From assembly GCA_030427735.1 (NCBI GenBank), contig JAUIBP010000001.1, positions 372,001 to 436,000 of the forward strand: a DNA stretch of 64,000 nucleotides. The letters are read 5' to 3'. The position numbers and the translations under genes were made by a program. The notes below the pieces were generated by a model. That model made no database searches. It saw nothing but the letters and a program-made list of their open reading frames with translations, and had not been told where the DNA came from. The stretch is from Bacteroidia bacterium. Lineage in GTDB: Bacteria > Bacteroidota > Bacteroidia > Flavobacteriales > Flavobacteriaceae. Below, one piece after another: positions 1-64,000 of this stretch (within the stretch, counting starts at the first letter, position 1; each line of letters opens with the position of its first letter).

Positions 1-822
1 GGCATAACGCTGGTAGTAAGGCCCTTCGGTATAATACCCATCTGGCGAAAACGGCTCTTCTAAATTGGCTAAAAATCCTGCCTTTTGGCCTTCAATAAAA
101 ATATCGCCTCCATCGTTATCTTTCGCTCCTTTTTCTAATTGTGCATTCGGAATACCATATAGTGCTCTGCTAATTAACGCGTCGTCCTGCATTACTAAGC
201 CAATCATTCCCACAGCAACATTACCCCAAGTACTATGATTGTGAATGCGATTAAAAAACTGTGGCGTTTCGATTGATAAAAAATCGGCCATAGGTCTAAA
301 CACATTTGTCTCTAAATACCGAACCTCTTTTTTTGTTAAAAACGGGTAGATACAATCGTAAGCCTGACTGGTATATACCAACCAGTTTGCATCGTTTAAG
401 CATTGCCAAAATAATTTACCTCGCGAATACGAACGCTCTTCTGGGTGCCTTGGCAAGTTAGGATACATTTTAGCATAGGCCATTAACATATCGCGTACAT
501 ATATAGCATAAGTGTTATCGTTTAAAATTTGAAACAACACTCCTGCTTTTTGCATGGTAAGATAATTCAGTTTATGGCGCTCGTGGGTATACCCGCCAGC
601 CATATCTTTAGGTATAGGTACCTGTATGCCCTCTGCTATTTGTGCATCTACAAACTTTTTTGCTTCGCTTAACGATGCATCAAACAACGGCACGTTTCCT
701 AATGCTTTTTTAATATCCTGAACCCCTTGCTGTGTTAAAATTAAGTTAGGATGCTCTTGAGACATAACTTGCACCGCCAAAAAGAAACTACAAAAGCATA
801 TGATGTTTTTTAAATAAACCAT
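1..822 (-). CDS. Oligoalginate lyase, PL17 family (3' part beyond window)
   Basis: The reading frame starts with ATG at 822 and runs open through the left edge, giving 274 residues of the N-terminal part. Residues 1 to about 21 form a signal peptide ending in VMSQ. An (alpha/alpha) toroid-type sequence follows. The segment FNRIHNHSTWGN has N195-H196, the pair that in PL17 exolyases binds the carboxylate and helps catalysis. SPDGYYTEGPYYQRYA near residues 259-274 is the PL17/heparinase-II-like motif region carrying catalytic Tyr residues. Family knowledge: PL17 enzymes release unsaturated monouronate from alginate oligomers, usually in the periplasm. The start lies 6 bp after the stop of the PL6 gene, so the two share a transcript and the operator/promoter near 3220-3272. 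The C-terminal beta-sandwich part lies outside the window. Confidence 0.9.
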   Translation of the reverse strand, partial: MVYLKNIICFCSFFLAVQVMSQEHPNLILTQQGVQDIKKALGNVPLFDASLSEAKKFVDAQIAEGIQVPIPKDMAGGYTHERHKLNYLTMQKAGVLFQILNDNTYAIYVRDMLMAYAKMYPNLPRHPEERSYSRGKLFWQCLNDANWLVYTSQAYDCIYPFLTKKEVRYLETNVFRPMADFLSIETPQFFNRIHNHSTWGNVAVGMIGLVMQDDALISRALYGIPNAQLEKGAKDNDGGDIFIEGQKAGFLANLEEPFSPDGYYTEGPYYQRYA

Positions 823-828
823 GAGTTG

Positions 829-3201
829 TTAATTGTGTAATACACCTAAATCTTTTCCATCTGTTGCTTTTCCCTTTAACGGAGACGCTTTTGGTAATTT
901 AAACGCATCGGTATTTACAAATTCAGGATTTACATTTAAATTATCCTTTACCGTATATTTTTGGTCGCCTGTAACCCGCATGTCGTCTGCTTGATAAAAG
1001 TTATTACGAACAACGTTAACAATAGGCTCGCCTACTACCAAATGCATATCTATGGCTTTTGTATGATCGAAAATGTTGTTTGTAATGTCTATTTCTTGAG
1101 CACCGTATAAAGAAACAGCAGCGTTATAAGCATTTCGTTTTCCAAAACCGATATTATGAAACACATTATGCTCCATTTCTAAAAATGGTCCAAAAGTACT
1201 TTCGTCTTTACCTCCACGGTGTAACCTAAGCACCGCACCTTCAACATCAGAAAAACTGTTGTTTTTTAAGATCACGTATTCGGCATTGTAAATACCAATA
1301 TTATCGGTCTCTTTATCTAAAGCCATAATATGGCCAGAAATATTTTTAAAGGATGAATTTGTAACACTAATAGTATCGGCAAATGTATTTTTATACACTT
1401 TTAATACATCGTAAGAATGATTAACATCTAAGTTTATAACCTCGCAATTATTTATAAATAACTTATAATTGTTATTCATAGAATATTTACTCGTAGCAAT
1501 TAAAGCATTCCCCGAATAATCTGGTGCTTTTTTACCGTCGAATTGAATGCCCTCTAAACGTAAACTACCTCCGTTTTTAATTTCGAACAACGATTTCTTT
1601 TCAAATAATACTTCTGGTTTTTTATCGGATTTCGATACAAACGATATGGGCTTATCTAAAGCAATCGTTTTCGTTTCTACATAAGGCTGATCTGTTGTTG
1701 TTAACTCGATGACGTCACCAGCTTCAGCTTGTTTTACAGCATCAAATAAAGTATTCATTCCAGCTTTGACTTGAATGGTTTTACCTGAATTTAAAAGCAC
1801 ATCGGTATCGGCTTTCGAATACCACGATGCACCTGTATTATCTTTAGTCGCTATATCGTCGGCAATAGTAACCTTTTGTTGTAATGTTTCTGAAACTGGA
1901 ATTAAGTACCCTCTGTCGTCTTCCTCTAAAGTAAAATCTACAGGATTGAATCCTGATGTAATACCCGTAACGATATTAGGACTTATACTATTATTTTTAA
2001 ATGTAATGCCACTAATATCGTCGTAAATAGTAAACAACGAATCGCGTGTAGCGTGGTAAAAAATATTATCCTCCATAATAGAATTGATAGGCGTGGCGCT
2101 GCGCTCGGCATCGCTACCAGCACACAGCTGAATATGGTCGCAATTCACGAAGGTGTTGTTTTTTACAACTGCATCTTCTACTTGATGATATCTGTTAATT
2201 GGTGAATTAGGCACGCCATTCATAATCACAAAAGCACCTCTAAATCTGTAACCGGTTAAACCTTCGGCATAATTATTAATAACGGTTTGTTGTCCGTTAA
2301 TTATTCTAATACCTCCTGTGCTTGGTTTATTATTACCTAAAAACACATTGCCTTCAACCAAAGTTTTGCTCCCATGGCGCATGGTTAGTGTACCTGTACA
2401 TTCGTAAAACGTGTTGTATTTATAAGTGTTAGATCCCGATTTGTTCGAAATAATTTCATGTTCGCCATTACATCTGTCAAAATAATTATAAGCAACAGTT
2501 GTTTTAGAATCTTTTAAAGAATGATGGCTGGTACCTATACGAAGTGTTTCACCGCCATTAGCCCCTAAATTTGGTCGCGGGCCAAAATAATTATGATCGA
2601 TTAAATGATTGTTTTCTAAACTAGCTTCAGTAGTTAAACGTACTGCCATTGTAACTCCCAAGTTACGTTTTCCTGCAAAGTGGTTATGGTCTACCCTATT
2701 GTTTTTTCCGTAAAGTGCAATCCAATAATCTTGTTCGTGACGTTCTGGGTTACTATAATTATCAATTACGCATTCTGTTAGCCTTACATGATTTGCTAAA
2801 GTTTGGTCATCTTTTTTAAACTCAATTACACTACTTGTTGGCGTGAATCCGTTTTTAAATACCAATCCTTTTATTATTAAATGTTCGCCAGCAATTTTTA
2901 AATAAGAATGACCTTCTAAAATAACTTTTCCTTTATCTTCTACAGTTAAAGTAATTGGGTTTTCTTTAGTGCCATGCGCTTCAAAAATTAATTCGGCATC
3001 GGTCCAAACGCCATTAGCAAGAACAATCTCATCACCTGGTTTTGCATTGACAACCTTAGTATTAAATGCTTCTACATTACTAACAAGATCTTTAGATGTA
3101 CTGGTTTTGGTATTACACGCCGTTATGAATACGGCTGTACAACATAATGCTAGTACAATCTTACTAAACCCCCTCACTTTCAAACGAATATTTACTGACA
3201 T
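829..3201 (-). CDS. Alginate lyase, PL6 family, two-domain AlyGC-like lipoprotein
   Basis: 790 residues. The signal peptide ends in a lipobox (FITAC, lipidated Cys29), so the enzyme is membrane-anchored, probably at the cell surface or in the periplasm. The N-terminal parallel beta-helix (about 40-440) has the PL6 catalytic set: Lys254 (in ISNKSG) and Arg275 (in TMRHGS), 21 residues apart as in AlyGC, and the probable Ca2+ ligands Asn215, Glu247 and Glu249 at matching spacing. A second beta-helix fills about residues 470-790, so this is the long two-domain type and not the short monodomain form. Family knowledge: PL6 enzymes beta-eliminate alginate, often MG or poly-M blocks, and several are exolytic. 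First gene of the PL6-PL17 operon, divergent from susC. Confidence 0.93.
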   Translation of the reverse strand: MSVNIRLKVRGFSKIVLALCCTAVFITACNTKTSTSKDLVSNVEAFNTKVVNAKPGDEIVLANGVWTDAELIFEAHGTKENPITLTVEDKGKVILEGHSYLKIAGEHLIIKGLVFKNGFTPTSSVIEFKKDDQTLANHVRLTECVIDNYSNPERHEQDYWIALYGKNNRVDHNHFAGKRNLGVTMAVRLTTEASLENNHLIDHNYFGPRPNLGANGGETLRIGTSHHSLKDSKTTVAYNYFDRCNGEHEIISNKSGSNTYKYNTFYECTGTLTMRHGSKTLVEGNVFLGNNKPSTGGIRIINGQQTVINNYAEGLTGYRFRGAFVIMNGVPNSPINRYHQVEDAVVKNNTFVNCDHIQLCAGSDAERSATPINSIMEDNIFYHATRDSLFTIYDDISGITFKNNSISPNIVTGITSGFNPVDFTLEEDDRGYLIPVSETLQQKVTIADDIATKDNTGASWYSKADTDVLLNSGKTIQVKAGMNTLFDAVKQAEAGDVIELTTTDQPYVETKTIALDKPISFVSKSDKKPEVLFEKKSLFEIKNGGSLRLEGIQFDGKKAPDYSGNALIATSKYSMNNNYKLFINNCEVINLDVNHSYDVLKVYKNTFADTISVTNSSFKNISGHIMALDKETDNIGIYNAEYVILKNNSFSDVEGAVLRLHRGGKDESTFGPFLEMEHNVFHNIGFGKRNAYNAAVSLYGAQEIDITNNIFDHTKAIDMHLVVGEPIVNVVRNNFYQADDMRVTGDQKYTVKDNLNVNPEFVNTDAFKLPKASPLKGKATDGKDLGVLHN

Positions 3202-3219
3202 ATATTAAATAATTATTAA

Positions 3220-3272
3220 CTGGTTTACCAAATTGGTTGACCAAATATATGTATAATTATATATGTTGCCAA
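3220..3272 (-). promoter_or_regulatory. Promoter of the PL6-PL17 operon with two tandem operators
   Basis: On the minus strand a -33 TTG (3272-3270) is followed after 20 bp by the -7 box TATATTTG (3249-3242), matching the Bacteroidota TTG-N19-TAnnTTTG pattern. Two palindromes of form TTGG-N4-CCAA occupy 3233-3244 (TTGGTCAACCAA on this strand) and 3220-3231 (TTGGTAAACCAG), centres 13 bp apart. The first shares its TTG with the -7 box. A bound repressor would cover the -7 box and start site. The ATG is at 3201, leaving a short leader. Confidence 0.72.
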
Positions 3273-3777
3273 TTTTTTTTATTTTTTTTAATGAATTTGA
3301 TAAAATAATGCCTTAAAAAGCAACAATAACATAAAAGGCTAATCTGGTCGCTACATGAGAAATCATTAATTAGTATATATTGATTTGGAAATAAAAATCC
3401 AGATAATGCTATCATTTTTAAGACAAACTAAATTAAAATAGTTTAACTTAATCTGTTGTATCCCAGCACACCTAATAGTATAACAACATAAGTATATTTC
3501 CTTTAACCATCTTATGTCAAGACAAATTAAGTACACTATTCTAGATGCCAGAATGATAAACCACGAGATCTAATACCTCTTAAGCAATTCAACATTTTAA
3601 AAAGATAGAATATTCGTTAAACGTAATTTCTTCTCAATAAAGCAGGCATTATATCCCTCAAACTCACAATTTTTAACATTTTACGATATCCCAAATATTT
3701 TAAGGGCTTAGCAAGCGATTTGATAAAATAATAGAAACTAAAATATCAAAATCACTTTTTTTAACGAAAAAATAACA
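3273..3777. other. Gene-free part of the divergent PL6/susC spacer
   Basis: About 500 bp of AT-rich DNA between the two divergent alginate promoters. I see no credible open frame, tRNA or strong hairpin. A 14-bp word, TTTGATAAAATAAT, occurs at 3296-3309 and again at 3719-3732, near either end. It could be a binding site for another activator, but a word this AT-rich could recur by chance. Confidence 0.4.
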
Positions 3778-3820
3778 TATATTTGGTAAACCAAATTGGA
3801 TAACCAAATTGGATAACCAA
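3778..3820 (+). promoter_or_regulatory. susC promoter with three tandem operators
   Basis: The -7 box TATATTTG (3778-3785) runs directly into three palindromes: TTGGTAAACCAA (3783-3794), TTGGATAACCAA (3796-3807) and TTGGATAACCAA (3809-3820). Centres are exactly 13 bp apart. No TTG lies 19 bp upstream, so the -33 element is weak or this promoter needs an activator. The first palindrome overlaps the -7 box as at the PL6 and PL7 promoters. The third copy is unique to this promoter. Confidence 0.72.
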
Positions 3821-4097
3821 AAAAAAACAAACAACAATTAATTAAAAAAAGAATAAGCCATGATTAAAAATCCAGATTAGATTTAAACACACTACCCGCA
3901 AGGTTCTGGTAACACCAAAGCACTTGCAAATGTTATGTTTCGTTTTTTAAGTATTTCATTCTATAAAAATACCAGAGTAAAACAGTAAGGATAACCAAAC
4001 CACATCCTAAAACGGAAAAAACATTTTAAAAAGCGATATCTACATCGCAACTGATTAACAACAATTAACAAGTCTAATACAATTAACAAAACTAATA
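3821..4097 (+). other. Long 5' leader of susC
   Basis: If transcription starts just after the -7 box at 3778-3785, susC has an untranslated leader of about 300 nt, unlike the leaders of roughly 30 nt at the PL6 and PL7 genes. It contains AAGGATAACCAA at 3987-3998, a 10/12 match to the second operator, and TGGT-AAC-ACCA at 3907-3917. Possible small hairpins include GCAAG/CTTGC around 3898-3928 and GCGAT/ATCGC around 4033-4048. No open frame of note. Confidence 0.4.
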
Positions 4098-7000
4098 ATG
4101 AATTTAAAAACTCAATGTATTGCACTCGCGCTGCTTTTTTTTAATGTAGCGCTATTTGCCCAAACGGGTTACAACATTACAGGTCATGTAGCCGACGCTC
4201 AAAATGTTCCTATTGCAGGAGCTAATATCCTTATTAAAGGTTCGTCCACTGGTACGTCTACCGATTTCGATGGTAATTTTGAATTGGAAGTAAAGTCTGG
4301 AGACGTACTTCAAATCTCTTATTTAGGTTATGTAACCCATACAGTAACTATAACGGACCAAAATCCTGTAAAAATCACCTTGGTAGAAGATGCTAGTCAA
4401 CTAGAAGAAGTTGTGGTGGTTGGGTATGGTACTCGTAAAAAGAGTGATATAACGGGATCTGTAGCTTCAGTAAAATCCGAAGAATTAACGGCTTACCCAA
4501 CATCAAATGCAGAGCAAGCCTTACAAGGTCGCGCTGCTGGTGTGGTAGTACAATCCAACAATGGTGGCGAACCAGGAGCACCAATAAATATTAAAATTAG
4601 AGGAAATACATCCATTAATGCAAGCAGTAACCCACTTATAGTTGTAGATGGTTTTGTTGGCGCCGCCATGCCACAGGCTAACGATATTGCTTCTATGGAA
4701 GTTTTAAAAGATGCCTCGGCTACCGCTATTTACGGTTCCAGAGGTTCTAATGGTGTTATTTTAGTAACCACAAAAACAGGAAAATCGGGTCGGTTAAATA
4801 TTGAGTTTAACAGCTCGTATGCTATACAAAATACAGCTAATGAAATTGATTTATTAAATGCCGATGAATTTGCAAACTATCAAAACGACATTAGAGCCAA
4901 TACAGGAAATACAAGCCCTTACACCCAAGGTTCGGGCAATACCAATTGGCAAGATTTAATTTACAGATCTGGAAACACTCAAAATTACCAATTGGCGTTT
5001 TCGGGAGGTTCAGAAAAAATTAAATTCTATGCTTCTACCAATTATTTTGGGCAAGACGGTATCGTTATCAATTCTGATTTCGAAAAATTAACATTCCTAT
5101 CGAATATTGATGCTCAAGTTTTCGACAATTTAAAATTAGGAATGAACCTATATGGTAGTAGAGATGAAAAAAATGGAGCCGCCACACAATCGGATGGATC
5201 GGTTTCTGCCGGTGGAGACGATGTTATTACTCTTGCCATGAGATATGCACCAGATCAGCCTGTGTACGATGAAGACGGTAGCTATAACTCTGGTAATTCT
5301 GTTGGAGATCCAGTAGATAACCCATATGCTGTGGCTACCGAAAGAATAGACGAAAATAAAACCGATGATTTTAGAGCCAACTTGTTTGCCGACTGGGATA
5401 TTATTGAAAGCCTATCGTTTAGAACTACATTTGGTTTTAGCACACAAAACAGAACCAGAGGTATTTTCTCGCCATCTACCTTAGAAGTTACAGCTGGCGG
5501 TATAGATGGTCGCGCTTCGGTACAAAACAATAAAAACACACAAGTACTAAGCGAAAACTATTTAACCTATTCCACAACAATAGGAAAAGGAGACTTCACA
5601 TTAATGGGAGGATATTCTTACCAGAAATCGGTTTCTGAATATTATTATATGGAAGCAACAGGATTCTTATCTGATACCTTCTCGTATTACGGATTTGGCT
5701 CGGCCACAAATATTTTACAGCCAGATTCTACTATTTCGGAAGTAGAAATTCAATCACAATTTGGCCGTTTAAACTACGATTGGGACGATAAATATTTATT
5801 TACTGCCACCGTACGTCGCGATGGGGCATCGAACTTTGCCGAAAATCATAAATACGCCATTTTTCCTTCTGGAGCTATTGGTTGGAAAATCTCTAACGAA
5901 AATTTCTTAAAAGACAGCAACACGATTTCTAACCTAAAATTAAGAGCCTCTTATGGGGTTACAGGTAACCCTTCTATCGGGGCATACGAGTCTTTAGCTA
6001 GAATTGAAGGTATTTACGCTTCCAGTAACGGAGAAACAGTTAGTGCCGTTACACCAGACCGCCCAGGTAATCCAGACTTAAAATGGGAATCGTCTTACCA
6101 AACCAACTTTGGTTTAGATTTTGGCCTGTTAAGCAACCGAATTAATATGTCTTTCGATTATTATAATATCAATACCGAAGATTTAATTTTAATAAACAAT
6201 GCCCTTCCAGAATATGCAGGATATTTAGATGACGAAATTTTAACTAATGTTGGTGAAATTAATAACCGTGGATTTGAATTCGCATTAAACACCATAAACA
6301 TTTCTAACGAAAACTTTACTTGGAGTACCGATTTTAATATTGCCTTTAACCGAAATGAAGTGGTGAGTCTTGTAGGCGGATTAGATTATTTTGGTAATGC
6401 GGCACCATCTTATTTCTCGCACGACAGAAGTTATGTATTAAGAGAAGGCGAAGCGGTTGGCTTATTTTGGGGTTACGATTATGCTGGTGTTTACCAAGGT
6501 GGTAATGTACCTGCAGGAACAGCAACTTTACCAGGTGGTGTTGCTGGAGATCCTCTATTTGCCGATTTAGATGACAGTGGCGATATTACCGAAGCAGACA
6601 GAACAACCATTGGCGATCCTAACCCAGATTTTACTTGGGGCTTTACCAATAATTTTACATTAGGAAACTTCGATATGAATATTTTCTTTCAAGGTTCTCA
6701 AGGAAACGAAATATTTAACATGACCAATGTTCAATTAACCAACGGAGATGCCAACACTACCAGAGATAACTACTACTCGGCATGGACTCCAACAAATACC
6801 GACACCAACACACCTAGAGTTGGTAACAACAGTAACAGAGAAATTTCGTCTCGTTTTGTTGAAGACGGAAGTTATGTAAGGCTAAAAAACATAGCAATAG
6901 GCTACACATTTGCATCCGATGTATTAGATAATATTGGAATAGAAAGATTAAGACTTGCCATAAGTGCGCAAAACCTATTAACATGGACCGATTACTCGGG

Positions 7001-7133
7001 CTTAGATCCAGAAGTAAACTATTTTGGTTCCGAAGGCAACAACAACTTCTCGTCTAACACTGCACAAGGTTTCGATTTCGGAAACTATCCAACAGTTAGA
7101 ACAGTAACCTTTAGCCTTAATTTGAAATTTTAA
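4098..7133 (+). CDS. SusC/RagA-family TonB-dependent outer-membrane transporter
   Basis: 1011 residues. Signal peptide 1-21 (ends LFAQ), a carboxypeptidase-regulatory-like beta-sandwich at about 26-98, the EVVVVGYG segment at 104-111 that precedes the plug in SusC proteins, a plug domain to about 230 (with VVDGFVG and ATAIYGSRGSNGVILVTTK), then a 22-strand-type barrel ending in an aromatic C-terminus (NLKF). Family knowledge: SusC proteins import oligosaccharides across the outer membrane with TonB energy, with SusD as a lid. Between alginate lyases, the substrate is inferred to be alginate oligomers. Followed after 20 bp by susD. Expression is predicted from the three-operator promoter at 3778-3820. 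Confidence 0.95.
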   Translation: MNLKTQCIALALLFFNVALFAQTGYNITGHVADAQNVPIAGANILIKGSSTGTSTDFDGNFELEVKSGDVLQISYLGYVTHTVTITDQNPVKITLVEDASQLEEVVVVGYGTRKKSDITGSVASVKSEELTAYPTSNAEQALQGRAAGVVVQSNNGGEPGAPINIKIRGNTSINASSNPLIVVDGFVGAAMPQANDIASMEVLKDASATAIYGSRGSNGVILVTTKTGKSGRLNIEFNSSYAIQNTANEIDLLNADEFANYQNDIRANTGNTSPYTQGSGNTNWQDLIYRSGNTQNYQLAFSGGSEKIKFYASTNYFGQDGIVINSDFEKLTFLSNIDAQVFDNLKLGMNLYGSRDEKNGAATQSDGSVSAGGDDVITLAMRYAPDQPVYDEDGSYNSGNSVGDPVDNPYAVATERIDENKTDDFRANLFADWDIIESLSFRTTFGFSTQNRTRGIFSPSTLEVTAGGIDGRASVQNNKNTQVLSENYLTYSTTIGKGDFTLMGGYSYQKSVSEYYYMEATGFLSDTFSYYGFGSATNILQPDSTISEVEIQSQFGRLNYDWDDKYLFTATVRRDGASNFAENHKYAIFPSGAIGWKISNENFLKDSNTISNLKLRASYGVTGNPSIGAYESLARIEGIYASSNGETVSAVTPDRPGNPDLKWESSYQTNFGLDFGLLSNRINMSFDYYNINTEDLILINNALPEYAGYLDDEILTNVGEINNRGFEFALNTINISNENFTWSTDFNIAFNRNEVVSLVGGLDYFGNAAPSYFSHDRSYVLREGEAVGLFWGYDYAGVYQGGNVPAGTATLPGGVAGDPLFADLDDSGDITEADRTTIGDPNPDFTWGFTNNFTLGNFDMNIFFQGSQGNEIFNMTNVQLTNGDANTTRDNYYSAWTPTNTDTNTPRVGNNSNREISSRFVEDGSYVRLKNIAIGYTFASDVLDNIGIERLRLAISAQNLLTWTDYSGLDPEVNYFGSEGNNNFSSNTAQGFDFGNYPTVRTVTFSLNLKF

Positions 7134-7153
7134 TACTTAAATAGAAACACACA

Positions 7154-8692
7154 ATGAAAACATATAAATATTTATTTCTGTTATTGATAAGCCTATCAAT
7201 AATTGGATGTTCAGATTTAGAAGAAGAGCCAGTTGGTATACTTGCTCCCGAAGGATTTTTCTCCTCTATGGCCGATGTGCAAGCTGCTGTAGATGGTTCG
7301 CTTACGCATGCCATAAACGAAAAAATATGGGGTCGAAAGTTATCAATTGCATTAATGCTACGTTCAGACATGGTAAGCTTAGCTTCAAACGAAACCAGAA
7401 GGGTTGAAATGGAAGAACTTACTACCTTAGCTAGCAACGGTATGTTAAGCGAATTTTGGCCTAGAATATACCAAGGTATTGCCGCTGCTAACCTAGCCAT
7501 TTCTGGCGCCGAAAGCGTTAGTGCCGAAGAATCCATTAAAAATCCAGTAGTAGCACAAGCTTATTTTACAAGAGCGTTCTACTATTTTCACTTAGTACGC
7601 TTATTTGGCGACATTCCATACATAGACGGTCCGTTTACCGAAGCAGATTTAACAATAGGTAAAACACCTGTAGCCGAAGTTTACGAAAAAATAATTGCCG
7701 ATCTTGAATTTGCAGAAACTTGGTTACCAGAAACGACTGCCTCGGCTGCAATTCCATCAAAAGGTGCAGCGACCTCGTATTTGGCTTTAGTTTACCTAAC
7801 AAGAGCTGGCACAAGCAATACTGCAGATTTTCAAAAAGCCTATGACTATGCTACACAAGTTATAAATAGCGGTATGTACGCTTTAGATAGTAACTACCAG
7901 AATTTATTTAATGCCAATGTTATTGACGCATCTCCAGAACCTATTTTTGCATTAGATTACAACAACGTTGAAGCCGAAGACAATGCTTACGACCAAACTG
8001 CACCTATGACAGGTATTAGAGGAGACGACCGTAACGACGGTGGCGGATGGTCTGTAGCCGTACCATCTTTAGAAGTGTATACCACTTGGGATGCTGGCGA
8101 TTATAGACGTGCCGTAAGTTTAGACGATGAAGCCAATATTAATGGCACCTATGTTAATTACACACAATTTGATATTAGTGGTCATCAATTCGCTAAAAAC
8201 GTACCATACATCGCAAAATACATGCGCTACCCTGGACCTTACGCACGAATTAACGCCAGAGCAACAAGTCATAATTATTCTATGATACGCTATGCCGAAG
8301 TATTGTTAATTGCTGCAGAAGCTGCTGTAGAATTAGGCAACAACGCAGCTGCTCTAGATTATATTAATCAAGTGAGAGCTAGAGCAAGAATGGGTGGTGC
8401 CTACAAAACAGGAGCAGATATTGAAAAAACGTTTCCTGCAAGTCCAGTTCCAGCAAACCTAACGGGTACAGTTACCATAAACGATGTACTGGAAGAACGC
8501 CGATTAGAATTAGCTTTCGAATGCAAACGATGGTACGATATCGTACGACGACAAATTGGAGACCAAGCCTATGGCCCTAACGGTTTAGAAGGGAATAAAG
8601 AATTCTTTACCGCCGACGATTACTTATTACCATTACCAGAAGATGAGTTAGAGCGAAACCCTAACTTACTACCACAAAACCCTGGTTACTAA
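7154..8692 (+). CDS. SusD/RagB-family surface glycan-binding lipoprotein
   Basis: 512 residues, typical for SusD. The signal peptide has a lipobox SIIGC with Cys19, predicting an outer-membrane surface lipoprotein. SusD landmarks: the N-terminal helical repeat region with YFTRAFYYFHLVRLFGDIPY, the segment RYAEVLLIAAEAAVELGN near residues 377-394, and the C-terminal ERRLELAFECKRWYDIVRR. Family knowledge: SusD proteins form the lid of the SusC transporter and bind the glycan. Here the ligand is inferred to be alginate oligomers from the adjacent PL6, PL7 and PL17 genes. Starts 20 bp after susC, in the same transcript. Confidence 0.95.
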   Translation: MKTYKYLFLLLISLSIIGCSDLEEEPVGILAPEGFFSSMADVQAAVDGSLTHAINEKIWGRKLSIALMLRSDMVSLASNETRRVEMEELTTLASNGMLSEFWPRIYQGIAAANLAISGAESVSAEESIKNPVVAQAYFTRAFYYFHLVRLFGDIPYIDGPFTEADLTIGKTPVAEVYEKIIADLEFAETWLPETTASAAIPSKGAATSYLALVYLTRAGTSNTADFQKAYDYATQVINSGMYALDSNYQNLFNANVIDASPEPIFALDYNNVEAEDNAYDQTAPMTGIRGDDRNDGGGWSVAVPSLEVYTTWDAGDYRRAVSLDDEANINGTYVNYTQFDISGHQFAKNVPYIAKYMRYPGPYARINARATSHNYSMIRYAEVLLIAAEAAVELGNNAAALDYINQVRARARMGGAYKTGADIEKTFPASPVPANLTGTVTINDVLEERRLELAFECKRWYDIVRRQIGDQAYGPNGLEGNKEFFTADDYLLPLPEDELERNPNLLPQNPGY

Positions 8693-8740
8693 TTAACCAG
8701 TACCATAAACACGTAGTTAATATTTGTTTGAATTAGTCTG

Positions 8741-8778
8741 ATAATTTTGCTAGCCTGTAATAGGGCTAGTAAAATTAT
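8741..8778 (+). terminator. Stem-loop between susD and the GntR regulator
   Basis: 8741-8755 pairs with 8764-8778 over 15 bp with one G-U pair and an 8-nt loop. The U-tract is weak, so it may be a leaky terminator or an mRNA-stabilising 3' hairpin. Its left arm also contains TAATTTTG (8742-8749), which fits the TAnnTTTG -7 pattern, so the same DNA might be a promoter for the regulator. Confidence 0.5.
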
Positions 8779-8863
8779 TTAATACCTCTTTTAATCTTAT
8801 TGAAGCGTTTTCTAATACAAAAACACTAGCCCGATTCATTTTAAGCGGAAATAATAAGCGCCC

Positions 8864-9574
8864 ATGAAATTCGAAATCCTTACCAAAAACGAAAATCAAG
8901 AAATCCTAAACAGCATCATCACACAAATCCGGGATCTCATCATCTATAAAAATTTAGAGCCAGGCGATAAACTTCCTTCGGAACGCACATTATCAGAGAA
9001 GTTTGGTGTAAGCAGAAACAACATCCGCGAAGCGATTCAAAAATTAGAATTTTATGCTTTATTAAAATCCAAACCCCAAAGCGGTACTTTTGTGGCCGAC
9101 ATTGGTCAAATTGCATTAAATGGCATTATTGAAGATATATTAAGATTGGAAGAACCCGATTTTAGATCGCTAGTCGAAACCAGAATATTTTTAGAATTAA
9201 AAACTGTAAAACTAGCCGCAGAACGGAGAAAAGCCGAACATGTACTTCAAATAAAAGAAGCTCTAGACGCTTATACCGATAAGGTACTTAAAGAAGAAGA
9301 CGCGGTACATGAAGATTTACTATTTCATTTGGCCATAGCAAGAGCTAGCGGTAACAGCACCATTAACACTTTAATGCTCATGATTACTCCCGAAATAATT
9401 ACTAATTTCGAAAACCATCATGTCTGCGACAAAAACATGGCATTTATTGGCATTCAAGAGCATACAGATATTTATGAGGCCATAAAATCTCAACAGCCGG
9501 AACTTGCAGAGCAAACCATGAAAACGCATTTTAAAATGTTATATCAATATTGTAACACCTCCTCCGAAAAATAA
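8864..9574 (+). CDS. GntR-family (FadR subfamily) transcriptional regulator of the alginate locus
   Basis: 236 residues. The winged helix-turn-helix is at about 12-80, with the GntR signature LEPGDKLPSERTLSEKFGVSRNNIREAIQKL and the wing SGTFV. The C-terminal FCD/FadR-C helical domain (about 95-230) includes DLLFHLAIARASGN, where Asp and His fit the metal/ligand site of FCD domains. Family knowledge: GntR/FadR repressors sit in alginate loci of marine Flavobacteriaceae; AusR of Zobellia galactanivorans is one and responds to the alginate product KDG. The TTGG-N4-CCAA palindromes found here resemble FadR-type TGGT...ACCA operators, so this protein is their best candidate binder. No such operator precedes its own gene. 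The 171-bp gap and hairpin after susD leave open whether it has its own promoter. Confidence 0.88.
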   Translation: MKFEILTKNENQEILNSIITQIRDLIIYKNLEPGDKLPSERTLSEKFGVSRNNIREAIQKLEFYALLKSKPQSGTFVADIGQIALNGIIEDILRLEEPDFRSLVETRIFLELKTVKLAAERRKAEHVLQIKEALDAYTDKVLKEEDAVHEDLLFHLAIARASGNSTINTLMLMITPEIITNFENHHVCDKNMAFIGIQEHTDIYEAIKSQQPELAEQTMKTHFKMLYQYCNTSSEK

Positions 9575-9714
9575 TAGCTAGTCTTTTATTTATCATCAAA
9601 GCATTTATAAAAACCCTCATATACAAAATATTCCAAGTACTAATTTTTGAACTTTATTAACCGCCTTCTACAAAAAAAAGCATATCCTATTAAGCGTAAA
9701 TATTAAATTAAAAT

Positions 9715-9754
9715 AACGAGGTCGTCTAAAAATTACTTTTTAGACGACCTCGTT
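9715..9754. terminator. Bidirectional terminator between regulator and T9SS gene
   Basis: A perfect 18-bp inverted repeat (9715-9732 with 9737-9754) with a 4-nt TTAC loop, with A-tract and T-tract inside the arms. It lies between the plus-strand regulator and the minus-strand gene ending at 9774, so it can terminate both. Confidence 0.85.
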
Positions 9755-9773
9755 GATTAGTGCCACTATAATT

Positions 9774-10709
9774 TCACTTTACAACTATCTTACTCGTTAT
9801 CTGTCGTTTAGAAAGTGTATATCCTTTTAAAACATAAATACCTTTAGCCATATTTGAAACATCTAAAACATTGTTAGAGACACTTGTACTGAGTACTTTT
9901 TTTCCTAGAACATCATATAACTCTACAGTTTTAAGATCATCTGATCCATGACTTTTAAAATGCAATAAATTAGTGGTTGGGTTTGGATAAATTTGGAAAT
10001 TTACGTTCGAAAATTCTTCTGTAGACAGAGTACCTTCAACCAGTGAAAAATTATCATAAAACACTTCAGTTTCTTCATTGATAGAACTTAAAGATCTAAC
10101 ATACACCACAACAAAGGTATTGGTTGCTGTAAAAGTGACTGAATTTAATGTAAATTCATCGTAATCATCCGTAATCATCATAAATCCGTCTACACTCTCA
10201 TCAGATTCCCCGTTAGCATTAATGCCGTCTTCTCCCGTAATTTCGGTATTTAAAAGATACACTTCTGAAGGAGTATCCATAGCCTCTGAGCGTGATTCTA
10301 CAGAAAACGTATATTCATTGCCAATGGTAAGGCCTTCAACCTTTTGATATAGGCGACGGGAACTTCCTGTGATGGCGGGGCTACCGTCATCATATAATTT
10401 AACTCCTCTGGTACCGTTGTTTCCACTACCGGTAGCGCCCAGTTGTTCGTCTATACTCCCTGCCTCACCTAGATAGTAAATTTCTAACCAATCTTCTAAA
10501 ACATCGTTATCCCAAATGGCTTGATATGGACTTGCTAAAGCATTCCCCGTTTCATCCAAAATTTCATCATTTGGCGTCATGTCGTAAGCATCAGCATTAT
10601 CTGATGTACTTCCCATACTGCCTTCGCTTGTTCCGTGGTCATCGCATGTTGGATTCAACATTAGGTTTGTTTGACTCCATCCGAAATTAAAAGACAAACA
10701 CAAAATCAA
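9774..10709 (-). CDS. T9SS-exported, probably carbohydrate-binding protein (signal peptide split by frameshift)
   Basis: The intact frame gives 311 residues from a TTG codon at 10709. Residues about 15-230 form a beta-rich single domain beginning NLMLNPTCDD and containing YQKVEGLTIGNEYTF and a later VFYDNFSLVEG, the usual layout of a jelly-roll carbohydrate-binding module. I see no catalytic motif. The last ~75 residues are a T9SS type-A sorting domain (FQIYPNPTTN, LYDVLGKKV, GIYVLKGYT, KIVVK). The frame starts in the middle of a signal peptide: the missing start MKTKLLFARQRCKTIYFF is encoded from ATG 10762 in another frame. It follows the PL7 gene by about 10 bp, so it probably presents or targets the enzyme to alginate. 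The binding role is inference. Confidence 0.72.
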   Translation of the reverse strand: MILCLSFNFGWSQTNLMLNPTCDDHGTSEGSMGSTSDNADAYDMTPNDEILDETGNALASPYQAIWDNDVLEDWLEIYYLGEAGSIDEQLGATGSGNNGTRGVKLYDDGSPAITGSSRRLYQKVEGLTIGNEYTFSVESRSEAMDTPSEVYLLNTEITGEDGINANGESDESVDGFMMITDDYDEFTLNSVTFTATNTFVVVYVRSLSSINEETEVFYDNFSLVEGTLSTEEFSNVNFQIYPNPTTNLLHFKSHGSDDLKTVELYDVLGKKVLSTSVSNNVLDVSNMAKGIYVLKGYTLSKRQITSKIVVK

Positions 10710-10762
10710 AAAAAGTAAATCGTTTTACAACGTTGTCTGGCAAAAAGTAATTTTGTTTTCAT
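10706..10762 (-). other. Out-of-frame signal-peptide start of the T9SS protein
   Basis: ATG at 10762 encodes 18 residues with a basic n-region (MKTKLLFARQRCKTIYFF) and then hits TGA at 10708-10706. The stop falls just after a run of seven T on the coding strand. One extra T would join it to LILCLSFNFGWSQ of the next frame and give a normal signal peptide cleaved after WSQ. This is either a real frameshift, slippage-dependent expression, or a homopolymer sequencing error. Confidence 0.7.
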
Positions 10763-10772
10763 ATGAATTGTT

Positions 10773-11711
10773 TTAATGGTTTAAACTCAAATTGTAATAC
10801 TTTACATAGGAAAAGGCATTGGGGTCTGTAGTTCCTAAATAATTACCAGCTTTGAAATAATTTTCAAAGGGCCATTTTTCAAGACTTATGTCTTCGTACA
10901 CATATGGCGAATCATCATTAAGTTGTACTTCTATTCGAGCATCTGAGGCTGAGATCCTGAAATCAAAAACATCATGACCTACATACCCTAGGTTCACTTT
11001 AATATCGGCCCAAGTCCTGTCATAAACACCATATAAATCAAAGCCTTCAGTAGCTTCATCAACTAAAGATTTTTTATGGCACCAGATATAACCATCCTTC
11101 CAATATATTTTAATTAGCGGTGGCCCATTGTTGCCTTTAAAACCATATGTATCCATATCTTCTTCGGAAATAATACCATGGATTTGCATGACTATAACCC
11201 AATGAAATTCGTCATTAGAAGATATGTTTTCTGAAACACTTTCTACTTTTAGCTTACCTGTCATTTCGCCACCTTCTAACAAAGTCCAATTATCTCTGGC
11301 ATTGGCAGGATTGATTAATTCACGTAACTCCGTTCTCGAATAAGAACTGTTGGCTGTAGAGGTTTCTGGATAGGTATAAAAAACAATGGAAGCATCGCTG
11401 GTATCATCATACATAAAAGGTTGTATAGACCGGAGCGATCTATACCCCTTGTTGATTAGTTGTGATGGCTGATACTCGTCTGGACTACCATTATCATTGG
11501 CATCTATGGGCAATGTTAATTTCCAGTTTGAAAAATCAATATTAGCATAGGTTACTTCCTCAACTGGTTCTATAATAACCTCCTCAGATTCCTGGTTCAC
11601 GGAACTAGGACTACTATCATCCGTTTGGCAAGACCCAAAAAAAGCAAAAGCAACAATATAAATGAGGCTTTTAATACCACTTTCAATCACTAAAAAAGTT
11701 TGACTTATCAT
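10773..11711 (-). CDS. Alginate lyase, PL7 family, lipoprotein
   Basis: 312 residues. The N-terminus has a hydrophobic stretch and lipobox AFFGSC with Cys28, followed by an acidic linker (about 30-52). The PL7 jelly roll spans about 57-312 with the three family motifs: SRTELR (125-130, catalytic Arg126), QIH (176-178, Gln176 and His178) and YFKAGNY (285-291, catalytic Tyr291). The usual Gln two residues after that Tyr is Gly here. Family knowledge: PL7 enzymes cut alginate endolytically, and QIH (rather than QVH) versions tend to act on G-containing blocks. It probably works at the cell surface and feeds SusCD. First gene of a two-gene operon with the T9SS protein, behind its own operator-bearing promoter. 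Confidence 0.93.
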   Translation of the reverse strand: MISQTFLVIESGIKSLIYIVAFAFFGSCQTDDSSPSSVNQESEEVIIEPVEEVTYANIDFSNWKLTLPIDANDNGSPDEYQPSQLINKGYRSLRSIQPFMYDDTSDASIVFYTYPETSTANSSYSRTELRELINPANARDNWTLLEGGEMTGKLKVESVSENISSNDEFHWVIVMQIHGIISEEDMDTYGFKGNNGPPLIKIYWKDGYIWCHKKSLVDEATEGFDLYGVYDRTWADIKVNLGYVGHDVFDFRISASDARIEVQLNDDSPYVYEDISLEKWPFENYFKAGNYLGTTDPNAFSYVKYYNLSLNH

Positions 11712-11721
11712 ATTTTATTAA

Positions 11722-11773
11722 TTGGTTCTCCAATCTGGTTTACCAAATATATATGTTTTTAAATAAGAAACAA
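11722..11773 (-). promoter_or_regulatory. PL7 promoter with two tandem operators
   Basis: On the minus strand TTG (11773-11771), 19 bp, then TATATTTG (11751-11744): an exact fit to the Bacteroidota promoter consensus. Palindromes TTGGTAAACCAG (11746-11735) and TTGGAGAACCAA (11733-11722) follow with 13-bp centre spacing, the first overlapping the -7 box. The architecture is the same as at the PL6 and susC promoters. Confidence 0.75.
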
Positions 11774-12058
11774 ATTATTGCATTAATAATTTATTTTATG
11801 TGGTTTTTAAAAAACATCCATAATTATCGCAATTATTTTTAAATTATTCTCATTTATATACTAAAAACAAGCAATGATAAAGGAATAGGAAGGAAATAAA
11901 AATCGTTATAAGGGAGCATAAAAAATGATCCATGATTCTGAAATTGCATCACTCATTGTTTTTTTGAAACCTCTAAACTCCTTTAATTACAAAACGTATA
12001 TTAAACATTTTGACAAAACTAAACCATCAGTTAGTTTTGTTTCAACAACAAACAATAC

Positions 12059-12555
12059 ATGCCAAGAGTCAAAAAATATAATGAACAAGAGGAGATTGAA
12101 AAAGTCATGAATTTGTTTTGGAAACAAGGCTTTAAAAGTACTTCTATGAACATGCTAGAGAATGAAATGGGCATTAACAAAATTTTCTATTTACTCTAGC
12201 TTTTGCAGTAAAAGCGAGCTTTTTTTAGAAAGTTTAAATTGTTATAAGAAGAAATTAAATCAATTACTTAGTTGCTTAAAATAAAACTCGAGTAATATTG
12301 AAGATATCAAACAATATTTTTATTGCTTTATTGATTTTTAACAAGATGCAGGTATTAAAAAGGTGTTTAATAACCAATACAGCTGGAGAACTTAGAGAAG
12401 ATACCGATGCACAAATTAAGCAAACCCTAAAACAGTTTACTGAAGATGTGAGAGCCATTTTTGCCAATATTTTAAACAAAGATCTTAGCAAAAGTCAAGA
12501 AATGGTACAAAAACAAGCCGACTATTTAATCATTCCATGTTTGACTTCTCAATGA
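12059..12555 (+). pseudogene. Decayed TetR/AcrR-family regulator
   Basis: Translating across frames recovers a TetR protein. ATG 12059 opens MPRVKKYNEQEEIEKVMNLF and a helix-turn-helix reaching GINKIFYLL, then a TAG stop. The next frame continues FCSKSELFLESLNCYKKKLNQL and stops. A third continues CLITNTAGELREDTDAQIKQTL, the usual start of the TetR ligand-binding half, to a stop at 12553-12555. At least two frameshifts and several stops are needed, so it cannot encode a working regulator. The spacer before it (11774-12058) shows only AT-rich DNA with no credible gene. TetR genes of this type in flavobacteria often sit beside small oxidoreductase or AhpD-like genes. Confidence 0.8.
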
Positions 12556-12683
12556 CTTCCATGATACTTAGTCCATCGCAATTAGACAATTATATATAGA
12601 ACATATTTACAAACCTTTAATATTTTTTGAAACATAACTGACTGACTTTTTAGATAAGGTATTAATTAATAAAAACAACCTTT

Positions 12684-12800
12684 ATGGATACAACAAAAAC
12701 AAGCGAAACACTAAAAATACACACTATCGAAACAGCTCCTAAATATTCTTATATTAGAATATTTGTCACTTTATTTCTTGATATACTTCCTAGAATTTAA
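12684..12800 (+). pseudogene. Short remnant frame, perhaps an AhpD/carboxymuconolactone decarboxylase-like N-terminus
   Basis: A 38-residue frame starting MDTTKTSETLKIHTIETAPK and ending in a stop after FLDILPRI. The IHTIETAP segment resembles the N-terminus of AhpD-like peroxidase proteins that often neighbour TetR regulators, but nothing of the catalytic CxxC domain follows. I read it as the stub of the gene once controlled by the decayed TetR. It could also be a chance frame. The remaining bases up to 12842 hold nothing else I can support. Confidence 0.3.
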
Positions 12801-12842
12801 AATAATTACATTTGATAGTTAATAATTAAAACACACTCCATT

Positions 12843-13283
12843 TTACGCCTTCAAAAAAACTACATTCCCTGTGTTAACATCGTAAAATGCTAATCTTCCA
12901 TTTTTATCTTTGGGCACATTATTTACAGGCAAGTATCTACCTCCTAATATTAAGTTTTTAAGTTCTCCTATATCTTTTCTAGAAGCTGGTTTATTCTCTT
13001 CTGATGTAAACATAGATTTCATCATGTCGTATGAAACATTACCTGCAAAGTTTTCTCCCACACCAGCCCAAGTCATCCCCTGCTTTTTAGAACTTGTTTC
13101 CTTTGTTTCTTCTTCTACAACTGCTGGTTCATTTACAGGCTTGAGGCTTGTTTCTTTCTGAGGTTTGTTTTGTTTTAGTTGCCAGCTACTACTTCTACAA
13201 GAGTTGCTGCAATATTTTTGAACTCCCCTACGTTTTGGTATATATTCCTCGCCACAATTCAGGCAAATTTCGTGTTTTCTCAT
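12843..13283 (-). CDS. Hypothetical protein with N-terminal zinc-ribbon-like CxxC...CxxxC motif
   Basis: 146 residues. Residues 7-29 hold CLNCGEEYIPKRRGVQKYCSNSCR, a CxxC-x14-CxxxC arrangement like the small zinc knuckles of nucleic-acid-binding proteins. A charged Glu/Lys/Pro-rich linker covers about 38-68, followed by a conserved-looking C-terminal part (MTWAGVGENFAG, ILGGRYLPVNN, DVNTGNVVFLKA). No known catalytic motif. It is the last gene of the minus-strand cassette led by the recombinase, 53 bp after the 171-residue gene. DNA binding, perhaps as a directionality or copy-control factor, is only a guess. Confidence 0.7.
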   Translation of the reverse strand: MRKHEICLNCGEEYIPKRRGVQKYCSNSCRSSSWQLKQNKPQKETSLKPVNEPAVVEEETKETSSKKQGMTWAGVGENFAGNVSYDMMKSMFTSEENKPASRKDIGELKNLILGGRYLPVNNVPKDKNGRLAFYDVNTGNVVFLKA

Positions 13284-13336
13284 ATTTAAGCGTAAATTAA
13301 ACGTTTAATTGACGTATAATTTCATTTTCCCAACGT

Positions 13337-13852
13337 CTAACCTATACTGAATATTGATCGTAAAAGTTCCTTTTCAGCTGCATTTTCGGTGATTAGTGGC
13401 TCTTTTTTTGATCGCTTTTTAGGTCGTTTTTCACTTAGAGCTGCTAAACCATCTCCTTTATCTAGGTTGGATTTAGATGTATCTTGACCTAACATAACAG
13501 GAAATTTAGGTACTGTATTTCCTTTTTGCTCCCCTTTTATAAAATCAAAAATACTCGCTTCTAACTGTTTTGATTTATTATAATTACTATAGGGAATTGC
13601 CGATTCATCTTTGTAAAACTGTTTAATAAGTGTCTCGAAATGCTTTTTATAATACTCATGCTGTAAATTAAACAGGTTTTGCATTTCTGAATGGTCATTC
13701 TTTATGACATGCAGATTTTCCAATAACCAATGGCATATGTAGCATACACAATCCACCTGTTCAAAATATTTATCCAGAATATAATTAAACTCAAATTTTG
13801 ACACCTCATGCTTTGCTCTTAAAAGTTTAAAAATATTCTCCTCCAGTTTCAA
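13337..13852 (-). CDS. Hypothetical protein of integrase cassette
   Basis: 171 residues; I do not recognise a family. The frame begins at TTG 13852, 9 bp after the stop of the 71-residue gene. No ATG is available before the in-frame stop, so TTG is the likely start. The N-terminal ~110 residues look helical (KLLRAKHEVSKFEFNYILDKYF, CYICHWLLENLHVI). The C-terminal ~45 residues are basic (KRPKKRSKKEP). No signal peptide or membrane segment. Close spacing suggests co-expression with the recombinase. Confidence 0.6.
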   Translation of the reverse strand: MKLEENIFKLLRAKHEVSKFEFNYILDKYFEQVDCVCYICHWLLENLHVIKNDHSEMQNLFNLQHEYYKKHFETLIKQFYKDESAIPYSNYNKSKQLEASIFDFIKGEQKGNTVPKFPVMLGQDTSKSNLDKGDGLAALSEKRPKKRSKKEPLITENAAEKELLRSIFSIG

Positions 13853-13861
13853 GGGCTTTTG

Positions 13862-14077
13862 CTAAACAAAATTAGTTTCCGCACTATTATATGGGACAAG
13901 CCCTTTAAAATAGTCTATAATATAGGCCTCTTCGTAAAAGTTCATATCTTTAAAGACCTCTATTTTATCTATTATACGTCTCGTGTGCTCTGCATCGGAA
14001 ACAAAAAATAACAGCTCCATATAAAGATTAGTTACTAATCCATTATAAAAATCCTGTAAGGTATTATTTGTACTCAT
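13862..14077 (-). CDS. Small hypothetical protein overlapping the integrase
   Basis: 71 residues, mostly helical by composition (DFYNGLVTNLYMELLFFVSD, RRIIDKIEVFKDMNFYEEAY). It starts at ATG 14077 and overlaps the 3' end of the recombinase gene by 14 bp, so translation is probably coupled. I do not recognise it. Small proteins in this position sometimes act as excisionases, but no helix-turn-helix is evident. Confidence 0.55.
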   Translation of the reverse strand: MSTNNTLQDFYNGLVTNLYMELLFFVSDAEHTRRIIDKIEVFKDMNFYEEAYIIDYFKGLVPYNSAETNFV

Positions 14078-15425
14078 GGGTAGGTTTTAGCATTGCAGAA
14101 TAATCTTCTGGTAACTCGGCATCAATATCCCTTAAATATTTTTCTAAAGCGGACATAGAGGAATGTCCTGTAATTAGCATCAGTCTACTTTTTGCTTCAA
14201 AAGGTGACGATTCTTTAACTATGGCTCGATAGAGTTTTGTAATATAGGTATGTCTAAAACTATACAGACCATAATCTGTTCCTAGGTTAAAATGATCCTT
14301 TACAATGCGCTTAAAACGTTTTGAAAAGTAGTCGCGTTTATTATTTAAAGCCGTATCCCACTCCCCTCCTATAGCATCGGGTGTAAACAGAAAATCTTCG
14401 TCTTTAAGACCTGTTAAATCTGGCAAATCATTCCATAATAATTCTGGGATTATTTTAGTCTTTAAAGGGCTGTTTTTAGCCTTAAAACGAATGGTTCGTG
14501 TATTTACATCAATATCTTTTACCTGAAGTCTACAAACCTCAATTGGCCTTAAAAAATTATAGGAAATGAACTTGATATACAATAAAAGAACAGGATCCGT
14601 TTTTTCTAAATGCTCAAAAATAGCCTCCTGTGTTTCCTGTGAATAGGTTTTATTGCGCTCTGGTATGGTTTTTAATACGGGTATCTTTTTAATGAAATTA
14701 TCTGTTATTATTTCATTATCCTCCAACAACTGAACAATACTACTCAAATCCGTTCTATAGTTGTTTCTGTTTCTCGGACTGGTTTTCACCAAGACATCAT
14801 TTAAAAATGCTGAAAATAGTTTTTTAGTGAGTTGATCGATAGTTTTTACTTCAGGATGAACCTCAGCTAACCAATTGAGAAAAAACTCAACTCTCCCCTT
14901 ATACCCTCGTAATGTTGTTTTACTAACTAATTTTTCTTTAAGGTTTAGCGAAAAATCAAAAGCAGAACGTAACGTTTGCTTAGGTTCGGATGGAATAGCT
15001 TCAACCTCTTCACTTTTTGTTTCTTTAACAATAACAGCTGCTTTTTCTTCCGTCTTTTTGGCTTCCGTTTGTACTTCTGAGTGCTCGTTTTCCGAATTTA
15101 ATTTGTTGTAGAGTTCGGTATTGTCTTCAAAAGGATTGTAGCCTTGCTTCAATAATTTGATTAAAACTTTTCGGTAAACGGTTAAAATTTCTAAGCGCTG
15201 CTCTTTAGTTTTATAAGTATTGGCTTCTCCATAAAACGGTGTCACTCGTTTTAACATTCCTGTTTCTGGATGGCGATAGGAAAAATAAACGTACCAACGC
15301 TTACTTAAATCTCCTTTTGCAGTGTAAATTTTGGGGATGGAAAAATTCTTTTTTTTGGGCAAATCGTATGCAGTTTCGTATTCACTTTCGTATGCAAATG
15401 TAATAAATTGCTGAATTGTAAGCAT
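14064..15425 (-). CDS. Tyrosine-type site-specific recombinase (integrase)
   Basis: 453 residues. The N-terminal arm-binding-type domain (about 24-100) has the KxYTAKGDLSKRWYVYFSYRHP pattern of Bacteroidota integrases. A Lys/Glu-rich linker spans about 110-148, a SAM-like core-binding domain about 150-245, and the catalytic domain about 260-445. Catalytic residues are Arg293 (FLRPIEVC), Lys near 315-317, Arg391 (YSFRHT), His421 (ITGHSS) and nucleophile Tyr430 (EKYLRD). The His of the usual HxxR box is Tyr388, a variant I believe is common in this phylum. ATG 15425 directly abuts the T-tract of a hairpin, and the gene lies 53 bp from the 3' end of tRNA-Met. That position is typical of an element integrated at a tRNA gene. 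Confidence 0.9.
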   Translation of the reverse strand: MLTIQQFITFAYESEYETAYDLPKKKNFSIPKIYTAKGDLSKRWYVYFSYRHPETGMLKRVTPFYGEANTYKTKEQRLEILTVYRKVLIKLLKQGYNPFEDNTELYNKLNSENEHSEVQTEAKKTEEKAAVIVKETKSEEVEAIPSEPKQTLRSAFDFSLNLKEKLVSKTTLRGYKGRVEFFLNWLAEVHPEVKTIDQLTKKLFSAFLNDVLVKTSPRNRNNYRTDLSSIVQLLEDNEIITDNFIKKIPVLKTIPERNKTYSQETQEAIFEHLEKTDPVLLLYIKFISYNFLRPIEVCRLQVKDIDVNTRTIRFKAKNSPLKTKIIPELLWNDLPDLTGLKDEDFLFTPDAIGGEWDTALNNKRDYFSKRFKRIVKDHFNLGTDYGLYSFRHTYITKLYRAIVKESSPFEAKSRLMLITGHSSMSALEKYLRDIDAELPEDYSAMLKPTHEYK

Positions 15426-15457
15426 AAAAAAACGGTTTAACAGAAGCTAAACCGTTT
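15426..15457 (-). terminator. tRNA-Met terminator abutting the integrase start
   Basis: On the minus strand a perfect 10-bp stem (AAACGGTTTA/TAAACCGTTT, 8-nt loop) ends in seven T immediately followed by the integrase ATG. It should end tRNA-Met transcription and keep tRNA read-through out of the integrase gene. Confidence 0.8.
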
Positions 15458-15478
15458 GTTTTCACATATTTAAAATCG

Positions 15479-15552
15479 TAGCGAGACCGAGATTTGAACT
15501 CGGGACCTCTGGGTTATGAATCCAACGCTCTAACCAACTGAGCTACCTCGCC
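15479..15552 (-). tRNA. tRNA-Met (anticodon CAU)
   Basis: 74 nt on the minus strand. The acceptor arm GGCGAGG pairs with the 3' end before discriminator A73. The D-arm is GCTCAGTTGGTTAGAGC, the anticodon loop TTCATAA carries CAU, and the T-arm is CCGAGTTCAAATCTCGG. No CCA is encoded. The first pair is G-U, and the elongator-like D-loop argues against initiator tRNA. A lysidine-modified tRNA-Ile(CAU) cannot be excluded without comparison to the other CAU tRNAs of the genome. Confidence 0.93.
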
Positions 15553-15689
15553 ATTTTTTTGAGAGTGCAAATATAACAACAATATCAATCTATGCAAACA
15601 TAAAATCACAAAATATTTTTTTTATTAAATTAGTTTAAATCTTATTTAATTAATGTATATATTGAGCACATAATTTTTTGAACGAACAC

Positions 15690-16076
15690 ATGGAAGATAA
15701 AATTAAATTTGAACTTGAATTCCCAATACACGCTTCGCCGTCGCTACTCTATCAATACATATCAACACCTTCAGGCTTATCAGAATGGTTTGCAGACAAT
15801 GTAAATTCTCGTGGCGAACTTTACAAATTTATATGGGACGGTGCCGAAGAACAAGCCAAATTACTAAGCAAAAAAAGTGGAGAACGTATTAAATTTAAAT
15901 GGTTGCACGATGAAGATGAACCGTATTATTTCGAGCTTCGTATTCAAGTTGATGAAATTACAAAAGATGTTTCGCTTATTATTGTAGATTTTTCTGAAGA
16001 AGATGAATTGAATGAAACAAAAATGCTTTGGGAAAATCAAATTTCAGATTTAAAACATGTCTTAGGCTCTGCTTAA
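15690..16076 (+). CDS. START-like (SRPBCC/AHSA1-type) domain protein
   Basis: 128 residues from ATG 15690; a longer frame from TTG 15678 would add only NEH-type residues. One whole START/Bet v1-like fold: EFPIHASPSLLYQYISTPSGLSEWFAD at the N-terminus, a mid segment with RIKFKWLHDEDEPYYFELRI, and a C-terminal helix ENQISDLKHVLGSA. Cytosolic with no signal peptide. Family knowledge: such folds bind hydrophobic ligands or act as Hsp90 co-chaperone-like proteins. The specific role is unknown. It precedes the class IV PLP enzyme on the same strand. Confidence 0.82.
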   Translation: MEDKIKFELEFPIHASPSLLYQYISTPSGLSEWFADNVNSRGELYKFIWDGAEEQAKLLSKKSGERIKFKWLHDEDEPYYFELRIQVDEITKDVSLIIVDFSEEDELNETKMLWENQISDLKHVLGSA

Positions 16077-16131
16077 TCGATTTTTCATGATATTTAAAGT
16101 ATATTTGCCCGAAACTTATTCGGGCTTTTTT

Positions 16132-16974
16132 ATGATTAATTTTAACGGAAACATTCAAGAAAACACCACCACTTTATCTATAAACAATAGAGGTTTTGCT
16201 TACGGAGATGCTTTATTTGAAACCATAAAAACATCTTATGGAAAAATACTGTTTTGGGAAGATCACTATTTTAGACTTATGGCATCCATGCGCATTTTAC
16301 GTATGGAAATCCCCATGAACTTTACCATGGAGTTTTTAGAAGAACAAATAAAAAACACGCTTGAAGCCAACCAATTAACGAATAACTCTGCCCGAGTAAA
16401 ACTTACTGTATTTAGAAACGAAGGCGGATTATATTTGCCAGAAACAAACAACGTAAGTTTTATTATTACCACAAAAGCTTTAGAAACCGATTTTTACACC
16501 ATCAATACAGCAACTTACGAAGTCGATTTATTTAAAGATTACTACATTTCGCCTAGCTTACTTTCTACTTTAAAAACCACAAATAAAGCTTTACATGTAG
16601 TCGGTAGTATTTATGCAAAAGAAAACAAACTCGATAATTGCCTAATTTTAAATACCAACAAACATGTAGTAGAAGCCTTAAACGGAAATATTTTTGTTGT
16701 TAAAAATCAAACTATAAAAACAGCACCTTTATCTGATGGTTGTTTAAAAGGTGTTATGCGTACTCAGGTTATCGAAGTTATAAAAAGTGTGCCCGGTTAC
16801 ACGTTGATTGAAGATTCTATTTCGCCTTTCGAATTACAGAAAGCTGATGAAATATTTATAACTAACACCATTACGGGCATACAACCTATAAGTAAATACC
16901 GTAAAAAAATATTTACAAATGTGGTTTCAAAATCATTGTTACAAAAATTGAATGTAAAAATACGCTTGGGTTAG
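16132..16974 (+). CDS. pabC: Class IV PLP-dependent enzyme, probably aminodeoxychorismate lyase
   Basis: 280 residues from ATG 16132 (MINFNG). The frame is open from ATG 16087, but family members begin at MINFNG. Class IV aminotransferase features: NNRGFAYGDALFETI near the N-terminus, catalytic Lys in STLKTTNKAL, VVEALNGNIF, and TITGIQPI near the C-terminus in place of the usual T(N/A)xxxGixPV. Family knowledge: PabC releases p-aminobenzoate from aminodeoxychorismate for folate synthesis. A branched-chain or D-amino-acid aminotransferase is the alternative. Its 3' end overlaps the convergent yqgE-like gene by 4 bp. Confidence 0.78.
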   Translation: MINFNGNIQENTTTLSINNRGFAYGDALFETIKTSYGKILFWEDHYFRLMASMRILRMEIPMNFTMEFLEEQIKNTLEANQLTNNSARVKLTVFRNEGGLYLPETNNVSFIITTKALETDFYTINTATYEVDLFKDYYISPSLLSTLKTTNKALHVVGSIYAKENKLDNCLILNTNKHVVEALNGNIFVVKNQTIKTAPLSDGCLKGVMRTQVIEVIKSVPGYTLIEDSISPFELQKADEIFITNTITGIQPISKYRKKIFTNVVSKSLLQKLNVKIRLG

Positions 16975-17531
16975 TTATAACTTGGATTTTCTGGAGCATT
17001 AGACCAAATACTGTATTCCCCACCAAACTCTAACATTTTTTCTTTCCAAAACGTTTCGTAATCTTTTTCAATAATGTCTTTTTGGTATACGTTTTCGGTA
17101 ACCACCCACGAATTTATGCGCAGCTCTTCATCTAATTGTTTGCTGTCCCAACCTGAATATCCTAAAAAGAACCGAATGTCTTTTTCTTGTATTTGGTTAT
17201 TCGCAATAAGATCGGCTACAACATTAAAGTCGCCCCCCCAATAAATCCCTAAAGATATTTCTATACTATCGGGTATTAGCTCTGGAACTTTATGAATAAA
17301 ATATAAATTATCCTGCTCAACTGGTCCGCCATTATAGACTTTAAAATTGGCATCGATATCCGGTATAAGGTCTTTTATCGTATAATCTAAAGGCTTATTT
17401 AAAATAAAACCTATAGAGCCTTCATCGGTGTAATCTGCTAAAAGAACTATTGAGCGATTAAAAGATACATCACCTATTATTGATGGTTCCGCGATTAACA
17501 AATTACCTTTTTTTGGTTTAATTGTAATCAT
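16971..17531 (-). CDS. YqgE/AlgH family protein
   Basis: 186 residues, the family's usual length. Landmarks are GNLLIAEPSIIGDVSFNRSIVLLADY, GSIGFILNKPL, YNGGPVEQDNLYFIH and FFLGYSGWDSKQLDEEL. Cytosolic, single domain. The AlgH name comes from a Pseudomonas alginate regulator, but in most bacteria the role is unknown and there is no reason to link it to the alginate locus here. Confidence 0.92.
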   Translation of the reverse strand: MITIKPKKGNLLIAEPSIIGDVSFNRSIVLLADYTDEGSIGFILNKPLDYTIKDLIPDIDANFKVYNGGPVEQDNLYFIHKVPELIPDSIEISLGIYWGGDFNVVADLIANNQIQEKDIRFFLGYSGWDSKQLDEELRINSWVVTENVYQKDIIEKDYETFWKEKMLEFGGEYSIWSNAPENPSYN

Positions 17532-17602
17532 ATGTCATAGGAATTTATAATTAAATCTAATATTATTTTTGTTAAAATCCAATATTTGTAGTCATAATAA
17601 TA

Positions 17603-17631
17603 AAAAAGCCTTCTTTAAAAGAAGGCTTTTT
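17603..17631 (-). terminator. Terminator of the HU gene
   Basis: AAAAAGCCTTCT pairs with AGAAGGCTTTTT around a 5-nt loop, 24 bp beyond the HU stop codon, with T-rich flanks on both strands. Confidence 0.85.
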
Positions 17632-17654
17632 ATAAGTATAAATGATGTAAATGA

Positions 17655-17927
17655 TTAGTTTACAGCATCTGATAATTCTGATCCAGCTTTGAATTTTACT
17701 ACATTTTTAGCAGCAATTTGAATAGTCTTTCCTGTTTGAGGGTTACGTCCTTCTCTTGCAGCTCTTTGAGATACTGAAAAAGAACCAAATCCTACTAAAG
17801 ATACTCTTTTACCACCTTTTAATGCACCTCCTATTTCGGTAAGAGCACTTTCTAATGCTTTTTTTGCAGCTGCTTTAGAAATTCCTGCAGCTTCCGCCAT
17901 TGCATCGATTAATTCTGTTTTGTTCAT
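17655..17927 (-). CDS. HU-family DNA-binding protein
   Basis: 90 residues from ATG 17927 ([15 protein letters not shown]). The frame is open 32 residues further upstream, but that extension is not HU-like. The HU signature [26 protein letters not shown] forms the DNA-binding arm with its Pro. Family knowledge: HU dimers bend and compact DNA. Single-gene transcript with its own terminator. Confidence 0.96.
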
Positions 17928-18117
17928 AATTTTAAATTTAATTATTAATAAATCGTTGGTTAAACATTTGGTTAAATCCTTTACAAATTTATACGGATTA
18001 CCCAACCACGCAAGTAATAGCAAGGGAAATACACCTATTTGTTAATAACTTAACACATTTGTTAATAAAGACCATGTATTTCGTCGATATTTTAGTAAAT
18101 CGAGCAATAATAAGGGT

Positions 18118-19065
18118 TTACAGCATTTTTGCTCCGTTTTTGAATTCGTAGCCGTTTAATAAGTCTGTTGCACTCATATTTCGTTTCCCTGGCAACTTCA
18201 TAAAGTGGATTAAAATAAAACCGCCTTCTGCAGCTACCCGTATTTCTTTTTTACTACAAATGATGGTTCCTACTGCTAAAGTGTGTGTTTCTAAAACTTT
18301 CGACACCTCGTAAATTTTCACATCTAAAACCTCTTCTCCATTTTGTAATATGCACCAAGCCGCGGGGTAGGGACTTAAGCCTCGTATTTTATTATAAATA
18401 GTATCTATAGGCGCTGCCCAATCTATTTTACAATTATCTCTATTTAGTTTATACGCCGTTTTTAAATCGGCATCATCTGTTTGCGGAATCGTTTTTACTG
18501 TTTCTGCTTCTATTAGTTTAACAGTGTCGAGTACTAACTGACTACCAACACGCATTAATTTATCGTGTAATTGCCCTACATTCTCATCGGCTTCAATAGC
18601 AACTTCTTTTTGAAGAATCATAGCACCCGTATCTATTTTTTCGTCTATAAAAAAAGTAGACACACCTGTTTTAGTTTCCCCGTTTATTATCGCCCAATTA
18701 ATAGGTGCAGCTCCGCGGTAATTTGGCAACAAGGATGCATGCAAATTAAAGGTGCCCAATTCTGGCAAATTCCAAACTACTTTAGGCAACATTCTAAAAG
18801 CAACTACTATTTGTAAATTAGCCTGTAAGCCCTGTAGTGTTTTTAAGAAATCTTCGTCTTTTAAATTAGTTGGTTGTAAAATATTCAAGTTTTGCGACTC
18901 GGCATATTGTTTAACCGCACTTTGGTTTAATTTTCTACCACGACCCGCAGGTTTGTCTGGAGCTGTAATTACCCCCACGATATTATAATTGTTTTCGACT
19001 AAAGTTTTTAATGTATCTACCGCAAAATCGGGAGTTCCCATAAAAACAATTCTTAAGGTTTTCAT
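18118..19065 (-). CDS. fmt: Methionyl-tRNA formyltransferase
   Basis: 315 residues, full length. The N-terminal formyltransferase fold starts RIVFMGTPDFAVDTL. The 10-formyl-THF and catalytic region reads FNLHASLLPNYRGAAPINWAIINGE (Asn and His of the HASLLP motif), with DTGAMI downstream. The C-terminal domain from about 205 is the tRNA-binding OB-like fold (LSPYPAAWCIL). It formylates initiator Met-tRNA. It lies just downstream of the recQ gene on the same strand (39-bp gap). Confidence 0.97.
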   Translation of the reverse strand: MKTLRIVFMGTPDFAVDTLKTLVENNYNIVGVITAPDKPAGRGRKLNQSAVKQYAESQNLNILQPTNLKDEDFLKTLQGLQANLQIVVAFRMLPKVVWNLPELGTFNLHASLLPNYRGAAPINWAIINGETKTGVSTFFIDEKIDTGAMILQKEVAIEADENVGQLHDKLMRVGSQLVLDTVKLIEAETVKTIPQTDDADLKTAYKLNRDNCKIDWAAPIDTIYNKIRGLSPYPAAWCILQNGEEVLDVKIYEVSKVLETHTLAVGTIICSKKEIRVAAEGGFILIHFMKLPGKRNMSATDLLNGYEFKNGAKML

Positions 19066-19104
19066 TTTAGTATATGTTTAAAATCGTAAACGCCTTTTAC
19101 AGGT

Positions 19105-21006
19105 TTAAATATGAAATAATTTATATGTATTTGTTTTTGTAACCGCTATTATTTGATGTTCTAACAATTGTGTTATTACTTTAAGAACATCGGATTCTTT
19201 ACTCTTGAGAAGCGCTGCCAAATCTCTAGACGATAAATCGCCGTGTTCTAAAGCTGTAATAATTTGCTTTCGCAATGCGGCCAAATCTACTTTCGCTTGT
19301 GGTTTTGCACTAACACAAACCGAGCAAATGCCACAGGGTTGCACCTCCTTTTCTCCAAAATAAGTTAACAATTGTACCGTTTTACACATTGTATCGTCAT
19401 CGATATACTGCAAAACACTTTGTACCTGCTTTTGTTTTAAATTATTTTGCTGCTCTATAATATTAGCAATTCTATTAATGGTATTATTGTCTTCTCTAGG
19501 CTGAATAAAAGTTACTTGAGCATCGGTTTTAGATTGTTGTAAAGTAATAATATCGTCTTTAGCCAAAGCATCTAAAGCACGCATTAAAGTGGCTTCTGGT
19601 ATAGACGCTTTATCGGCAATTAAAGTAGTATTTATTTTTGTAGGATGCTCGAAAATACCACCGTAGGTTCTTAAAAGTGATTTAACGACTAATTGTAATT
19701 CGGTATGCGTATCTAAATAATGAAACAAAGCTGCATTGCTTACTGTAAATTGAAGCAAGGTTTTATTATTAAATTGTTTAGACAATGCTATAACACTGGT
19801 TCTGTCTAACAATTGCAGGGCATTAAAAGCCATAGTTCCGTTAAACTGATACGCCTTACAAAATGCGTTAAAACTAAAATCGTGAGTGGTTAATGCGCCT
19901 TCTCCAAAAGAAATCTGACAATAATTACACAATTTACGATATACCTGTTTTATAAAATCTATACTTGGTAAAACATCCAAAAACTGATTTTTAACCAATT
20001 CTACATCACTTTTATTCTTTAAAATTACTGCAAATGCCTTATCTCCATTTCTACCCGCACGACCAGCTTCCTGAAAATAACTTTCTAAACTCTCTGGTAA
20101 ATTTAAATGAATAACGGTTTTAACATCGGGTTTATCTATACCCATACCAAATGCATTCGTGGCTACCATTACTTGTATTTTATTAGCCAACCAATCGTTT
20201 AAACGGTCTTCTTTTTCGGTTGTGCTTAAACCCCCATGAAAAGCTGCTGCACTAATACCTTTAGCACTTAACAACTCCGATATTTCAAAAGTTAGTTTTC
20301 GGCTTCGCACATAAATGATAGATGAACTCTTGTATTTTTTTAAAATCGATTCTACTCGGTAGTATTTATCATCTTCGTGAAATACCATGTAGGCTAAATT
20401 AGGCCTGTAAAACGACTGCTTAAAAATTTTAGGCTTAATAAAGTCGAGTTCTTTTACAATATCGTCTACCACCAAAGGCGTGGCCGATGCTGTTAATGCC
20501 ATACAATTGGCTGTAGGCTGTAATTCCCTTAACAAGGTTATATTTTTATATGCAGGTCTAAAATCGTTACCCCATTGCGAAATACAATGCGCCTCATCTA
20601 CGGCAATAAGGCTTACATTCATTTGTCTAATACGAGCCTGCACTAACTCTTGCTGTAAACGTTCTGGCGAAATGTACAAGAATTTATAGTTACCATAAAT
20701 ACAGTTATCTAACATGGTGTCTATTTGGTTATAAGACAAACCGCTTGTAAGAGCCATGGCCTTAATACCTTTATCCTGTAAAACACGTACTTGATTTTTC
20801 ATTAAGGCTACTAAAGGCGAAATAACTATGCAAACCCCTTCTTTTACTAACGCTGGAATTTGAAAACACATCGATTTTCCGCCTCCTGTAGGCATAAGCA
20901 CAAAAACATCTTCGCCTGCCAAAGCTGCCTGTATGGCTTCTTCTTGAAATGGCCTAAACGCCGTAAAGCCCCAATAACGTTCTAATATTTTTATGGGATG
21001 TTGCAT
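19105..21006 (-). CDS. recQ: ATP-dependent DNA helicase RecQ
   Basis: 633 residues. Helicase motifs: LMPTGGGKSMCFQIPAL (Walker A, near 36-52), VDEAHCISQWGNDFRP (DEAH box plus the RecQ aromatic-rich loop), VMVATNAFGMGIDKPDVK, and QEAGRAGRNG. The zinc-binding region (LLTYFGE...CGICSVC) and a C-terminal winged-helix-like tail follow. A second, shorter RecQ type without a clear HRDC domain is common in Flavobacteria and fits here. Its ATG overlaps the stop of the upstream AAA ATPase (TAATG), so the two are translationally coupled. Confidence 0.93.
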   Translation of the reverse strand: MQHPIKILERYWGFTAFRPFQEEAIQAALAGEDVFVLMPTGGGKSMCFQIPALVKEGVCIVISPLVALMKNQVRVLQDKGIKAMALTSGLSYNQIDTMLDNCIYGNYKFLYISPERLQQELVQARIRQMNVSLIAVDEAHCISQWGNDFRPAYKNITLLRELQPTANCMALTASATPLVVDDIVKELDFIKPKIFKQSFYRPNLAYMVFHEDDKYYRVESILKKYKSSSIIYVRSRKLTFEISELLSAKGISAAAFHGGLSTTEKEDRLNDWLANKIQVMVATNAFGMGIDKPDVKTVIHLNLPESLESYFQEAGRAGRNGDKAFAVILKNKSDVELVKNQFLDVLPSIDFIKQVYRKLCNYCQISFGEGALTTHDFSFNAFCKAYQFNGTMAFNALQLLDRTSVIALSKQFNNKTLLQFTVSNAALFHYLDTHTELQLVVKSLLRTYGGIFEHPTKINTTLIADKASIPEATLMRALDALAKDDIITLQQSKTDAQVTFIQPREDNNTINRIANIIEQQNNLKQKQVQSVLQYIDDDTMCKTVQLLTYFGEKEVQPCGICSVCVSAKPQAKVDLAALRKQIITALEHGDLSSRDLAALLKSKESDVLKVITQLLEHQIIAVTKTNTYKLFHI

Positions 21007-21548
21007 TACACCGCTTGTATAACTTTTAGTATATAATCGACACGTTTTTCAACCGTATCGAAAGGCACATCTAACAGCTTGTAATTAAACGCTGAGTAGG
21101 TATTTACCAAAGCTTCATGAATTTCTAATGCCTGATCAAAATTTTCGTAACGCACAGCATCACTTTGATAAATCGCTTTCCAAGGCTTTAAAATGAAAAC
21201 CACATCGTATGTCATTTGCTTACAATCCGATGTAAACTGATTGGGATACACGTCTCCAATATAATCCATATATGCCAAAACGTCGTGCACCCCACGATCT
21301 AAAAACACATACGGCGTTTTTAAATTTTCTGCTTCCTGAAATTGCTTTTTCCGACCTTCCAAAAGGCGCTCACTAAATAATAAGGGTTCTGTTAAAAACA
21401 GTTGTTCTACGCCTTCTGCTCTCGCATCTAAAGTTACTTGCCTAGATATTTCTTCCAAACATGTGTAGCCTCTTTTAGATAACGCATTTATAATAGACGA
21501 TTTTCCTGTTCCAGGACCTCCTGTTATAACAATTTTTTTAGTGTTCAA
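21006..21548 (-). CDS. Small P-loop ATPase (NadR-type AAA_28 domain)
   Basis: About 180 residues if started at TTG 21548 (LNTKKIVITGGPGTGKSS). The frame is open to ATG 21647, but that start lies inside the divergent DUF493 gene and past its promoter, so the shorter form is preferred. Walker A GGPGTGKSS, then EEISRQVTLDARAEG and LDRGVHDVLAYMDYIGD. This is the AAA_28/NadR ribosylnicotinamide-kinase-like fold, and a nucleoside or cofactor kinase role is plausible. The stop overlaps the recQ start. Confidence 0.78.
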   Translation of the reverse strand: MNTKKIVITGGPGTGKSSIINALSKRGYTCLEEISRQVTLDARAEGVEQLFLTEPLLFSERLLEGRKKQFQEAENLKTPYVFLDRGVHDVLAYMDYIGDVYPNQFTSDCKQMTYDVVFILKPWKAIYQSDAVRYENFDQALEIHEALVNTYSAFNYKLLDVPFDTVEKRVDYILKVIQAV

Positions 21549-21613
21549 TTTGGCAAGGTTTTGGTTGTAAAATTCGTAATTTAAATCAGAAATAAAAAAT
21601 GCAAAGCAAATAG

Positions 21614-21621
21614 TATCTTTG
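21614..21621 (+). promoter_or_regulatory. -7 box of the DUF493 gene
   Basis: TATCTTTG, an exact TAnnTTTG match, 18 bp before ATG 21640. The same TATCTTTGCG word precedes pheT at 63155-63164. Confidence 0.6.
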
Positions 21622-21639
21622 CGTCTCAAAACAAAACTT

Positions 21640-21933
21640 ATGAGCATACCACAAAATTCGAACGCATTCTACGACAAATTAAAATCTCAATTATACGATA
21701 CCGCCACTTGGCCATCGGAGTACCTTTATAAATTTATAGTAAAATCGGAACCTAAAAAAATAGCAGAAATCGAAGCTCTATTCAACAATATGGGTGCTGT
21801 TATTAAAACAATCCCGTCTAAAAACGGAAAATACACCAGCGTGTCTATAAATGTAAAAATGAAAGATCCTGAGGCTGTTATCTCAAAATACAAAGAAGTT
21901 ACAGAAAATGTAGAAGGTGTTATTAGTCTTTAA
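21640..21933 (+). CDS. DUF493 (YbeD-like) family protein
   Basis: 97 residues from ATG 21640 (MSIPQNSNAFYDKL). The extra residues upstream in frame overlap the promoter and are not real. A small ferredoxin-like alpha/beta fold: YLYKFIVKSEPKKIAEIEALF, then KNGKYTSVSINVKMKDPEAVISKYKEV. Family knowledge: YbeD-like proteins resemble regulatory (ACT-like) domains, with function mostly unknown. Divergent from the P-loop ATPase. Confidence 0.9.
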   Translation: MSIPQNSNAFYDKLKSQLYDTATWPSEYLYKFIVKSEPKKIAEIEALFNNMGAVIKTIPSKNGKYTSVSINVKMKDPEAVISKYKEVTENVEGVISL

Positions 21934-21999
21934 TATTTTTTTGTACTTTGCGAAAGCATAATTACTTCGTGCAACACATTAACACTACACAAATATATT

Positions 22000-22650
22000 T
22001 TGATAGATAACATAGAATATAACACAGAACGTGAACATTTGATTATTCCTGAATACGGAAGACATCTACAAAAAATGGTGAGTCACTTAAAAACTGTAAA
22101 AAATAAAGAAGATCGTAATAAAGAGGCAAATGCCATTATTTCGGTTATGGGCAACTTACAACCGCACTTAAGAGATGTACCCGATTTTCAACATAAATTA
22201 TGGGATCAGTTATTCATTATCGCTGAATTTGATTTGGATGTCGATTCGCCTTATGGTAAACCATCTAAAGAACTTTTGGAAAAACGCCCAGACCCACTGC
22301 CATACCCACAAAATTTTCCAAAATACAGGTTTTATGGCAACAATATAAAAACCATGATAGATGTGGCAAACACCTGGGATGATGGCGATCTTAAAGACGC
22401 ACTTATTTATACCATTGCCAACCACATGAAAAAATGTTTTTTAAATTGGAACAAAGACACTGTAGACGACAATGTTATTTTTGACCATCTTTACGAATTA
22501 TCAGAAGGTAAAATCAATTTAAAAAATGCAGACGAAGACCTTTCGGATGCCACAAGTTTATTACGCAACAAAAAGAAATTTTCTTCCAACAAGAAAAACT
22601 ACAAAAAAAATTCTAACTCCAATTCTAACCGTAATAGAAAACGCTACTAA
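22000..22650 (+). CDS. DUF4290 family protein
   Basis: 216 residues, flavobacterial family of unknown role. It begins at a TTG codon (LIDNIEYNTEREHLIIPEYG); no ATG exists nearby, and the conserved family start MIDN fits this TTG. Mostly helical with RHLQKMVSHLKTVKN and NHMKKCFLNWNKDTVDD. The last 30 residues are a Lys/Asn/Ser/Arg-rich tail (NKKNYKKNSNSN). Only 6 bp separates it from murA, so the two are co-transcribed. The basic tail suggests nucleic-acid or envelope contact, which is inference. Confidence 0.88.
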   Translation: MIDNIEYNTEREHLIIPEYGRHLQKMVSHLKTVKNKEDRNKEANAIISVMGNLQPHLRDVPDFQHKLWDQLFIIAEFDLDVDSPYGKPSKELLEKRPDPLPYPQNFPKYRFYGNNIKTMIDVANTWDDGDLKDALIYTIANHMKKCFLNWNKDTVDDNVIFDHLYELSEGKINLKNADEDLSDATSLLRNKKKFSSNKKNYKKNSNSNSNRNRKRY

Positions 22651-22656
22651 TAGCTC

Positions 22657-23973
22657 ATGGCAACATTTATTATAGAAGGACAGCACCAATTACAAGGCAG
22701 CATCCAACCCCAAGGCGCTAAAAACGAAGCACTTCAAATTTTATGTGCCGTTTTACTTACAGAAGAAACTATAACTATACATAACATTCCAGATATTGTA
22801 GACGTTAATAAACTTATAGATTTATTGCGTAATCTTGGAGTAAAAATAAACAAAATAGCTGCTGGTAGTTATACCTTTAAAGCAGACGACATCAATTTAA
22901 AATACTTAGAATCTGAAGCTTTTAAAGAAGATGGCAAAGGGTTAAGAGGTTCCATCATGATTGTTGGGCCATTGTTAGCCCGATTTGGCAAAGGCTATAT
23001 CCCAAAACCTGGTGGCGATAAAATTGGTCGTAGACGACTAGACACCCACTTTGAAGGGTTTATAAACCTAGGCGCTACATTTAGATACAATCGTGAAGAT
23101 CACTTTTACGGTGTTGAAGCCAAAAAACTAAAAGGCACTTACATGCTTTTAGACGAAGCCTCGGTTACAGGTACTGCTAATATTGTAATGGCTGCCGTTT
23201 TAGCCGAAGGCAAAACTACCATTTACAATGCCGCTTGCGAACCTTATTTACAACAACTTTGTAAAATGCTTAACCGCATGGGCGCTAAAATATCAGGTAT
23301 CGGGTCTAACTTACTTACTATAGAAGGTGTAAATACTTTGGGCGGCACCGACCACCGTATGTTACCGGACATGATCGAGATTGGAAGCTGGATAGGACTT
23401 GCTGCCATGACAAAAAGCGAATTAACCATAAAAAATGTGAGTTGGGACGATCTTGGTGTTATCCCTAACATATTCAGAAAACTTGGAATAACCGTTGAAA
23501 AACAAGGAGACGATATTCATATTCCAGCACATACAGAAGGTTACGAAATTCAAAATTATATAGATGGCTCTATTTTAACAATCTCCGATGCACCTTGGCC
23601 TGGGTTTACACCAGACCTTTTAAGCATTATCCTGGTTGTAGCAACACAAGCTAGAGGCAGTGTATTGGTACATCAAAAAATGTTTGAAAGCCGCTTATTT
23701 TTTGTAGATAAATTAATAGATATGGGCGCTAAAATAATACTTTGCGACCCCCATAGAGCAACTGTTATTGGGCATGATTTTAAATCGAGCTTAAAAGCTA
23801 CAACCATGACGTCGCCAGATATTAGAGCTGGAGTATCCTTATTAATAGCAGCATTATCTGCTAAAGGTACTTCTACCATACATAATATAGAACAGATAGA
23901 TCGTGGTTACGAAAATATTGATGAACGTTTACGAGCTATTGGTGCTAAAATCACGCGATTAGATTCCAACTAA
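22657..23973 (+). CDS. murA: UDP-N-acetylglucosamine 1-carboxyvinyltransferase
   Basis: 438 residues, full length. The EPSP-synthase-like double domain has GAKNEALQILCAVLLTEE (Lys22, Asn23), RGSIMIVGPLLARFGKG, ATTMTSPDIRAGVSLLIAAL and IDRGYENIDERLRAIGAKI. It makes the first committed step of peptidoglycan synthesis, adding enolpyruvate to UDP-GlcNAc. The loop residue that is Cys115 in E. coli is Asp121 here (KPGGDKIGRRRLD), the natural variant that prevents alkylation by fosfomycin. Follows DUF4290 and ends at a strong terminator. Confidence 0.96.
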   Translation: MATFIIEGQHQLQGSIQPQGAKNEALQILCAVLLTEETITIHNIPDIVDVNKLIDLLRNLGVKINKIAAGSYTFKADDINLKYLESEAFKEDGKGLRGSIMIVGPLLARFGKGYIPKPGGDKIGRRRLDTHFEGFINLGATFRYNREDHFYGVEAKKLKGTYMLLDEASVTGTANIVMAAVLAEGKTTIYNAACEPYLQQLCKMLNRMGAKISGIGSNLLTIEGVNTLGGTDHRMLPDMIEIGSWIGLAAMTKSELTIKNVSWDDLGVIPNIFRKLGITVEKQGDDIHIPAHTEGYEIQNYIDGSILTISDAPWPGFTPDLLSIILVVATQARGSVLVHQKMFESRLFFVDKLIDMGAKIILCDPHRATVIGHDFKSSLKATTMTSPDIRAGVSLLIAALSAKGTSTIHNIEQIDRGYENIDERLRAIGAKITRLDSN

Positions 23974-24000
23974 ACGTACAATATTTTTTAAACATCAAAC

Positions 24001-24047
24001 AAAAAACATCCGATAAGCTTTTTTAGATAGTTTATCGGATGTTTTTT
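24001..24047. terminator. Bidirectional terminator between murA and the next gene
   Basis: A perfect 16-bp inverted repeat (24001-24016 with 24032-24047), arms AAAAAACATCCGATAA and its complement, 15-nt loop, T-tract on both strands. It serves murA and the convergent gene ending at 24051. Confidence 0.9.
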
Positions 24048-24050
24048 TAG

Positions 24051-24587
24051 TTATATATTGGGTTCTGTATCTAAAGCAGCTTGTAACTTATCGTACATAA
24101 TCTGTTCTTTTTCACTAAAACGTACCCCTCCAAAACCTAGAAAACCACCTTCTTTTGCGGCATTAGCCACATGGTCTGCTATTTCTAATAACCAATGTTT
24201 ATATTCCTTGACTACATTAGGCGTTTCTTTAGCTTCTAAAATGCTAATCACTTCTGTGCATTCCATAAGCACTGCATCGGCAAGCTCTTCTGGTGTTTTT
24301 ATTTGGTAACTATTAATTTTATGCATCAGTCTAGCGCGTTGTGCTTTTGCACTTTCTATAGCTTCAGAACTTGTATCGGTTTCTGCATCGGGTACAATAG
24401 CGTTTATTACAGGATTGTCTTTATACGATTTTCGACCATCCAAAAAACTCTCAACAGTCGCCAACATTTCCTTGCCCGTACCTATTAAACCGCTACTTCC
24501 CGCACCCGCCATAATACTACCTATAAGCTGGGGTATGGTTGCAATTTTTTCCCATTCGTCTGTACTATATTGCGCTAATTTTTCCAT
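24051..24587 (-). CDS. Hypothetical cytosolic protein
   Basis: 178 residues; I do not recognise a named family. The N-terminal part has a Gly/Ala-rich stretch (IGSIMAGAGSSGLIGTGKEML), followed by helices with many Glu and Ala (SSEAIESAKAQRARLMHKI, ADAVLMECTEVISILEAKE) and KEGGFLGFGGVRFSEKEQ near the end. No signal peptide. Single gene with a shared terminator, not operonic with murA. Confidence 0.75.
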   Translation of the reverse strand: MEKLAQYSTDEWEKIATIPQLIGSIMAGAGSSGLIGTGKEMLATVESFLDGRKSYKDNPVINAIVPDAETDTSSEAIESAKAQRARLMHKINSYQIKTPEELADAVLMECTEVISILEAKETPNVVKEYKHWLLEIADHVANAAKEGGFLGFGGVRFSEKEQIMYDKLQAALDTEPNI

Positions 24588-24603
24588 AATATTAGTTTAT
24601 TAA

Positions 24604-25143
24604 AATTCCATTCTTAAGTTACAAACTTTAACTACACGTCTATATTAAGGAACTATTAAAATTAATTTCAGTGATTTCATTAAATAAATTTATTGTATCA
24701 CTTACACAAAAAACGAATCGCATGTAGTAAAAAGTATTAAAAAAATTGACTTTACTACTTTTAGAAGATTCAATTTTGCCCTACAAAAATTAACCAATAA
24801 CTAAGCAATTAGCGTTTTTAACAGTTTTATGGCAATCAAAACCCAAAAAAAGCGGCTATTTTTATCATATTTCAAACGTTTTCACTTTTTGTAATTGTTA
24901 AAAATATGTTAAAGACATTTCATGCGTTTTAGGCAATATTTGTAGTAATAGCGTGGCTTCTGTTAATATTAACATAATATTAAATATGTGTTAGCTGTTA
25001 AAATTATGACAAAAATCATAATTTCTATACAACAACCTATCGTATATTTGATAGTGTAATTAACAAGCAAAACAAGACGCTAACTATTTAAGCATCAGTA
25101 TTGTTAATTAATTACAATAAAAATAATTCAAAAACATACGATT
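24604..25143 (+). promoter_or_regulatory. Upstream region of the YceI-porin operon
   Basis: About 540 bp without a gene. It is very AT-rich. The only signal I can support is TATATTTG at 25043-25050, a TAnnTTTG -7 box about 94 bp before the first YceI start, with no clear -33 TTG. There are no operators of the alginate type. The remaining upstream 430 bp hold nothing I can name. Confidence 0.45.
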
Positions 25144-25731
25144 ATGAAAACTACAAAAGGAATTAAGGCCTTTTTGCCTGCTATGCTTATTGCGCTTTTA
25201 GTTTTACCACTAAGCATGTTTGCCCAATCTTTAACCCTAAACAATTCAGATTCTAAACTATCGGTTTTTGGAACTTCGAGTTTACACGACTGGGAAGAAG
25301 TAGCCGAACAGCAAAAAGGGAGCATCTCTATCGACAAAACTGGCGACACCCCTACACTATCTGCTTTAACTATAGAAATTGTAGCAGAGAGCTTAAAAAG
25401 TGGCAAATCGGGGATGGATAAAAACACTTACAAAGCATTAAAAACTTCTAAATTTAAAACCATTACTTTTAAATTAAGCGAAACTACAGCTATTTCGGCT
25501 GCCGGAAACAATGCGTACAAGGTAAGTGCCAAAGGCGATTTAACCATAGCTGGCGTTACTAAAAATGTACCATTAAATTTCACCCTAACAACAAGTGGCA
25601 ATACCGTAACACTTAAAGGCGAAAAATCGTTTAAAATGTCTGAATTTAAAATAGACCCGCCAACAGCTATGTTTGGCACTATTACTACTGGAGACGAAGT
25701 TAAAATCACTTTCAATACTGTATTTAAATAA
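25144..25731 (+). CDS. YceI family periplasmic protein (first copy)
   Basis: 195 residues. Signal peptide 1-28 ending SMFAQ. The YceI lipocalin-like barrel follows: LSVFGTSSLHDWEEV at its start, TLSALTIEIVAESLKSG, FKTITFKL, AKGDLTIAGVTKNVPLNFTL, FKMSEFKIDPPTAMFGTITTGDEVKITF. Family knowledge: YceI proteins bind isoprenoid-like hydrophobic molecules in the periplasm. First gene of a three-gene operon with a porin and a second YceI-like gene. The ligand here is unknown. Confidence 0.93.
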   Translation: MKTTKGIKAFLPAMLIALLVLPLSMFAQSLTLNNSDSKLSVFGTSSLHDWEEVAEQQKGSISIDKTGDTPTLSALTIEIVAESLKSGKSGMDKNTYKALKTSKFKTITFKLSETTAISAAGNNAYKVSAKGDLTIAGVTKNVPLNFTLTTSGNTVTLKGEKSFKMSEFKIDPPTAMFGTITTGDEVKITFNTVFK

Positions 25732-25762
25732 AAAAGATAATTAATCTAAAATTGAATTAAAC

Positions 25763-27055
25763 ATGACACAATTTTACAAATCATTCGTAATTGCTTTAAT
25801 ATGTCTTGCTGGAGCAAGTATGTATGCGCAAAATGACAGGCATATCGATAATTATAGATATCCAGACCAAAGAGGTATAAATGTATTTGAAGACCCAAAA
25901 GATACCATCTAGACCTTCGAGAAAATTAAAGTTAGAATGGGTGGTTCTTTTGCATTACAATTTCAAGCCTTAGAGCACGAAAATTCTGGTATGGTACCAT
26001 TAGGAGAAATAGGATACAACTTTAACCTTCCTACAGCAAACTTAGATTTAGATGTGGCTTTAGCGCCAGGCGTTAGAATGCATTTAAGAACTTATCTATC
26101 ATCGCGTCACCACCCAGAACCTTATGTAAAAGGCGGTTATTTTCAAGTAGATGGCTTAGATTTCATTAAACCAGGTCTGTTAGAAAATGTTATGAAATAC
26201 ACCACTATTAGAGTTGGACAAATGGAAAACAACTATGGTGATGCCCACTTTAGAAGAACAGACAATGCCCAAGCCATTTACAACCCATTTGTAGGCAACT
26301 TAATTATGGATTCGTTTACTACAGAAATTGGTGCAGAACTTTACTACCAACGTAACGGATTTATAAGCATGATAGGTGTAACCAACGGTAAATTAAACCA
26401 ATCGGTTACCGAAGGTGGCAATGGCAAAACTGGAGGTGCCTCGTTATTAGCAAAATTAGGTTACGACAAACAAGTAACTGAAGATATTAGAGTACGTTTA
26501 ACAGGATCGTTATACAACACAGGGTATGTACCTAGCTTATACCTTTACAGTGCAGACCGAGCTGGTTCTAGATATTACAGCGTAATGGAAGCTCCTGGTT
26601 CTAGCGGATTTAGATCTGGACGTTACAATCCAGATTTTAAAAACAGTGTTACTGCTTTCATGATTAATCCATTTGTAAAGTTTAAAGGTTTAGAGTTCTT
26701 TGGTACTTTAGAAAGTGCTTCAGGAGCTACAAATAGCAGCGTGAGCGACGACGGTACAATCATCCCTAGAAAAGAAGGAAAAACACAACAGTATGCTGGA
26801 GAGCTAATCTACAGATTTGGTCAGAACGAGAACTTTTATGTAGGCGGGCGTTACAACTTAGTAGACTCTCAATACGATGATAGAGACGACATTTCTATTC
26901 AAAGATTCCAAGCGAGTGCTGGTTGGTTTATGACTAAAAATATTTTAGCTAAATTAGAGTACGTAACACAAACTTACGACGGGTATACAGAATCTAGCAT
27001 CTTCAACGATGGTAAATTTGATGGTGTAATGTTCGAAGCCGTTATTAGTTTCTAA
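25763..27055 (+). pseudogene. Outer-membrane porin-like protein interrupted by an amber codon
   Basis: ATG 25763 starts a signal peptide (FVIALICLAGASMYAQ) and about 27 mature residues, then TAG at 25910-25912 (codon 50). The same frame continues with no further stop to 27055, giving a porin-like barrel of about 380 residues: KVRMGGSFALQFQ, VRMHLRTYLSS, YTTIRVGQMENNYGDAHF, a repeated pattern of alternating beta strands, and a C-terminal FEAVISF with terminal Phe, typical of outer-membrane proteins. A restart at ATG 25937 would lack a signal peptide and could not be exported. So the gene is dead by a single nonsense change, read through, or contains a sequence error. Sits between two YceI genes. 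Confidence 0.8.
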
Positions 27056-27068
27056 AACCAAATACAAC

Positions 27069-27653
27069 ATGCTAAAAAAGTATCTGCTTATTTTATTGAT
27101 AATTCTATGCGGCTCTTGTTTTAAAACACAAAGTCAAAACACAGCAAAAATTCATATTCAGCCCAGCAGTGTATTATCAATAAAAGGCAGTACTAACATT
27201 AATAAATTTACCTGTAAGTTCAATACTGCTGTTTTAAAAGGCGAAAGCACCGTGCATTATACCGTTGAAGAAAACGATATTATTTTTTCGGAAGCCACTT
27301 TAATCCTTAAAAACGATTGTTTCGATTGCGGAAAAAAAATGATTACAAAAGATTTTCGCGAATTGATAAAAGCTGAAACTTACCCAGAAATTACATTAAC
27401 TTTAAAAGCACTAAAACCATCGAAAACAGAACCAAACATCACCTACGCCCTAATAGATTTTGATATTGCGGGCGTTACCCAAAGCTATAAAATACCAATG
27501 GCTATAGAAACAGAAAATGTTATTAAAGCCTCGGGAGCACTCAGTTTGAATATTAGAGATTTTAATCTGGAAAACCCTAAAAAAGCTTTTGGTTTAATAA
27601 AAATAGACGATGTTGTAACTATTTTGTTTGAATTAGACATTACAATGGTCTAG
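27069..27653 (+). CDS. YceI-like protein (second copy), probable lipoprotein
   Basis: 194 residues. The signal sequence has a lipobox-like LCGSC at about 14-18. The YceI-type barrel follows in degenerate form: LSIKGSTNINKFTCKF, MITKDFRELIKAETYPEITLTL, YALIDFDIAGVTQSYKIPM, LNIRDFNLENPKKAFGLIKIDDVVTILF. It differs strongly from the first copy, so this is not a recent duplication. 13 bp after the porin gene, so co-transcribed. Confidence 0.85.
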   Translation: MLKKYLLILLIILCGSCFKTQSQNTAKIHIQPSSVLSIKGSTNINKFTCKFNTAVLKGESTVHYTVEENDIIFSEATLILKNDCFDCGKKMITKDFRELIKAETYPEITLTLKALKPSKTEPNITYALIDFDIAGVTQSYKIPMAIETENVIKASGALSLNIRDFNLENPKKAFGLIKIDDVVTILFELDITMV

Positions 27654-27679
27654 CGTTTTTAAAGTTAATTCTAAAATGG

Positions 27680-27709
27680 CACCCTCTTCTTATTTTTAAG
27701 AAGAGGGTG
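27680..27709 (+). terminator. Terminator of the YceI-porin operon
   Basis: A 13-bp perfect stem (27680-27692 with 27697-27709, arm ACCCTCTTCTTA plus one pair) with a TTTT loop, then a T-rich tail, 27 bp after the second YceI stop. Confidence 0.85.
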
Positions 27710-28289
27710 TTATTTTTAAACATACCTGGCTAAGCAACTAAAAAACATGTTCCTATATTCTCAATTCAAAAAAGAGATACTATTCTGTTTGGCATGTGCT
27801 ATACTATACACCTAAAAATCTCTTTATAAACTCTTACAAGCTTAAACACTAAAATTAAGAAAATTAGCCCTATTTTGTAACTACATAGGGTTTAGTTTGC
27901 GATTCATCGATTAATTTTGATATCCACTAGTAATTATAATTATTTTATACTCAATCCTTCCCAAAAGGATTTTCAGATTAATAGCGCATTTTTAAAACAT
28001 TTAGTAATTCATAACACAACTAGTATTATGATTCGGATATTTTGCGCATTACCCTTTAGTGTACAGCAGGTACTAATCTTATTTTTTCAGACTTCAACAA
28101 TTTGCTACAAAAGTACCAAGCAACTTACTACGCACGCATTTTATACCATTCATTCATACTCATCAAAAATCCGCAGGGTGTTTAAAAACCAATATAACAC
28201 CAGTGCACAAACCTCAGCAATTTTAAACAGCAACACTTTAGTATTGCCTGCCATTTGCAACAACCATACTAACCTGACCCTGACCAACC
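27710..28289 (+). other. Spacer upstream of the giant surface-protein gene
   Basis: About 580 bp. It must hold the promoter of the 9.66-kb gene, but I find no clean TTG-N19-TAnnTTTG. An inverted repeat CCCTAT/ATAGGG lies around 27869-27891. A 126-codon frame (27917-28297) has no recognisable domain and overlaps the next start, and I do not believe it is a gene. Confidence 0.4.
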
Positions 28290-31200
28290 ATGTATAACGT
28301 TACTATTTTAAACATCTCGTATTCTTTTTTAAACACTGTTTGGCACCACGTAAACACTTTACTAAAGCCTGCTAAATCTAAATTTTTCCTTTTTGGAATG
28401 GCGCTTTGTATGTTTGTACTAAACGTTCAAGGGCAAGAAACCTTTACAGACAACACTGATAATGGTTCTGAAACTTGGCCCGTACCAGCCGGAGTATCTT
28501 CTGTTACAGTACAATTGTGGGGTGCTGGCGGTGCTGGAGGTGGCTGCCAAAACAATAATGATGCTGGATCAGGCGGCGGCGGCGGCGGATATACTGCTAT
28601 AACCCTTAACGTCTTACCCGGGCAGATAATCAACTACCAAATAGGTAGCGGTGGTGTTGGAGACACTAACGATGGTGAAGATGGAGAAAACTCAACACTA
28701 AGCCATAGTAATTCTTCAACCTCTTTAACTGCATTCGGTGGAGATGGCGGGCAACAAGATGACAGTAATAATATCCCTGGAGGAACTGGAGGACCAGCGA
28801 CTGGGGGCACCACTAATATAAGTGGACAAAATGGATCTAATGGAGGAGGAACTACTGGAGGTAACGGAGGTAATGCTGGAAACACAAGTAATACTGGTGG
28901 AGCCGGAAATAACAATGGCAGTGGTGATGACGGTATAATACCTGGCGGTGGCGGCGGTGGCGGGGAACAGTTTTTCGGCGTCGATCAATCTGGAGGAAAT
29001 GGAGGAAATGGGCAACTCATCATTACCTACACCATTAACCTAACCCCTACCATCACCAATTTATCCGCTACCAATATCTGCGAAGGCGAATCGCTTACCA
29101 TAACGGGTACAAATTTTACAGGAGCTACCGCAGTAACTATAGGTGGTACCAACGTAAGCAATTATACCGTAAACTCCAACACACAAATAACAGCCACTGT
29201 CGGTTCTGGAAGCACAGGAGCAGTGCAAGTTACTACGGTAGGAGGCACTGCATCTAGCGCACAATCTGTAACCGTAAATACGCTATCGGGAGCACCTACA
29301 ACCATAACAGGAACTACAAGTATTTGTACCGTTGGTGGTACTACCACCCTGCAAGCCCAAGGCGGTAGCGCTGGCACTAATGCGCAAGTGGTATGGTACC
29401 AAAATGCCGTTGGAGGCACTCCAGTAGACACAGGTAATAGCATTACGGTATCTCCAACTACCACTACAACCTATTATGCCCGTTACGAAGGCGATTGTAA
29501 CACTACTACAGCTGTGTCTGCAGAGGTTATAGTAGCCCCAATAGCAGCAGCAGGCGCATTAACAACCGGAGCTACAACAGTGTGTCAAGGCCAAACCGGT
29601 GTGGTTTACACTATAGACCCCATTACCAATGCTACGAGTTACGAATGGACAGTACCTTCGGGAGCAACCATAACTTCTACACCGCCTTACACCAATAGTA
29701 TTTCTGTAAACTATTCTGCCAGCGCCTCAACAGGTAACCTAACTGTAAGAGGTGTTAACAGTACTTGTCCTGCTGGCCAAGCACTAACGCAAGTAATTAC
29801 TGTAAACACATTATCTACTGCACCAACCGCAATAGCAGTACAAGGTGGCGGTGCAAGTGCCATCTGTAGTGGCGAAAACATCAATTTAACGGTTTCTGGA
29901 GGTACTTTAGGTACTAATGCAGAACCGCAATGGTCTACAGACAATTGTAGTAATACTTCCTTTTCTAATGCACAATCTATTACTGTAAACCCAACGACAA
30001 CCACTACGTATTACGTAAAATATGTCGGCGATTGTAACGAAACAGCATGTATTTCAATAACTGTAACGGTAGGACAACCTTTAGGTACTCCCACAAATTT
30101 AACAGGAACCACCGAAGTCTGTCAAGGCCAAACCAATGTTACCTATACGGTAGATCCTATAGCCAATGCCACCGACTATACTTGGCAAGTACCAACAGGA
30201 GCAACTATTACTTCTGGAGCCAACACCAATAGCATTACTGTAAATTATAGTACTACCGCAGTTTCAGGAAACGTTACCGTTACCGGTAGTAACGATGAAT
30301 GTGGAGACAGTTCTGTAGCATCATTGGCCGTAACTGTTAATGAATTAACCGTAGCACCAACTTTTGAATCGCCTACCGATGTGGTTTGCGATGGCGATAG
30401 CGTAACTTATACCGTTACCGAAATTACCGATGCAGCGTCTTATAATTGGACCGTGCCAACGGGAGCAACTATTACTTCTGGAAACAACACAAACAGCATT
30501 ACTGTCGATTTTTCTGGAGCAGTAAGTGGCGATATTTCCGTTAGTGGCCAAAATGCCTGCGGATCAGGTAATACAACAACGCTACCCATTACCGTAAATA
30601 CCATTCCAGAAAATGCAGGCGCCATAAGTGGCCCAAATACCGTATGCCCTGGCGATACTGCCGTGGAATATTCTATTGCAGCCATAAGCAATGCAAGTTC
30701 GTATGTTTGGTCTATTTCTAATGCATCTGCAACCATAATAGAAAGCGGCTCTGATACTAATGCCATAGCCATAAACATTTCTTCAACACCATTAAGCGAT
30801 TTCATCATTTCGGTAGTTGGCGAAAATGATTGCGGTGTAAGCGCAGTAATTTCTGAATTTACAGTTAATTTAAACCAAGAATCTGTTGCTCCTACAACCA
30901 TTACCCCAACTGTAAGTAACATTATATGTGAAGACACCTCTACAACACTTACCGTATCGGGAGGCAGTTTAGGTACAGATGCTTCTATAGAATGGTTTAC
31001 AGATTCCTGCGGAGGCACTCCCGCAGGAACAGGCGCAAGCATTACGGTATCTCCTACCTCAAACACGACCTATTTTGCACGCTATACAGGCACCTGTAAC
31101 ACAACCGACTGTGCGCAAATAGACATTATAATAGATCCAAAACCATTGGCTGCCGGAACAATTACAGGAACCAATGTTGTTTGTCAAGGAGAAACTAACG

Positions 31201-34200
31201 TACAATATAGCGTACCGAGTATAGATTATGCTACGAATTACATTTGGACATTACCTCCTGGAGCCACTATAGTTTCTGGAGATGGTACCAACACCATACT
31301 TGTAAATTACGACATTTCCGCTAGCTCTGGCGCGATAACGGTTCAAGGTGAAAACGATTGTGGTACAGGAACCCTATCTGCAAACTATCCCGTAACCGTA
31401 AACATTACCCCTTATATACCCAATAACTATAACGAAACAGTATGTAGTGGAGAATCTTTTAATTTTACACCACCTAACGGAGGTGGTAATACAGTACCTC
31501 CAGGAACAACGTACTCGTGGACCATACCAACCAATATGAATGGCGTTACTGGCGCGACATCAGGCACAAACGAAAATAGCTTCAATCAAACTTTAATCAA
31601 TCAAACAGGGAGTCCGCAAACCGTAGTGTATCAGGTTACAGCACAAACAGGAGGATGTTCGGCATCTGTTTTCGAAATTTTACTCACAATAAATCCGCAA
31701 CCTATCGTTTCGGGAACACCTACAACACAAACAACATGTTCTGGAGCGCCTATAAATACTATTAGCTTTACCGAAGAGTCTGGAATTTCTGGTGCCATCG
31801 ACTTCATCTGGTCCAGAGATAATACAGCAAATGTTACAGGTACACCTACTAGTGGTAATAGTAGTACTATAAATGTTACCTTAAACAATACCACAAACAC
31901 ACAACAAACCGTTATATTTTCTGTAACAGCAATTTCCGAAAACGGCTGTGAATCGCCTCCTTTTAGTGTAGAAGTGTTAGTAAACCCAACGCCTACAGTT
32001 ATTGCAACACCTGCTACGCAAACCATCTGTTCGGAAGAAAATATTACCGAAATTATATTATCAAACCCAAATAATGTTACAGGACCTGTAAATTACAGTT
32101 GGACAAGAGATAATAACACTAACATTACAGGAATTGCAAATGGTAGCGGAAATTCCATAACGGGACAACTTACAAATACTACTAACACCCCACAAACCAC
32201 AACTTTTACCATAACTGCAGAAGCGAGCGATTGTTCTTCGGCCACGACTACAGCTACGGTAACTGTAAACCCAAAACCAATTTTATCGGTTAATATAGAT
32301 GAACAAGAGGTTTGTGGTAATTCCACAATAGCAAACATAGTGGCAGGTAGCAACCTAAGTGGTACATCTTTTTCATGGACACGAAACGATGTTACTGGTC
32401 TATCAGGAATTCCAACCAGCGGAAATGGAGCCACTATTTCGGGTACATTTATAAACAATACCAACACTACACTTACCACTACTTTTACCATTACAGGAAC
32501 GCGAAATGGTTGTTCGGAAAGTATCACTTCTCAAGTGAATATTAAACCAACTCCACTTATCGTAGCCACACCTAATACGCAGGCCATTTGTGATGATGAT
32601 TCCTTCTCTATAAACTTAAGCTCAAGCAATAATGTCTCTGGAACCACTTACAGCTGGACACGAGATAAAACATCGGAAGTAACGGGAATAGCTGCTTCAG
32701 GAGCTGGCAGCCCCATAACCGCAAGCTTAAGCAACAACACAACCACAACACAAACAGTCACTTTTACTATAACAGCGACTGCAGATGGCTGTAGTTCTAC
32801 TTCTACAGCAACGGTTGATGTGTATGCGCCTTTAATTGCGCCTGTAATTTCTGAAAGTCAGGCTGTTTGCTTTTTAGCTGCACCTTCTCTATTAGAAATA
32901 ACAAACTCAAATCTAGGTGGATCTGGAAATTATAGTTATCAATGGCAAAGAAAAATTACTGAAACTGCTGCTTGGGAGAATATTGCAGGAGCTACCGACA
33001 GTTCTTACCAACCAGGTTTAGTTACGCAAAATTATTTCTACCAACTTATAATAACTGATGAATGTGGAACAGTAACAAGTAACACTGTCTTTGTACAAGT
33101 AATTGCGAATATTGGATTCACTTTTACGCTTACAGGAATACCTAATACTGAAATTTGTCCTGAAACTATTTTTACTCCAGGAATTAGTTCTGTACATGTT
33201 GGAAGTTCGGCCGTTCGCTATTCTTGGACATCTGATTCTGACTTCATCTCTCCTTCATCTGGTGGACCTATGGGAAATACAGGCCCAGGAGTACCATTTG
33301 ATTGGCTACCACTTTTTAGGACTTCTTCTGCAAACATAGGACCTTTAACGGTTCAAAATAATACGAATGAAACGGTAACTACCCAAATCAGGATAAAACC
33401 AAGTGTATACAACTATGCCGATAATAACCCAACTGAATCTGATTTCATTTGTGATATTTCAGAGCAAGTTATAGATATCACCATCAGACCTACTCCAATA
33501 GCCTATGCAACAGCTGCGGCAAACAGTATTTGTAGTGACAGCAGTGCCGATATAGAAATTACTGGTAATATAACAGATGCCCCAATGCAATTTAGCTGGA
33601 CACGTACCACCCCTAGCGGTATTACGGGAGCTACTAATGGAAACTCTGGAAATATAGCGGCGGGTTCTGATTATGTTATTGATAATGAATTAACAAACAC
33701 CACAGGCTCTCCTATAAGTGTTACCTACACCATTACTCCAACTTCTAACGGCTGTACAGGAACTCCAATAACGTATACTATTACGGTTGGTCCTACAGTA
33801 ACGTCTGGAACTATTGCCGCTAACCAAACCATTTGTAATGGTGGCGATCCTGTTGCCTTTACACAAACTGTTGCTGCAACAGGCTCTAATTTAAGCTACC
33901 AATGGGAAAGCAGTACAGACAACGTTACATTTACTGCCATTACGGGAGCAACAGGAGTTACTTACGATGCGCCTTCTGGATTAACAGCGTCTACCTGGTA
34001 CCGCCGAGTTGTAAGCACTACAGTAAATGGTTTTACATGTTCTGAAGTCCCAACAGCATCTATTTTCGTTGCCGTAAACACTTTTGACCCTGGATCTGTT
34101 TCTGGAAATCAAACCATTTGTTCTGGAGATACACCAACTAGCTTAGGCAGTGTAAACGCATCTAGCAGTAATTCGGGAACAACATTTAATTACAATTGGC

Positions 34201-37200
34201 AAAGTAGCAATTCTGCAAGTGGCCCTTGGACAGATTTAGGGGTAACGACAGCTACGTACACACCTTCAAGTTTAACAGAAACCACATTTTATCAACGTAC
34301 TGTCACTGCTACATTAAATGGTACAAGTTGTGAAGCTATAAGTACTAATATTATTGAAATAACCATAAACAATGTAGATCCAGGAGCCATAGAAGGCGAC
34401 CAATTGTTATGCGGAAACAACCCTGAAGCTCTTACAAGTTTAAGCAATGGCACTGGTGATGGTACTGTAAGTTACCAGTGGCAATCTTCGCCTAGTGGTG
34501 CTAATAGTTGGACAAATATCACCAATGCTATTAATGCCAATTACGATCCGCCAGCAGGCTTCTCAACGGCTACAGATTATAGACGTATAACTACCTCTAC
34601 GCTAAATAGTGTTACTTGTAGTGCTATTAGCACAACAGTTACAGTAACTCCAAACGACATCACTCCAGGTCAGATAGGAAGCAATAGAACGGTTTGTTTT
34701 GGAGGTGATCCACTAGCTTTTGGTAGTACAATCGATGCTTCTGCATCTAGCACTATAAACTACATTTGGCAAATAAGTAATGCGCCTACTGGGCCTTGGA
34801 CAGATATTTCCGGTACTAACAGTTCGACCTATGATGCTCCTGCAACAACAGGAACCGCTACAACTTACTACCGACGTGTGGCATCTACAGACGATGGATG
34901 TACTGTATTTAGTAATTATGTTTCTGTAGCAGTAAATTCAATTACCCAACCTGTTATTGCTGGAGATCAAAACATATGTAGCACGACCAACCCGATAGCA
35001 TTTACTATGCCTACACCAGCAACAGGAAGCGGCACTGTACAATACCAATGGGAAAGTAGCACAGACAATAGTACTTGGTCCATAATTCCTACAGCTACAT
35101 CGGCGACCTACGATCCACCTGTTCTAAATACAACAACTTACTATCGTGTTTTAGCAACATCTACCCTTAACGGCGTGTCTTGTTCTGAATTAAGCGGAAC
35201 ATTAGTTGTTAACGTAACTCCATTTATTCCTGCTATCGCTTCAAACGAAAGCACTATAAATGATTGTGCCGATACGACCATCAATCTTTCTGCAAATTTA
35301 GAATCTGGCATTTCAGGAACTTGGTCTGCAACTCCTGCTGGAGGTGTATTCTCAGACATTAACAATCCAGAATCTACATTTACAGGGGAAAGTGGAGAAA
35401 CGTACACTTTAACATGGACAGTTACCAACACACCTTGTGTAGACAATGCAGCTAACGTTAATGTAACGTTCCCTGATTGTGGAAACAATTTCGATTTTGA
35501 TGGTACAAACACCAGTGTAAGCTTTAACGATAATTACAATTTAAATAACCCTTTCAGTATAGAAATTTGGGTAAAACCTAACGGAGCTAGTGCTACCCAA
35601 ACGATAATTTCTAAACGAAATGCAAACGACCTCTCAACAGGTTATGATTTATCTATCGTGGGTGGTTCTACACTTGCATTTAATTGGAATTCGAATTCTA
35701 TTAGCGTATCAAATGTAGTATCGACTAGCCGTTGGTATCACGTAGCGGTAACTTTCAACGGAAGCACATATACCGTATATGTAGATGGTATTGCGGTAGA
35801 TACAGCTACGGGAAGCGCACCTATATCCAACACACAAAACACACTTTTAGGCGCTATGAGTTCTAATAGCGTTCCTGTTAATTATTACAACGGCTGGTTA
35901 GATGAACTCCGCATTTGGAATACCGCCCTTACTGAAACGCAAATTAGAGAAATGATGAACCAAGAAATACAAGCCAACGGAAATGTTGTTAGGGGTTCAG
36001 AAATACCTTTAGATATTAATGGCAACCTAAATTGGAATACCAACCTTACAGCGTATTATCAAATGGATCTAGATAGCGAAATTAGCAGTGGTGTTTTAAA
36101 CCCAACCAAAGGAGGAACCCAAGGAACGCTAAGAAACATGACTACCCTCCAATCTGAAACTGCTCCAATTCCATATATCAGTACCAATAATGGTAGTTGG
36201 GATAGTGCATCGTCATGGCTAAATGGTACCGTACAACAACTTCCTAATACAGATGGGATCGATTGGAATATTGTTAGAATTAATAATAATGTACAAACCA
36301 ACCGAGCTACAACTGTTTTAGGGCTTATAGTCAACAGTAATACACTTACAATTAATAATAATCAACCGATTGAGGCTACGAAATATTTAAAAATAGACGG
36401 CACATTAGTCCTAAACGGCGAATCGCAATTGCTACAGCCAGAAAACAGTATTGTAGACTATACTGGAATAGGAGAAATGCATCGCGACCAACAAGGTACA
36501 ACCAATTTTTACAACTACAATTACTGGGCGTCGCCTGTAAGTACTACGGGAACTGCTAATAACAGAACTTATAAATTAAGTGAAGTACTACATGTAGGCA
36601 CTACCCCTGTGGGCTGGACTCCTAATCATGATGGCGCTCCTGGCAATCCACCTTCAATTAGTACCAGATGGTTGTACCTTTACGAAAATTATGATGCCAC
36701 AGTATTCAATTGGCATAGAATCGATCAAAACTACGACATCAATGTTGGTTTAGGCTATATTATGAAAGGAGCCTCTATTGCAGATTACACCTTTATTGGT
36801 CAACCTAACAACGGTGATTATTTAGTATCTGTAGATGCCGGAAACGATGCTTTAGTTGGTAATCCATACCCATCGGCTATAGATGTTAGAGCATTTTTAA
36901 CAGACAACCAATCTATGCTAGATGATGGTAGCGGCAATAATGGTGAAGTACGTTTATGGGTGCAATCCACAACCAATAATTCACATGTTACTAGTGAATA
37001 TTTAGGTGGCTATGCGACATTAAATATGGCGGGATCAATTACAGCTGTTGCCACAGATGATATAGCTGGCGTGGGCGACGCCGATAGTTTTTTACCGCAA
37101 CGCTACATTCCTGTGGCCCAAGGATTCTTTATTACCGCTGGGCAAACGGGTAATATCATGTTCAATAACGGACAACGTTTCTTTAAAACTGAAGCTAGCG

Positions 37201-37949
37201 GAGAATCTATTTTCTTAAGAACAACACAAGAAACAGAAACAGCTTCAATAGACAACGAATTACAACGCGTGCGCATTACCTTTAAAAACCCAGATAATGC
37301 CATTAGAGAATTATTATTAGGGTTTACTCCAGACAATGCAGCTACAGATGGTATTGACTTTGGATATGATGCCACTAATTTTGACGATCTATCTAACGAT
37401 ATGTCCTTCATCATTAACAACGAAAAATACGTTATTCAAGCAGTAGGTGCATTCGATAACACCAAGCAATTCCCGTTAGGCATATTCCTGTCGGACAATG
37501 GTAATATCGAAATAAGCTTAAAAGCTTTAGAGAATTTTGATAGTGAAATCGATGTGTTTATTTACGATGCGTATAACGATACCTATACCCAAATTAACAA
37601 CTCTAAATATCAGATGCATTTGGATAAAGGCGATTATACAGACCGTTATTTTCTAGCCTTTAAAGATGACAACAAACTGGATATTATTGAAAGTGACTTA
37701 AGCCAGATAAAAGTAAATTATTTAGATAACACAGAAGAAATCCACATTAAAACACCAAAATACACCACTATAAAACAAGTGTATTTAATAAATACCTTAG
37801 GACAAACCGTTAAAACGTGGAATGCTACAAACGCACCATTATCGTACAACTGTAAAATTCCTGTACAACGCGTATCTGAAGGTAGTTATATTATTAAAGT
37901 AGAAACCGAAAACGGCACTACCACCAAAAAAATTATCATTCAATATTAA
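28290..37949 (+). CDS. Giant T9SS-exported surface protein with Gly-rich, TIG, many Ig/PKD-like and LamG domains
   Basis: 3219 residues. A long n-region precedes a signal-peptide core (FFLFGMALCMFVLNVQGQ, cleavage near 49). Order: Gly-rich domain (about 60-248; WPVPAGVSSVTVQLWGAGG), IPT/TIG domain (about 251-331), Ig-like and PKD-like domains with CQGQTNVTYTVDP-type starts (about 335-1035), about five copies plus one later copy of a unit with YSWTRDN...TGI...TVTFTITA...GCSS (about 1040-1525, and near 1770), Ig-like units with YQWESSTDN and YRRVVST (about 1830-2320), a LamG/concanavalin-like domain (about 2397-2560; FSIEIWVKPNG, WYHVAVTFNGS, DELRIWNTAL), and a T9SS type-A sorting domain (last ~80). 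No enzyme motif seen. Probably an adhesin or matrix protein for surface or glycan contact. Monocistronic. Confidence 0.9.
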   Translation: MYNVTILNISYSFLNTVWHHVNTLLKPAKSKFFLFGMALCMFVLNVQGQETFTDNTDNGSETWPVPAGVSSVTVQLWGAGGAGGGCQNNNDAGSGGGGGGYTAITLNVLPGQIINYQIGSGGVGDTNDGEDGENSTLSHSNSSTSLTAFGGDGGQQDDSNNIPGGTGGPATGGTTNISGQNGSNGGGTTGGNGGNAGNTSNTGGAGNNNGSGDDGIIPGGGGGGGEQFFGVDQSGGNGGNGQLIITYTINLTPTITNLSATNICEGESLTITGTNFTGATAVTIGGTNVSNYTVNSNTQITATVGSGSTGAVQVTTVGGTASSAQSVTVNTLSGAPTTITGTTSICTVGGTTTLQAQGGSAGTNAQVVWYQNAVGGTPVDTGNSITVSPTTTTTYYARYEGDCNTTTAVSAEVIVAPIAAAGALTTGATTVCQGQTGVVYTIDPITNATSYEWTVPSGATITSTPPYTNSISVNYSASASTGNLTVRGVNSTCPAGQALTQVITVNTLSTAPTAIAVQGGGASAICSGENINLTVSGGTLGTNAEPQWSTDNCSNTSFSNAQSITVNPTTTTTYYVKYVGDCNETACISITVTVGQPLGTPTNLTGTTEVCQGQTNVTYTVDPIANATDYTWQVPTGATITSGANTNSITVNYSTTAVSGNVTVTGSNDECGDSSVASLAVTVNELTVAPTFESPTDVVCDGDSVTYTVTEITDAASYNWTVPTGATITSGNNTNSITVDFSGAVSGDISVSGQNACGSGNTTTLPITVNTIPENAGAISGPNTVCPGDTAVEYSIAAISNASSYVWSISNASATIIESGSDTNAIAINISSTPLSDFIISVVGENDCGVSAVISEFTVNLNQESVAPTTITPTVSNIICEDTSTTLTVSGGSLGTDASIEWFTDSCGGTPAGTGASITVSPTSNTTYFARYTGTCNTTDCAQIDIIIDPKPLAAGTITGTNVVCQGETNVQYSVPSIDYATNYIWTLPPGATIVSGDGTNTILVNYDISASSGAITVQGENDCGTGTLSANYPVTVNITPYIPNNYNETVCSGESFNFTPPNGGGNTVPPGTTYSWTIPTNMNGVTGATSGTNENSFNQTLINQTGSPQTVVYQVTAQTGGCSASVFEILLTINPQPIVSGTPTTQTTCSGAPINTISFTEESGISGAIDFIWSRDNTANVTGTPTSGNSSTINVTLNNTTNTQQTVIFSVTAISENGCESPPFSVEVLVNPTPTVIATPATQTICSEENITEIILSNPNNVTGPVNYSWTRDNNTNITGIANGSGNSITGQLTNTTNTPQTTTFTITAEASDCSSATTTATVTVNPKPILSVNIDEQEVCGNSTIANIVAGSNLSGTSFSWTRNDVTGLSGIPTSGNGATISGTFINNTNTTLTTTFTITGTRNGCSESITSQVNIKPTPLIVATPNTQAICDDDSFSINLSSSNNVSGTTYSWTRDKTSEVTGIAASGAGSPITASLSNNTTTTQTVTFTITATADGCSSTSTATVDVYAPLIAPVISESQAVCFLAAPSLLEITNSNLGGSGNYSYQWQRKITETAAWENIAGATDSSYQPGLVTQNYFYQLIITDECGTVTSNTVFVQVIANIGFTFTLTGIPNTEICPETIFTPGISSVHVGSSAVRYSWTSDSDFISPSSGGPMGNTGPGVPFDWLPLFRTSSANIGPLTVQNNTNETVTTQIRIKPSVYNYADNNPTESDFICDISEQVIDITIRPTPIAYATAAANSICSDSSADIEITGNITDAPMQFSWTRTTPSGITGATNGNSGNIAAGSDYVIDNELTNTTGSPISVTYTITPTSNGCTGTPITYTITVGPTVTSGTIAANQTICNGGDPVAFTQTVAATGSNLSYQWESSTDNVTFTAITGATGVTYDAPSGLTASTWYRRVVSTTVNGFTCSEVPTASIFVAVNTFDPGSVSGNQTICSGDTPTSLGSVNASSSNSGTTFNYNWQSSNSASGPWTDLGVTTATYTPSSLTETTFYQRTVTATLNGTSCEAISTNIIEITINNVDPGAIEGDQLLCGNNPEALTSLSNGTGDGTVSYQWQSSPSGANSWTNITNAINANYDPPAGFSTATDYRRITTSTLNSVTCSAISTTVTVTPNDITPGQIGSNRTVCFGGDPLAFGSTIDASASSTINYIWQISNAPTGPWTDISGTNSSTYDAPATTGTATTYYRRVASTDDGCTVFSNYVSVAVNSITQPVIAGDQNICSTTNPIAFTMPTPATGSGTVQYQWESSTDNSTWSIIPTATSATYDPPVLNTTTYYRVLATSTLNGVSCSELSGTLVVNVTPFIPAIASNESTINDCADTTINLSANLESGISGTWSATPAGGVFSDINNPESTFTGESGETYTLTWTVTNTPCVDNAANVNVTFPDCGNNFDFDGTNTSVSFNDNYNLNNPFSIEIWVKPNGASATQTIISKRNANDLSTGYDLSIVGGSTLAFNWNSNSISVSNVVSTSRWYHVAVTFNGSTYTVYVDGIAVDTATGSAPISNTQNTLLGAMSSNSVPVNYYNGWLDELRIWNTALTETQIREMMNQEIQANGNVVRGSEIPLDINGNLNWNTNLTAYYQMDLDSEISSGVLNPTKGGTQGTLRNMTTLQSETAPIPYISTNNGSWDSASSWLNGTVQQLPNTDGIDWNIVRINNNVQTNRATTVLGLIVNSNTLTINNNQPIEATKYLKIDGTLVLNGESQLLQPENSIVDYTGIGEMHRDQQGTTNFYNYNYWASPVSTTGTANNRTYKLSEVLHVGTTPVGWTPNHDGAPGNPPSISTRWLYLYENYDATVFNWHRIDQNYDINVGLGYIMKGASIADYTFIGQPNNGDYLVSVDAGNDALVGNPYPSAIDVRAFLTDNQSMLDDGSGNNGEVRLWVQSTTNNSHVTSEYLGGYATLNMAGSITAVATDDIAGVGDADSFLPQRYIPVAQGFFITAGQTGNIMFNNGQRFFKTEASGESIFLRTTQETETASIDNELQRVRITFKNPDNAIRELLLGFTPDNAATDGIDFGYDATNFDDLSNDMSFIINNEKYVIQAVGAFDNTKQFPLGIFLSDNGNIEISLKALENFDSEIDVFIYDAYNDTYTQINNSKYQMHLDKGDYTDRYFLAFKDDNKLDIIESDLSQIKVNYLDNTEEIHIKTPKYTTIKQVYLINTLGQTVKTWNATNAPLSYNCKIPVQRVSEGSYIIKVETENGTTTKKIIIQY

Positions 37950-37970
37950 CCGCTGTAACAACCATAACCT

Positions 37971-38004
37971 AAAACGCCCCGAGCATGTTGTCTCGGGGCG
38001 TTTT
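37971..38004. terminator. Bidirectional terminator between the giant gene and hisS
   Basis: A 13-bp GC-rich stem (37971-37983 with 37992-38004, arm AAAACGCCCCGAG) with an 8-nt loop and T-tracts on both strands, between convergent genes. Confidence 0.92.
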
Positions 38005-38027
38005 TAATTTGTTGAATTTTATTAAGC

Positions 38028-39401
38028 CTACTGTTTTACAGTTTTCAATAACTCTTGGAAAGTGACTTTAGTTTGTTCGCCCGACGTCATGTTTTTTAGG
38101 GTAAACATCTCCGATTGTATTTCTTCTTCGCCTACAAGAACAACAAAAGGAATAGTTCTTTTGTTAGCGTAATTCATTTGTTTTTTCATCTTGGCAGCAT
38201 CTGGATATAATTCGGCATTTACACCAACCGCCCTTAACTTTTTAATAGCCTGTAAACAACCTAAAGCTTCGGTATTTCCAAAATTAATAAACAATACCTC
38301 TACATTTTTATTTACTGTTACAGGAAATAATTGTAATTCTTCTAACACCAAATAAATACGGTCTAGACCAAAACTAATTCCAACACCACTAACATCTTTT
38401 AAACCGAAAATTCCAGTTAAATCATCGTAACGGCCACCGCCGCCTATAGATCCCATTTGCACTGTCTTTGGCGCAGCAACTTCAAAAATAGCACCTGTAT
38501 AATAGTTTAGACCTCTAGCCAATGTAACGTCTAACTGCAATGTTGCGGTTTTTAGGCCCAATTCCACTATTGCAGAATTTATAAACTCTAATTCTTCGAT
38601 ACCTTTTTTACCTTCTTTAGATGTACTCAAGATATCACCCAAAACAGCAATTTGTGCTTCAAAAGTACCAGAAAGCGAGAATAAAGGTTGCATTTTAACG
38701 ATGCCCTCTTCTGGAATTCCTTTGCTTAACATTTCTTCCTTTACTTTCTCCTCTCCTATTTTATCCAGTTTATCTAAAGCTACTGTAAAGTCGATTAACT
38801 TGTCTTTGGCACCGATAACTTCGGCGATTCCTGATAATATTTTACGGTTGTTAATTTTAATCGTAACACCTTCCAGTTTCAAACCTGTAAACACAGCATC
38901 GTACAACTGCACAAACTCTACTTCCTGCCATAACGAATTAGAACCTACCACATCGGCATCGCATTGGTAAAACTCTCTAAAACGTCCCTTTTGAGGTCTA
39001 TCAGCACGCCATACTGGTTGCATTTGGTAGCGTTTAAACGGAAATTCAATCTCGTTTTGATGTTGTACCACATAACGCGCAAACGGCACGGTTAAATCGT
39101 AACGCAGCGCTTTTTCGGAGATATTTGATGTTAATTTAGCAGCATCTTTTTCTGCATACAATGCATCATCAACCTTATTCAAAAAATCCCCAGAATTCAA
39201 AATCTTAAAGATTAACCGGTCACCTTCATCACCATATTTTCCCATTAAAGTTTCAGAATTCTCGAAACTAGGTGTTTCGATAGGCTGAAATCCAAAAGTT
39301 TCAAACACCTGTTGTATGGTATTAAAAATATATTGACGTTTTGCGACTTGCTCTGGGTTAAAATCTCTTGTACCTTTAGGAATGCTTGGTTTTTGTGCCA
39401 T
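38028..39401 (-). CDS. hisS: Histidine--tRNA ligase
   Basis: 457 residues. Class II synthetase core with [10 protein letters not shown] at the N-terminus, [14 protein letters not shown] (motif near substrate), [29 protein letters not shown] (motif 2), [15 protein letters not shown] (His-binding) and [13 protein letters not shown], then the C-terminal anticodon-binding domain ([10 protein letters not shown]). Charges tRNA-His in the cytosol. Monocistronic. Convergent to the giant gene. Confidence 0.97.
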
Positions 39402-39529
39402 TTACTTTAAAATTTGAGCACAAATATCTAAATTTTTAAGGTGACTTAATAAGATATTTTAATTTTATAGTAACTTTATTCGGTTTTAGGAGTCTTACAT
39501 TACAAACACCAAACTTATACGCTAAATAT

Positions 39530-40768
39530 ATGTTTTCACTCGTTCGAGAAAATATCCGAATTGCCTTCGATTCTATAAAAAACCAATTACTGCGAACCAT
39601 TTTAACGGTTTTAATTATTGCCATTGGCATTACTGCTTTAGTTGGTATTTTAAGTGCGGTTTCGGCATTAGAGAATACCATTTCCAGTGATTTTTCGTCT
39701 ATGGGAGCCAATACATTTAATATTCAGCGTTATAAATTTACAGCCCGCCAACAAGGTGGGGATCGCCAAAAGGTGAATCCGATTATTAGTTACCAAAACA
39801 TTCGTGATTTTGTAGCGCAATACGACTTCCCCTATACTAAAACATCGGTGTCTTTTGTAGGAAGTTCGACAGCCGAAGTTAAGTTTGAAAATAAAAAAAC
39901 CGATCCTGAAGTTACTGCCATTGGAGCCAACTCTCATTTTATACAAAATTCTGGTTTGGAGGTAGATTTGGGACGTGAATTTAATGCCCTTGAAGTTGAA
40001 AACAATTCGAATGTATGTATTATTGGTAGCGACTTGGTTAAAGCCTTATTTAAAGACGATAACCCCATAGATAAAACCATTAGCGTAAGAGGTTTTAAAT
40101 TTAAAGTGATAGGCACCTTAAAATCTAAAGGCGCCACCTTTGGAAACAATCAGGATCTAAGGGTTATAATTCCGCTTCAAAAAGCGCGCTCAATTTTCAC
40201 CAATGCTAATATTAATTATGCTTTAAGTATTATGGTAGAAAACAAGGAGATGTTAGAAGGCGCTCAAGATGATGCCATTATTACCTTTAGAAATATACGA
40301 GGATTAAGCCCAATAGAGGAAAACAATTTTGGTATAGAGCGTAGCGACGATTTAATAAACCGCATTGGGTCCATTACTGGCATACTATCTACAGCGGCGT
40401 GGGTAATTAGTATTATCACTATTTTAGGGTCTTCTATAGCACTAATGAACATTATGCTGGTATCGGTAAGCGAGCGCACACGAGAAATTGGTGTTAGAAA
40501 AGCTTTAGGTGCCAAACAAAGCACCATTGCTTTTCAATTTTTTATAGAAACCATTATTATTGGTCAGTTTGGCGGTTTATTAGGTATGCTGTTAGGTGTA
40601 CTACTAGGTCTTGGGTTTGCCGCGGCAGTAGATTTTAAATTTAGCATTCCGTGGGCTGCCATGATTTGGGCTAGCTTTATTACGTTTGTTGTAGCTATTA
40701 TTTCGGGATCTTATCCCGCTTCTAAAGCAGCAAAATTAGATCCGATTGAATCGTTACGTTACGAATAA
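39530..40768 (+). CDS. ABC transporter permease, MacB/FtsX-type
   Basis: 412 residues. The N-terminal membrane segment (about 20-45, TILTVLIIAIGITALVGIL) is followed by a periplasmic MacB-type core domain (about 55-270) and three C-terminal segments of the FtsX fold with RTREIGVRKALGAKQSTIAFQFF between them. The final ASKAAKLDPIESLRYE is the usual MacB-family end. Family knowledge: works with an ATPase and often a membrane-fusion protein for lipoprotein or small-molecule export. No ATPase gene lies next to it, so the partner must be elsewhere. Its stop touches the stop of the convergent DUF6495 gene. Confidence 0.9.
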   Translation: MFSLVRENIRIAFDSIKNQLLRTILTVLIIAIGITALVGILSAVSALENTISSDFSSMGANTFNIQRYKFTARQQGGDRQKVNPIISYQNIRDFVAQYDFPYTKTSVSFVGSSTAEVKFENKKTDPEVTAIGANSHFIQNSGLEVDLGREFNALEVENNSNVCIIGSDLVKALFKDDNPIDKTISVRGFKFKVIGTLKSKGATFGNNQDLRVIIPLQKARSIFTNANINYALSIMVENKEMLEGAQDDAIITFRNIRGLSPIEENNFGIERSDDLINRIGSITGILSTAAWVISIITILGSSIALMNIMLVSVSERTREIGVRKALGAKQSTIAFQFFIETIIIGQFGGLLGMLLGVLLGLGFAAAVDFKFSIPWAAMIWASFITFVVAIISGSYPASKAAKLDPIESLRYE

Positions 40769-41245
40769 TTAGTTATCAGAATTTACCAAATCGTTGAAAT
40801 AGTTATAGAGTTCGCCTTTTGTAATAATGGCTCCTTGCTGAATAAGATTAAAAATATCTAAATTTTTATCTTCACCATAGGTTTTATTGGCTTGTAAAAA
40901 CTCAACATTATCGTCTAATAAATTATTTCGCAACCAGTCGAAACCTTCTTTTGTTGCCAAATCTTTATCGTTTTTTAACTGAATGGCTACTAAATGCATG
41001 TTAGTTTCCCCTATTGCAAATAAATGCATGTGTTGCCCAGATATGTGCTCCAGATATTTTACTTGGCCTAAAACGCCTTCCCATACCAAATCGCTAAACA
41101 CATCTAATTCTTGCTCGGCTACTTCGGGTGTATTGGCTTTTATATCGGCCCACTCGCTGGCATCAATAGATTGTGTTGCCAAAAAGTTAATAAACTCTGG
41201 GTGCAATTCTTCAAACTGCTCTTTGGTAAGTCTAGAATATTTCAT
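40769..41245 (-). CDS. DUF6495 family protein
   Basis: 158 residues, cytosolic, acidic. Sequence features: KYSRLTKEQFEELHPEFINFLATQ at the N-terminus, EWADIKANTPEVAEQELDVFSDLVWE, and HMHLFAIGETNMHLVAIQL in the middle. A flavobacterial family of unknown function. Lies downstream of the ribosomal-protein operon but behind its terminator, so transcription is probably separate. Confidence 0.78.
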   Translation of the reverse strand: MKYSRLTKEQFEELHPEFINFLATQSIDASEWADIKANTPEVAEQELDVFSDLVWEGVLGQVKYLEHISGQHMHLFAIGETNMHLVAIQLKNDKDLATKEGFDWLRNNLLDDNVEFLQANKTYGEDKNLDIFNLIQQGAIITKGELYNYFNDLVNSDN

Positions 41246-41269
41246 TTTTGATACTTTTTTAAATTAAAA

Positions 41270-41297
41270 AAACCGTCTAGACGTATCTAAACGGTTT
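41270..41297 (-). terminator. Terminator of the rpsF-rpsR-rplI operon
   Basis: AAACCGTCTAGA (41270-41281) pairs with TCTAAACGGTTT (41286-41297) except for one mismatch, 4-nt loop, followed on the minus strand by a T-tract, just past the rplI stop at 41321. Confidence 0.78.
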
Positions 41298-41320
41298 CAA
41301 ATTATATACTACTTTTTAAA

Positions 41321-41767
41321 TTAGTTAGCTTGAGCAACTACTTCAAAAGGTAAATCTACAGTTACAGTTCTGTGTAAACGAACGGCAGCATTATACTTAC
41401 CAGTACGTTTTACAGTAGCAACAGTGATGAATTTTTTATCGATAGCATGACCAGCTTTTTCTAAAGCATCGGCTACGTCGATATTATTTACAGAACCAAA
41501 TAATTTATCGCCTGCACCTACTTTTGCTGATATTTTAACCTCTAAAGCTTTTAACGCTTCAGCAATTTTATTAGCATCATCAACAATTTTTTGTTCTTTA
41601 AAAGCTCTTTGCTTTAAGTTTTCTGCTAAAACTTTCTTTGCAGATACTGTAGCCAAAATAGCTTTTCCTGTTGGAATTAAAAAGTTTCTACCATAACCGT
41701 TCTTAACTGTTACAACATCGTCTTTAAATCCTAAATTTTCAACGTCTTGTTTTAATATAAGTTCCAT
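41321..41767 (-). CDS. rplI: 50S ribosomal protein L9
   Basis: 148 residues, full length. The N-terminal domain has the L9 signature MELILKQDVENLGFKDDVVTVKNGYGRNFLIPTGKA. A connecting helix and C-terminal domain follow with KLFGSVNNIDVADAL and a closing TVDLPFEVVAQ. Binds 23S rRNA at the L1-stalk base. Last gene of rpsF-rpsR-rplI, 13 bp after rpsR. Confidence 0.97.
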   Translation of the reverse strand: MELILKQDVENLGFKDDVVTVKNGYGRNFLIPTGKAILATVSAKKVLAENLKQRAFKEQKIVDDANKIAEALKALEVKISAKVGAGDKLFGSVNNIDVADALEKAGHAIDKKFITVATVKRTGKYNAAVRLHRTVTVDLPFEVVAQAN

Positions 41768-41780
41768 TGTTATCGGTATT

Positions 41781-42077
41781 TTATTTTAATAAATCTGCTA
41801 CGTATGGCATTAACGCTAAGTGACGCGCTCTTTTTACTGCTACAGATACTTTTCTTTGGTATTTTAAAGAAGTTCCTGTTAAACGACGAGGTAAAATTTT
41901 ACCTTGCTCGTTTACAAACTTTAATAAGAAATCTGGATCTTTGTAATCTACATATTTAATACCAGATTTTTTGAAACGACAATATTTCTTTTGCTTGTTA
42001 GTTTCAATATTTAAAGGCGTTAAGTATCTAATCTCTCCGTCTTTTTTTCCTTTTGCTTGTTGTTCTATAGATGACAT
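41781..42077 (-). CDS. rpsR: 30S ribosomal protein S18
   Basis: 98 residues. Typical S18 core [40 protein letters not shown] and [17 protein letters not shown]-type end, with a slightly longer N-terminus than E. coli. Contacts S6 in the 30S platform. Its start is 2 bp from the stop of rpsF. Confidence 0.97.
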
Positions 42078-42079
42078 AA

Positions 42080-42418
42080 TTACGCTTTTTGTTTTAATTT
42101 AGCTCTTCTTCTCTCTGCCCATGAAACAGCATGCTTGTCTAATTTCACAGTTAAGTAACGCATAAAACGCTCATCACGTCTAAATTCTAACTCTAACTGG
42201 TTAATAATATCTCCAGCTACAGTAAATTCAAATAAATGGTAAAAACCACTTTTCTTGTTTTGAATTGGGTAAGCTAATTTTTTAAGTCCCCAATCTTCTT
42301 TAGATATCATCTTAGCACCGTTAGAAACAAGAAAATCTTCGTATTTCTGTACTGTTTCCTTTATCTGAGCCTCAGATAAAACGGGATTTAAGATGAAAAC
42401 AGTTTCATAATGATTCAT
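42080..42418 (-). CDS. rpsF: 30S ribosomal protein S6
   Basis: 112 residues from ATG 42418 ([10 protein letters not shown]). The TTG two codons upstream is unlikely. S6 fold: [71 protein letters not shown]. First gene of the ribosomal operon. Partner of S18. Confidence 0.97.
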
Positions 42419-42617
42419 ATTCAAATCTATTTATTGTTAAAAATGGCTGCAAAATTAAGTGTTTTTATTAAATATTACAAATAGATTAAACAAAATTAAA
42501 AATCGTTATTTGAGATGTTAACGAAAACAAAAAAAATACGCTTTATCGGTTTTTTTTTGTTTTTTATCCGATTTATTTGTACTATTGTCGATATCTTAAC
42601 CGCAATACTGAAATGTT

Positions 42618-43313
42618 ATGACTTTAAACTGTGTAGTAGTAGACGACTCGGCAATCCAAAGATTGTCCATTGTAAAGTTAATAGAAAACCACCCTGCGCT
42701 TAACTTAATCGCAGAATATAGCAGCGCGCTAGAAACAAAAAACGGACTAAACACACACAAAGTAGACCTTATCTTTTTAGATATTGAAATGCCTGTTTTA
42801 AACGGCTTCGAACTACTTGACGTACTAAACAACAAACCGCAAATTATTTTTGTAACTGGTAAAACCGAATACGCTTTTAAGGCATTCAATTACGATGCTA
42901 CAGACTATTTAAAGAAGCCTATTACAAGAGAGCGCTTTATGGTTGCCGTAGAAAAAGCTATAGAGCACCATAAATTAAAACTAGATTTTAACGAAGCCGA
43001 AGGCGAACATATTTTTGTAAAAAGCAATCTTAAAAAACGTAAAGTTTATATTAACGATATAAAATGGATTGAAGCACTTGGCGATTACGTAAAATTAGTT
43101 ACCGAAGAGAATAGCCTTGTTGTACTTTCTACCATGAAAGCTTTTGAACAAGAATTACCTGAAGGTAAATTTTTAAGAATACACAAATCTTACATTGTAA
43201 ACTTAGATAAGATAGACCGATTTAACAGCAAAAATGTTGAAGTTGGTTCTTACGAAATTCCTTTAAGCAGAAACAAAAAGACACAACTTATAGATGCTTT
43301 AAACAGCATTTAA
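42618..43313 (+). CDS. LytTR-type response regulator
   Basis: 231 residues. Receiver domain at about 4-118 with acidic pocket Asp9/Asp10, phosphoacceptor Asp55 (LIFLDIEMPV) and Lys near 100 (YLKKPI). LytTR DNA-binding domain at about 133-231 (HIFVKSNLKKRKVYINDIKWIEALGDYVKLVT, FLRIHKSYIVNLDKI). No histidine kinase gene beside it, so the partner kinase is elsewhere. Its end overlaps the convergent priA by 4 bp. Target genes are unknown. Confidence 0.93.
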   Translation: MTLNCVVVDDSAIQRLSIVKLIENHPALNLIAEYSSALETKNGLNTHKVDLIFLDIEMPVLNGFELLDVLNNKPQIIFVTGKTEYAFKAFNYDATDYLKKPITRERFMVAVEKAIEHHKLKLDFNEAEGEHIFVKSNLKKRKVYINDIKWIEALGDYVKLVTEENSLVVLSTMKAFEQELPEGKFLRIHKSYIVNLDKIDRFNSKNVEVGSYEIPLSRNKKTQLIDALNSI

Positions 43314-45763
43314 TACGTATCTACATTACAGATTAACCTTACAGATCTAAAGTCTTTAATATTCATAAAGCTATTGTTAATTTTTACAATAGCTTTTTTT
43401 GTACTCCCTAACGATTGCTTTGGAGGTATTTTAATTAATATCTGTTTATGAAATTGATTGCGTATTCTAGACACTAACGGATCTTCTGGTCCCAGAACAT
43501 AATCTCCAAAAACCTGTCGCAACGCTGTTCCTAACCAGTTGGACGCCGTGTTTACCCTATTAAAATCTTTGTGGCGTAAGGTTATTTTTATTAATCGATA
43601 TATAGGTGGGTATTTAAAATTGTACCTATCGTCCATTTGCTCTTTAAACATTGCAGCATAATTATTTGTAGACACTTGCTGTAATATATTATGATATGGA
43701 TTATACGTTTGAATAAGCACTTTACCCTGTTTATCGGTTCTGCCCGCACGCCCAGACACTTGCGATAATAACTGAAAACTGCGTTCATGCGCTCTAAAAT
43801 CTGGAAAATTCAATAAATTATCGGCGTTCATAATACCCACTAAAGCCACATTTCTAAAATCTAAGCCTTTGGTTAACATTTGCGTACCTACAAGAACATC
43901 TATCTCTTGCTGCTCGAAAGCGGTAATTATTTTTTCGTAACCGTATTTTCCTCTAGTAGTATCTAAATCCATGCGCCCCACTTTCACATTCGGAAACAAC
44001 ACTTTCACCTCCTCTTCTACCTGCTCGGTTCCAAAACCTTTCGTATCTAGATCGGTATCGCCACAAGCCTGACATTTTACTAGCATAGCCATATTATAAC
44101 CACAATAATGACATCGCAACTGCCTTCTGTAGCTATGATAGGTTAAACTTACATCGCAGTTAGGACATTGCGGAGAATGCCCACAAGTATTACATTCGAC
44201 TATCGGTGAAAATCCGCGACGGTTTTGAAATAAAATCACCTGACTTCCCACTTCAAACGTATCGGCCATAGCTTCAATTAACCTATCGCTAAAATGACCT
44301 TTCATTAATTTGCGCTTGTGCTTGTCTTTAATATCTACCAATTCGATATCTGGCATTAACACATTATTGTAACGCTTAGTAATTTCTACCCAACCATATT
44401 TATGCTGTTTCGCATTAAAATAGGTTTCTAAACTTGGTGTCGCCGAACCCAACAACACTTTCGAGGTATGCAGTTTAGCCAAAACCACAGCCGTATCTCT
44501 TGCATGATATCTCGGTGCTGGATCGAATTGCTTGAACGATTGCTCATGCTCTTCATCTACAATGATTAATCCTAAATTTTGAAACGGTAAAAAGATAGAA
44601 GACCGCGCCCCCAAAACAATCCTTGCTTTACTGCTATTGTTAAGCACATTATTCCAAACTTCTACGCGCTCTTGTGCTGTATATTTGGAATGAAAAATAG
44701 CAACTTGTTCTCCAAAATAATCTTGCAGCCTATTTACTAACTGGGTCGTTAATGCTATTTCTGGCAACAAATATAACACCTGTTTACCTTGGGCAATAAT
44801 CTGTTCGATTAGTTTTACATAAACTTCTGTTTTTCCTGAAGCCGTTACCCCATGAAGCAATACAACATCTGTGTTAGTAAAATGAGTTTTTATTTGAGAT
44901 AAAGCTTCGGCTTGTTTCTCATTCAATTGTTTTGAATCTGCTATAACCTCTCCCTGAAATTCTACACGATCGGTTTGAATGTGATATAACTCTAAAATTT
45001 CCTTATCGACGAGCGCATTAACAACTGCTGTTGAAGTCCCACTTTGCTCTACCAAATCGGTTACTTTAATGCCTTTTTTAGTTTGAGCTGACAGTTGAAA
45101 CAAATGCATAACCACATCGCGTTGTTTTGGCGCACGACTCAACTCTTCTAATAAATGTTGCAAGCCTGCTTGGGTTGTATGTTTGCTTTGTAACTTAACA
45201 TACTTAACAAGTTTTGGTTTATACTTCTCGAAGACTTCTTCTTGTACCACAATGGCTTCTTTTTCCAAAAGCCGTTTAATGATAGGAAAAACCTGCTTTT
45301 TATCAACTATACTTACAATATCTTGCAAGCGCAAAGACGACTGATGATGCAAGGCTTCGTATATTAAAAATTCATCATCCTTTAAATCAGTATCATTTAT
45401 GGTGATGTTAGAATTTTTGCTAATTAATGTTTCGCTCTCTAGCACAAATGCATTTGGTAATGCTGCACGCATCACATCTCCAACTGTACACAGATAATAC
45501 GATGCCATCCACTCCCACAACTTTAACTGTATAGTTGTTACAATAGGTGTTTCATCTAAAATTTGATGAATTTGTTTGGCCTCATAGATAACCGGCGGTG
45601 TATTATGAATTTGTTTTACAATAGCCGTGTACACTTTAGATTTTCCGAATGGAACCGCTACGCGCATGCCTGGTTTTATAAAATCTGATTCTGCTTGAGT
45701 GATACTATACGTAAACAGATTTTCTATTGGAATAGGAAGAATAACATCTATAAAATACTGCAT
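43310..45763 (-). CDS. priA: Primosomal protein N' (replication restart helicase)
   Basis: 817 residues. N-terminal DNA-binding domain (FIDVILPIPIENLFTYSI, GMRVAVPFGKSK). Helicase motifs: LLHGVTASGKTEVY (Walker A), IIVDEEHEQSF (DEEH), LLGSATPSLETY, VGTQMLTKGLDF. Zinc-binding Cys pairs CNTCGHSPQCPNCDVSL and CHYCG...CQACG. Loads the primosome at stalled forks. Ends convergent with the response regulator. 4 bp after the YihY gene, in the same direction as YihY and nadC. Confidence 0.97.
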   Translation of the reverse strand: MQYFIDVILPIPIENLFTYSITQAESDFIKPGMRVAVPFGKSKVYTAIVKQIHNTPPVIYEAKQIHQILDETPIVTTIQLKLWEWMASYYLCTVGDVMRAALPNAFVLESETLISKNSNITINDTDLKDDEFLIYEALHHQSSLRLQDIVSIVDKKQVFPIIKRLLEKEAIVVQEEVFEKYKPKLVKYVKLQSKHTTQAGLQHLLEELSRAPKQRDVVMHLFQLSAQTKKGIKVTDLVEQSGTSTAVVNALVDKEILELYHIQTDRVEFQGEVIADSKQLNEKQAEALSQIKTHFTNTDVVLLHGVTASGKTEVYVKLIEQIIAQGKQVLYLLPEIALTTQLVNRLQDYFGEQVAIFHSKYTAQERVEVWNNVLNNSSKARIVLGARSSIFLPFQNLGLIIVDEEHEQSFKQFDPAPRYHARDTAVVLAKLHTSKVLLGSATPSLETYFNAKQHKYGWVEITKRYNNVLMPDIELVDIKDKHKRKLMKGHFSDRLIEAMADTFEVGSQVILFQNRRGFSPIVECNTCGHSPQCPNCDVSLTYHSYRRQLRCHYCGYNMAMLVKCQACGDTDLDTKGFGTEQVEEEVKVLFPNVKVGRMDLDTTRGKYGYEKIITAFEQQEIDVLVGTQMLTKGLDFRNVALVGIMNADNLLNFPDFRAHERSFQLLSQVSGRAGRTDKQGKVLIQTYNPYHNILQQVSTNNYAAMFKEQMDDRYNFKYPPIYRLIKITLRHKDFNRVNTASNWLGTALRQVFGDYVLGPEDPLVSRIRNQFHKQILIKIPPKQSLGSTKKAIVKINNSFMNIKDFRSVRLICNVDTY

Positions 45764-45767
45764 AACT

Positions 45768-46709
45768 TTAGTAGCTTTTTCGGAGTTGCCTTAACGATAC
45801 GTTTAATTCGTAACCTAACAAAATAATATTTGCATTTAACCACAAATAAAACATTAAAATAAGTAATGCCCCAATAGAACCGTAAAGCTCGTTATATCTC
45901 GAAAATTTTTCGATATATACCCCAAATAAATACGACAAACATACAATGAGTATGGTTGTTAATAAAGCGCCTTCCGAGAAAAATTTACTATACTTTCCCT
46001 CCCGCGTTCCAAAATAATATAAGGTTGCTGTAGTGAGATAGACCATAATTATTCCGAACACATATTTTGAAACATTTACCCATATAATACCGCGGTCGCC
46101 CACCTCTACACCTTGGTGTTCTAATGTACTAAACAAATTACCGAGCACATAAATTTCTACAAATCCAAAACCTGCAACGGTAATAATAACCAGTAATGCT
46201 ATAATTAACGACACTCCCAAAGCATATAAATATTGCCTAAAAACACTTCTGGATAGCTCGGAATGGTAAGAACTCTCGAATGCTGAAAACACAGCACTAA
46301 CGCCATTCGCCATTAAAAAAATAGACAATAAAAATACTGTAGACAACAATCCGCCACGCTCTGAGCTATCAATATTTTCAAAAATATTCTTAAAGAAAAA
46401 TTCTGAAGTTGTTGGCGGTAAAAACGATTCTAAGAATTCCAAAAATTCAGCTTTAAATCCATCTATAGGTATATGGGGTATCAGTATTAAAATAAACAGC
46501 AAAAAAGGAAAAATAGCCATAAAAAAATTAAATGCTATGGCACTGGCACGCGAGGTTAAGGCCCCTTTAAAAATTCCTGTAATGTACAGCTCTAACAAAT
46601 CGTATAAAGACAAGCCTTCTAACCCTGGTAGTTTTAAAGTTTTAAAAAACCTTACTAAATATTTAACTCCCGGAATTTGTTCTAGTTTATCTTCTATAGG
46701 TTTTGTCAT
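45768..46709 (-). CDS. YihY/BrkB-family inner-membrane protein
   Basis: 313 residues. After a cytosolic ~45-residue lead, about six membrane segments (FNFFMAIFPFLLFILILIPHI, LSTVFLLSIFLMANGVSAVFSAFE, YALGVSLIIALLVIITVAGFGF and three more). YihY core features ASAIAFNFFMAIFPF and YGSIGALLILMFYLWLNANIILLGYELN. Family knowledge: function poorly defined despite the old RNase BN name. 1 bp from nadC and 4 bp from priA: part of a nadC-YihY-priA operon. Confidence 0.93.
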   Translation of the reverse strand: MTKPIEDKLEQIPGVKYLVRFFKTLKLPGLEGLSLYDLLELYITGIFKGALTSRASAIAFNFFMAIFPFLLFILILIPHIPIDGFKAEFLEFLESFLPPTTSEFFFKNIFENIDSSERGGLLSTVFLLSIFLMANGVSAVFSAFESSYHSELSRSVFRQYLYALGVSLIIALLVIITVAGFGFVEIYVLGNLFSTLEHQGVEVGDRGIIWVNVSKYVFGIIMVYLTTATLYYFGTREGKYSKFFSEGALLTTILIVCLSYLFGVYIEKFSRYNELYGSIGALLILMFYLWLNANIILLGYELNVSLRQLRKSY

Positions 46710-46710
46710 G

Positions 46711-47568
46711 TTAAACCGCTTTCAGGCTTAAATCCATGTTATACACCGAATGCGTTAAGGCTCCAGACGAGATATAATCTACACCACATTCTGCATACTT
46801 CCTTAATGTTTGCTCGTTAATACCGCCAGAGGATTCTGTTTGGCATTGGTTACCAATTAACTTTACAGCTGTTCTCGTGTCTTCGTAGTTAAAATTATCT
46901 ATAAGTATGCGGTGTACACCTTCGTATTTTAATATTTCCTTTATTTCGCCTAAAGATCTTGCTTCTACAATAATTTTTAAATCTTTATTATTGGCCTCTA
47001 AATAGGCTTTAGTTTTAGTAATGGCTGGGCCAATACCTCCCGCAAAATCGATATGATTGTCTTTTAACATAATCATGTCGTACAAAGCAAACCTATGGTT
47101 TTCTCCACCTCCTATTTTCACCGCCCATTTTTCTAAAGCACGAATACCTGGCGTGGTTTTTCGGGTGTCCAGAATTTTTGTCCCCGTTCCCTCAAGTAAC
47201 CCGACATACTTTTTTGTTTTACTGGCAATAGCACTCATACGCTGCATGGCATTTAAGACCAAACGTTCGGCTTTTAAAATAGATTGCGAAGCGCCTTCAA
47301 CATAAAACACTATATCGTTATGTTTTACTTGTGCTCCATCGTTAATTAAGGTATCGACTTTTAAATTGGCATCGACATAATTAAACACGAGTTTCGCAAA
47401 CTCTACACCAGCAATAACGCCTTGATCTTTAACCAAAAGTTTAGCTTTCCCTTTTGCAGATTCAGGAATACAAGCCAACGAACTGTGGTCGCCATCGCCT
47501 ACATCTTCTCGAATAGCGTTTGTAATTATGCCTTCTATTTCTATATCGAATTGTGCTTTACTTATCAT
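46711..47568 (-). CDS. nadC: Nicotinate-nucleotide pyrophosphorylase (carboxylating)
   Basis: 285 residues, full length. Type II phosphoribosyltransferase features: VGDGDHSSLACIPE, LNAMQRMSAIASKTKKYV, ILDTRKTTPGIRALEKWAVKIGGGENHRFALYDMIMLKDNH, IEVE-type segment as IIVEARSLGEI, and ESSGGINEQTLRKYAECGVDYISSGALTHS. Converts quinolinate and PRPP to NaMN for NAD synthesis. First gene of the nadC-YihY-priA run. Confidence 0.97.
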   Translation of the reverse strand: MISKAQFDIEIEGIITNAIREDVGDGDHSSLACIPESAKGKAKLLVKDQGVIAGVEFAKLVFNYVDANLKVDTLINDGAQVKHNDIVFYVEGASQSILKAERLVLNAMQRMSAIASKTKKYVGLLEGTGTKILDTRKTTPGIRALEKWAVKIGGGENHRFALYDMIMLKDNHIDFAGGIGPAITKTKAYLEANNKDLKIIVEARSLGEIKEILKYEGVHRILIDNFNYEDTRTAVKLIGNQCQTESSGGINEQTLRKYAECGVDYISSGALTHSVYNMDLSLKAV

Positions 47569-47626
47569 GTTTGTAGTTTCATGCTAAATTACTAATTGCT
47601 TACGAAAAAAAGCAGGTATTTGTAAG

Positions 47627-48247
47627 TTAAAAAATTTCTAAACTACCTTTACCTTCTCTAACTATTAAAGGTTCAAACTCCGAAAAATCGATAATTGTAG
47701 ACGCTGTATTATCGCCGTAACCACCATCAATCACCAAATCGACCAAATTATCCCATTTTTCTAAAATTAATTCTGGGTCTGTTGTATACTCTATCACCAC
47801 ATCTTCATCGCGAATAGAAGTAGACACTATAGGATTACCTAATTGTTTTACAATTTCCAAAGCAATTTTATTATTCGGCACACGAATTCCGACAGTCTTT
47901 TTTTTCTTAAAAACCGATGGCAAGGTTTTGGCTCCTGGCAAAATAAACGTATAAGGCCCCGGCAATGCCCGTTTAAGCACTTTAAATGTAGAAGTATCTA
48001 TCTGCTTTACGTAATCGCTTAAATTACTTAAATCGTGACAGATAAACGAAAAATTAGCTTTTTCTAACTTCACACCTTTAATCCTTGCAATACGCTCCAA
48101 AGCCTTGGTATTGGTGATATCGCAGCCCAAACCGTAAACAGTATCCGTGGGGTAAATAATGAGTCCGCCGCGCTGTAAAACCTCAACAACTTTTTTTATT
48201 GCTTTAGGATTCGGATTTTCTTCATAAATTTTTAATAATTCGGCCAT
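47627..48247 (-). CDS. L-threonylcarbamoyladenylate synthase (Sua5/YciO/YrdC family)
   Basis: 206 residues, the short YrdC-type. KKVVEVLQRGGLIIYPTDTVYGLGCDITN carries the ATP/threonine-site start, with SFICHDLSNLSDYVK, LPGPYTFIL, GIRVPNNKIALEI and PIVSTSIRDED as further landmarks. YrdC enzymes make the threonylcarbamoyl-AMP used for t6A37 in tRNA. YciO-like proteins are close relatives without proven activity, and the SFICHDLS segment resembles YciO, so the exact role is less sure. Confidence 0.85.
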   Translation of the reverse strand: MAELLKIYEENPNPKAIKKVVEVLQRGGLIIYPTDTVYGLGCDITNTKALERIARIKGVKLEKANFSFICHDLSNLSDYVKQIDTSTFKVLKRALPGPYTFILPGAKTLPSVFKKKKTVGIRVPNNKIALEIVKQLGNPIVSTSIRDEDVVIEYTTDPELILEKWDNLVDLVIDGGYGDNTASTIIDFSEFEPLIVREGKGSLEIF

Positions 48248-48293
48248 AATAAGTATCTTGTAGAATCGTTTACAAAGTAATTAATATTTTTGT

Positions 48294-49151
48294 ATGAAGC
48301 CAATCAAAATTTTATTCCTATGCGTTGTTATTGCTGTTACTACATGGTCTTGTAGTTCTGATGCTAGCAACGACGTAAGTGAATATATTGATTTGGAAGC
48401 AGCAACCCAATTAGATGTAGCCTACGGCGATCACGAATCGCAAGTGTACGACATCTATTTACCTGCACATCGCGACGAAACCTCCAAAACTTTAATTTTG
48501 ATTCATGGTGGTGGTTGGACTTCTGGCGATAAAAAAGATATGAATGGTTTTGTTGAACTTGTAAAAAGTGACCTGCCCAACATGGCCATTGTAAACATGA
48601 ACTATCGCTTGGCCAACGAAGCTGCTGAAGCTTTTCCTATGCAAATTAACGATGTTACAGGTGTTGTTAATCATGTAAAATCTAAACTAAACGATTATCA
48701 AATCTCTGATGATTTCGGACTTATTGGTACCAGTGCTGGAGCCCATTTAGCGTTATTATGGAGCTATGGTTACGATACAGATAATGATGCCAAAATGGTT
48801 TGCAGCATTGTTGGCCCAACAAATTTTACAGACCCCGCTTATTTAGAAAATGAAAATATAGCCCTCTTACAAGATATTTACGGTATAGAAATTTCCACAG
48901 ATTTACTGGAAATTTTAAGCCCATACCACCAGGTAACTACCGAAGCGCCTCCTACAATTTTATTTTATGGTGGTAAAGACCCGCTTATACCTGTAAGTCA
49001 AGGTAGCATGCTGCAAAGTAAATTACAAGAATTGGGGGTTATGCACGAGTATACACTTTATCCCGATGCTGCCCATGGCTGGGCGGGATTAGAATTGCTA
49101 GACACGTGGTCTAAGCTAAAGACTTTTATTAAAGCCCATTTAGAAGACTAA
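48294..49151 (+). CDS. Alpha/beta hydrolase (esterase), lipoprotein
   Basis: 285 residues. The lipobox WSC places the lipidated Cys near residue 20. An alpha/beta-hydrolase core follows: oxyanion motif LIHGGGWTSGDK, nucleophile Ser in GTSAGAH, Asp in FYGGKDPLIP and His in DAAHGW, a complete triad. BD-FAE/esterase-lipase type (HGGGW). Such enzymes remove acyl groups from sugars or small esters, but no PUL genes are adjacent, so the substrate is unknown. Divergent from the Sua5-type gene. Confidence 0.88.
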   Translation: MKPIKILFLCVVIAVTTWSCSSDASNDVSEYIDLEAATQLDVAYGDHESQVYDIYLPAHRDETSKTLILIHGGGWTSGDKKDMNGFVELVKSDLPNMAIVNMNYRLANEAAEAFPMQINDVTGVVNHVKSKLNDYQISDDFGLIGTSAGAHLALLWSYGYDTDNDAKMVCSIVGPTNFTDPAYLENENIALLQDIYGIEISTDLLEILSPYHQVTTEAPPTILFYGGKDPLIPVSQGSMLQSKLQELGVMHEYTLYPDAAHGWAGLELLDTWSKLKTFIKAHLED

Positions 49152-49199
49152 ATTACTACTACAACAGGCTTTTTAATGTGCATTAAAAATTGGCTTCAC

Positions 49200-51554
49200 T
49201 TACCCAATCACTTCAAGTTTTGCAAAACGCAGTAATAGTTTTTTATTGCCTCCGTTTTCAAATTTAATTTCGGCTTTGGTATCGGCTCCTACACCTTCAA
49301 TTTTTATAACTTCCCCTCTTCCAAACCTTAGGTGTTTTACAACAGTTCCTGCAACCAATTTATTATCGAATAAATTAGCTGCTCCCGCTGTTGAACCTGA
49401 TTGACTAAGTGGTTTTAAATTTTTAGGCTGACTAACCTGAAACTTTTCCGGTTCTTTTTTTACCACATTACCTTTCTTTTGAATAGGCAATTGCTTGGCT
49501 GGTTTAAATCGGATATTACTTGCACTTGGTACATCGGCATCTCCAAAAATATTAGCATCCAGCATCGGGTTTACGCGACGTTCTTCTATAGGAGTAAGAA
49601 TATCTAAATACTGCTCGTCTATTTCTTGGATAAAGCGGCTCGGATCCGAATCTACCAATTTCCCCCAGCGATAACGCGATAAGGCATAAGTTAAATACGC
49701 CTGTTTTTCGGCTCGGGTTAATGCCACATAGAACAAACGTCGTTCTTCTTCCAGCTCGCTACGTGTATTCATACTCATAGCACTCGGGAATAAATCTTCT
49801 TCGAGACCAACAATATAGACATACGGAAACTCCAATCCTTTAGCCAAGTGAATGGTCATTAAAGCCACGCGGTCGTCTTCGCCCTTATCGTTATCCAAAT
49901 CGGTTGCCAAAGCGACATCTTCTAAAAATTCGGTTAACGAACCTGTGGTATCTGCCAACTCTTTTTGCTCTTCAACAAAATCTTTAATACCGTTTAAAAG
50001 CTCTTCAATATTTTCAACTTTTGCGACTCCTTCTGGCGTGGTATCTTTACTGAACTCTTTTACTAAGCCTGTTGTTTTGGTAACATGATCGGCCAACTCG
50101 AAAGCATCGACACCTTGATTCATCACCTGAAAACTTTCGACCATCGTTACAAAATCCTTCAACTTATTTCGTGTTCCTGAATTGATTTTAATATCGGTTT
50201 TATCGATATTTTTCATCACTTCAAAAATAGAACGCTTGTAACCATTGGCAGCAATCACTAATTTATCGATAGTCGTTTGTCCAATGCCTCGCGGTGGAAA
50301 ATTGATTACACGTTTTAAAGCTTCCTCATCGGCTGGATTGATAATGATGCGTAAATACGATAAAATATCTTTGATTTCTTTACGCTGATAGAATGATAAT
50401 CCGCCATAAATACGATACGGAATATCGCGCTTACGTAAAGCATCTTCCATGGCTCGCGACTGCGCGTTGGTACGATACAAAATGGCAAAGTCGCTGTTAT
50501 TTAGCTGTTCGTTCATTTTGTGTTCAAAAATCGAACTCGCCACATAACGCCCTTCTTCCCCATCGGTCATGGAACGATTCACTTTTATTTTCCCACCTTC
50601 ATCGTTTGCCGTCCAAACCACTTTATCGAGTTTGGTTTGGTTTTTATCGATAATGGAATTTGCTGCGTTAACGATATTTTTCGTAGATCGATAATTCTGC
50701 TCCAAACGGAACAATTTCACATTATCGTAATCCTTTTGAAAATTTAAAATGTTATTAATGTTAGCACCTCGGAAGGCATAAATACTCTGTGCATCGTCGC
50801 CCACCACACAAATATTCTGAAAACGATCGGACAAAGCGCGCACAATTAAATACTGCGAATGGTTGGTATCTTGGTACTCGTCTACCAAAATGTAACGAAA
50901 ACGGTCTTGGTACTTAGCTAACACATCTGGAAAACGTGTTAAAAGCTCGTTGGTTTTCAGCAATAAATCATCAAAATCCATCGCCCCCGATTTAAAACAG
51001 CGTTCTACATATTCCTTATAAATATCGCCTAACCTAGGGCGTCTTGCTGCTGTATCGGCCTCTATTAATTCTGGGTTTTGAAAATAGGCACGTACCGTAA
51101 TTAAGTTGTTTTTATACGAAGAGATTCTAGAAAACACCTGCTTGTATTTGTAGATGTCTTTATCTAAGCCCATTTCTTTAATAATAGACGAAATTAAACG
51201 CTGGGAATCCTGTGCATCGTAAATGGTGAAATTACTAGGATAACCCAAACGGTCGGCTTCAATACGTAAAATCTTTGCAAAAATAGAGTGAAAAGTTCCC
51301 ATCCATAAATTTTTCGCTTCACTAGGTCCCACGATAGCCGCAATACGTTCTTTCATTTCGCGTGCTGCCTTATTGGTAAAGGTTAGCGATAAAATATTAA
51401 ATGGATCTACCCCCTGATGCATTAAATACGCTATTCTATAGGTAAGTACACGGGTTTTTCCAGATCCGGCACCGGCTATAACAATCATAGGACCATCTTT
51501 TTGGATGGTAGGTGCTAACTGCGCTTCGTTTAACTGACTTAAATACTTCTCCAA
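49200..51554 (-). CDS. UvrD/PcrA-type ATP-dependent DNA helicase
   Basis: 784 residues starting at TTG 51554. An in-frame stop lies just upstream and the family start LSQLNEAQL is present, so the TTG is right. SF1 motifs: IAGAGSGKTRVLTYRIA (Walker A, 28-34), LTFTNKAAREMKERI, VDEYQDTNHSQY, VGDDAQSIYAFRGA, FRLEQNYRSTKNI, VALMTIHLAKGLEF, FYVALTRAEKQAYL. The C-terminal ~45 residues (VVKHLRFGRGEVIKIEG) are the PcrA Tudor-like domain that binds RNA polymerase. Acts in excision repair and replication-transcription conflicts. Confidence 0.95.
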   Translation of the reverse strand: MEKYLSQLNEAQLAPTIQKDGPMIVIAGAGSGKTRVLTYRIAYLMHQGVDPFNILSLTFTNKAAREMKERIAAIVGPSEAKNLWMGTFHSIFAKILRIEADRLGYPSNFTIYDAQDSQRLISSIIKEMGLDKDIYKYKQVFSRISSYKNNLITVRAYFQNPELIEADTAARRPRLGDIYKEYVERCFKSGAMDFDDLLLKTNELLTRFPDVLAKYQDRFRYILVDEYQDTNHSQYLIVRALSDRFQNICVVGDDAQSIYAFRGANINNILNFQKDYDNVKLFRLEQNYRSTKNIVNAANSIIDKNQTKLDKVVWTANDEGGKIKVNRSMTDGEEGRYVASSIFEHKMNEQLNNSDFAILYRTNAQSRAMEDALRKRDIPYRIYGGLSFYQRKEIKDILSYLRIIINPADEEALKRVINFPPRGIGQTTIDKLVIAANGYKRSIFEVMKNIDKTDIKINSGTRNKLKDFVTMVESFQVMNQGVDAFELADHVTKTTGLVKEFSKDTTPEGVAKVENIEELLNGIKDFVEEQKELADTTGSLTEFLEDVALATDLDNDKGEDDRVALMTIHLAKGLEFPYVYIVGLEEDLFPSAMSMNTRSELEEERRLFYVALTRAEKQAYLTYALSRYRWGKLVDSDPSRFIQEIDEQYLDILTPIEERRVNPMLDANIFGDADVPSASNIRFKPAKQLPIQKKGNVVKKEPEKFQVSQPKNLKPLSQSGSTAGAANLFDNKLVAGTVVKHLRFGRGEVIKIEGVGADTKAEIKFENGGNKKLLLRFAKLEVIG

Positions 51555-51630
51555 ACTTCTTAAACTTTAGGCCGTAAAATTAACCTTTGTTAAGCGGAAA
51601 TGTAAATAGTTTTATTAATAATTATAAACA

Positions 51631-53193
51631 TCAGTTTTTACGATTAATAAAAGACTCTTTTAAACCTTCTTCTACATTTTTCCAGATAAAGTTAAACACC
51701 GATTTTGTTTTATCGCGTACCACCTTATTTTGGTGGTGTACAAAATTACCGTTTTCGTGCTTAGAATCTTTATGGATAAAAATATTAGCCAATCCAGATA
51801 ACAATTTATCTTTTTGATGGCGTTTATTTAAAACATGCACTTTAATGTTATCGTACTTCACATCGAATGTAAATCGCGACCGATCTAAATTACCATGAAT
51901 CGTGGTATAAATTTTATTAAAAACACCTTCTACCCGTATGTTTAAATTAGTTTCTACAAAGGTATTTAAGCGGTAAGCAGGCAATCTGCCAATGTCTGCT
52001 TTAAACTCGAATTCATCCTGTTGGTTATTCACATCAAAAGTCCATACAGCATGTATTGGAGCAGTTTTCATAAAGTTGGCATTTACATCAATTTCTGTTT
52101 TAGTTGGCGCAGTATAGGTGTTGCTTATGTTTTTGATTTTAGCATTAAAATTATCGAATGTTATCTCGCCTGCATGCTTGCCGTATTTTATTTTTTCTTG
52201 GTAAGCAATATCACCACTATTTAACAGTAACGTATCTAAGGTTAAATCGAAACTTAAATCGCGTAACATTTTACTGTAGAGCGGTTTAATTGAAGTATCG
52301 TCTGCGACCAATTTATCGCGAAAGATTTCTAAAATAGGACGTTCTAATTGCACTTCTGGACTCTTAAAATAAAATCGCTTATTTACAAAGCCAAATTCTG
52401 GAGTGTTTATAATAATATTGTCTACTGCAAGATTAAAATGATCGCGTTCTTTTTTTATGATTTTAGACAATTCTTGCTTAGAGTATATGGTATTGAATTC
52501 TACGTCGTTTATCTGCCACGCTTTGTTAGATAAAATCATATTTTTAATACGTATTTTCTCGAATTCTCCCACCTGAAAAGCCAAAGAGTCTGTAGTAATT
52601 TTGTAATCGGAATATTGTATAGGAATACTACTTAAAGCCGTTTCTTGATTAAAAAGCAAATGATTAATTTCAAAATTAACGCCTTTTGTATTTAAATAAA
52701 TAGAATCTTTAGAACCTTGAAAAATTGTAACTTTCGCATCGTTAAGATTAAAATGATCTATCACTATCGTTTTACTAAAATTGTTTAGTCCCGATTTGGA
52801 ATCTGACGAAGTTTTGGTAGCTAACGAATCTTTTTTTATGTATGTAAATTCTGGTTTTTGTAAAATCAATTCGGTTAAATGAATTTTATTGTAAACCAAA
52901 TACTCCCAAAACTTAACATCTTCAACAATAAAATCCTGTAATTTAATATGAAATTGAAGCTTATTTTTTGTCTCTTCGGTAATAACCACCTCTGGCTTGG
53001 TAACTTGTAAAGTGCCTTCAATAACATCGACCTTTAAATCCTGGTAATTAAACGCCACAGTTTTGGGTAAAGTCTTTACTGTTTTTTCTAATTGATGCTT
53101 CACAATATTATCGGCATAAAAATACAAGCCAGCTAATAGTATTGCCACAACAACTAAAATAACTCCGAATACTTTAAATAGTTTACGCTTCAT
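51631..53193 (-). CDS. AsmA/DUF748-like envelope protein
   Basis: 520 residues. One N-terminal membrane helix (VFGVILVVVAILLAGLYFYADNIV), then a long region of repeated beta strands with AsmA-like starts (VDVIEGTLQVTKPEVVI, IDHFNLNDAKVTIFQGS, INDVEFNTIYSKQEL). The C-terminus is basic (GLKESFINRKN). Family knowledge: AsmA-like proteins span the periplasm and are linked to lipid movement or outer-membrane assembly. Single gene next to uvrD. Exact role unknown. Confidence 0.72.
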   Translation of the reverse strand: MKRKLFKVFGVILVVVAILLAGLYFYADNIVKHQLEKTVKTLPKTVAFNYQDLKVDVIEGTLQVTKPEVVITEETKNKLQFHIKLQDFIVEDVKFWEYLVYNKIHLTELILQKPEFTYIKKDSLATKTSSDSKSGLNNFSKTIVIDHFNLNDAKVTIFQGSKDSIYLNTKGVNFEINHLLFNQETALSSIPIQYSDYKITTDSLAFQVGEFEKIRIKNMILSNKAWQINDVEFNTIYSKQELSKIIKKERDHFNLAVDNIIINTPEFGFVNKRFYFKSPEVQLERPILEIFRDKLVADDTSIKPLYSKMLRDLSFDLTLDTLLLNSGDIAYQEKIKYGKHAGEITFDNFNAKIKNISNTYTAPTKTEIDVNANFMKTAPIHAVWTFDVNNQQDEFEFKADIGRLPAYRLNTFVETNLNIRVEGVFNKIYTTIHGNLDRSRFTFDVKYDNIKVHVLNKRHQKDKLLSGLANIFIHKDSKHENGNFVHHQNKVVRDKTKSVFNFIWKNVEEGLKESFINRKN

Positions 53194-53335
53194 TAGGTTA
53201 CAGATGATTCTTATACCAAAATAGTTAAAAGATTTGTAACTGCAGTATTTAATTATTAGGTTTTATATCTGTCGTATTTCTTTTGTCTTGGTCTTATTTT
53301 AAATATATTTACTGCTACCTAAAAATTTGAAGGAT

Positions 53336-54898
53336 ATGAATTTAAGCAGTATTAGCTGGTGGGTCTGGTTTGTTATTGTACTTGTAGTTATAGCGATTCG
53401 AGATGTTTTTATTCAGAAAAAACACACCATTAGCCACAATTTCCCTATCGTGGGCCACTTGCGATATTTATTGGAAAGTATAGGCCCTGAAATGCGACAA
53501 TATTTTGTAGCAAATAACCGCGAAGAGCTACCTTTTAACCGTATAGAACGCGGTTGGATTTATGCTTCTTCTAAACACGAAAACAATTACGAAGGTTTTG
53601 GCACCGACCGCGATATTTATGCCATTCAGCATATTTTTATTAATAATGCCATGATTCCTTATAAACTTCAACCCAATCATCCTAATCTAACAGACAACAC
53701 TTTTTTACCGTGTGCAAAAGTTATAGGCTTGCACCATAACAGGAAAAAACCGTTTAGGCCTGCTTCGGTAATTAACGTCTCTGCAATGAGCTTTGGTTCC
53801 TTATCGGCAAAAGCTGTCGAGTCTTTAAACAAAGGTATTAAAATGGCCGACGCTTACCATAATACTGGCGAAGGCGGACTATCTCCATACCACAGTTATG
53901 GGGGTGATGTAATTTTTCAAATAGGGACGGCTTATTTTGGTGTTCGTGATGACGACGGCAATTTTTCTATGGACAAGCTAGTGGCATTAGTTCACAACAA
54001 TCCGTTTGTTAAGGCCATAGAAATAAAACTTTCGCAAGGAGCAAAACCAGGTAAAGGCGGCGTATTACCTGCTGCCAAAATCACCGAAGAAATTTCTAAA
54101 ATAAGACATGTTCCTCTAGGCAAAGATGTGGTGTCTCCACCAAGCCATTCTGCTTTCGACGATATTCCTGGTCTTGTACAATTTATTGAAGACATTGCCG
54201 AAAAAACAGGTTTGCCAGTAGGCATTAAAGCTGCTATAGGAAAATTAGACCAATGGGAACAATTAGCCGATGTTATAAAAACAACAGGCAAAGGCCCCGA
54301 TTTTATTACTGTAGATGGTGGCGAAGGTGGTACCGGTGCAGCCCCACCAAGCTTTGCAGATCATGTTTCGTTACCTTGGGTTTATGGATTTAGTGATTTG
54401 TACAAGCTCTTTTTAAGACGTGGTTTAACAGAACATATTGTATTTATAGGAAGTGGTAAACTAGGGTTTCCAGCCAAAGCTGCCATGGCCTTCGCTATGG
54501 GCGTAGATTGTATAAACGTAGCCAGAGAATCTATGATGAGTATAGGTTGTATACAAGCGCAAACCTGCCACACCAACAGATGTCCTGCTGGAGTAGCCAC
54601 CCAAAGCAAATGGCTACAAAGTGGCATAGACCCAACCTTAAAATCTGTGAGATTGGCTCAGTATTTTAAAACTTTCAGAAAAGAATTTATAGAAATTACA
54701 CATGCTGCCGGTTACGAGCATCCTTGCCAATTTACCATGAGCGATATAGATGTTAATGTAGATGATAAAAACCTTTCGGAAGAACTAGATAAAACCTATA
54801 AGTATCAAAAAACGGTTGTACCTTTTACCAGTATGCAGGACTTAAAAGATTGTCCTTATTTAGGCGGTAAAACAAAGAAAGAATCTGTTGCTATTTAA
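53336..54898 (+). CDS. FMN-binding glutamate synthase family protein
   Basis: 520 residues from ATG 53336; TTG 53327 is an alternative. An N-terminal membrane helix (WWVWFVIVLVVIAIRDVFI) anchors a GltB-type FMN barrel: GEGGLSPYH, KLSQGAKPGKGGVLPAAKIT, ITVDGGEGGTGAAP (FMN phosphate), FIGSGKLGFPAKAAMAFAMG, and the Cys cluster CIQAQTCHTNRCPAGVATQ for a 3Fe-4S centre. Lacks the glutaminase domain of true glutamate synthase, so the physiological reaction is unclear. A membrane-anchored redox enzyme. Confidence 0.92.
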   Translation: MNLSSISWWVWFVIVLVVIAIRDVFIQKKHTISHNFPIVGHLRYLLESIGPEMRQYFVANNREELPFNRIERGWIYASSKHENNYEGFGTDRDIYAIQHIFINNAMIPYKLQPNHPNLTDNTFLPCAKVIGLHHNRKKPFRPASVINVSAMSFGSLSAKAVESLNKGIKMADAYHNTGEGGLSPYHSYGGDVIFQIGTAYFGVRDDDGNFSMDKLVALVHNNPFVKAIEIKLSQGAKPGKGGVLPAAKITEEISKIRHVPLGKDVVSPPSHSAFDDIPGLVQFIEDIAEKTGLPVGIKAAIGKLDQWEQLADVIKTTGKGPDFITVDGGEGGTGAAPPSFADHVSLPWVYGFSDLYKLFLRRGLTEHIVFIGSGKLGFPAKAAMAFAMGVDCINVARESMMSIGCIQAQTCHTNRCPAGVATQSKWLQSGIDPTLKSVRLAQYFKTFRKEFIEITHAAGYEHPCQFTMSDIDVNVDDKNLSEELDKTYKYQKTVVPFTSMQDLKDCPYLGGKTKKESVAI

Positions 54899-54968
54899 CA
54901 TCATTTTAAAACCCTTTCATTTTGCATTAACCGAAAAAAGCTAGTATGTTTGCTCTAAACCCAATATA

Positions 54969-55490
54969 ATGAATCCAGAAAGCTTAATCAACTTACTTTT
55001 ATATACCATTCCTGCATTAATTACAGGTTTAATTGCTTATTACTTTTTTAAAGAACACACCAAAAACGAAGACGGCAGAAGACGGTTTTTGCTAAAAAAA
55101 GACCTACAGGTAAACTCCATGCCTTTACGACTTCAAGCTTACGAACGTATGGCTTTGTTTTTAGAACGCATTACGCCTTCAAAATTATTAATTCGTGTAC
55201 AACCAATGTCGGCCGATAAAACCGATTACGAAACGCTTTTAATAAATAGTATAGAACAGGAATTCGATCACAACTTATCGCAACAAATTTATATTAGCGA
55301 TGAATGTTGGAATATAATTACAACTGCAAAAAATGCCACCATTCAGTTAATTCGTAAAGCGGCAATGTCTGAAAAAACAGATACCGCCAATAAGCTTCGT
55401 GAAGTAGTTTTAACCGAAATGATGGAAAAACGCGCGCCTAGCGATGCTGCTTTATCTTATATAAAAGAGGAAGTTAGCGACATGTGGTAG
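54969..55490 (+). CDS. Hypothetical membrane-anchored protein
   Basis: 173 residues. One N-terminal membrane helix (LINLLLYTIPALITGLIAYYFF), then a soluble helical domain: LRLQAYERMALFLERITPSKLLIRVQP, LINSIEQEFDHNLSQQIYIS, WNIITTAKNATIQLIRKAAM, AALSYIKEEVSDMW. No catalytic motif. Flavobacterial family I cannot name with certainty. 70 bp after the glutamate-synthase-like gene; its end nearly touches the convergent patatin gene. Confidence 0.8.
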   Translation: MNPESLINLLLYTIPALITGLIAYYFFKEHTKNEDGRRRFLLKKDLQVNSMPLRLQAYERMALFLERITPSKLLIRVQPMSADKTDYETLLINSIEQEFDHNLSQQIYISDECWNIITTAKNATIQLIRKAAMSEKTDTANKLREVVLTEMMEKRAPSDAALSYIKEEVSDMW

Positions 55491-55491
55491 T

Positions 55492-56415
55492 TTAAGTTAA
55501 ATCGTCTATACTGTCTTTTTCCGAAGGCACCCCATTAGAATGTTTCTGTTCAGCATAGTCGTACCCTTGTTTCCACCACTTTTCCATTAAAGGTTTACTA
55601 AAAATTAACGAATTTTCGGTTAATTGGGTTGGCGTGTAATACAGGTTTAATTTAACACCTTTATTTTTTGCCAGTAATTTTCCGATCACAATATCATGAT
55701 GTTCTACCTGATCTAAAAGATGCCCAAATAAATTAAGCATTAAAGAAAACGGGTTTTTACCCAAAACCTTATTGTTTTCCATATTTTCGGACTCTAAAAT
55801 AATGGCATCAATTTCGGTTGCGCCTCGGTTGATAGCTTCGCGAATTGGCACCACACAGGCAAAACCACCATCGGCATATTCGTAACCATCTACTTTGGCA
55901 ATAGACATAAACGGAATATAATTACAGGAAATCCAAATCCATTCACAAAACGATTCGTAATCGTAATCTTTTATCGACTTATATTCCACCGTACTTTTAG
56001 ACAGATTAGATACCGTGACAACAACATCTTCTTTGGTTGTTCTAAGCAGGTTAAATTCCGATTCTGTAAAATGTTTTTTAATATTGCGTTTCAGTGCTTT
56101 GCTTTCTCCAAATGTTCGTTTTCGTTTTATAAACTGAAGTATTGAATTCATGAAATTGATAGACACATACTCTCTATCTCCTTTTTTTCGCTGTACAAAA
56201 GGACTCACACTAAAAATATCGCGTTGCGTAACATTGGTGTACATGGTATGTAATTTGCTCAAGTTACCAGTAGCCAAATGCGGAATAAGCAAACTGCCTG
56301 TAGAAGTTCCTAAATACATATCGTATTTACGATCTTTTCGTTCTATTAAATATTGGGCAACGCCACCAGCAAAAGCACCTTTACTTCCGCCTCCCGAAAT
56401 AACTAATGCTCTCAT
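55492..56415 (-). CDS. Patatin-like phospholipase (second tandem copy)
   Basis: 307 residues. Patatin catalytic set: oxyanion loop SGGGSKGAFAGGVAQYL, nucleophile Ser in GTSTGS (GxSxG), and Asp in YADGGFA of the Ser-Asp dyad. No signal peptide, so probably cytosolic or membrane-surface acting. Closely similar in sequence to the gene upstream (identical SGGGSKGAFAGGVAQYL), so a tandem duplication that has since diverged. The start overlaps the upstream copy's stop by 4 bp (ATGA), so it is coupled. It probably hydrolyses phospholipid or lysophospholipid acyl esters. Confidence 0.92.
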   Translation of the reverse strand: MRALVISGGGSKGAFAGGVAQYLIERKDRKYDMYLGTSTGSLLIPHLATGNLSKLHTMYTNVTQRDIFSVSPFVQRKKGDREYVSINFMNSILQFIKRKRTFGESKALKRNIKKHFTESEFNLLRTTKEDVVVTVSNLSKSTVEYKSIKDYDYESFCEWIWISCNYIPFMSIAKVDGYEYADGGFACVVPIREAINRGATEIDAIILESENMENNKVLGKNPFSLMLNLFGHLLDQVEHHDIVIGKLLAKNKGVKLNLYYTPTQLTENSLIFSKPLMEKWWKQGYDYAEQKHSNGVPSEKDSIDDLT

Positions 56416-57317
56416 CCTTCTTCTATTTGACTCATTTCTTCGTTTCTATATTTAGCAAAATCAAAACCACTTTGCCACCAGCTTGTCATTTTTTCCTTAT
56501 CAAAAATCAAGGAGTTTGTAGTTAAAACCGTAGGAGTATAATAAAAATGAATGATGGCATTGTTATGAGAAGCAACATACTTTCCTATTCTTATATTTTG
56601 TTTTTCAATACGGTCTAACATAAAAGCAAACATATTGGTTAATAAAGAAAATGCATTTAAAGAAGGCATTCTATTAAATTGTGTTATTTCGGTTTGTAAA
56701 ATAATGGCATCAACCACGGTTGCTCCTCGCTTAATAGCTTCTTCTATTGGCACCATAGAGCCTAATCCACCATCGGCATACTCACAACCATTTTTTTTAA
56801 CCAAACTCATAAACGGCGTATAATTACAAGATATCCAAATCCATTCGCAAAACTCATCGTAGTCGAAATCCTTTATAGATTTATATTCCACTTGATTAAT
56901 AGACAAATTTGCCACAGTAACAACAACATCTATGTTACTATGCTTTAACTCAAAAAACTCGGCTTCTGTAAATACGCTTTTAATGAGTTTTTTTAAGTTG
57001 AAACTAGTACCAAATGTTTTACTTCCGTTAAGAATATTACGCAATACAGTTACATGATTTATTTTAATAGTTTCTATACCTTTTTTCTTTTTAATTAAAA
57101 ATGGGCAACTACTAAAAATATCATCTTGAGTTACACTGGTATAAGCCGCTTTAATTTTATCTACTTTTTTAAGAGCTAAATGAGACGCTAATAAGCTACC
57201 GGTAGAGGTACCAATAACAATATCGTATTTATGCTTTTTATGCTCTAAAAGGTATTGTGCTACCCCACCGGCAAAAGCACCTTTACTCCCGCCTCCCGAA
57301 ATAACTAATGCTCTCAT
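56412..57317 (-). CDS. Patatin-like phospholipase (first tandem copy)
   Basis: 301 residues. Same catalytic layout as its neighbour: SGGGSKGAFAGGVAQYL, GTSTGSLLASHLALKK, and Asp in EYADGGLGSMVP. Shares EWIWISCNYTPFMSL with the second copy (EWIWISCNYIPFMSI). The start overlaps the stop of the M1 peptidase by 4 bp, making a three-gene translationally coupled operon: M1 peptidase, patatin, patatin. Confidence 0.92.
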   Translation of the reverse strand: MRALVISGGGSKGAFAGGVAQYLLEHKKHKYDIVIGTSTGSLLASHLALKKVDKIKAAYTSVTQDDIFSSCPFLIKKKKGIETIKINHVTVLRNILNGSKTFGTSFNLKKLIKSVFTEAEFFELKHSNIDVVVTVANLSINQVEYKSIKDFDYDEFCEWIWISCNYTPFMSLVKKNGCEYADGGLGSMVPIEEAIKRGATVVDAIILQTEITQFNRMPSLNAFSLLTNMFAFMLDRIEKQNIRIGKYVASHNNAIIHFYYTPTVLTTNSLIFDKEKMTSWWQSGFDFAKYRNEEMSQIEEG

Positions 57318-59335
57318 TTTGTATGTGTTTCCTGTACTTGATTTATCAACTCTTGATAAGTCGGATCCTGTTGAAGCATTTGCAACATGGCCTTTGCCAT
57401 TTTACTAAACCTCCAATTATGATGCTTGGTAGCTTCTATTAAATTTGTTATTGCTGTTTCATTAAATAGTTTTAGTAAATTAACATAATTGAAAGCCAAC
57501 TCTCTTACCTCGAAACTGTACACAGGGCTAGTGTACCCTATCAATTCATTAATATAAGTGTAATTATTATTTGGCGCATACTCTGGAGTAGATAAGGCTA
57601 GAGCCAACCATAACTGCCGTATGTTCTTAGAGTTGAAACCTATACTATTCTTGGTTTTGTTTAAATAATAGCTACGACTAATAGGAAAATTAGACCACAA
57701 ATTATATAAGGCCATTTCTTGGGTTTGATACGAGGGATCGTCTAATAAAGTTTCGTAGGCTGGTCTTAATGCTGATGGAATTTCAGTTAAAACTGAAGCT
57801 ATGGTTTGCCGGACTTCGGTTCCGTTTTGTTTAATAACAGCTTCGGTAATCAGTTCGGGATGCGCACTGATTATTTGTTGCTTTTCAAAATAATATTTAG
57901 ATGGATCTAACAAAAACGCCTTGTTATTATCTGCTACACAACTCAAATTATCGATATATTTTAAGTAGTAACTCATATCATCTTTTGTATTATTTAGCAC
58001 AAAATCTGTAGGAAATGTTTCAGATTGAAGCCAGATTTCAAAAAACGCATCTAGATTCTTACCACTAGCCTGCTCTGCGGCTTTAATAAAATCTGAAGTA
58101 TTTACATTTTGATATTGATGCGCAATTAAATAATTCTTTACAGCCGATTTAAATGCGACATCTCCAATTTCAGAACGCAAGGCATGCAATGTCCATGCTC
58201 CCTTTTTATAAAATGTTGTACTACTCGATTTCGGATTTAACAAAGCGGTACTTCCTCCGTTTTTATCTTGCGCTTCCAATTCTTTTGCATATTGGTATAA
58301 TCGCATTTTATAATAATCTAAACCAAAAATATCGCGTTCTGCCAACAAGGCATAATAGGTTGCAAACCCTTCTTGCAACCAATGATCGGTACCTGAAACC
58401 TCGGTCACTAAATCGCCAAACCATTGGTGAGCCAACTCGTGCGCATTTACATTTACATAATTTCTATCGAAAAAGCCAATATCATCAACCATATAAGCAT
58501 CCGAAAAAATGGTCGCGCTAGCATTTTCCATTCCTGCATACAGAAAATCCGAGACAGGAATTTGTTTATAATTTTGCCATGGGTAAGGCTCTCCAATTTC
58601 CGCCTCTAAAAAGTCGAACATCTGCTTGCTATATCGGTAAGTAGGCGCTACTTTTAACGAATCTTCTGGATAGTAATACAGTTCTATTGGCACACCTGTT
58701 TTAGAATACTCAGTGGTTTTATTATAGTTTCCTGCTGCCAATGCAAACAAATAATTGCTTATAGGCTTGTTAAATTGATACTTCCAAACCACTAAACTAT
58801 CAGTTGCTGTTTGCGTTTTTAACTCGCCATTAGCAATTACGGTAAAGTCTTTAGGAAATTTCACCTGCAAATCTAAAGTAGTTTTCTCGTTCATATCATC
58901 AAAACTAGGCAACCAATTACTAGTGTATTTACCCTGCCCCTGTGTCCAAACTTGTGGTTTTCCACCATTGTTCCATCCTATAAAATACATGGCTTTTTTA
59001 GGCGCTGTTTGGTAGTGTAACTGAATGCTATTCGCTTGCGATTTTTGAAACTTGCCAATAAGCCATAATTTAGTATTGGTTGTATAATACTGTACCGAAT
59101 CGCCATTAAATCTCACCTTTGCAATCTGCATATTTTGAGCATCTATAAAAATGGAATCGGAAGGCTTCAAAATATCAAACACATAATTTACCGCTCCCGA
59201 AACTTTATTGCGGTATGGATCAATTTCAAGATCAGCTTCTATCGATTTAAAATCTACAACATCCAGCTGTTGCGCCAACAGGTTCTGACTACATACAGCT
59301 ATTGCAATAGTTACTAAGAATTTTAAATGTCTCAT
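57314..59335 (-). CDS. M1-family zinc aminopeptidase
   Basis: 673 residues. Signal peptide 1-21 (ends LLAQ), so exported to the periplasm. The N-terminal beta-domain is followed by the gluzincin core: exopeptidase motif GMENAS (268-273) and zinc site HELAHQWFGD (His299, Glu300, His303) with Glu322 (WLQEGFATYY). C-terminal helical repeats from about 440. Cleaves N-terminal residues from peptides. First gene of the operon with two patatins. The functional link between peptidase and lipases is not obvious. Confidence 0.95.
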   Translation of the reverse strand: MRHLKFLVTIAIAVCSQNLLAQQLDVVDFKSIEADLEIDPYRNKVSGAVNYVFDILKPSDSIFIDAQNMQIAKVRFNGDSVQYYTTNTKLWLIGKFQKSQANSIQLHYQTAPKKAMYFIGWNNGGKPQVWTQGQGKYTSNWLPSFDDMNEKTTLDLQVKFPKDFTVIANGELKTQTATDSLVVWKYQFNKPISNYLFALAAGNYNKTTEYSKTGVPIELYYYPEDSLKVAPTYRYSKQMFDFLEAEIGEPYPWQNYKQIPVSDFLYAGMENASATIFSDAYMVDDIGFFDRNYVNVNAHELAHQWFGDLVTEVSGTDHWLQEGFATYYALLAERDIFGLDYYKMRLYQYAKELEAQDKNGGSTALLNPKSSSTTFYKKGAWTLHALRSEIGDVAFKSAVKNYLIAHQYQNVNTSDFIKAAEQASGKNLDAFFEIWLQSETFPTDFVLNNTKDDMSYYLKYIDNLSCVADNNKAFLLDPSKYYFEKQQIISAHPELITEAVIKQNGTEVRQTIASVLTEIPSALRPAYETLLDDPSYQTQEMALYNLWSNFPISRSYYLNKTKNSIGFNSKNIRQLWLALALSTPEYAPNNNYTYINELIGYTSPVYSFEVRELAFNYVNLLKLFNETAITNLIEATKHHNWRFSKMAKAMLQMLQQDPTYQELINQVQETHTK

Positions 59336-59409
59336 ATCAAAAAAAAGGACATATACGGCTTAACTTGAACACATACACCTCCTTAATAATTATACAGTTT
59401 ACAAACCAA

Positions 59410-59610
59410 TTACTTTTCTTGCTTGGTTGCTTTCCAGCGTTTGTAATGCGGATATAACACAAACAGCGCTAATAAACTCCAAATAATTCTATATGTCCAA
59501 ATATTAATGTCGTACCCTAATAAATTAGCAGAAGTCAGATCACCAAAAAAACTAAAAACGACACTAAACACCGCTAAAAGTCCCATGAGTATTGAAATAT
59601 TTTTATTCAT
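59410..59610 (-). CDS. Small two-helix membrane protein
   Basis: 66 residues, two probable membrane helices (ISILMGLLAVFSVVFSFFG and YRIIWSLLALFVLYPHYK) and a short basic tail. No known family. The ATG and hydrophobic pattern support a real small gene, but function cannot be said. Confidence 0.55.
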   Translation of the reverse strand: MNKNISILMGLLAVFSVVFSFFGDLTSANLLGYDINIWTYRIIWSLLALFVLYPHYKRWKATKQEK

Positions 59611-59751
59611 TGATTTTTAATACTTTAATTAAATTTAACCGTAAAATAAGGCCATAAAAGCCCTAATTTGCTTAAATATAGCAAAGGTTTTAGTAAAACG
59701 GATAAAATTTAAGATTTTATCTTTTCAAGTATAAGAATTATATTCGCTTTT

Positions 59752-61854
59752 ATGAATACCAAGCTGCAAACACCTATAGATTACTTAAAAGGGGTTGGAC
59801 CAAATCGTGCAGATTTACTCCGTAAAGAACTTGGTATTTTTACTTATCAAGATCTTATCAACCTATTCCCTAATCGTTATTTAGACCGTACGCAATACTA
59901 TAAAATCTCGCAATTACAACGCAATAATGCCGACGTACAAATACTAGGCCGACTAGTAGGTTTTAAAGAAGTAACCCAAGGCAAAAAAAAACGTCTTGTA
60001 GGTACTTTTAAAGACGATACTGGAGCCATGGAGCTGGTCTGGTTTAGAGGTTATAAATGGATAAAAGAAAGCGTAAAATTAAATACCGATTATGTTATTT
60101 TTGGAAAAACCAATTGGTTTAATGGCGTTTTTAATATGCCACATCCAGAAATGGAATTGCTTTCCGAACACGAAAAAAACTTGCGCTCGGCCATGCAACC
60201 TGTTTACCCATCGACCGAAAAGCTAAGCAACAAAGGGATAACGAATAGGGTGATGAGCAAAATTATGCAGCAACTTTTTTTAGAAACGCAAGGTAAGTTT
60301 GAAGAAACACTTTCGGAACCGCTTTTAAAAGAATTAAAATTACTCTCTAAGGCCGAAGCTCTGTTTAACGTACATTTTCCTAAAAACCAAGAATTATTGG
60401 CTCGCGCGCAATTCAGATTAAAATTTGAAGAATTGTTTTATATTCAGTTACAATTAATTCTTAAAAATTTAATCCATAAATCTAAAATCAAAGGATTCAC
60501 TTTCGATAAGGTCGGCACGCACTTTAACACTTTTTTTAAGCACCATTTACCTTTTAATTTAACAGGAGCACAAAAACGTGTTATAAAAGAAATTCGAGCC
60601 GATTTAGGTAGCAACGCCCAAATGAACCGACTTCTGCAAGGCGATGTAGGTTCTGGAAAAACCATTGTCGCCTTAATGTCTATGCTTATAGCTTTAGACA
60701 ATGGATTTCAAGCCTGTTTAATGGCCCCTACCGAAATTTTAGCCATTCAACATTACAATGGACTTACAGAACTGTGCACAGACTTAAACATTACTATAAA
60801 ATTACTAACGGGCTCTACCACAACTTCCGAACGGAAAGACATTCATAATACTTTAGAAGATGGCAGCTTACACATTTTAGTGGGCACACATGCTTTACTA
60901 GAAGATAAAGTGAAATTTAAAAATCTAGGGCTAGCAATTATAGACGAACAACATCGTTTTGGCGTGGCACAACGCAGTAAGTTATGGCACAAAAACACAT
61001 CGCCACCACATATTTTGGTCATGACGGCAACTCCAATACCACGTACCTTAGCGATGTCGGTTTATGGCGATTTAGACATTTCAATTATAGACGAATTACC
61101 ACCAGGACGACAACCCATAAAAACGGTACATCGTTATGATACCAACAGACTAAAAGTTTTAAAATTCATAAAAGATGAAATAGATAAAGGCAGACAAATT
61201 TACATTGTTTATCCGCTAATTCAGGAGAGCGAAAATATGGATTATAAAGATTTAATGGATGGTTACGAAAGTATTGCCAGAGATTTTCCTGCTCCCAAAT
61301 ATCAAATTTCTATCGTACACGGACAGATGAAGCCTGCCGATAAAGATTACGAAATGCAGCGTTTTATTAGCGGCGAAACCCAAATTATGGTGGCTACCAC
61401 AGTTATAGAAGTTGGCGTAAATGTACCCAACGCCTCGGTAATGATTATAGAAAGTGCCGAACGCTTTGGCTTATCGCAACTTCACCAATTACGTGGGCGG
61501 GTTGGGCGCGGTGCCGAACAAAGTTACTGTATTTTAATGACCAGCCATAAACTAAGTAACGACAGTAAAACCAGATTAGAAACCATGGTAAAAACCAGCG
61601 ATGGTTTTGAAATTGCTGAAGTCGATTTAAAATTACGTGGCCCTGGCGATATTATGGGCACGCAGCAAAGTGGTGTGTTAAACTTAAAAATAGCAGACAT
61701 CATAAAGGATAACGATATTCTTAAATTAGCCCGCTATCATGCCATGACCATTTTAAAAACCGATCCGCGTTTAATACAACCCGAACATCGCGTGATTTTA
61801 AATACTTACCAACAACTGAGTAAATACAAAAACATCTGGAATTATATTAGTTAA
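59752..61854 (+). CDS. recG: ATP-dependent DNA helicase RecG
   Basis: 700 residues. N-terminal wedge/OB domain (TPIDYLKGVGPNRADLLRKELGI, VQILGRLVGFKEVTQGKKKRLVGTF). Helicase motifs LLQGDVGSGKTIVALMSM (Walker A), IIDEQHRFGVAQR (DEQH), LVMTATPIPRTLAMSVYGDLD, TTVIEVGVNVPNASVMIIE, and QLRGRVGRG. Remodels stalled forks and Holliday junctions. Its stop overlaps the convergent TlpA-like gene by 4 bp. Confidence 0.97.
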   Translation: MNTKLQTPIDYLKGVGPNRADLLRKELGIFTYQDLINLFPNRYLDRTQYYKISQLQRNNADVQILGRLVGFKEVTQGKKKRLVGTFKDDTGAMELVWFRGYKWIKESVKLNTDYVIFGKTNWFNGVFNMPHPEMELLSEHEKNLRSAMQPVYPSTEKLSNKGITNRVMSKIMQQLFLETQGKFEETLSEPLLKELKLLSKAEALFNVHFPKNQELLARAQFRLKFEELFYIQLQLILKNLIHKSKIKGFTFDKVGTHFNTFFKHHLPFNLTGAQKRVIKEIRADLGSNAQMNRLLQGDVGSGKTIVALMSMLIALDNGFQACLMAPTEILAIQHYNGLTELCTDLNITIKLLTGSTTTSERKDIHNTLEDGSLHILVGTHALLEDKVKFKNLGLAIIDEQHRFGVAQRSKLWHKNTSPPHILVMTATPIPRTLAMSVYGDLDISIIDELPPGRQPIKTVHRYDTNRLKVLKFIKDEIDKGRQIYIVYPLIQESENMDYKDLMDGYESIARDFPAPKYQISIVHGQMKPADKDYEMQRFISGETQIMVATTVIEVGVNVPNASVMIIESAERFGLSQLHQLRGRVGRGAEQSYCILMTSHKLSNDSKTRLETMVKTSDGFEIAEVDLKLRGPGDIMGTQQSGVLNLKIADIIKDNDILKLARYHAMTILKTDPRLIQPEHRVILNTYQQLSKYKNIWNYIS

Positions 61855-63068
61855 TTTTTTTCTGCCAGTAATTCCGAGATAAAACTTTCAAATTCGCGTT
61901 TGTACTCTGTATACATTTCACCTGTTGCAGGGCCGTTAAAACCAGTGTGTATTTTTCTTACGTTTCCACTCGCATCTATATAAATGGCTGTGGGGTAAGA
62001 CAACACATGGTTTAACATTGGTAATTTTTCTTGCGCAGTCTTTTTACTTGTAGATCCTGTTTGCGCTAATAAAATAGGATACGGAATTCCCAAACGTTCC
62101 TTTAATCGGCTAATACTTTTAAACGCTTGCTCATCGGTCTTTGCATACTCAAAAGCTAAACCTACAAAAGCGAGATTTTGGTTTGGATGCGTCTTTAAAT
62201 ACTCTACAAAATATTTAGTTTCATCTAAACAGTTTGGGCACCATGTTCCCATTAACTGCACGATTACCACTTTGTTTTTAAACTGTTCGTCGTTTAGCGA
62301 AATTATGTTTCCATGTTCGTCGGGGAAGGCAAAACTCAATTTATCATAACCTGGCTTCAAAAACGTTAGCGTATCGGCATCAGCCAATTGAAACGTTTCA
62401 TTTCGTTTTGCGACAAAAGGTTCTTTAAAGTGATTTCCAGAATAAAACATCCCAGATAGTGTGCTATCTGTAACTTCTGCAGTAAACAAATACGCATGTG
62501 CACCATCAAAAGTCGATAATTTTAGTGTAGAGCCGTCTACAATCCCTTCTAAAAATCTATAATCGCCCGTAGTCGTTCTAAACGTACCTGTAACCTTTTG
62601 GCCTTGCTGAGTAAAAATGCCTTTGGCCTTAGAAGCCTTATCGGTATCTGGACTAAAGGTGGTTTCCCACTGCCCCGTAACATTAAAAGCGTCCACCGTC
62701 TTAGCTTCAAATCGGTCGGCATTGCCATATTTAGCCTTAAAAGGCACCACCCTATCAAGTTGTGGTTTAATATAGTGCCCCAATAAAGTAGAATCGCTTT
62801 CAATTTTTGCTTTTATATAACCTTCAAAAACTGGCGTTTGTATAATGACACTATCATTTTTATAAAATACCTCATCTACAGCTATTACTTCATCTGCATT
62901 AAAAATACTTAAAACCGAATCGTTTTTAACTTCAAAAATAAATGGTAAAAATAGGCTATCTTGCACGGCAAGTGTTGCTCGCCACTGCCCTTTCTGTAAT
63001 GTTTTTGTAGTGTTTTTTGAACAGCTAAATACCATAAATAAGCTACACAACAATAAAATATAACGCAT
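61851..63068 (-). CDS. TlpA-like thioredoxin-family lipoprotein
   Basis: 405 residues. Lipobox MVFSC with Cys16. The N-terminal ~240 residues form a beta-rich region with repeated strand patterns (GQWRATLAVQDSL, GQWETTFSPDTDK) of unknown role. The thioredoxin fold follows (about 245-405) with redox pair Cys277/Cys280 in GTWCPNC and cis-Pro region LSYPTAIYID. A periplasmic thiol-disulfide reductase or resA/TlpA-type protein. The N-terminal domain may bind a partner. Confidence 0.88.
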   Translation of the reverse strand: MRYILLLCSLFMVFSCSKNTTKTLQKGQWRATLAVQDSLFLPFIFEVKNDSVLSIFNADEVIAVDEVFYKNDSVIIQTPVFEGYIKAKIESDSTLLGHYIKPQLDRVVPFKAKYGNADRFEAKTVDAFNVTGQWETTFSPDTDKASKAKGIFTQQGQKVTGTFRTTTGDYRFLEGIVDGSTLKLSTFDGAHAYLFTAEVTDSTLSGMFYSGNHFKEPFVAKRNETFQLADADTLTFLKPGYDKLSFAFPDEHGNIISLNDEQFKNKVVIVQLMGTWCPNCLDETKYFVEYLKTHPNQNLAFVGLAFEYAKTDEQAFKSISRLKERLGIPYPILLAQTGSTSKKTAQEKLPMLNHVLSYPTAIYIDASGNVRKIHTGFNGPATGEMYTEYKREFESFISELLAEKN

Positions 63069-63154
63069 AAAAATGTTTTTATTAATATTCGAAGAAACAT
63101 TAATTTCCTTACAATAAAAAGCAATTTACAATTTTATAGACGTTGAAGTATTAT

Positions 63155-63162
63155 TATCTTTG
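63155..63162 (+). promoter_or_regulatory. -7 box of pheT
   Basis: TATCTTTG, exact TAnnTTTG, 24 bp before the pheT ATG at 63187. Followed by GCGCCTC, almost the same downstream word as at the DUF493 gene promoter. Confidence 0.55.
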
Positions 63163-63186
63163 CGCCTCTAAGAAAACAAGCTTTAT

Positions 63187-64000
63187 ATGAAGATTTCATA
63201 CAACTGGTTAAAACAATTTATTAAAACCGACTGGACTGCAGAAGAAACAGGAGAACTTTTAACCGACCTTGGTTTAGAAGTGGAAGGTATTGATGCCTAT
63301 CAATCGGTTAAAGGCGGATTAGAAGGTATAGTTGTTGGCGAAGTATTAACATGCGAGCAACACCCCAATGCAGACAGATTAAGAGTAACTACTGTAAACG
63401 TAGGACAAGATGTACCTTTACAAATTGTTTGCGGTGCACCTAATGTTGCTGCAGGGCAAAAAGTACCTGTTGCTACAATAGGAACAACTTTATACTCGCC
63501 AGAAGGTGAAGCTTGGACTATTAAAAAAGGAAAAATTAGAGGCGAAGAAAGTTTCGGAATGATTTGCGCCGAAGACGAGCTTGGCTTAGGGCAATCGCAC
63601 GATGGTATTATGGTACTCGATAGCGCGCTTACTCCTGGCACCCCTGTTGCAGATATTTTTGAGGTTGAAAACGATCTTGTATTCGAAATTGGCCTAACAC
63701 CTAACCGCGCCGATGCCATGAGCCACTTTGGTACCGCACGTGACTTAAAAGCTGGGTTGCTTCAGAAAGAAATCCATACAGAGCTTATTACCCCTTCGGT
63801 AAGTTCTTTTCATGTAAACAACAGAACCTTACGCGTAGATGTTGATGTGAAAAACAAAGAACTTTCGCCAAGATATTGCGGTGTTAGTATTGCCAATGTT
63901 CGCGTAGCCGAATCGCCTAAATGGTTACAAAACCGTCTTAAAGCCATTGGTTTAACACCAAAAAACAATATTGTAGATGCTACAAACTACGTATTGCACG
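63187..64000 (+). CDS. pheT: Phenylalanine--tRNA ligase beta subunit (3' part beyond window)
   Basis: 271 residues of the N-terminus are present from ATG 63187 (MKISYNWLKQFIKTDW). The tRNA-binding EMAP-II-like OB domain (about 40-150) has VGEVLTCEQHPNADRLRVTTVNVG and IVCGAPNVAAGQKVPVA. The B1/B5 region begins with GLTPNRADAMSHFGTARDL and LGLTPKNNIVDATNYVLH near the edge. Truncated by the window. Forms an alpha2beta2 enzyme with PheS, which is not in the window. Confidence 0.97.
   Translation, partial: MKISYNWLKQFIKTDWTAEETGELLTDLGLEVEGIDAYQSVKGGLEGIVVGEVLTCEQHPNADRLRVTTVNVGQDVPLQIVCGAPNVAAGQKVPVATIGTTLYSPEGEAWTIKKGKIRGEESFGMICAEDELGLGQSHDGIMVLDSALTPGTPVADIFEVENDLVFEIGLTPNRADAMSHFGTARDLKAGLLQKEIHTELITPSVSSFHVNNRTLRVDVDVKNKELSPRYCGVSIANVRVAESPKWLQNRLKAIGLTPKNNIVDATNYVLH

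Follow-up and report, generated by a model that had tools for sequence, protein, structure and literature searches.

Palindrome arrays of the alginate locus

Within the window (the whole stretch of 64,000 nucleotides that was analysed), an alginate locus comprises genes for PL17-, PL6- and PL7-type lyases, a SusC-type transporter, a SusD-type lipoprotein, a secreted protein and the GntR/FCD regulator AusR1, the likely binder of short palindromes that stand in tandem at three of its promoters (Table 1). Judging from gene order and strand, the secreted protein is perhaps encoded on the same transcript as PL7. Directly upstream of ausR1 the window holds no 13-bp array; a palindrome of a geometry unlike that of AusR, CTGGTTA-N5-TAACCAG (window 8683-8701), spans the end of susD ~160 bp before ausR1. 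Tyrosine recombinase genes (window 14064-15425; L011:6017-7243) lie within a few kb of two alginate lyase genes, perhaps as a trace of gene mobility.

Table 1. Genes, predicted operator units, predicted boxes and leader element (window positions unless a named locus is given)
Feature	Position	Strand	Remark
PL17-type lyase gene, 5' part	1..822	-	after PL6; leaves window (L010:15582-17822), then cupin gene outside
PL6-type alginate lyase (Pfam Chondroitinas_B)	829..3201	-	downstream of first array
Operator unit 2, PL6 promoter (predicted AusR site)	3220..3231	-	CTGG on + strand
Operator unit, promoter-proximal, PL6 promoter (predicted AusR site)	3233..3244	-	TTGGTCAACCAA on - strand
Predicted -7 box TATATTTG, PL6 promoter	3242..3249	-	shares bases with operator; predicted start ~3237 if TAnnTTTG is -12 to -5
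Predicted -7 box TATATTTG, susC promoter	3778..3785	+	shares bases with unit 1; predicted start ~3790
Operator unit 1, susC promoter (predicted AusR site)	3783..3794	+	
Operator unit 2, susC promoter (predicted AusR site)	3796..3807	+	
Operator unit 3, susC promoter (predicted AusR site)	3809..3820	+	
SusC-type TonB-dependent transporter	4098..7133	+	downstream of triple array
SusD-type lipoprotein	7154..8692	+	
AusR1, GntR/FCD regulator	8864..9574	+	likely binder of arrays
Secreted protein with type IX sorting tail	9774..10709	-	
PL7 alginate lyase	10773..11711	-	downstream of third array
Operator unit 2, PL7 promoter (predicted AusR site)	11722..11733	-	
Operator unit, promoter-proximal, PL7 promoter (predicted AusR site)	11735..11746	-	TTGGTAAACCAG on - strand
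Predicted -7 box TATATTTG, PL7 promoter	11744..11751	-	shares bases with operator; predicted start ~11739
Two-hairpin leader element	L010:14843-14904	-	also in susC leaders of L043-L120

The initial annotation had described TTGG-N4-CCAA palindromes at these promoters, and all seven units were recovered: two at 3220-3244, three at 3783-3820 and two at 11722-11746, with the centres of all neighbouring units exactly 13 bp apart, as it had also claimed. The letters it had given held for five units, while those at 3220-3231 and 11735-11746 read CTGG-N4-CCAA; the general form TGG-N4-CCA is common to all seven, their shape being close to TTGGTNNACCAA. Each 13-bp unit consists of the 12-bp palindrome and one further base, and units 2 and 3 of the susC promoter are identical over 13 bp. 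In promoter orientation TATATTTG enters the first unit at all three promoters, as described earlier.

Chance recurrence had been called very unlikely, and shuffling bore this out: the window holds seven exact TTGGN4CCAA (1.16 expected) and six pairs at 13 bp with up to three mismatches (0.32 expected), and none of 100 shuffles reached either count. Two of the seven exact palindromes (36032 and 58424) and two of the six pairs (36019 and 45031) lie outside the three promoters. The pair at 36020 was rejected as a coding coincidence: one of its units has 5 of 6 core bases, and it lies inside an open frame of 3219 aa. This very long frame occupies window 28290-37949.

Across the 3.64-Mb genome, the paired pattern TGGN4CCAANYTGGN4CCA gave 12 strand-hits at six places with two or three copies each, and none for the reversed-pattern control. 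Single TGGN4CCA sites numbered 796 (542 for the reversed control); since single palindromes are this common, the signal is carried by pairing rather than by the single site. A motif widespread at unrelated promoters had been named as an outcome that would speak against a shared alginate operator; instead, five of the six arrays precede alginate-lyase or SusC genes, and the sixth precedes a secreted protein of unknown function. The earlier picture of one operator shared by the locus is supported but incomplete, as three further arrays and a second regulator, AusR2, lie elsewhere. Of these arrays, the one at C4:369941 is triple and precedes a second SusC gene, with genes for SusD, PKD, PL7, AusR2, MFS, SDR, kinase and aldolase following on the same strand. 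A pair at C13:50411 stands upstream of the gene for an 864-aa secreted enzyme of PL6 type, and another at C4:69033, which is ~300 kb away from the alginate locus, upstream of one for a 316-aa secreted protein that matches Pfam in its sorting tail only. AusR2 (C4:362333-363025; L010:7324-8025, - strand) is 68% identical to AusR1 and is encoded ~17.8 kb away, in a neighbouring run of alginate genes. The gene of the 316-aa type-IX-secreted protein, with the 13-bp AusR-type pair before it (L009:9034-10048), stands beside a LamB-type porin gene. The secreted proteins of window 9774-10709 and L009:9098-10048 align with any weight only over the sorting tail.

Arrays and AusR across Flavobacteriaceae

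Arrays, defined as two or more units so that single units fell outside the calling, were called in 78 named loci around ausR relatives (none with a record named Zobellia) and at the six places of the genome itself. After the pair at window 36020 was dropped, 102 of 103 arrays were kept: six in the genome itself and 96 in the named loci, where 73 of 78 had at least one and L054, L061, L071, L095 and L114 had none. A complete TAnnTTTG stood at an array edge in 101 of the 102 (in one of these at both edges), and the remaining array, in L070, had 5 of 6 bases. Measured against 20 reference proteins, 95 arrays had a reference-like gene within 600 bp downstream of the box on the same strand, and seven had no such gene within that distance; in 12 named loci an array stood before ausR itself. 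Among these related genomes, with single units outside the calling, 62 of 72 susC arrays had three or four units and 29 of 30 non-susC arrays had two. Single sites fused to a box outside arrays made up 3 of 100 in the loci, and an ausR lies downstream of one of the three (L079). Promoters belonging neither to susC nor to ausR (18) mostly had TTG 19 nt upstream of the box. A TAnnTTTG-type box is placed at -12 to -5 in flavobacteria by the passages considered (PMC9723704); therefore the start site is predicted to fall inside unit 1, with the remaining units downstream of it.

The pitch of the arrays was almost invariant. In 1.49 Mb of named loci, TGGN4CCA pairs up to 60 bp apart were spaced by 13 (133 pairs), 26 (61), 39 (5), 24 (1) and 56 bp (1), so that 199 of 201 close pairs lay at 13, 26 or 39 bp. 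Three control patterns gave no comparable 13-bp series in the same loci, and the opposite-sense unit CCA-N4-TGG was ruled out on the same ground.

Among 298 Flavobacteriaceae genomes, 73 had an AusR match (E 1e-40 or better) and 80 had the 13-bp pair pattern (TTGGN4CCANNTTGGN4CCA). A scan of relatives, proposed with the initial annotation, showed that the array follows the GntR protein: the pattern occurred in 72 of 73 AusR-bearing genomes vs 8 of 225 AusR-less ones. The eight AusR-less genomes had one match each (median of four in AusR-bearing genomes), and in G094, the sole miss among AusR-bearing genomes, three units at 13 bp appear when C is permitted as first letter (CTGG; L155). Ten other pitches (14-23 bp, pooled) had no association with AusR (26 of 73 vs 63 of 225, p 0.24); kinship among the genomes and loci makes p-values here overstate independence. 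A PL17 match (E 1e-100) was found in 60 of the 298 genomes, and arrays were present in all 13 AusR-bearing genomes without one. Because all 60 PL17-positive genomes are AusR-bearing, the association cannot wholly tell AusR apart from the other genes of the locus.

Between the array and the start codon of susC lies a conserved two-hairpin element, AAGGAYAGG...CCTATCCTT followed by ATTACTTC...GAAGTAAT, which a strict expression found in 57 of 72 susC leaders. A covariance model at E 0.01 matched 97 of the 298 Flavobacteriaceae genomes, the weaker matches partly in AusR-less ones; at E < 1e-5 it matched 54, all AusR-bearing, leaving 19 AusR-bearing genomes without. In 21 of 23 genomes with both positions listed the element was 46-149 bp from the array (exceptions G207 and G245). 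The window's own susC leader (3821-4097) gave no covariance-model match at E 0.1, and no Rfam family matched the element. Support for base pairing from covariation is mixed: the covariation score exceeded all 500 shuffles and the number of changed pairs did not; one pair had both partners changed in 8 of 37 sequences, but its neighbour lacked pairing in 23 of 37. Its A and T runs give the first hairpin the look of a terminator. In L155-L157, where the array stands before ausR, weak matches (E 0.0057, 5.4e-5 and 0.017) lie between ausR and susC; this order, with ausR separating array from element, points to an element that goes with susC rather than with the operator.

AusR1 and related regulators

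AusR1 has GntR and FCD domains (Pfam); its whole open frame is 238 aa, and the winged helix begins at about residue 17. In a structure model (mean pLDDT 79), helices follow residue 82, which gives the predicted protein the layout of the FadR subfamily of GntR regulators, with an N-terminal GntR winged helix and a C-terminal all-helical FCD domain. Fold matches of the model were GntR/FCD proteins including NanR, DhdR and FadR (best E 1.1e-8); whole-chain superposition was poor (TM 0.40-0.52, rmsd 8-13 A), and the effector domain alone fitted better (DhdR domain, TM by target 0.72-0.83). Identity to other Flavobacteriaceae proteins reaches 78%. By its domains, its place in the locus and this identity, the regulator is probably the orthologue of AusR of Zobellia galactanivorans.

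The abstract of Dudek et al. 2020 (NAR) is said to give an account of AusR in which it acts on single, double and triple operators. The same account stands in the passages considered of PMC7874173, where AusR of Z. galactanivorans is an alginate repressor that binds single, double or triple operators; those of PMC8286568 and PMC8073546 agree on the repressor role, and the latter notes a duplication of AusR in some Zobellia. The idea of AusR operators is therefore not new. Compared by description and not by sequence, both systems have a GntR repressor gene in the alginate locus, multiple operators at promoters and a duplicated AusR; one to three copies are described for Zobellia, compared with two or three here and up to four in relatives. 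The passages considered that cite the AusR work mention neither a 13-bp pitch kept across Flavobacteriaceae, nor three or four units at most susC promoters against two elsewhere, nor a 15-16 bp spacing of the same palindrome in another family. A literature search for the AusR operator sequence did not find it, and the palindrome letters TTGGTATACCAA gave unrelated matter only.

Another parallel is NanR of E. coli, described in the passages considered as binding cooperatively, as three dimers, to the triple repeat (GGTATA)3 by way of a 32-residue N-terminal extension (PMC8012715). The likeness lies in a GntR-type repressor with several dimers (reported for NanR, predicted here) on a closely spaced repeat in which spacing matters. 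However, the NanR sites are direct repeats whereas the arrays here are palindromes, and the winged helix beginning at residue 17 of a 238-aa frame leaves no room for a NanR-like extension in AusR1. In the parts considered of a survey of the FadR subfamily, the consensus is TKGT/ACMA boxes 2-3 nt apart, with a 2-nt centre for UxuR, PrpR and others (PMC4494728). The palindrome here is of a like TKGT-N2-ACMA form, with A in place of the inner T in 14% of the first units and 44% of the third. The survey's table, as far as considered, contains no FadR-subfamily protein of Bacteroidetes, and its sites carry weaker extra half-sites where the arrays here are runs of full palindromes (PMC4494728).

Outside Flavobacteriaceae the same palindrome recurs at a different pitch. 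Among 296 genomes of the phylum, 11 had an AusR relative (E 1e-30), eight of them Flavobacteriaceae; in one other family of the same class, 28 of 100 genomes had one. In 25 loci of that family (L126, L127 and L129-L151, each reaching at most ~1.5 kb beyond ausR), TGGN4CCA pairs up to 60 bp apart were spaced by 15 (14 pairs), 16 (4), 25, 27, 28, 30 (3), 31, 42 (2) and 57 bp, with none at 13 bp; the 15- and 16-bp pairs came from 15 of the 25. TTGGN4CCAA stood within 300 bp before ausR in 23 of the 25, and in two larger neighbourhoods (L152 and L153), both of them alginate loci, susC comes immediately after ausR. In a tree of 46 AusR proteins, the 20 Flavobacteriaceae members, three of them deep members that carry 13-bp arrays (L155-L157), split from the rest with support 100/99; the rest include a single row from a third family, two rows have long branches, and the tree did not settle how AusR1 and AusR2 are related. 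The palindrome is thus common to both sides of the split, and the pitch (13 bp vs 15-16 bp) is not. An N-terminal segment of AusR as the cause of the 13-bp pitch was set aside: in the deep 13-bp members of L155 and L157 the match to the query does not begin before residue 18.

Interpretation of the arrays

Very probably, the arrays are tandem operators of AusR, a FadR-subfamily GntR repressor of alginate catabolism. The initial annotation had proposed a shared operator of the FadR-type GntR protein of the locus, lying over the -7 box, and this proposal gains from what sequence comparison adds: i) the domains of AusR1; ii) co-occurrence of array and AusR across genomes; iii) a palindrome of FadR-subfamily type; iv) the position of five of the six genomic arrays at alginate genes. 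Less in keeping with it are the want of a 13-bp array immediately before ausR1 and the sixth genomic array, whose protein is not known to be linked to alginate; with two paralogues in the genome, either AusR1 or AusR2 may be the one that acts. That the palindromes arose by chance or are simple repeats of AT-rich promoters has next to no probability: the region is indeed AT-rich and single TGGN4CCA sites are common, but the shuffles never reached the window counts, the reversed pair control was empty and the arrays are kept across Flavobacteriaceae. Another regulator, co-inherited with alginate loci, might bind the arrays in place of AusR, since the association is by genome and locus only and every PL17-positive genome also has AusR. 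We consider this improbable, as the palindrome has the GT-N2-AC form of the FadR subfamily, arrays stand at the ausR promoter itself in 12 named loci, the palindrome precedes ausR in nearly all loci of the other family, and Zobellia AusR is reported, in the passages considered, on operators of one to three copies (PMC7874173).

A further alternative accepts AusR as the binder and parts from the preferred reading on cooperativity only: the units would act independently, and the 13-bp pitch would be a relic of tandem duplication and of shared flanking bases, with no contacts between dimers. The identity of susC units 2 and 3 over 13 bp is what duplication would give, and a unit of 12-bp palindrome plus one base is in keeping with it. 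On the other hand, nearly all close pairs in the named loci lie at multiples of 13 bp despite varying centre letters, where a pitch free of selection should have been scattered by small indels; moreover the pitch of 15-16 bp in the other family means that the palindrome itself does not dictate 13 bp. Independent units are a possible account, though a somewhat doubtful one. The invariant pitch suggests that neighbouring AusR dimers may touch and bind cooperatively.

With AusR as the predicted binder, one dimer per palindrome would lie over both -7 box and start site and bar RNA polymerase directly, and further dimers, centred at ~+12 and ~+25, would strengthen the block. The stronger block would be at susC, where three or four units prevail; lyase and ausR promoters, mostly with two, would be held less firmly. 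Alginate breakdown products would release AusR and derepress the genes, as reported for Zobellia; this derepression may be switch-like, as the initial annotation had proposed. By arithmetic, with 10.5 bp to the turn, a 13-bp step amounts to 1.24 turns, or ~86 degrees onward, and a step of 15-16 bp is about half a turn; because the two steps turn differently, dimer contacts, if any, must differ between the clades. AusR dimers may, we tentatively propose with confidence close to but short of even, form a defined side-by-side row on the same palindrome, the step being set by the protein (13 bp in Flavobacteriaceae, 15-16 bp in the other family) and the number of steps tuning the hold (three or four at most susC promoters, mostly two for lyases and ausR), with pitch and dimer-dimer contacts having co-evolved.

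An exactly scannable motif extends the regulatory model of Zobellia to 72 of the 298 sampled Flavobacteriaceae genomes. AusR regulons thereby become predictable by motif scan, which in the present genome adds one secreted protein of unknown function. Moreover, since the pitch differs by clade, what dimer spacing does in a GntR repressor can be tested directly, and if pitch and contacts did evolve together, the two clades would be a natural test pair for their co-evolution.
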